This document shows, piece by piece, positions 1-22,964 of a stretch of DNA of 22,964 nucleotides (positions are counted from its first letter, which is position 1; the number at the start of each line of letters is the position of its first letter). The notes below the pieces were generated by a model. It did no database searches. It saw nothing but the letters and a program-made list of their open reading frames with translations, and was not told where the DNA came from. This DNA is from a virus: positions 1 through 22,964 of the IMG/VR virus record IMGVR_UViG_3300042890_001696, one strand, 5' to 3'. The translations under genes and the position numbers were made by a program.

Positions 1-551
1 TGGTTATCACCCATTAAGTATAGTGTTCCTGTACCGCTTGCTAAGTTATAGCCATATGTCCCTGATGTTATTGAATTTCCGTTTTTATAACCCACAGCGG
101 TTGTTCCGTTATCTCCAGCTATAGTATAAGCAACATAAGTCCATTGCCCTGCAGATATAGCGGCAGGCTGTAATAAAGAGGGATATATGTAAAAACCATC
201 ATTATAAAGACCAAATAAAACCCTTTCAGTTAGATTATCATCAGCCCATGTTTGATACCCTATAGAGACTGTTGTTTGATTAATCCATAATTCGTATGTT
301 CTTCCAGTAGTAGAAAAAGTATAATTACTAACGTAAAAATATTGACTGCTTAAGTCACTAGCTTGAAAGCATTTTATGCCGTTTAAGGTTGTAAATACTG
401 GAGGGTTAGTAGCAGACATTACTGCATTTTTCCCGTTGTTGGATATATCATACCAGGTAGTACCTGATCCAGGATAAGAATTACTGTCGGCTGCATCTAA
501 CGCTAAGACTAGCCCGCTTCTAACAATATTAGGTGAGTATATTAATGCCAT
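1..551 (-). CDS. LamG/concanavalin A-like lectin-fold phage structural protein (3' end cut off by window edge)
   Basis: An open frame starts at the ATG at 551 and runs without a stop to base 1, giving about 183 residues. The N-terminus reads MALIYSPNIVRSGLVLALDA, followed by a D-x-x-x-x-x-Y-P-G-S-G-T-T-W-Y-D-I-S-x-N-G segment. This is the typical opening of LamG/ConA-like jelly-roll domains in phage structural proteins and bacterial surface proteins. Further on, YELWINQ and GQWTYVAYTI match the later beta-strands of that fold. In phages such proteins are usually virion decoration or receptor-binding components that bind glycans; that role is inferred here. It is the last visible gene of the run and lies 29 bases after the 227-aa gene. 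There is no Shine-Dalgarno; the leader is AT-rich. The second codon is Ala (GCA), as in four other genes here. The C-terminus is unseen, so other domains may follow. Confidence 0.85.
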   Translation of the reverse strand, partial: MALIYSPNIVRSGLVLALDAADSNSYPGSGTTWYDISNNGKNAVMSATNPPVFTTLNGIKCFQASDLSSQYFYVSNYTFSTTGRTYELWINQTTVSIGYQTWADDNLTERVLFGLYNDGFYIYPSLLQPAAISAGQWTYVAYTIAGDNGTTAVGYKNGNSITSGTYGYNLASGTGTLYLMGDN

Positions 552-580
552 AACTTAATTATATATTATAAATAGGTTCA
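552..580 (-). promoter_or_regulatory. AT-rich intergenic element, copy 1 (variant)
   Basis: This 29-base gap lies between the TAA stop of the 227-aa gene and the ATG of the LamG gene. On the coding strand it contains CTATTTATAATATATAATTA. The TATTTATAA core (566-574) is shared with the other gene junctions. Here the core is not fused to the stop codon and is followed by a second AT-rich stretch instead of ACAAAC. No Shine-Dalgarno and no stem-loop are visible. A promoter or translation-leader role is inferred only from its recurrence. Confidence 0.4.
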
Positions 581-1264
581 TTAAGCAACTGTTACTGTAA
601 AATATAGTCCTGTGTATCCTCCGTAGATTGCAACATCCTCGGTTCCGTAAGTTGACGAAGTAAAAGTTGTTCCTCCTGGTCCTCCGGCCACTGCCTGGCT
701 TGTAAATTTATTATTCCCATTTATAGCTAAGGTTGCATTACATCCGGCAAACATTGGGTTAGCACCTGCAATACTTACTTTCCAATATCCTCTGAAGATG
801 ATTGGATCATCAGTAGCACTGGTGGAAGATGGTCCGTAAGTTCCTCCGTTGGAGGGTACCATTCCTCCTCCGGTCATATACTGGTAGGTGAAAGTAGAAT
901 CCCACAATTCAATATTGACGTTAACATCATTTAAATCTGGTGGGTCAGGTGGGATATTCGGTGCCGGTAGGTTGTTTGTTACCTGTAATGTTACCTGAAA
1001 TGTTGAATTATTATAGAAGTAAGTTAATCCATCAAAATCCCCTACTCGTAATCCGGTAGTTTTTGCAGAAGTCCCGTAGATTCTATTAGCTCCAGATCCT
1101 TCTCCTTGTCCCCAGTTATTATCCGGTACTGTTGATGAACCGTTCGGACCTGAGAAGTACGAGAAGAAACTCATACTATTTAAGTTAAGTATGCCGGAAC
1201 TGTAAGCTCCATTAGCTTCTGTCCAAATATCGCTGAACTTTACATTTGTGGTCGGGACTGTCAT
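581..1264 (-). CDS. Phage structural protein, probable tail or fibre-tip component, 227 aa
   Basis: The 227-residue protein begins MTVPTTNVKFSDIWTEANG. This P-T-x-x-x-x-F-S-D-I-x-T-E opening resembles a short N-terminal segment I recall from small structural proteins of aquatic T4-like phages, where it precedes beta-rich tip domains. The rest is rich in Gly, Ser, Thr and Asn with alternating hydrophobics, as expected for beta-structure. A proline-rich linker (APNIPPDPPDLND) lies near residues 100-112 and splits the protein into two parts. There are no transmembrane segments, signal peptide or enzyme motif. The ATG overlaps the TGA stop of the 2190-aa fibre gene as ATGA, so translation is probably coupled and the two products may act together. 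A virion role is well supported by composition and context; the exact position in the particle is not. It could also be a fibre-assembly partner. Confidence 0.7.
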   Translation of the reverse strand: MTVPTTNVKFSDIWTEANGAYSSGILNLNSMSFFSYFSGPNGSSTVPDNNWGQGEGSGANRIYGTSAKTTGLRVGDFDGLTYFYNNSTFQVTLQVTNNLPAPNIPPDPPDLNDVNVNIELWDSTFTYQYMTGGGMVPSNGGTYGPSSTSATDDPIIFRGYWKVSIAGANPMFAGCNATLAINGNNKFTSQAVAGGPGGTTFTSSTYGTEDVAIYGGYTGLYFTVTVA

Positions 1265-4200
1265 AGTTCGTATCTTAGATCTTCTAAATCTTCTCTAAGT
1301 TTATCAATTTGAATTTGCTGTTCCTTCATTCCTTCTATAAGTAACGCAATCATATTGGAATATGCAACGTTTAATGTACCGTCAGTATTTTCAGATACTA
1401 CTTCCGGTAATACTTTTTGTACTTCTTGAGCTATCACACCGGCTCTCCTTGTGTTAGACAAATCATCAACCCGGACGTAAGTGTAACCGTTGATCTGTTT
1501 GATCCTATCGATAGCACTATCTATTACTTGTAAATCCGTCTTAACTGACTGGTCAGAGAAAGCTGCAATATCATTGGTAGCATAAATTGAAATTCCTGAT
1601 ACTGAACCGGAAACGTGTAATGGATATCCGGGAGATGAAGTTCCAACTCCGACTCTTGAACCGGTTACTTGGAGAGTGTAAGCTCCATAAGTTCCCATGG
1701 TTACTGTATAGTCGGCGAATGCTTCTATTACTGGCAGACCGGCGATTGTATTTACTGAGAATAGAGAGTTAGAAAGATCATCTGATACTTCAAATAATCT
1801 TCCGTTATTTCCATCTACTGAGAATATTGAGGAGGTGGCGGCCGAGCCGGAACCTCTAACGTTTAGGACGTTGCTTGAACCGGATACTTGAAGTTTTGCC
1901 TGCGGGGTAGCTACATTGATTCCGACGTTTCCATTATCCCCAATATAGAATTGTGAGACTGCCTGTCTTGTTACATTGAAGAGACTAAAACCGTTAGTAT
2001 TTGAATCGGTTTCAATAATAACTCCACTTGGAGCACCCATGGTGAGTTGATACCCACTGTTTTCTCCTATGTATACATCATCACGGTCTTGTCTAAAATA
2101 TACGTATCCTTGGTCTGTACCATCACTAACCCTAATATTGCCGATTACGTTTAGTTTTGCAGTTGGACTAGTAGTACCAATACCTACGTTACCTGAATTG
2201 GTGATACGCATTATTTCGGTTCCACCAATTCTATAGGTGTATTCTGAGGATGTGAATCTTAACGGTTTATATGATCCAAAACCAGTCGTGGTTGAATATA
2301 CATTATTTTCTCCGCTTTCTAATGAAAATGTTAATCTACCGTTTGTTCCATCATCTAAAATTTGATCACCTACTACATGTAACTTTGTTGCAGGACTAGT
2401 CGTACCAATACCTACGTTACCACCAGCCGTGATGCGCATTCTCTGTGTTGCAGCAGTCCAAAAGTCCATGTTACCTGTACCGGTATAGATGTTTAATCCT
2501 CCGTCTCCAGCCCAGTTAGTGGTATTTTGGTTTCCTAACCAAATGTAAGCATCTCTTGATCCTGCTATAAATTCTAACTGTGTATATTGGTTAGCAGATG
2601 TACTAGAGTTTCTAAAAGTAGCCATTAAATTACTACCCTGTAGGTGAAATTGAGAGGCTGGACTAGTCGTACCAATACCTACATTACCACCAGAAGTGAT
2701 ACGCATACGTTCAGTGGTATTTGTTCTAAACAACATATCGTGTGTACTATATGTTGTAATTTCTAATCCATTAGATGTAGCTGATATGGTAGCATCTGTT
2801 GAACCATTAAGCATTGCTATGCTTGGGTTAGCAAATGTAGAACTTGATGTCTGAATATATAAACCGTTAGATGATGACGTTACTACTGCTAATCTATAAG
2901 TTGAACTTGTCGTACCAATTCCTACGTTGCCACCAGAGGTAATACGCATACGTTCAGTAGCGTTAGTACCGAATAACAATGGGTAAGCTCCGTATCCATA
3001 TACAAAACTTTCACCGGCACTATTTGCTCCGATGTCAATATAATGTCCTGCGTAAGTAGTATTTGTATACCTAGTAAATGTATTTCCTGACCCGTAGATG
3101 TGTAGTATTGATGCAGGAGCAACAGTACCGATACCGATGCTTCCGCCTACGAGGTTAAGTAAGTTTCCTCCTGCTGCTGTATAGTGGTATACTGCATCAC
3201 TACCGTTAACATAAGTAATGGCTGCTCTTTCTGTTCCAGACGTATTTAAGAATCTAACCTGTGAATTTCCAGATGCATTAGTATTTTGTAATGTTAAACC
3301 ATTGTTGGCAGCATTAGTTCCTACTATGTGAAGAAGTTGGGTTGGACTAGTAGTACCAATACCTACATTGCCATCGTTATTAAAGTACATTTTTGCAGTT
3401 CCTGCTGAAAATGGATCTCCGCCAACTGAAGTGCTTTGGTAAATTCCAAAATCACCTGCTGCTAAATTTGTAGTAATTAATCCCCAGTTTTTAACACCTC
3501 CACCACCTTGTAAGAACTTAACAAAGGATTCATCTCCTCCCTGGATTGTAATACCTTGGGGTGATCCGCTGGTTGAATAGATGTGTAGTAAGGATGCTGG
3601 ACTAGTGGTGCCAATACCTACACTCCCTCCGTTAAAATGAGTTATTCCATTAGATCGAAGAGCGATAGTTGTTGATCCAGCTGATGTACTTGCGAATAAG
3701 CCAGCATCTATTCCACCGTTTACATATGCGTTGATGTTACCTGCTACGTGAAGTTTTTCATTTGGAGTGGTAATACCAATACCTACGTTACCGGCACTAT
3801 CAATAACAAAATCAGCAGTCCCGGATGAGATAGCACCGCCATCTCCAAAAGATGGGTCAGTTGTTGAATCTACGGATCTAATGATTGCAAACTTATTAAC
3901 ATTTAGACCGTTAGTAATCATAAACCTTCTAGCAGAAGCTGTCCATCCACTATCTGCGTTTAAAATTAATACTCCGTAGTTACCATAGCGATTAGATGCA
4001 TCATACCTCATTGCATAACCACTTACTCTAGTAGTGTACGTTGACGAGGTAGTGCTGCCATAAGAGTTACCAAGGTCTGTATTCCCTTGAACTGAAAGTT
4101 TTTGTGTTGGACTAGTAGTACCGATACCTACGTTTCCTCCGTAACCTGCGTTAAAGAATGTATCGTCCCCATAATAAGACCCTATTTGAGAACGTAAAAT

Positions 4201-7200
4201 TCCATCTGTATAAATTTTAATTCTACCACCTGCAACTCCACTATAATCTATAACAGCTACATCATAGGCACCGGTTGCTGTTTTTACAGTAAGTGTATCT
4301 TCAATTGTAGTTGCTTGGTTTACATATAATGTTTCATTAATATATGCATTACCGTTAACATGTAATTTATAAGAAGGATTAGTTACTCCAATACCTACAT
4401 TACCATTACCTAAAATATTTAGAAGATAATCAGAAGCATACATTCCAATAGTAACCATGTTACTAGAAGATCCATCTGATACGTGTCTATATCCAAAATA
4501 AGCCTGATTATACTGACTGTTAGCTTTTCCTATTAAGTGAATTGAAGTTTCTCCTGCCGTTAGGTTAGCGTGTTGAGTAGATGAAGCCCAGTTAAATGTA
4601 TCTGAGGCGGTTGATATTAATCTTAAAGTTGGTACAGTATCTCCACCGCCTCCGTTTATCTGTAGGGTTGCTGTTGGACTAGAAGTACCGATACCGACAT
4701 TACCCCCGTCTCTTTGTAAGTATAGCTGTCTTATAGCTCCGCCGGGTTCTAATGCTTGAATTACAGCACCGGATGCTGTCTGTCCTCCAATCCTTAATTC
4801 ACCGGAAGCACCGCCTATTCTTGTATGCCATACATCGGCATTATTATAGACATGTAGGGTAGAAGCAGGACTAGTAGTACCAATACCGACGTTACCTGAT
4901 GTGTTAACCGTTACAACATCCCCAGCTGTAGTGCTTCCTAAATACAAATTAGCACCAAATCCATAAACTCTCACTTCATTCCCTGCTGTTGCTCCCCATC
5001 CTGGGAATCCTCCAATATAGAATTTATCATCAGTATGCCAGCCCATAGCACCTACTGCAGACCCATCATATCTATAGAATCCTAATTTACTATATGTCCC
5101 AGATGAACCTAAATAAATACTGTTTGGGGTATATATATTACCTATTACTTCAAGTTTATTAGAAGGACTATCAGTACCAATACCAACATTACCGTCCCCT
5201 TGGATGGTCATTAAAATATCTGTCCTCGGAGCTGATGCTCTAAATAAGTTTCTAAATCGAATTTTACCGTTGGTTCCATCAAAATGGCTTTCAATCCTAG
5301 AGAATGTAGTTGGATTTCCTGCTGATCCGTACACGGTATCTATTCCGTGGGATTCTCCACCAGACCAACCGCCTATACCTCCTAACATTATGTCCCTGTA
5401 GGCTGCAGCAGAAGTTCCTGTGTTTACAAGTAAACTTCCTTCTACCTGTAGTTTTTGACCTGGATTAATAGATCCAATACCTACGTTACCTGCATTATTA
5501 ATTGTTAAATAAGTATAAGCAGCATTAGGAGCAGCATTATAGGCAGACGATGCCATAATGTTAAAGTCTCCATAGTTGTAAAGGTTAGCTCCTATTGCCC
5601 AGTTTCTATTGGCCGCAGTGTTTGTTGTATTAAAAAAATCTAACTGAGTGTAAGTCGCACTACTTTCTAACCTCTGAGCAATTCCAGACGACAGTACGTG
5701 CAATTTAACAGATGGGCTAATACCAACACCTACATTTCCTCCGAAAAGCAGTATATTCCCTGAGCTACCACCGTTTTGATTGGCTCTAAAAACCATAGTA
5801 GAGTATGAATCGTAATACACACTACTTCCATTGTCATATATGCGTAATGTAGTACTTGAACCAGGTCTAACTCCTTCAAAAAAGTATTGGTCAGTTTCTG
5901 TTCCACCTACCCTTACAAATCCATTTGCTACTTCTAGTTTAGCGTTAGGACTAGTAGTACCAATACCTACGTTACCTGCAGATGTGATTGAAAAAGCATC
6001 GGTAGTGTTCATGGTTATTTTAAACCCATTCCCATCAGCTAATGTTCCTCCGATCAATTTAACAGGATTATAACCGTCAGTTCTCTGAAGCCATAGTTGA
6101 GCAGCAGCTCCACTTTCTCCAATGTGCAACTTAGCGGAAGGACTAGTAGTACCTATACCTACGTTACCACTAGAATTAATTACAAAGTCTTTAGTTAAAA
6201 GACCACTAGGATTGTTTGTACTTCTACCAATCCAAAATAAATTAGAACCTTGACCTGAACCAATGCCTGATGCACCTATAGAATAAAACTGAGAGGACGC
6301 AACAGTTGAACCTATTGTTATTAAAGCATCATCACTGCTTTGTATTCTAAATGACTTGTAATTTGCAGTAGTAATATCAAACTGATAAATAGGCGATGTG
6401 GTACCAATACCTACGTTACCGTTATTTCTAATAAAGAATCCGGTTCCTGCATTTGTATATGTGGCAAAAGAGTATGCTGTGCTTGAATTTGCACTTGTGT
6501 CTATATATACTCCGTAAGGAGTTGTACCTGTATTTGTAAATGTAGCTATCCACTCATCATTGGCTGCTCCTGTAACTACAAATTTTCTCCCTGGACTGGT
6601 CGTTCCAATACCTACGTTACCTCTATCTAATACTAGTACATCATTATAAGCTGTACTATTATTGATCATTGAAAAATTATACCGTACTACCCCAGAAGTT
6701 ACTGTTTGTTTTAGATGTAGTTCGTAAACACCTGCAGTGGCTGCAGTATATACCCATCTCTGAAATTGAAATCCGTCACTGCCGGCATCAGGGTTAGCGA
6801 TTTGAAGTTTTGCTGTTGGATTGATAGTTCCGATTCCTACGTTACCCCCGTTAAAGTACGATGAACCGTTAGATACAAGACCGATTTGTGGATTACCTCC
6901 TGCTTGGTAAAGAAATAAATTAGCATATCCGTTATCACTCTCTATCTGTGTTAATAAACCTGATGATTGTCTTATCCTAAATATACTAGTGTTTACTAAA
7001 CCTAATATATCTAGTTTAGCAGCTGGGCTAGTAGTGCCAATACCTACGTTACCTCCGTTAGTAACACGCATTCTTTCATAAGAATCATCTGTACCACCAG
7101 CATAAAACCTTATATCATAACCTGCACTTGTTTTTAAAGCTAAATTTCTATTTACAGCATAAATCCACGTTTGATTCCATTCAGAGGCTGCGTAGTTATA

Positions 7201-7833
7201 CGAAGATCCTAAACGTAGTTCAGAACTATCACTGGTTCCTAGCTTAAATTCCACATACTGACTAGTTCCTGTATTGGTGTTTCTAAGAGCTTGAAGTAGT
7301 CCTCCATTAAGGTTGTTTTCAACATGAAGCTTATAGGCTGGGTTAGTAACACCAATACCTACGTTACCATCACTCTGTATAGTGAATAAGGGGGATCCTG
7401 CGTGTATATGTTGAAATGCTTTATTATTATCCGTATAGGTGTAAAGAGCTCCCGGTAGAGCACCGTTACTTGTACCTGCACTTACGTTTTTAATTAGGTA
7501 TCCATAACTAGCTCCATCATGTAGTTCTAAATAAGAATAACTTCCTCCGGTTGCTTTAAAGGTTGCATGATTATTTGTTCCTTCTGCATACAGATTACCA
7601 CGTACGTCTAATTTTTCTGTTGGAGAAGCAGTGCCAATACCGACATTTCCACCGTTGTAGTAGATATTCCCGGCCGAACCGGTCCATATTGAATCACCTG
7701 CATTTAGGGCATAGGATGCAGTAGCTGCATAAGAAGCCGAGACTGCGTTTGTAATTGATCCTGAAAAAGATCCTGTGATTCCTTGGGTGACTATAAGAGA
7801 ACCTGTTATGCTGGTCGATTGTAACTGAGCCAT
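1261..7833 (-). CDS. Giant phage tail fibre with NVGIGT repeats and C-terminal S74 intramolecular chaperone, 2190 aa
   Basis: A head cassette at about residues 16-65 carries A-S-Y-A-x-x hexads ending LNAGDSIWTGSAGNIYYN. About 25 repeat units follow, each marked by a GNVGIGTTSPxxKLxV core, spaced on average about 88 residues, and often preceded by E-R-M-R-I-T-S. A conserved module at about 1977-2059 (core FSVDGNNGRLFEVSDD) leads into an S74-type domain at about 2090-2190. The expected Ser-Lys dyad is visible as S-D-Q-S-V-K (Ser2093, Lys2098), followed by GVIAQEVQKVLPEVV and a terminal helix rich in Glu, Gln, Lys and Leu. In this family the domain drives trimerisation of the fibre and then cuts itself off at the Ser. 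The product is probably a long trimeric fibre that contacts the host surface. One unit (near 5710-5745, NVGVGISPS) is shortened. The ATG follows the upstream stop by 17 bases with no Shine-Dalgarno. Confidence 0.93.
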   Translation of the reverse strand: MAQLQSTSITGSLIVTQGITGSFSGSITNAVSASYAATASYALNAGDSIWTGSAGNIYYNGGNVGIGTASPTEKLDVRGNLYAEGTNNHATFKATGGSYSYLELHDGASYGYLIKNVSAGTSNGALPGALYTYTDNNKAFQHIHAGSPLFTIQSDGNVGIGVTNPAYKLHVENNLNGGLLQALRNTNTGTSQYVEFKLGTSDSSELRLGSSYNYAASEWNQTWIYAVNRNLALKTSAGYDIRFYAGGTDDSYERMRVTNGGNVGIGTTSPAAKLDILGLVNTSIFRIRQSSGLLTQIESDNGYANLFLYQAGGNPQIGLVSNGSSYFNGGNVGIGTINPTAKLQIANPDAGSDGFQFQRWVYTAATAGVYELHLKQTVTSGVVRYNFSMINNSTAYNDVLVLDRGNVGIGTTSPGRKFVVTGAANDEWIATFTNTGTTPYGVYIDTSANSSTAYSFATYTNAGTGFFIRNNGNVGIGTTSPIYQFDITTANYKSFRIQSSDDALITIGSTVASSQFYSIGASGIGSGQGSNLFWIGRSTNNPSGLLTKDFVINSSGNVGIGTTSPSAKLHIGESGAAAQLWLQRTDGYNPVKLIGGTLADGNGFKITMNTTDAFSITSAGNVGIGTTSPNAKLEVANGFVRVGGTETDQYFFEGVRPGSSTTLRIYDNGSSVYYDSYSTMVFRANQNGGSSGNILLFGGNVGVGISPSVKLHVLSSGIAQRLESSATYTQLDFFNTTNTAANRNWAIGANLYNYGDFNIMASSAYNAAPNAAYTYLTINNAGNVGIGSINPGQKLQVEGSLLVNTGTSAAAYRDIMLGGIGGWSGGESHGIDTVYGSAGNPTTFSRIESHFDGTNGKIRFRNLFRASAPRTDILMTIQGDGNVGIGTDSPSNKLEVIGNIYTPNSIYLGSSGTYSKLGFYRYDGSAVGAMGWHTDDKFYIGGFPGWGATAGNEVRVYGFGANLYLGSTTAGDVVTVNTSGNVGIGTTSPASTLHVYNNADVWHTRIGGASGELRIGGQTASGAVIQALEPGGAIRQLYLQRDGGNVGIGTSSPTATLQINGGGGDTVPTLRLISTASDTFNWASSTQHANLTAGETSIHLIGKANSQYNQAYFGYRHVSDGSSSNMVTIGMYASDYLLNILGNGNVGIGVTNPSYKLHVNGNAYINETLYVNQATTIEDTLTVKTATGAYDVAVIDYSGVAGGRIKIYTDGILRSQIGSYYGDDTFFNAGYGGNVGIGTTSPTQKLSVQGNTDLGNSYGSTTSSTYTTRVSGYAMRYDASNRYGNYGVLILNADSGWTASARRFMITNGLNVNKFAIIRSVDSTTDPSFGDGGAISSGTADFVIDSAGNVGIGITTPNEKLHVAGNINAYVNGGIDAGLFASTSAGSTTIALRSNGITHFNGGSVGIGTTSPASLLHIYSTSGSPQGITIQGGDESFVKFLQGGGGVKNWGLITTNLAAGDFGIYQSTSVGGDPFSAGTAKMYFNNDGNVGIGTTSPTQLLHIVGTNAANNGLTLQNTNASGNSQVRFLNTSGTERAAITYVNGSDAVYHYTAAGGNLLNLVGGSIGIGTVAPASILHIYGSGNTFTRYTNTTYAGHYIDIGANSAGESFVYGYGAYPLLFGTNATERMRITSGGNVGIGTTSSTYRLAVVTSSSNGLYIQTSSSTFANPSIAMLNGSTDATISATSNGLEITTYSTHDMLFRTNTTERMRITSGGNVGIGTTSPASQFHLQGSNLMATFRNSSTSANQYTQLEFIAGSRDAYIWLGNQNTTNWAGDGGLNIYTGTGNMDFWTAATQRMRITAGGNVGIGTTSPATKLHVVGDQILDDGTNGRLTFSLESGENNVYSTTTGFGSYKPLRFTSSEYTYRIGGTEIMRITNSGNVGIGTTSPTAKLNVIGNIRVSDGTDQGYVYFRQDRDDVYIGENSGYQLTMGAPSGVIIETDSNTNGFSLFNVTRQAVSQFYIGDNGNVGINVATPQAKLQVSGSSNVLNVRGSGSAATSSIFSVDGNNGRLFEVSDDLSNSLFSVNTIAGLPVIEAFADYTVTMGTYGAYTLQVTGSRVGVGTSSPGYPLHVSGSVSGISIYATNDIAAFSDQSVKTDLQVIDSAIDRIKQINGYTYVRVDDLSNTRRAGVIAQEVQKVLPEVVSENTDGTLNVAYSNMIALLIEGMKEQQIQIDKLREDLEDLRYEL
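1264..1566 (-). other. S74-type intramolecular chaperone / autoprotease domain of the 2190-aa fibre
   Basis: This is the last roughly 101 residues of the fibre. Ser2093 (codon at 1555-1557) and Lys2098 (1540-1542) sit five residues apart, as in the Ser-Lys dyad of endosialidase-type C-terminal chaperones. The segments RRAGVIAQEVQKVLPEVV and LNVAYSNMIALLIEGMKE match the two most conserved parts of the family. The end is a predicted coiled helix. Cleavage is inferred from family knowledge and would remove the final 97-98 residues. Confidence 0.88.
1655..1905 (-). repeat. Pre-chaperone module, copy 1 (in the 2190-aa fibre)
   Basis: This encodes about residues 1977-2059, including VLNVRGSGSAATSS, FSVDGNNGRLFEVSDD, NTIAGLPVIEAFADY and VTMGTYG. 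A near-identical protein segment is encoded at 13675-13922. By eye I count about 5 amino-acid changes in 76, but roughly 44 base changes in 195, so most differences are silent. In this copy the module comes just before the S74 domain. Confidence 0.85.
3622..3766 (-). repeat. Shuffled spacer module, copy 1 (GIDAGLFASTS module)
   Basis: This encodes NEKLHVAGN, GGIDAGLFASTSAGSTTIA and RSNGITHFNGG in the 2190-aa fibre. It matches 14346-14487 in the 2427-aa fibre with about 18 mismatches over about 143 bases by eye. Identical blocks of about 30 bases lie at both ends. It is the closest DNA-level duplicate I found between the fibre genes. Confidence 0.85.
7641..7790 (-). repeat. Fibre head cassette, N-terminus of the 2190-aa fibre
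   Basis: This encodes TGSFSGSITNAVSASY and then ATASYALNAGDSIWTGSAGN, followed by IYYN and the first NVGIGT core. The segment contains hexapeptide periodicity ([TS]-A-S-[YF]-A-x). The same cassette occurs six times in the window, three of them at fibre N-termini. Confidence 0.85.
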
Positions 7834-7850
7834 GTTTTGTTATAAATATT
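7834..7850 (-). promoter_or_regulatory. AT-rich intergenic element, copy 2
   Basis: The whole 17-base gap on the coding strand is AATATTTATAACAAAAC, directly after the TAA stop of the 2427-aa fibre and directly before the ATG of the 2190-aa fibre. There is no room for a Shine-Dalgarno. If the element is a promoter, the transcript would be leaderless or nearly so; otherwise it is a re-initiation spacer. Its complement contains TATAAATA at 7841-7848. Confidence 0.5.
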
Positions 7851-10800
7851 TTACTTTGTAAGTAGTGCGTTAATTTGTTCCTGTTGACGGTCGATTATTT
7901 CCTTTAATTCCTTTACTGACTGGATTAGGACTGCGGTTAGTTTTGAGTAATCAATACCTTCAATCTCATCTTGTTTGTTTTTAACAACGAATTCGGGGTA
8001 GATGTTGATTACATCGTCTGCAATTAAACCGATGCTTGGTCTTTCTCCTTTTTTCTCTTTCCAGTCAAAAGTTACCGGCTGTAACTGAAGTACTTTATTG
8101 AGCTGAGGTTCTAGGTTCTGAATGTTAGTTTTGTATTTCTTTGCAGAAGTTTCAATAAAGGTTGTTGCTCTTACTGTTCCGACTACGTCCAAAGGAAGTA
8201 ATGGGTTGGTAGTACCAATACCGACAAAACCGCCCGCCTTTACTTTTAGTGAAGTTGAACCTAAAGTATTAATATCAACATCATTTCCACTGGTTGGGAA
8301 TACACCGGTAGTTGGTGAGCTAGCATTTGCATACCCGTACCCGTCATTAACCCAAGCCGAGGCTCCAATAATGTAGGTTGTACCTGCAATGTTAGCAGTA
8401 AATCCGTTGTATGTTGTACCTACTGAAAGTTTAGTTCCAATTGCAGCATTTCCGTTAACGTCGAGTTTGAAGGCTGGGCTAGTCGTACCAATACCAACGT
8501 TACTTGTTGTTGCAATAAACATTGCATTCGACGTGTTGTTTGGATGGAATGCAATTGCTCCACTACTATTATAAATGTTTAGAGCTGAAGCACCACCGTA
8601 AGAAGTATACCCTGTTCCTGATTTCCAGATTTCTCCTTGACCACTATCTGACCGAAACATCAAATCTGAGTATTGAGAATTTCCGGAATCACCAATCTCT
8701 ACCTGAGTAGCAGTAGTGGATGAATTATATAATCTAGCAACAGTAGTAGCACTACCACCATCAACATCAAGTTTTGAACCAGGACTAGTGGTTCCAATAC
8801 CAACGTTACCAGAAGTATCAATAACCATCTGACCTGTAGTTGCATTTGTACCAAAGTTTAAGAAGTACCCGGATGCTGCTTGTAGGTTAAGTGCGTTGTT
8901 ACTGTTGATTGTACCCCAGGTTATATACCCTACACCGCCGTTAGCGAAATATGTAGCATCTCTAAAGTTTGTAGTTCCATTTATATCCAGCGTTCTTGCT
9001 GGGTTAGTAATGCCTATACCTACGTTACCGTTATTTAATACTCTGAATCTATTAACCCAGGTGGCATGTCCGACTGTTGCTGAACTGTAATACCCTATAT
9101 CAACTAATGGGCTTGCTCCGCTGCTATAATCTCCTACAAGTCTAAGACCTGCTGTTGTTTGATCCATCCCTATACCGCTCCATCCACCGTATGTATTGAT
9201 AAACAATGGATTGTTTGGAACAGTGTTACCGAATGATATACCGAATGTAGAAGATGTACCTACTATGTCTAGCTTAGCTCCTGGGCTAGTACTTCCAATA
9301 CCTACGTTACCGCTAGCATCAATAATAATATCGTTAAGAGATGCGTCTCTACCAATCCTTACAGGTGTACTTCCTGAGTTTGAACCAAACGAGGCGTATA
9401 TTCCTGTTGTGTTCATTACAGCTGTATTTGCTTGTATCTCTGTATTTGAGTATATTTTACCGTTTACTTCGAGTTTATAAGCTGGGCTAGTGATACCGAT
9501 CCCGACATTACCACCAGAAGTAATACGCATTCTTTCCGAAGGATCGTCGCTAGCTCCTGTTGTTGCTCTAGTTCCAAAGATTAAATCCCCGAGAGTATAT
9601 CCGGAAGTACTTGTTTCTCTGTATCCAATGTAGGCCGGATAGGTTGTTGTACCAGATGTTTCAGCATACCCAAAACCGATTAACCTATAAGATCCAATAG
9701 TATATTCATTACCGCCTACTCCTAGGTAGTAAGAAGCAGATACTACTGTACTTGCATTACCGCTAGTAAACTTTCTAAGAGTTAAAGCTGCTTTAGAGGT
9801 AGAAGCTACTGGGTTAGCAATAGTATCGCCAATAACCATGTTGTACCCGTTTCTAATTACAGCATCACCTACTATGTCGAGTTTTGCTGCCGGTGTAGTT
9901 GTACCAATACCTATGTTGCCATCAGCTAATGCTGTGAATATTTTAGTACCGGTGGTTGTACTGTAAATGTAATAATTCCCTCCATTTAAATATGTAGTTA
10001 GATTAGATGCATTTCCTGAGGTTGCCCAAGCATCTGTACCAAATCCTCCTCTAAATGTTGAACCGTCGTAAAATCTAAAAGCACCGGATGTTGGATCAAC
10101 ATCTACCTGTCCATCAGTACCGTTTGCTCTTATAGTTCCGGCTACAAATAATTTCGTTAATGGATTAGTATTACCAATCCCGACATTACCGTTAGTTGTA
10201 ATACGTACTTTTTCGCTACCAGCAGCGTATAATGCTAGAGCAGTACCTGATTGACCTCCTACTATTGCTAGTGAAGTATCCCAGCTTAGGAATCCAGCAT
10301 TTGCACTCCCGCCGCCCCATAGCATTACACCATCACCATTCAAAATAAATCTTGAATTGCTTCCTTGTTGAATTCGCAAAGCGTCTGATGTGCTTGCAAC
10401 GTTTACATCTAGTCTATAAGCAGGATTAGTAGTACCAATACCTATGTTACCTCCAGAAGTAATACGCATTGCTTCAGCACTATTTGTAACAAATACCATC
10501 GGGTAAGCACCTTCAGAATATAGGAAACGGCCGTAAGCTGATCCAAAACCACTACCTGCTGAGTTATCTATTGCAAAGTAAAAATTACCACTGCTATTAT
10601 TGCCTAACTGTAAAATTGGATATCCGGTACTTGAATCTTGGATAAAAACTCTTGGGTTTGTTCCATACGTGTGAAGTTTATAAGTAGGACTAGCGGTACC
10701 GATACCGACGCTACTCCCGTTTAATACTAGTCCGGCACCTGATGTTGTATTAAGTGAAACAGTACCTGTAGCTCCTGATGAACCAACTACTACGTTTGTT

Positions 10801-13800
10801 GTGCCTGATAGTATTGTGTTTCCCCCAATTCTATAAACACCACTGTTTACATTTATGTCTCCAGTAACATCAAGTTTATAGCCTGGACTTGCAGTACCGA
10901 TCCCGACATTCCCACCGCTATAGTAAATATTCCCGGCCGATCCAGTCCAGATTGAATCACCTGCGTTTAAAGCATAAGAAGCCGTCAATGCATATGAAGC
11001 AGAGACTGCATGCGTGATTGATCCTGAGAATGAACCTGTGAATGAGGTTGCTTTAACATTACCAATTACTTCAAGTTTTGCCGTTGGGCTAGTTGTTGCA
11101 ATACCTACATTACCGTCATTGGCAATCATCATTCTAACTGTACCTGCAGTAATTGTGCTGGTGCTTGTTCCAAAAACAATTCCATAATAACTATTCAGGT
11201 AAGTATTAACTCCTGTTATTCCTGATAGTACGATAGTTCCCATTGCATTACTTGCAGCAGCACTACTGTATATGTTCAGTGGATTCGCAGAATTATAGTT
11301 AGATTCAATAAGTGTATGGTAAGCACTTGGATCTGACGCTGTTTCTAATCTTAGCTGAGTAGAGTTTGACTGTATAGTTAATTTACCGGTTGGATTAGTA
11401 GTTCCAATACCGACGTTGCCGTCGGAAGTAATACGTATACGTTCTGTATTATTCGTGGCAAACCTTAAGGCATTGTTACTAGAAACTCCGAGGTACCCTC
11501 CATTTGAAGAAATACCGATATCCATTTTATCTGTATTATTGGCGTTAAGAACATAGGATACATTAGTAGAACTGTAGAGTTCTACCATCTTTGCAAATCC
11601 TGCTGGGGAAGCAGGACTAGTAGTTCCAATACCAACGTTACCAGCGCTAGTGATTGTCATATTTACGTTCCCACCATTAGCAATAGAAACTATATTTGAG
11701 GCTATTTGTATAAAATTATTTCCAGTTTGAGCATCAAAGTCTACAATACCTCCTGTTGAGTTTAATCTTGTAGCCCTTGCTGTACCATTTACCTGTAGTG
11801 CTGTAGCTGGACTAGTGGTTCCAATACCGACGTTACCAGTGTCTATAATACGCATACGTTCAACGTTGCCGCCTGCGTTAAATGCTATATCTCCACCACC
11901 ATATTCTTGACCTATAGTAATAACTTCGTTGCTAGCATCTTGATCAATAAACGCATTGGCTCCAATTCGTAATCTTGTTACATAGGTTGACGGATATGAT
12001 ACATAAAAGCGTTGGTAGACTGATGTAAAGACATCCAACTGTCCGGCTGGGGTATTAATACCAATACCTACGTTTCCATTCTCAGCTACTCTTAGTTTAA
12101 CAGTAGGCGTTGTTGTACCTGTTACTAAGCTAATACCGTTATTATAGCCGGTTCTCGGAGATGCCTGTAAGATTAATTCTCCGTAATAGTCAAGAGGGAA
12201 AGTTCCGCCTGTTCCGCTTGTATAGATAAATCCGTTTGCTCCGCCGCCATCGCTACCTACTGCAAAAGTATTATCATAAAATGTAGTTAATGGAGTAGAT
12301 TGAGCTCTAAATATTCCTAAAATTCTTGCGCTGTTTACAACTTCAAGTTTTGCAGATGGGCTAGTAGTTCCAATACCGAGGTTACCTGAAGTGTTTATAG
12401 TAACAGCATTTCCAATAATACCGCTTGGAACAAATTGAATTGGTCCATCACCATTCCATAAATACAGGCTTTTATTTAGAGCACTGTTTGCTGTAGCTGT
12501 ATTTTTAATTAAGTATCCATTATCAGACGAAGGTGTTGTTAATTGTAAGTATGCATAGTCACCGCCACCTGCTTTAATGTTTGCAAATGCAGTACCTGAA
12601 TTGTATACTTCTAGTTTAGCACCCGGACTAGTAGTTCCAATACCAACGTTACCGCCATTAAAATAACTTGTTCCATTAGAATGTAGCTGCACTGCTGCTC
12701 CTCCTCCGCTGTTTTCAATAACGACCTGTCCATCTCCTCCTGATGTTTCAACAACATAGAAAATATTATTTGTATTTGCAGCTCTTTGAATAAGGAGCGG
12801 GTATGTATTTAATCCTGAGGATTTAATATGTACTCTACCTGATGGGCCTGTAGTACCAATACCAATATTACCGTTAGGAAATGCGAAAGTGCTTCCATCC
12901 CATTGGTATACAGTACCTCCAAGTGAATTATCTTGGAGTCTAAAGTGTCCGCTACTATTATAAATTCCGTTTACGTACTCTCTTGCAAAGTTGTATATAA
13001 TTTGCTGGTCGGTAGCTCCTCCGCCTTTTAAAGTTATTGGACCTCCGGATACGTGTAATTTGGTTTCGGGTCCTGTTGTGCCAATACCAACTCTTGCGTT
13101 AGCGGTATCAACACGCATAACAACGGATGCGTCCTGATGTCTAAAGTCTATTGAAGTACCGCTATAAGTCTGTACAAAGTCTGTATAGGTTACACCTGAG
13201 ATTGCTGTGTTGCCAATAACTACTAATTTTTGAGAGGGGTTAGTAGTTCCAATACCAACGTTACCGCTATTATACTTTATAGTTAAGTAATCACCAACTG
13301 CATCATTAATTCTAAAATCGTTTGTTCCTGATGGTAGGTACAATTTCCACTGGACGGTGGTATTATTAATATAGAAATTAGGTGCTGTTGAATCTATTAT
13401 TCGCAATCCACTACCTCCGCTACTTACTATGTCTAGTTTGACTGTTGGGTTAGTAGTACCAATACCGACATTACCTTGGTTATAATAAATATTTCCTGCA
13501 GACCCAGTCCATATTGAATCTCCAGCATTTAAAGCGTATGAAGCAGTTAATGCATAAGATGCCGATACTGCATTAGTTGCAGACCCTGATATTGAACCTG
13601 TGAATGAAGTCGCTCTAACGTTTCCATTAACGTCTAATTTGGCCTGGGGTGCCGAACTACCGATTCCTACATTAGATCCTGTTACTTGAAGTACATACTG
13701 TCCGTAAGTACCCATTGTCACAGAGTAGTCTGCGAACGCTTCAATCACTGGTAGACCAGCAATCGTATTAACAGAGAATAAACTGTTGGAGAGGTCATCA

Positions 13801-15134
13801 GAAACCTCGAATAACCTACCATTATTACCGTCCACCGAGAAGATAGATGAGGTAGTAGCTGATCCTGAACCTCTAACGTTTAAAACGTTGGTTGATCCGG
13901 ATATTTGTAGTTTTGCAGCTGGTGTTGATACACCGATACCGACGTTACCTGAGCTAACAATACGCATTCTCTCTACCATTGTAGCAGATCCATCGTATAC
14001 ACTAAATCTTATACCGTACCCTGATGAGAGTCCTCCTATTTCTGAATCACCATTATTCCATGTGATGAAGTTGGTAGACGGCATGTAGATATTACCGTTA
14101 ACGTGTAGTCTTTGTACCGGATTTGTAGTTCCAATACCAACATTTCCGCCAGCTGTAACAACCATTCTTACGGTACTTCCTGCATAAAAATCTAAAGACG
14201 TATCATTTACACCTCTAATTCCTTGAGCACTATTACCCCACATCAAGAACTGTCCTGAGTCTAAGAATAATGTTCCACCATTTACGTAGGTAGAACCTGC
14301 TATTTGTAATTTATAGATTGGGTTAGTAGTTCCAATACCAACATTACCTCCGTTAAAATGAGTTATTCCATTAGATCGGATAGCGATGGTTGTCGATCCT
14401 CCGGACGTGCTTGCAAATAAACCGGCATCTATTCCACCAGCTGCATATGCGTGGATATTACCTGCTACGTGAAGTTTTTCATTTGGATTGGTAGTTCCAA
14501 TACCAACACTACCTCCGTTTGGCTGTAAAGCAATCGGACTAGAGTTGTTGGTCATTTTTAATATACCAACATCTGATGTATTAGTTGCTTGAAAATAAGA
14601 TGATCCGTTATACCAGTATGTTGAAGTACCGATAACATACATGTCGCTTCTAAAAGCAGAAGTTCCATTTACATCTAGTTTATAACCCGGGCTAATAGTT
14701 CCAATACCGACACTACCTCCTGAAGCAATCATTAGGTACGGTGTATTTCCGTTGCTATTAATACCTATTCCGAAGTCCTGAACTGTTACTCCGGAGTTAC
14801 CTGCTCCTACATACCACCTAGTTGCACTAGCGTAAGATTGGTAACTTGTATAAGCGTATCCTGCAGTTGCACTTGTAATGTCAAGTAGAGAGACAGGGCT
14901 GGGAGTGCCGATTCCAACATTCCCACTGTTGTAGTAAATATTACCTGCCGAACCAGTCCAGACTGAGTCTGCTGCATTGAGAGCATATGATGCTGTTACG
15001 GCGTAAGAAGCAGAGGTTGCAAATGCGATTGACCCTGAGAAGGACCCTGTGAAGGAGGTTGCGGTTACTGATCCTTGAACCCTGGTCGAACCAGAGACAA
15101 TAAGCCCATTTTTTACTACGAATTCATTAGCCAT
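7851..15134 (-). CDS. Giant mosaic phage tail fibre with three head cassettes and C-terminal S74 chaperone, 2427 aa
   Basis: This is the largest gene in the window. It begins MANEFVVKNGLIVSGSTRV, an N-terminal segment I recall from phage fibre proteins, then a head cassette ending LNAADSVWTGSAGNIYYN. About 29 NVGIGT-type units follow, on average about 84 residues apart. Two further complete head cassettes occur inside the protein, at about residues 507-554 and 1362-1407. The first is preceded (about 405-486) by the module that comes before S74 in the 2190-aa fibre. The C-terminus (about 2327-2427) is an S74-type domain with S-A-K-K-Y-K (Ser2330, Lys2335), then PSIGLIADDVINIYPEFV and a terminal helix. 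The architecture suggests three fused fibre units sharing one trimerising chaperone. The start has AAGGGTGA six bases upstream, partly within a possible stem-loop. The virion role is confident; the fusion history is inferred. Confidence 0.93.
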   Translation of the reverse strand: MANEFVVKNGLIVSGSTRVQGSVTATSFTGSFSGSIAFATSASYAVTASYALNAADSVWTGSAGNIYYNSGNVGIGTPSPVSLLDITSATAGYAYTSYQSYASATRWYVGAGNSGVTVQDFGIGINSNGNTPYLMIASGGSVGIGTISPGYKLDVNGTSAFRSDMYVIGTSTYWYNGSSYFQATNTSDVGILKMTNNSSPIALQPNGGSVGIGTTNPNEKLHVAGNIHAYAAGGIDAGLFASTSGGSTTIAIRSNGITHFNGGNVGIGTTNPIYKLQIAGSTYVNGGTLFLDSGQFLMWGNSAQGIRGVNDTSLDFYAGSTVRMVVTAGGNVGIGTTNPVQRLHVNGNIYMPSTNFITWNNGDSEIGGLSSGYGIRFSVYDGSATMVERMRIVSSGNVGIGVSTPAAKLQISGSTNVLNVRGSGSATTSSIFSVDGNNGRLFEVSDDLSNSLFSVNTIAGLPVIEAFADYSVTMGTYGQYVLQVTGSNVGIGSSAPQAKLDVNGNVRATSFTGSISGSATNAVSASYALTASYALNAGDSIWTGSAGNIYYNQGNVGIGTTNPTVKLDIVSSGGSGLRIIDSTAPNFYINNTTVQWKLYLPSGTNDFRINDAVGDYLTIKYNSGNVGIGTTNPSQKLVVIGNTAISGVTYTDFVQTYSGTSIDFRHQDASVVMRVDTANARVGIGTTGPETKLHVSGGPITLKGGGATDQQIIYNFAREYVNGIYNSSGHFRLQDNSLGGTVYQWDGSTFAFPNGNIGIGTTGPSGRVHIKSSGLNTYPLLIQRAANTNNIFYVVETSGGDGQVVIENSGGGAAVQLHSNGTSYFNGGNVGIGTTSPGAKLEVYNSGTAFANIKAGGGDYAYLQLTTPSSDNGYLIKNTATANSALNKSLYLWNGDGPIQFVPSGIIGNAVTINTSGNLGIGTTSPSAKLEVVNSARILGIFRAQSTPLTTFYDNTFAVGSDGGGANGFIYTSGTGGTFPLDYYGELILQASPRTGYNNGISLVTGTTTPTVKLRVAENGNVGIGINTPAGQLDVFTSVYQRFYVSYPSTYVTRLRIGANAFIDQDASNEVITIGQEYGGGDIAFNAGGNVERMRIIDTGNVGIGTTSPATALQVNGTARATRLNSTGGIVDFDAQTGNNFIQIASNIVSIANGGNVNMTITSAGNVGIGTTSPASPAGFAKMVELYSSTNVSYVLNANNTDKMDIGISSNGGYLGVSSNNALRFATNNTERIRITSDGNVGIGTTNPTGKLTIQSNSTQLRLETASDPSAYHTLIESNYNSANPLNIYSSAAASNAMGTIVLSGITGVNTYLNSYYGIVFGTSTSTITAGTVRMMIANDGNVGIATTSPTAKLEVIGNVKATSFTGSFSGSITHAVSASYALTASYALNAGDSIWTGSAGNIYYSGGNVGIGTASPGYKLDVTGDINVNSGVYRIGGNTILSGTTNVVVGSSGATGTVSLNTTSGAGLVLNGSSVGIGTASPTYKLHTYGTNPRVFIQDSSTGYPILQLGNNSSGNFYFAIDNSAGSGFGSAYGRFLYSEGAYPMVFVTNSAEAMRITSGGNIGIGTTNPAYRLDVNVASTSDALRIQQGSNSRFILNGDGVMLWGGGSANAGFLSWDTSLAIVGGQSGTALALYAAGSEKVRITTNGNVGIGNTNPLTKLFVAGTIRANGTDGQVDVDPTSGAFRFYDGSTFRGGFGTDAWATSGNASNLTTYLNGGNYYIYSTTTGTKIFTALADGNIGIGTTTPAAKLDIVGDAVIRNGYNMVIGDTIANPVASTSKAALTLRKFTSGNASTVVSASYYLGVGGNEYTIGSYRLIGFGYAETSGTTTYPAYIGYRETSTSGYTLGDLIFGTRATTGASDDPSERMRITSGGNVGIGITSPAYKLEVNGKIYSNTEIQANTAVMNTTGIYASFGSNSGSTPVRIGRDASLNDIIIDASGNVGIGSTSPGAKLDIVGTSSTFGISFGNTVPNNPLFINTYGGWSGIGMDQTTAGLRLVGDYSSGASPLVDIGYYSSATVGHATWVNRFRVLNNGNVGIGITNPARTLDINGTTNFRDATYFANGGVGYITWGTINSNNALNLQAASGYFLNFGTNATTGQMVIDTSGNVGIGTTSPGSKLDVDGGSATTVARLYNSSTTATQVEIGDSGNSQYSDLMFRSDSGQGEIWKSGTGYTSYGGASALNIYNSSGAIAFHPNNTSNAMFIATTSNVGIGTTSPAFKLDVNGNAAIGTKLSVGTTYNGFTANIAGTTYIIGASAWVNDGYGYANASSPTTGVFPTSGNDVDINTLGSTSLKVKAGGFVGIGTTNPLLPLDVVGTVRATTFIETSAKKYKTNIQNLEPQLNKVLQLQPVTFDWKEKKGERPSIGLIADDVINIYPEFVVKNKQDEIEGIDYSKLTAVLIQSVKELKEIIDRQQEQINALLTK
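7854..8156 (-). other. S74-type intramolecular chaperone / autoprotease domain of the 2427-aa fibre
   Basis: The domain spans about residues 2327-2427. Ser2330 (codon 8145-8147) and Lys2335 (8130-8132) form the expected dyad spacing, but the residue after the Ser is Ala where the neighbouring fibre has Asp. The conserved segments are PSIGLIADDVINIYPEFV and IDYSKLTAVLIQSVKELKE, with a Gln-rich terminal helix. Apart from these signatures it differs strongly from the S74 domain of the 2190-aa fibre. The two were therefore not recently copied from each other, and they probably fold different trimers. Confidence 0.87.
10915..11052 (-). repeat. Internal fibre head cassette, third copy in the 2427-aa fibre
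   Basis: This encodes KATSFTGSFSGSITHAVSAS, YALTASYALNAGDSIWTGSA and GNIYYSGG, at about residues 1362-1407. Its protein is almost identical to the internal cassette at 16831-16972 in the 1669-aa fibre (SITHAVSASYALTASYALNA), while many codons differ silently. Everything about it resembles a fibre N-terminus, but it lies mid-gene. Confidence 0.83.
13471..13614 (-). repeat. Internal fibre head cassette, second copy in the 2427-aa fibre
   Basis: This encodes RATSFTGSISGSATNAVSAS, YALTASYALNAGDS and IWTGSAGNIYYNQGNVGIG, at about residues 507-554. It begins roughly 20 residues after the pre-chaperone module at 13675-13922. The junction looks like the end of one fibre, without its S74 domain, joined to the head of another. 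Confidence 0.83.
13675..13922 (-). repeat. Pre-chaperone module, copy 2 (internal in the 2427-aa fibre)
   Basis: This encodes about residues 405-486, with VLNVRGSGSATTSS, FSVDGNNGRLFEVSDD, NTIAGLPVIEAFADY and VTMGTYG. It is the partner of 1655-1905, with about 93% protein identity and about 77% DNA identity by eye. Here no S74 domain follows; a head cassette does. Confidence 0.85.
14346..14487 (-). repeat. Shuffled spacer module, copy 2 (GIDAGLFASTS module)
   Basis: This encodes NEKLHVAGNIHAYAAGGIDA, then GLFASTSGGSTTIA and RSNGITHFNGG in the 2427-aa fibre. It is the partner of 3622-3766, about 87% identical in DNA, with identical blocks of about 30 bases at both edges. The flanking units are unrelated, which is what module exchange by recombination would leave. 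Confidence 0.85.
14921..15063 (-). repeat. Fibre head cassette, N-terminus of the 2427-aa fibre
   Basis: This encodes TATSFTGSFSGSIAFATSAS, YAVTASYALNAADSVWTGSA and GNIYYNSGNVGIG. The hexapeptide periodicity FATSAS-YAVTAS-YALNA is clear. It is the most N-terminal of the three copies in this gene. Confidence 0.85.
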
Positions 15135-15181
15135 AAGTTATCACCCTTTCACTGTCCAGGGTAGACGTTTGTTATAAATAT
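15135..15181 (-). promoter_or_regulatory. Intergenic element copy 3, with stem-loop overlapping a Shine-Dalgarno
   Basis: The 47-base gap starts on the coding strand with ATATTTATAACAAACG fused to the TAA stop of the 1669-aa fibre gene. A possible stem-loop follows: ACCCT and AGGGT pair across a 10-base loop (15143-15162). The 3' arm overlaps the Shine-Dalgarno-like AAGGGTGA (15141-15148), six bases before the ATG. The stem could limit ribosome access to the 2427-aa fibre gene. It is short, and no folding energy was computed. Confidence 0.45.
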
Positions 15182-18100
15182 TTAGAAATACCGAACCATA
15201 TAATTAATATCATATGGTGTTATTCCGGAGTTTGTTGCAGTGAGCCAGGTCGGTGCTCCGTAAGCTACTGCAAACGTAATTGCAGAAGTATTACCTATAT
15301 CGACAGTGGTGGTTTCATTTATAACTGCAGAGACACTATTTAAATTAATAGAAACCATAATTGTTCCTACTCTTTGATTGGTTGCACCTGAGCTGTCAAC
15401 GATTACGTAGTCAACAAAGGCAGCTTTAGTTGTTCCGGGTACGAAAGAAATGATATTTACGGCCGGACCAGGTGCGATTAATGCTGGTGCTACTTCGTAA
15501 TCAATTACTGAACCTGATACTGAGATTGCACCTGCTATTGATAGTTTCTGTGAAGGGCTTGAATATCCAATACCTAAATTACCACCGGTACTTAAGAACA
15601 TTCCGGTTGGTGAAGAATTATCTCCAAAGAATGTTAATCCAGAAGCTCCTACAACACCGCTTTGAAATAAACCATACCCGGCAACTTCTAGTTTTTGAGT
15701 TGGGCTAGTGGTTCCAATACCTACGTTACCCCCGGAGGTAATAACTATTCTGGTAGTGTCAGCTGTATAGAATCTTAGGCCGGTTCCAGATATAGCATAT
15801 AAGTCTACATAACTGTCTGTATTATCGTGATATAAATAACCGTACGCAGTACCGTTATTTTGCATTGTAAGGCCTGAGAATCTTGTTCCAGAATCAGCAT
15901 CTAATGCTAATATTCCTTCATTTGTTACCCAAGCTCCTTTAACGTGAAGTTTAGCTGAAGGATTAGTAGTTCCAATACCGACATTATCAGAAGCATTTAT
16001 GGTTATAGTTGCAACTGAGCTTGCTCCTAAGTGTAGGTAGTTAGCTGCTCTTAATGCAGTACTATCCGATTGAGCATTTGAAAATATACTTCCAGCGTTG
16101 CCATATCCTAAAATAGTTCTGAATGTAGTGTTTTCGTTAATAACTAAACCGCCAAATTGACTTGTAGAATCTATTCTAATGTTACCTGCATCGGTACCAT
16201 TAGCGGCCCCTACTATGTGCAATTTATTTCCGGGGGATGTAGTACCAATACCTACGTTACCTCCGTTGACTTGAAATACTAGAGCATCTGTAGAGTAGTT
16301 ACTAATTACAGAGTATGCTGATAGCTGCTGCCAGTAGGTGTAATTACTTCCTCCATACCATAAATTAATTTTATTATCATTTGTTGAACTAATACCGATA
16401 TGAATATTACTGTTGTATGGAACAATTTTCATACCTGGATAGCCACCGTCGTTGGTTTCTCCAATAGTTGAAACTTGTGTATCTCCAATTTTTAAAGCAT
16501 TCGGTCCATCGTCTGCAATATGTAATTTTCCTGAAGGGTTAGTAGTTCCAATACCTACGTTACCTCCAGTTGTTACTGTAAGTTTTGCTGAAGCAAATCC
16601 ATCATCAGCAGATGCTAATTTGAATTTATTTGAATCTGCTTTATCTAATCCTAGTACCCAATCCTGGTTTCCTGTGTATAGGAAATGCTGTTCTACGTTT
16701 CCTGAGGTTGCTTCAAAAAAAGTTCTTAGTGATGTTGTGTTTGTACTTAATACTCTAAATGCTGTAGCTGATGTACCACTATTTACATCTAGTTTTATAG
16801 CAGGGCTTGTAGTACCAATCCCAACATTACCAACATTGTAATAGATATTGCCGGCTGATCCTGTCCAAACAGAGTCTCCAGCATTTAGAGCGTACGAAGC
16901 TGTTAAAGCATAGCTAGCGCTTACTGCATGAGTGATTGATCCTGAGAAGGAACCTGTGAATGATGTGGCGTAAACATTACCGTTAACTTGTAAAGTTGCT
17001 AAAGTTGGGTTAGTGGTTCCAATACCGACGTTACCGTTTTGGAAATCAAATTTACTTGACCTAAAGGTAAGTGGTGTATAGGCACTATCGGCATCATCAA
17101 TTGAAGCAACTTCTAAATTAGTACCGGAGGATATTCTAAAGTTTTGATTTGTGTTAGCTCTAACGTGTAATTTAGATAGTGGGCTAGTAGTACCAATACC
17201 CACAAGGCCGGTGTTTGTTAATACTATAGAGTTAGGATCGGTAATTAAACCTGTATTGTAACTATTAACAATGTACAAACTTGTACTGTTTGCAGGTGAG
17301 CCGATGTGTGCTGAAGCAATTCCGGATTGCCATAAGAATAAACTTGTTGCTTCTCCTGTGTTGTTTTGTACAGATAATCCGTTTGAATAAGCTCCTCTTG
17401 AGGAAGTCATTGTTCCGAATGCACCTGTTCCAATAACATCTAATTTTATAGCAGGGCTAGTAGTGTTAATACCTACGTTACCGCCTGCTGCAATACGCAT
17501 TCTTTCAGTATTGTTTGTATAGAAGTTAACAAACGCTGATACTGAAGTTCCTATGTTTAATTCAGAGTTTTGATAGCTGTTAATAAATCCAACGTTTGAA
17601 CCGTTGTAGTTTAAATGTAAACTTGAGTTGTTACCGCTACCATCTACTATAATTCTTTGAGTTGCATCTGTAGAACCGGAAATGTGAAGTCGGGCAGAAG
17701 GACTATAAGTGCCAATACCTACATTACCTTGAGTTGGAGCTAAAGCAATATTACCTCCTTGGTATAAAACCATACTAGCAGTAACTGCTGTATTAGTAAA
17801 TGACGAGCCTGAAGTTTGCTGGTTTATAAAACCAAATGATTTATACTGTCCTGCTGGTGTATACGATTCATAATAAGGCTTACCTGAATTGTTTGCTACC
17901 GATACACCTGCTAATTCACTAGTAAAGAATCCACCTTCAATCCATTGATATGTTGGTGATTCTTGAGCAGATAAGAAGTAGTGTGATTTAGCTTGGTTTG
18001 AATTTTTTCTAGCAATAAATAAACCGGCACTTGTTACACTATCATTACCGATTTGAGCTTGTCCTTGTACTTCGAGTATTTGAGATGGACTAGCAGTACC

Positions 18101-20191
18101 AATACCAACATTACCCCCGGTGGTGATACGCATTTTTTCAGTACCGCTAGTCAGGAATGCAGCAGTAGTATTCGCTTCAACATACAGAGTTGAAGCACCG
18201 TAGATATAGTTTTTTATTCCGGATGGACCTAACGCAATACCGCCGGCATTTGTTCCTTGAATATCAACAGTAGTGATTCCGGTACCTATTAGACTTGGGT
18301 TGGTTGTTCCAATACCAACGTTGCCTGTAGTATCAAGATACACTCTTGAAACTCCATTAGTCTGTAAACTTAGAGGAGTTGCATTACTTGAACCAACAAT
18401 TCCAACATTTGAAGAAAGCCCAGCGTATAGGTGATATGTACCTGTATTCTCAATAAATAATAGTTGGTTACCAGAACCGTATAAGTGAAGTTTTTGAGAA
18501 GGAGTAAAGGTTCCAATACCTACATTACCGTCAGAAGCAATCCGCATTCGTTCTGCTCCATTTGTCTTAAGCAGTAAGTTATAACCAACAGTAGCATTTT
18601 CTAATACTAAATCACCGGCGGCGATATTTAAAACCATTGGAGTTATTGTTGAAACACTACCGAATAAGTAATTACTTGCTCGAATATTTCCAATAACATC
18701 TAGGTTAGTACCTGGGTTGGTTGTTCCAATGCCTACGTTACCAGCATAATATCCTGATCCATTTGTATTAACAAAGTATGAAGTGGTCCCTCCTAGTCCG
18801 GAAGACATATTAACCCCGTAATTCACTTCAATTGCTCTACCGGAGGATCCAGAATGTTGAATTAGGAGTGAACCAAAACTGTTAGCTGGGTTTTTCTTAA
18901 AAAGTACTAATTCGGCGGCACTGCTATTATCTGTGGTTGCAAAAATACCATCAACAGTACTTGTTGCATTTACTGCTAATTGAGCTGGGAATAAACTTGA
19001 ATATTGTGTTGTTGCTGTGGTTCCAATACCTACGTATCCTGCTGCAGTAATTCGGACTCTTTCATAACTACCATCAGAACCAAGTGCTAAATACCCATTA
19101 CTTACTGTGGTTCCAACAAACATTCCAAGTGAACCGTGGTTCATCCAGACGGCGCCTTTTACTGTTTGGTTTTGAGTTAAGTACATAGCGGAGTATGTAC
19201 CGCTTGCATCAAGTCTCAGCTGGTTATCGCTAGATGAAAAAACTTCTAATTTACCTGTTGGACTTGTAGTACCAATACCGACGTTTCCGGTACTTGAAGC
19301 AATCCATAGTCTTGTAGTACCGTCTTGATCAATAGCGAAGTTAAATCCACCGGCCGGAGAAGAAATATTCCATGCCGAATCGCCTCTTTTATCTAAAGAA
19401 AGTCTCGGAACATAACTATTACCTCCGGTTGTTGCAACTGTAAGTTTTGTATCTCCGGTAGCTGTATATACTTCTAACTTTGAGGAAGGGCTTGTGGTTC
19501 CAATACCAACGTTTCCTGAATTGTCAATAAACAATCTCGAAGTTGTTGAACCAGTTCCTGTTTCTAAACTTAAAGTTTTGCTCTGTACTAATAATGGTTT
19601 AAACTCTGCTCCCCAATCAACTGCGTATAGAAAGCTAATCCCTGACTGTACTGCAAGTGTTGTAGCATGTCCTTGTGCTGATAAGCCGTTGGTAGCTCCT
19701 GTTGCAGATATTGCTCCATTTACTTCTAGTTTTTCATAAGGAGTAGTTGTTCCAATACCAACAGTACCTATACTGGTAATGCGCATACGTTCAGTAGCAG
19801 AGGTATAAAATAACATTGAGTTTGAAGTAGATGCAAACCCGTTATTATCAGATAAAACACCAATGTTATAATTTCCTCCTGCATTTGATACAAAAATATC
19901 AGTCCTTGTGCCGCTTGCTCCACCGTAGACGTCTACTTTGTATGATGGATTAGTAGTTCCAATACCAACATTACCCTGATTATAGTAAATATTTGCACCT
20001 GATCCTGTCCAAATAGAGTCTCCAGCATTTAAAGCGTAAGATGCAGTTAAAGCATAGGAAGCAGTAGTGGCAAACGAAGCGGTTCCAAATAGTGAACCCG
20101 TAAATGATTGAGCCGTTACATTAGTTGTAACGTTAAGTGAATTCAATGAGGCATCCGACCCCGATACGAGCAGCTTTTTCCAGTTTGGCAT
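15182..20191 (-). CDS. Giant phage tail fibre with NVGIGT repeats and beta-rich C-terminal tip domain, no S74, 1669 aa
   Basis: The protein opens MPNWKKLLVSGSDASLNSLN, the same WKK-x-x-VSGS signature as the 404-aa protein upstream, so both may attach to the same virion site. A head cassette (about residues 27-73) with TASFATTASYALTASYALNA hexads follows, then about 19 NVGIGT-type units averaging about 88 residues. A second head cassette lies at about 1073-1121, suggesting a fusion of two fibre units. The C-terminus (about 1565-1669) is not S74. It is a beta-rich domain with KAAFVDYVIVDSSGATNQRV and ETTTVDIGNTSAITFAV, ending in NYMVRYF. It resembles, from memory, a C-terminal domain found on various phage tail proteins. 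How this fibre trimerises is therefore unclear. The start is set by AGGAG at 20199-20203, seven bases before the ATG, the best Shine-Dalgarno in the window. Confidence 0.92.
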   Translation of the reverse strand: MPNWKKLLVSGSDASLNSLNVTTNVTAQSFTGSLFGTASFATTASYALTASYALNAGDSIWTGSGANIYYNQGNVGIGTTNPSYKVDVYGGASGTRTDIFVSNAGGNYNIGVLSDNNGFASTSNSMLFYTSATERMRITSIGTVGIGTTTPYEKLEVNGAISATGATNGLSAQGHATTLAVQSGISFLYAVDWGAEFKPLLVQSKTLSLETGTGSTTSRLFIDNSGNVGIGTTSPSSKLEVYTATGDTKLTVATTGGNSYVPRLSLDKRGDSAWNISSPAGGFNFAIDQDGTTRLWIASSTGNVGIGTTSPTGKLEVFSSSDNQLRLDASGTYSAMYLTQNQTVKGAVWMNHGSLGMFVGTTVSNGYLALGSDGSYERVRITAAGYVGIGTTATTQYSSLFPAQLAVNATSTVDGIFATTDNSSAAELVLFKKNPANSFGSLLIQHSGSSGRAIEVNYGVNMSSGLGGTTSYFVNTNGSGYYAGNVGIGTTNPGTNLDVIGNIRASNYLFGSVSTITPMVLNIAAGDLVLENATVGYNLLLKTNGAERMRIASDGNVGIGTFTPSQKLHLYGSGNQLLFIENTGTYHLYAGLSSNVGIVGSSNATPLSLQTNGVSRVYLDTTGNVGIGTTNPSLIGTGITTVDIQGTNAGGIALGPSGIKNYIYGASTLYVEANTTAAFLTSGTEKMRITTGGNVGIGTASPSQILEVQGQAQIGNDSVTSAGLFIARKNSNQAKSHYFLSAQESPTYQWIEGGFFTSELAGVSVANNSGKPYYESYTPAGQYKSFGFINQQTSGSSFTNTAVTASMVLYQGGNIALAPTQGNVGIGTYSPSARLHISGSTDATQRIIVDGSGNNSSLHLNYNGSNVGFINSYQNSELNIGTSVSAFVNFYTNNTERMRIAAGGNVGINTTSPAIKLDVIGTGAFGTMTSSRGAYSNGLSVQNNTGEATSLFLWQSGIASAHIGSPANSTSLYIVNSYNTGLITDPNSIVLTNTGLVGIGTTSPLSKLHVRANTNQNFRISSGTNLEVASIDDADSAYTPLTFRSSKFDFQNGNVGIGTTNPTLATLQVNGNVYATSFTGSFSGSITHAVSASYALTASYALNAGDSVWTGSAGNIYYNVGNVGIGTTSPAIKLDVNSGTSATAFRVLSTNTTSLRTFFEATSGNVEQHFLYTGNQDWVLGLDKADSNKFKLASADDGFASAKLTVTTGGNVGIGTTNPSGKLHIADDGPNALKIGDTQVSTIGETNDGGYPGMKIVPYNSNIHIGISSTNDNKINLWYGGSNYTYWQQLSAYSVISNYSTDALVFQVNGGNVGIGTTSPGNKLHIVGAANGTDAGNIRIDSTSQFGGLVINENTTFRTILGYGNAGSIFSNAQSDSTALRAANYLHLGASSVATITINASDNVGIGTTNPSAKLHVKGAWVTNEGILALDADSGTRFSGLTMQNNGTAYGYLYHDNTDSYVDLYAISGTGLRFYTADTTRIVITSGGNVGIGTTSPTQKLEVAGYGLFQSGVVGASGLTFFGDNSSPTGMFLSTGGNLGIGYSSPSQKLSIAGAISVSGSVIDYEVAPALIAPGPAVNIISFVPGTTKAAFVDYVIVDSSGATNQRVGTIMVSINLNSVSAVINETTTVDIGNTSAITFAVAYGAPTWLTATNSGITPYDINYMVRYF
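15545..19970 (-). repeat. Tandem NVGIGT protein-repeat array (about 19 units)
   Basis: The cores vary around GNVGIGTT[SN]P. Two units carry insertions between the core and the following hydrophobic strand (near 18275-18310, NPSLIGTGITTVDI; near 18965-19025, TATTQYSSLFPAQLAV). The preceding strand often contains E-R-M-R-I or a variant. Confidence 0.85.
16831..16972 (-). repeat. Internal fibre head cassette, second copy in the 1669-aa fibre
   Basis: This encodes YATSFTGSFSGSITHAVSAS, YALTASYALNAGDSVWTGSA and GNIYYNVGNVGIG, at about residues 1073-1121. It is far from the N-terminus and closely matches the third cassette of the 2427-aa fibre in protein sequence. Confidence 0.83.
19975..20110 (-). 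repeat. Fibre head cassette, N-terminus of the 1669-aa fibre
   Basis: This encodes FTGSLFGTASFATTASYALT, ASYALNAGDSIWTGSGANIY and YNQ. It has three consecutive T-A-S-[FY]-A-x hexads, the longest run among the six copies, and links to the GTAS[YW]A motifs of the 5'-truncated fibre-like gene upstream. Confidence 0.83.
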
Positions 20192-20274
20192 ATATATACT
20201 CCTATTGCGGTTAGAAACAGCATCATTGCTGCCTACTTCCCTTTACGGGCCAACACTAGGTTTGTTATAAATAT
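20192..20274 (-). promoter_or_regulatory. Longest intergenic leader, with AT-rich element copy 4, stem-loop and strong Shine-Dalgarno
   Basis: The 83-base gap begins on the coding strand with ATATTTATAACAAACC, fused to the TAA stop of the 75-aa gene. A small hairpin (CAGCA-ATGA-TGCTG, 20218-20231) lies in the middle, and AGGAG (20199-20203) lies seven bases before the ATG. It is the only gap with enough room for a full leader, so it is the best candidate site for separate expression of the giant fibre genes. No T-run follows the hairpin, so it is not a standard terminator. Confidence 0.5.
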
Positions 20275-20502
20275 TTAAGATTTCGACTTAGTAGCAGTCT
20301 CTTTTTGAATGATTTTTTCAAGCTCTTCTTGCTTTTTAGTTTCTTCAGCCTGTAGAGTAAATTGAATATTCATTATAGCTTCGTCAAGTTTATCTTGAAG
20401 CCCGGCGATTGCTCTTGCACTTTTACCAGATATCTGAATAACGTCTAAGGATTGTCTTATAATAGCAATCTCTTCTGGGGTTAATCCAATTTCGTAATTC
20501 AT
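20275..20502 (-). CDS. Small helical phage protein of unknown function, 75 aa
   Basis: I do not recognise a named family. The protein is mostly helical: an LTPEEIAIIRQSLDVIQ helix near the N-terminus, an S-G-K-S turn, a second amphipathic helix containing GLQDKLDEA, then a charged tail rich in Glu, Lys and Gln. There is no signal peptide or membrane segment. It lies two bases after the 70-aa gene and shares with it the layout L-T-x-E-E, a long helix, a Ser/Gly turn, and a helix with K-L-x-x. The two look like diverged tandem paralogs. Their place inside a fibre-gene run suggests a small assembly or adaptor role, which is inference only. The start is the ATG two bases past the preceding stop, so translation is probably coupled. 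Confidence 0.75.
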   Translation of the reverse strand: MNYEIGLTPEEIAIIRQSLDVIQISGKSARAIAGLQDKLDEAIMNIQFTLQAEETKKQEELEKIIQKETATKSKS

Positions 20503-20504
20503 AC

Positions 20505-20717
20505 TTACTTAACTGTAATGTATTGGTTTTGAAGCTTAATTATAAGCTTGTACAGCATTTCAATTGCTTCTCCTTGAAAAGTTGATTGTTTAATCATTGC
20601 AAGGAGGAACTGAAGTTCTTCTCTAGTAAGTGAATAATCCTGAGTTGGGGATTGGATGGGCTGTGGTTGTACTGTCTGTTCGGAACTAACAACTAAATTG
20701 TCTGTTTTTAAGGCCAT
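20505..20717 (-). CDS. Small helical phage protein of unknown function, 70 aa
   Basis: The first 28 or so residues are polar and look disordered (Q-P-Q-P-I-Q-S-P-T-Q), then a compact helical part begins with YSLTREELQFLLAMIKQSTF and continues GEAIEMLYKLIIKLQNQY. From memory, similar short L-T-x-E-E-L-x-x-L-L proteins occur in structural regions of aquatic T4-like phages, without a known role. The protein appears related to the 75-aa product directly downstream. The ATG follows the upstream stop by nine bases (TAATAAAAGTTT then ATG), with no Shine-Dalgarno and an A-rich leader. The second codon is Ala. Its small size and coupled position suggest it is made in step with the 404-aa protein; a role as a fibre adaptor or chaperone is speculative. 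Confidence 0.75.
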   Translation of the reverse strand: MALKTDNLVVSSEQTVQPQPIQSPTQDYSLTREELQFLLAMIKQSTFQGEAIEMLYKLIIKLQNQYITVK

Positions 20718-20726
20718 AAACTTTTA

Positions 20727-21941
20727 TTAACTATACATATAAATATCCCCGTTTGACGAGTTTACATATACGTTACCAAAACCATTTCCACTACCTCCCC
20801 ATGTTGGAGCTGCTGCAGGAGCACCAGCTGCTGATTTAGCAGACACTACGTATTCGTCTGCGCTAACGGCGGTTGATGTTCCAATCACATCGTATGCCAT
20901 TGCAAAACGACCGTAAGTACCGGTCGAGCTAGCTTCTAAATAAAAAGCAGAACCGGATCCTGCTGCGTTGTATTGAGTAACCCATCCAGAATCTGCTAAA
21001 GTAGTCGATCCTGAGTTGATAAGGATAAATTTATCTTTTACTGTTAAGTTATCAACGTTAGTAAATGAAGCGGTACCAGCAACTGTTAAGTCACCTGTTA
21101 CTGTTAAATTACCTCCGATTGATCCACCGCCTGTAACGGATAGTGTATTAAAGAAGCCTATCTGACCCTGAACTGCACCTATTGAGTTAGGGGCACCTGC
21201 AGGAGAGCCTGCTGAAATATACCCGGAAGGAGCTGTAATATTTGTGCCGGCTTGAATAAAACTTCCTGCCGTAATCGATTGGGCAGCTGAAACTACTAAG
21301 CCTTGTACTGTTCCTGAAGCTGATACAGCGGAGCCTGTTATTGCACCGGTTGCGCTTAAAAATCCAGTGACTGATGTGTTTCTAGCGATACCTAAATTAG
21401 TACCGTCATCAGTTAAACCGCTATTTACTAATTGTCCGTTACTAGAATCCCATTTAGTTAGTACGTTATTTGTTAAAGAACCAGCATTTTTTAACTGTAT
21501 ATCATCAGCATTTACAGTAATACCAGTTCCGGCACCTACGGCAAGTGAATCTCCACCATCTGCAGATACTAGACCTGCACCTGCTAAATCTGTAACTACG
21601 TTAGCGTATGTAATTTTTACGAGTCCAGATGAGCTAGATACAAAGAAAAAGTCTGTTGTAGCGAGATCTGTAATGTTGGTGTTAGCGGTAATTGTGGTCG
21701 CTGTAATACCGGTTAATCCAGAACCGTCTCCAAAGAAAGAACCTGAAAAAGATCCTGAAATTGATACTCCGGTTGCACCTGTAGTCGCTAAAATATTACC
21801 AGTACCGTTGATTGCAGTAGTTGATAAATTGCTAGCAGAACCGCCTCCTATAACTACCTGACCTGATGTTAGGTTATCTACAGATAATGCTGCTAGGTTT
21901 GCACTACTACCTGATACTATTATTTTCTTCCAACTTGCCAT
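20727..21941 (-). CDS. Phage virion structural / fibre-like protein, 404 aa
   Basis: The N-terminus MASWKKIIVSGSSANLAALS closely parallels that of the 1669-aa fibre, suggesting a common attachment domain. Near residues 65-80 comes SGSFSGSFFGDGSGLTGITA, a GDGSGLTGI motif common in phage tail proteins. The middle is low-complexity beta sequence rich in Gly, Ser, Thr and Ala. Around residues 275-310 there is VTGDLTVAGTASF and NVDNLTVKDKFILINSGS, a segment I recall from structural proteins of aquatic T4-like phages. The C-terminal part (GNGFGNVYVNSSNGDIYMYS) has no chaperone domain. There are no NVGIGT repeats, so it is a different class from the three giant fibres. It is probably a tail or baseplate-associated protein, perhaps an anchor. 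The start is the ATG 22 bases after the upstream stop, without a Shine-Dalgarno. The last codons contain the ATATTTATA element. Confidence 0.82.
   Translation of the reverse strand: MASWKKIIVSGSSANLAALSVDNLTSGQVVIGGGSASNLSTTAINGTGNILATTGATGVSISGSFSGSFFGDGSGLTGITATTITANTNITDLATTDFFFVSSSSGLVKITYANVVTDLAGAGLVSADGGDSLAVGAGTGITVNADDIQLKNAGSLTNNVLTKWDSSNGQLVNSGLTDDGTNLGIARNTSVTGFLSATGAITGSAVSASGTVQGLVVSAAQSITAGSFIQAGTNITAPSGYISAGSPAGAPNSIGAVQGQIGFFNTLSVTGGGSIGGNLTVTGDLTVAGTASFTNVDNLTVKDKFILINSGSTTLADSGWVTQYNAAGSGSAFYLEASSTGTYGRFAMAYDVIGTSTAVSADEYVVSAKSAAGAPAAAPTWGGSGNGFGNVYVNSSNGDIYMYS
20736..20747 (-). promoter_or_regulatory. AT-rich element, copy 5, inside the 3' end of the 404-aa gene
   Basis: GATATTTATATG on the coding strand lies within the codons for D-I-Y-M, ten bases short of the next gap and about 20 bases before the ATG of the 70-aa gene. 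It shares ATATTTATA with the intergenic copies. The gap itself is only nine bases, so a functional element would have to overlap the coding region. It may be chance. Confidence 0.25.
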
Positions 21942-21963
21942 GGTCTATGTTAGTTATAAATAT
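21942..21963 (-). promoter_or_regulatory. AT-rich intergenic element, copy 6
   Basis: The 22-base gap on the coding strand begins ATATTTATAACTAAC, fused to the TAA stop of the 5'-truncated fibre-like gene, and ends ATAGACC before the ATG of the 404-aa gene. No Shine-Dalgarno is visible. It matches copies 2, 3 and 4 over the first 11 bases. Confidence 0.5.
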
Positions 21964-22964
21964 TTACATTCCGAAAAAGAAGTCGCCTGATGCTGAATAA
22001 AATAAACCGCCTGTTACTGCTGTCGGAGTGTCTGTTCTTGATTCGAAAATAACCACTCTCTCTGCATTAATTTTTAACATTTCTACTGATCCGGACTGTA
22101 CTAGAAAGAAATAGGGTACGGTTGCTCCGGGACCTATTTGTACAGAAGCAGTTATGGATCCGGTTGCTATAAGGTTTGTAACAACGGGTGTGGATGGAGC
22201 AGAAGCAGTAACAAACAAAGCATTACTGACTGCATCATACATTACTACTCTTACGTTCGCTGAGGGGGAGTATGGTAGTCCGAAAGAAGGTACTTGAAGT
22301 AACGGTGCATTAATGTTTAAAACGTTAGCATTAAAGGCTATTGTTGCTGCACTGTTTACAGTGACGTTTCCTTCTACTGTTAAGGATCCAGATATTATTG
22401 CCGAACCTGTAAAAGGGAATATTTTAGCATTATCAGCATAAGAAGCTGTACCTAATAAAGACCCTGTTAATGGACCTGAGAAAGAACTTGCGGAAACAAT
22501 TAGTCCTGATACAGATCCTAAAGTATTCTTAGATGGATTATAGTAAGGTCCGCTTGTATCTGCTGCTAAAGAGCGGTAATTATCTAGTGTTGCTGTATCT
22601 CCTTTAAATATTAAAGGGTAGTCTACATTAGTAGTAGATTGATTATTTACATAAACTAAGCTTGATGAAACAGCATAAGAAGCACTATCAGCTTGTATTG
22701 CATTAAAAGCCCAAGACGCAGTTCCAAATAAAGAACCGGTTAAATTATTAATTGTAGTTGGACCAATTATAGAATGGCCGCTGCCCGTAACTAAGAGCGA
22801 GCCGGTAAATTCATGAAAGTCATCTAAAGAATCTCCAAACTTAGTAGATCCACTGCTATAAATAATAGAAGACGATTCATAGGTAGTAATTAATACATCA
22901 ACAGATGCAGTTCCTCTAACTACTAGGTTACCTGCTATACTTACATTCTGTACTAACGGGTTAA
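21964..22964 (-). CDS. Phage fibre-like structural protein (5' end cut off by window edge)
   Basis: The frame ends at the TAA at 21964-21966. I translated it by hand to base 22964 without meeting a stop, giving at least 333 residues. The Met at 22242 is therefore internal, not the start; the sequence upstream of it is clearly the same protein. Visible motifs from N to C: IAGNLVVRGTASVDV, FTGSLLVTGSGHSIIGP, LTGSLFGTASWAFNA, SASYAVSSS, FSGPLTGSLLGTASYADNA, SGSLTVEGNVTVNSA, and the C-terminal FYSASGDFFFGM. The GTAS[YW]A and SGSLTV motifs are those of phage fibre and tail proteins and echo the head cassettes of the giant fibres. No NVGIGT repeats are present in the visible part. It is followed after 22 bases by the 404-aa gene. 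It is probably a tail or fibre component; the N-terminal attachment region is not visible. Confidence 0.8.
   Translation of the reverse strand, partial: NPLVQNVSIAGNLVVRGTASVDVLITTYESSSIIYSSGSTKFGDSLDDFHEFTGSLLVTGSGHSIIGPTTINNLTGSLFGTASWAFNAIQADSASYAVSSSLVYVNNQSTTNVDYPLIFKGDTATLDNYRSLAADTSGPYYNPSKNTLGSVSGLIVSASSFSGPLTGSLLGTASYADNAKIFPFTGSAIISGSLTVEGNVTVNSAATIAFNANVLNINAPLLQVPSFGLPYSPSANVRVVMYDAVSNALFVTASAPSTPVVTNLIATGSITASVQIGPGATVPYFFLVQSGSVEMLKINAERVVIFESRTDTPTAVTGGLFYSASGDFFFGM

Follow-up and report, generated by a model that had tools for sequence, protein, structure and literature searches.

The window, that is the whole stretch of DNA analysed here, corresponds to an entire IMG/VR virus record of 22,964 bases. 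Its fibre genes share the minus strand, on which a 404-aa protein, weakly matching a structural-protein profile, is followed by two small ORFs and by three fibres of 1669, 2427 and 2190 amino acids, referred to below as F1669, F2427 and F2190. The two small ORFs (75 and 70 aa; 20275-20717, minus strand), located between the 404-aa protein and F1669, are without a Pfam match, and any PHROG match is marginal at best. The features are the following.

15182..20191, minus strand: F1669, gene of the 1669-aa fibre, with an ATG start; matches the PHROG tail fibre profile phrog_9942 (E 1.8e-75)
20120..20191, minus strand: gene-specific N-terminal anchor of F1669, residues 1-24; a similar anchor occurs in the orthologues of loci L013, L030, L099 and L135
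19952..20119, minus strand: N-terminal head cassette of F1669, residues 25-80
16808..17035, minus strand: internal joint of F1669, residues 1053-1128, with GNVGIG at 1053, the cassette from 1073 and the next GNVGIG at 1121
15185..15556, minus strand: C-terminal tip of F1669, residues 1546-1669, without S74 domain, a predicted β-sandwich
7851..15134, minus strand: F2427, gene of the 2427-aa fibre, with an S74 tip
14901..15068, minus strand: head cassette of F2427, residues 23-78
13452..13619, minus strand: internal cassette 1 of F2427, residues 506-561, with a corresponding copy in L010
10890..11057, minus strand: internal cassette 2 of F2427, residues 1360-1415 (the third cassette of the sequence-only reading), with a corresponding copy in L010
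1261..7833, minus strand: F2190, gene of the 2190-aa fibre, with an S74 tip; no internal cassette was found
7627..7794, minus strand: head cassette of F2190, residues 14-69

A Peptidase_S74 domain (PF13884) terminates F2427 (E 3.5e-14) and F2190 (E 9.4e-13), while the same search yields no match in F1669 at E 0.1, which is thus a non-S74 fibre. Forty-eight named phage records match F1669, all below 60% identity and none with 80% cover in one place. The predicted F1669 tip (mean pLDDT 76.8) resembles, among the matches listed, the C-terminal part of T4 gp9 (1qex_A, entitled long-tail-fibre connector; Z 12.5, rmsd 2.3 over 110 residues) and, with Z of 7-10, C-terminal parts of Acinetobacter and Klebsiella phage tailspikes or fibres. 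From this modelled fold, the F1669 tip might dock another fibre instead of binding a receptor.

Other arrangements of anchors and tips are found in related loci. The protein L166:7778-14533 combines an F2427-type anchor (MANEF), three cassettes of a second type and, by eye, an F1669-like tip; L016:8576-13768 and L092:8420-14620 possess an F1669-type anchor and an F2427-like end. Anchors and tips seem to reassort.

The head cassette and the shaft repeat

The head cassette has the core SFTGS..ASYALTASYALNAGDSxWTGS..NIYYN..GNVGIG, starting at residues 25 and 1073 of F1669; its fuller form, SFTGSxSGS..ASYALTASYALNAGDSxWTGS..NIYYN, runs into a GNVGIG motif. All three window fibres carry it at their front. 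Extra copies are located at 1073 in F1669 and at 506 and 1360 in F2427, and F2190 has the front copy only. The shaft is built of the repeat GNVGIGTTxPxxKLxV, with 18 GxVGI motifs in F1669, 25 in F2427 and 23 in F2190. A further unit type is common to the window fibres at higher DNA identity (F2427 208-271 against F2190 1348-1411, 85%).

A cassette HMM scores 117 and 125 bits on the two F1669 copies; as it was built from these same cassettes and close relatives, its members score high by construction. The loci surveyed with it had been fetched using the cassette, so that its frequency among them is inflated. Matches above E 1e-3 were dropped in the profile searches, and the second survey, from which L009 was excluded, also dropped matches missing the head part of the model. 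Partial matches are of two types: the front half of the model is found in many phage proteins without GNVGIG repeats, at the start and mid-protein, and the back half is the general GNVGIG repeat itself. In L016 and L092 a related element lies at ~480, where the GNVGIG array starts after another N-terminal part. The reading that fits is that the head cassette is the array-start unit of the shaft. Cassette DNA had no match in the phage collection, and a scan of genome contigs returned a single weak one. Weak Pfam matches at the cassette (LtuA, Gp7 domain VI) fell under the curated cut-offs and were set aside. No paper was recognised as describing the head cassette in the literature search, in which the string GNVGIGTTSP had no match.

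A second cassette type (APGxTTQxVYN) is the main one in L030, L099 and L135. It also matches, in part only, at ten places of a 2114-aa protein that lacks GNVGIG repeats (L186:7250-13594). Front and internal cassettes were of a single type within each of five hand-picked gene groups (0.0076 by counting), a post hoc result that includes some weak matches and carries little weight, L010 being merged with F2427 and L099 with L030, and a half-cassette of the other type at L099 261 being left uncounted.

The internal joint of F1669

The internal cassette of F1669 belongs to a 68-residue unit delimited by the GNVGIG motifs at 1053 and 1121 and in phase with the other shaft repeats. The sequence-only reading had placed a cassette at about residues 1073-1121, nearly identical in protein to the third cassette of the neighbouring fibre; these coordinates are right, as F1669 1073-1121 and F2427 1360-1408 share 45 of 49 residues. 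At the DNA level, 111 of 147 bases are identical, and 25 of the 45 codons for identical residues differ, where ~61% would be expected to do so at random given the codon usage of these genes. Judged from these codons, the pair is old, its protein having been held constant while synonymous sites came near saturation. For that very reason, it is most unlikely that this pair arose by a recent duplication or fusion.

The three-cassette layout of F2427 recurs in the diverged L010, each cassette matching best the one at the corresponding position (DNA identity 0.76 for the front, 0.81 for the first and 0.78 for the second internal copy), although, at 0.76, the F2427 front cassette is no closer to its L010 counterpart than to internal cassette 2 of F2427. 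This suggests that the layout predates the split between the window and L010. Among themselves, the window's cassettes share 63-76% DNA identity, a low value for homologous recombination to be efficient at present.

Across five genes, eight internal joints (one in F1669, two in F2427, two in L010, one in L030 and two in L099) read (L/F)xVxGN followed by VxA(T/V)SFTGS; those of L166 and L167 differ slightly. Read by eye, none of the eight is flanked by a remnant of an anchor (MPNWKK.., MANEF.., MAQLQ..) or of an S74 or non-S74 tip. The idea that F1669 is a fusion of two whole fibres finds no support in view of these joints, the ordinary length and phase of the F1669 unit, the synonymous divergence of the F1669/F2427 pair and the correspondence of the L010 copies.

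The internal cassette of F1669 was compared part by part. The closest DNA to F1669 1053-1101 is the L099 joint 242-289 (83% over 145 nt, against 77% over 147 nt for F2427 1341-1388), and residues 1093-1128 are 84% identical over 105 nt to the front cassette of F1669 itself. A two-source test divides this cassette after codon 18; the first part agrees with the last F2427 cassette at 21 of 24 sites, the second with the front cassette at 21 of 39. Four crossover tests on the internal cassette gave p values of 0.0025 (two-source), 0.0195, 0.12 and 0.21, a weak signal, and a mosaic of two sources is suggestive, no more. A structure prediction of the joint (AlphaFold, monomer) was uninformative, with a mean pLDDT of 53.6.

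Another IMG/VR contig, L009, repeats window positions 11982-22964 at 99.95% identity (5 mismatches in 10,983 bases). It carries the whole of F1669 with both cassettes, which argues against an assembly artefact. The analysis found no close relatives of the window that differ by the presence or absence of the internal cassette; in L010 the copy of F1669 ends at the contig end (267 aa), the unit corresponding to 302-391 sitting directly before that at 1537.

Breaks of homology in related fibres

Thirteen of the 15 pairs formed by a window fibre and a relative with its anchor lose front-end DNA homology within the head cassette; the pairs fall into a few related groups. The stops occur at residues 27-35, 50 or 69-77, that is at three blocks of the cassette. 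The two other pairs (L016 and L092 with F1669) stop before it, at residue 17, below the 80-nt limit. In the comparison of all front ends, which excluded L009, 196 of 252 pairs were kept, the other 56 (two of them with a window fibre) being dropped for more than 97% identity or less than 80 nt. Ninety-one of the 196 end at residues 90-99, all of them within L129-L162, loci with other N-termini or no head cassette. Outside this set, with L135 retained, 58 of 65 pairs end no later than residue 90, the other 7 beyond it.

Along the shafts, 32 of 38 non-overlapping homology ends in six gene pairs fall in a GNVGIG motif, against 8.3 expected, and mean identity drops across these ends from 79% inside to 33% outside. 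A looser count over 14 pairs gives 40 of 59, against 11.2 expected. Pieces under 130 nt or 72% identity were dropped in both counts, as were, in the six-pair count, pieces that overlapped with a longer piece, and the gene pairs are related, so that the counts are not independent. By our own reading of the list, 26 of the 32 motif ends lie at GNVGIG motifs away from cassettes; the six ends outside the motif comprise four in a cassette or its joint and two elsewhere. Shaft units and arrays are thus exchanged whole; the cassette is one of many points of exchange, and at the front it is the main one.

Three loci, L030, L099 and L135, encode an orthologue of F1669 as defined by anchor and tip, the tips of L030 and L099 being 38% and 31% identical to that of F1669. 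Since their main cassette type differs from that of the window, they are to be seen as analogues in an orthologous gene. Cassettes start at 25 and 503 in L030 (1046 aa), at 25 and 471 in L099 (992 aa) and at 25 only in L135 (861 aa), weaker matches near the tip (L030 863, L099 809, L135 676) being left uncounted. Residues 1-71 of L135 match residues 1-71 of L030 (93% DNA identity), and residues 29-189 match 507-667 (90%): in L135 the front cassette runs straight into the unit found after the internal cassette in L030 and L099, 478 residues of L030 being absent there. At the sites that separate the front and internal stretches of L030, L135 sides with the front stretch up to codon 47 (22 of 23 sites) and with the internal one from codon 49 (83 of 91, most of these 91 lying past the cassette). 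With L030 as a stand-in for the parents, the comparison places the switch at codons 47-49, inside the cassette, which is a hybrid. The tips of L030 and L135 are 96.7% identical, and either is 86-87% identical to that of L099; as the most similar tips are those of L030 and L135, yet the internal cassette is common to L030 and L099, loss in L135 is the simpler history. An exchange between phages could mimic such a loss.

L099 differs from L030 by a further block of ~210 residues, with NVGxG...GNVKATSFTGSFSGS at both edges. Of the 120 bases upstream of the L030 joint, 92 are identical to those flanking the first L099 joint and 31 to those flanking the second; of the 120 downstream, 43 and 110 are. 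Cassette-bounded rearrangement recurs in this lineage, in the hybrid start of L135 and in the L099/L030 block, which supports in part the sequence-only suggestion that fusion or cassette insertion recurs. L135 comes close to the expected shorter version of the gene, starting or ending at the cassette: its shaft does start at the internal cassette of L030 and L099, but the gene has kept its anchor. No relative with the gene split at the cassette was noticed among the loci compared. The position of the cassette shifts between homologues, and shorter relatives exist; a fixed position in distant homologues without shorter relatives had been named as the pattern speaking against the proposal.

F1669 orthologues range from 861 to 2893 residues. 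Other shafts are found in these loci. In L013, L100 and L106, the 2893-aa orthologue has a shaft composed almost entirely of NTAxG repeats between a similar anchor and tip, and 93 NTAxG matches are counted in the same gene of L124/L127. In L101:11807-20488, the same gene comprises two ORFs, of 643 and 2128 aa, through a real disruption or an assembly error. F2427 orthologues with collagen-like GTQGTTGPQG shafts are located at L030:13117-16446 and L099:14833-20010.

Proposed exchange at array-start units and comparison with known fibres

The explanation we favour, with a probability of roughly two in three, is that an old array-start unit acts, together with the GNVGIG motif, as an in-frame exchange point, the internal cassette being a reshuffling joint rather than the scar of a whole-fibre fusion. 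As the start of GNVGIG..P...KL repeat shafts (an S74/MAT-type repeat), the cassette sits after a gene-specific anchor at the front and also within the shaft, in phase with the repeats. Cassettes and GNVGIG motifs, being conserved units in one reading frame, would form islands of homology. Crossing over at such islands, whether it pairs a front with an internal cassette or units from different fibre genes or phages, would remove, insert or substitute arrays of the shaft without a change of reading frame, anchor and tip staying in place. The breaks would then reflect homologous recombination, one instance of which would have given F1669 its internal copy, with consequences for fibre length or receptor presentation. 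Motif-mediated exchange in phage fibres is said to have been described by Tetart in 1998. The expected marks of motif-mediated exchange are a concentration of breaks at the shared motif, as in the two counts above, and a hybrid motif of both parental types, which L135 provides and the F1669 cassette only suggests. Against this explanation, cassette-like elements in proteins without GNVGIG repeats may indicate a mainly structural role.

The internal cassette could be one more shaft unit, a bend, spacer or trimer lock with no special part in recombination, every unit boundary exchanging alike. The phase it shares with the other units, the 26 of 32 motif ends away from cassettes, the 85% unit common to F2427 and F2190 and the ten partial second-type matches in the L186 protein all agree with this; it is nevertheless unlikely, as 13 of the 15 front-end breaks of the window fibres fall within the cassette, at three blocks, and both block differences of the L030/L099/L135 trio are cassette-bounded. 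A fusion of two complete fibre genes that kept the downstream head cassette appears more improbable still in view of eight near-uniform junctions without anchor or tip remnant, the near-random codon divergence of the F1669/F2427 pair and the corresponding F2427 cassettes of the window and L010. It would account for a cassette that opens a repeat run and for the L135 fibre, made of an anchor, an array starting at an internal cassette and a tip. The best hint of a former tip boundary might be the likeness between F2427 396-494, before internal cassette 1, and F2190 1968-2066, the last unit before the S74 tip (74% DNA identity). The word scar is an interpretation of the cassette, not confirmed.

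Repeats collapsed or wrongly chained during assembly come to mind since the relatives are metagenome contigs with exact shared stretches of up to 23 nt (L030 front and internal) and 38 nt (L099 joints). Such an origin is scarcely credible for F1669, whose gene region recurs in L009, whose two cassettes share at most 17 exact bases, and whose neighbour F2427 has three cassettes in the diverged L010 as well.

An exchange point of this kind could tentatively be taken one step further, although we hold it for doubtful: the cassette would be an evolved recombination joint, kept in several in-frame copies so that crossovers continually rebuild the length and composition of the shaft, anchor and tip untouched. 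Related fibres would then behave as a combinatorial library, and a single crossover could take 1048 residues out of F1669 and leave a readable fibre of 621 aa.

Apart from this further step, the shaft of these fibres is itself modular, and exchange seems to be visible in natural relatives, namely in the hybrid cassette and in the blocks bounded by cassettes. Exchange of the shaft would account for the differences in length of giant fibres among related phages, as over the range of the F1669 orthologues, and the cassette would offer a concrete marker for such events in viromes.

Among PDB sequences, F1669 matches mosaic adhesive trimeric (MAT) fibres of Bdellovibrio bacteriovorus, one of the closest known systems: 8ond (E 1e-8), 8oml, 8ojn and 8on4. 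The accessible text of PMC10769870 describes MATs as long and trimeric, built of β-helix units, with S74 and non-S74 tips, and reports two of them, with similar N-termini, to have swapped their C-termini. Their capping-loop consensus, V-G-G/N-pi-X-X-P-X-X-X-L, resembles the GNVGIG repeat, its V-to-P spacing as printed being one residue shorter (same part of PMC10769870). The 8ond chain contains GNVGIGATAPTAKLEV, and the repeated VGxGxxxPxxxL loop that marks this class is found in F1669, with its 18 GxVGI motifs and PDB matches. The alignment with 8ond, the best match, covers mainly the GNVGIG part, whereas the weaker 8oml and 8on4 cover more of the cassette. MATs differ in being bacterial proteins with a signal peptide, followed in this class by a conserved ~130-aa β-rich domain, and no repeated internal head cassette is noted for them in the accessible part of PMC10769870. 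From Peptidase_S74 tail fibres (PF13884), whose C-terminal intramolecular chaperone is shared by F2427 and F2190, F1669 differs by having no match.

Short conserved motifs beside or in receptor-binding genes have been proposed as recombination hotspots that swap modules (PMC10408124, as far as its accessible text goes). That phage fibres swap receptor-binding parts at conserved motifs is already known; the difference here lies in the copy within a gene and in the exchange of the shaft instead of the tip. In the cases presented in that text, a receptor-binding domain or an adhesin is swapped, whereas here it would be the shaft between anchor and tip. Unlike in those cases, the motif recurs here within one gene, making an exchange between front and internal copies possible.
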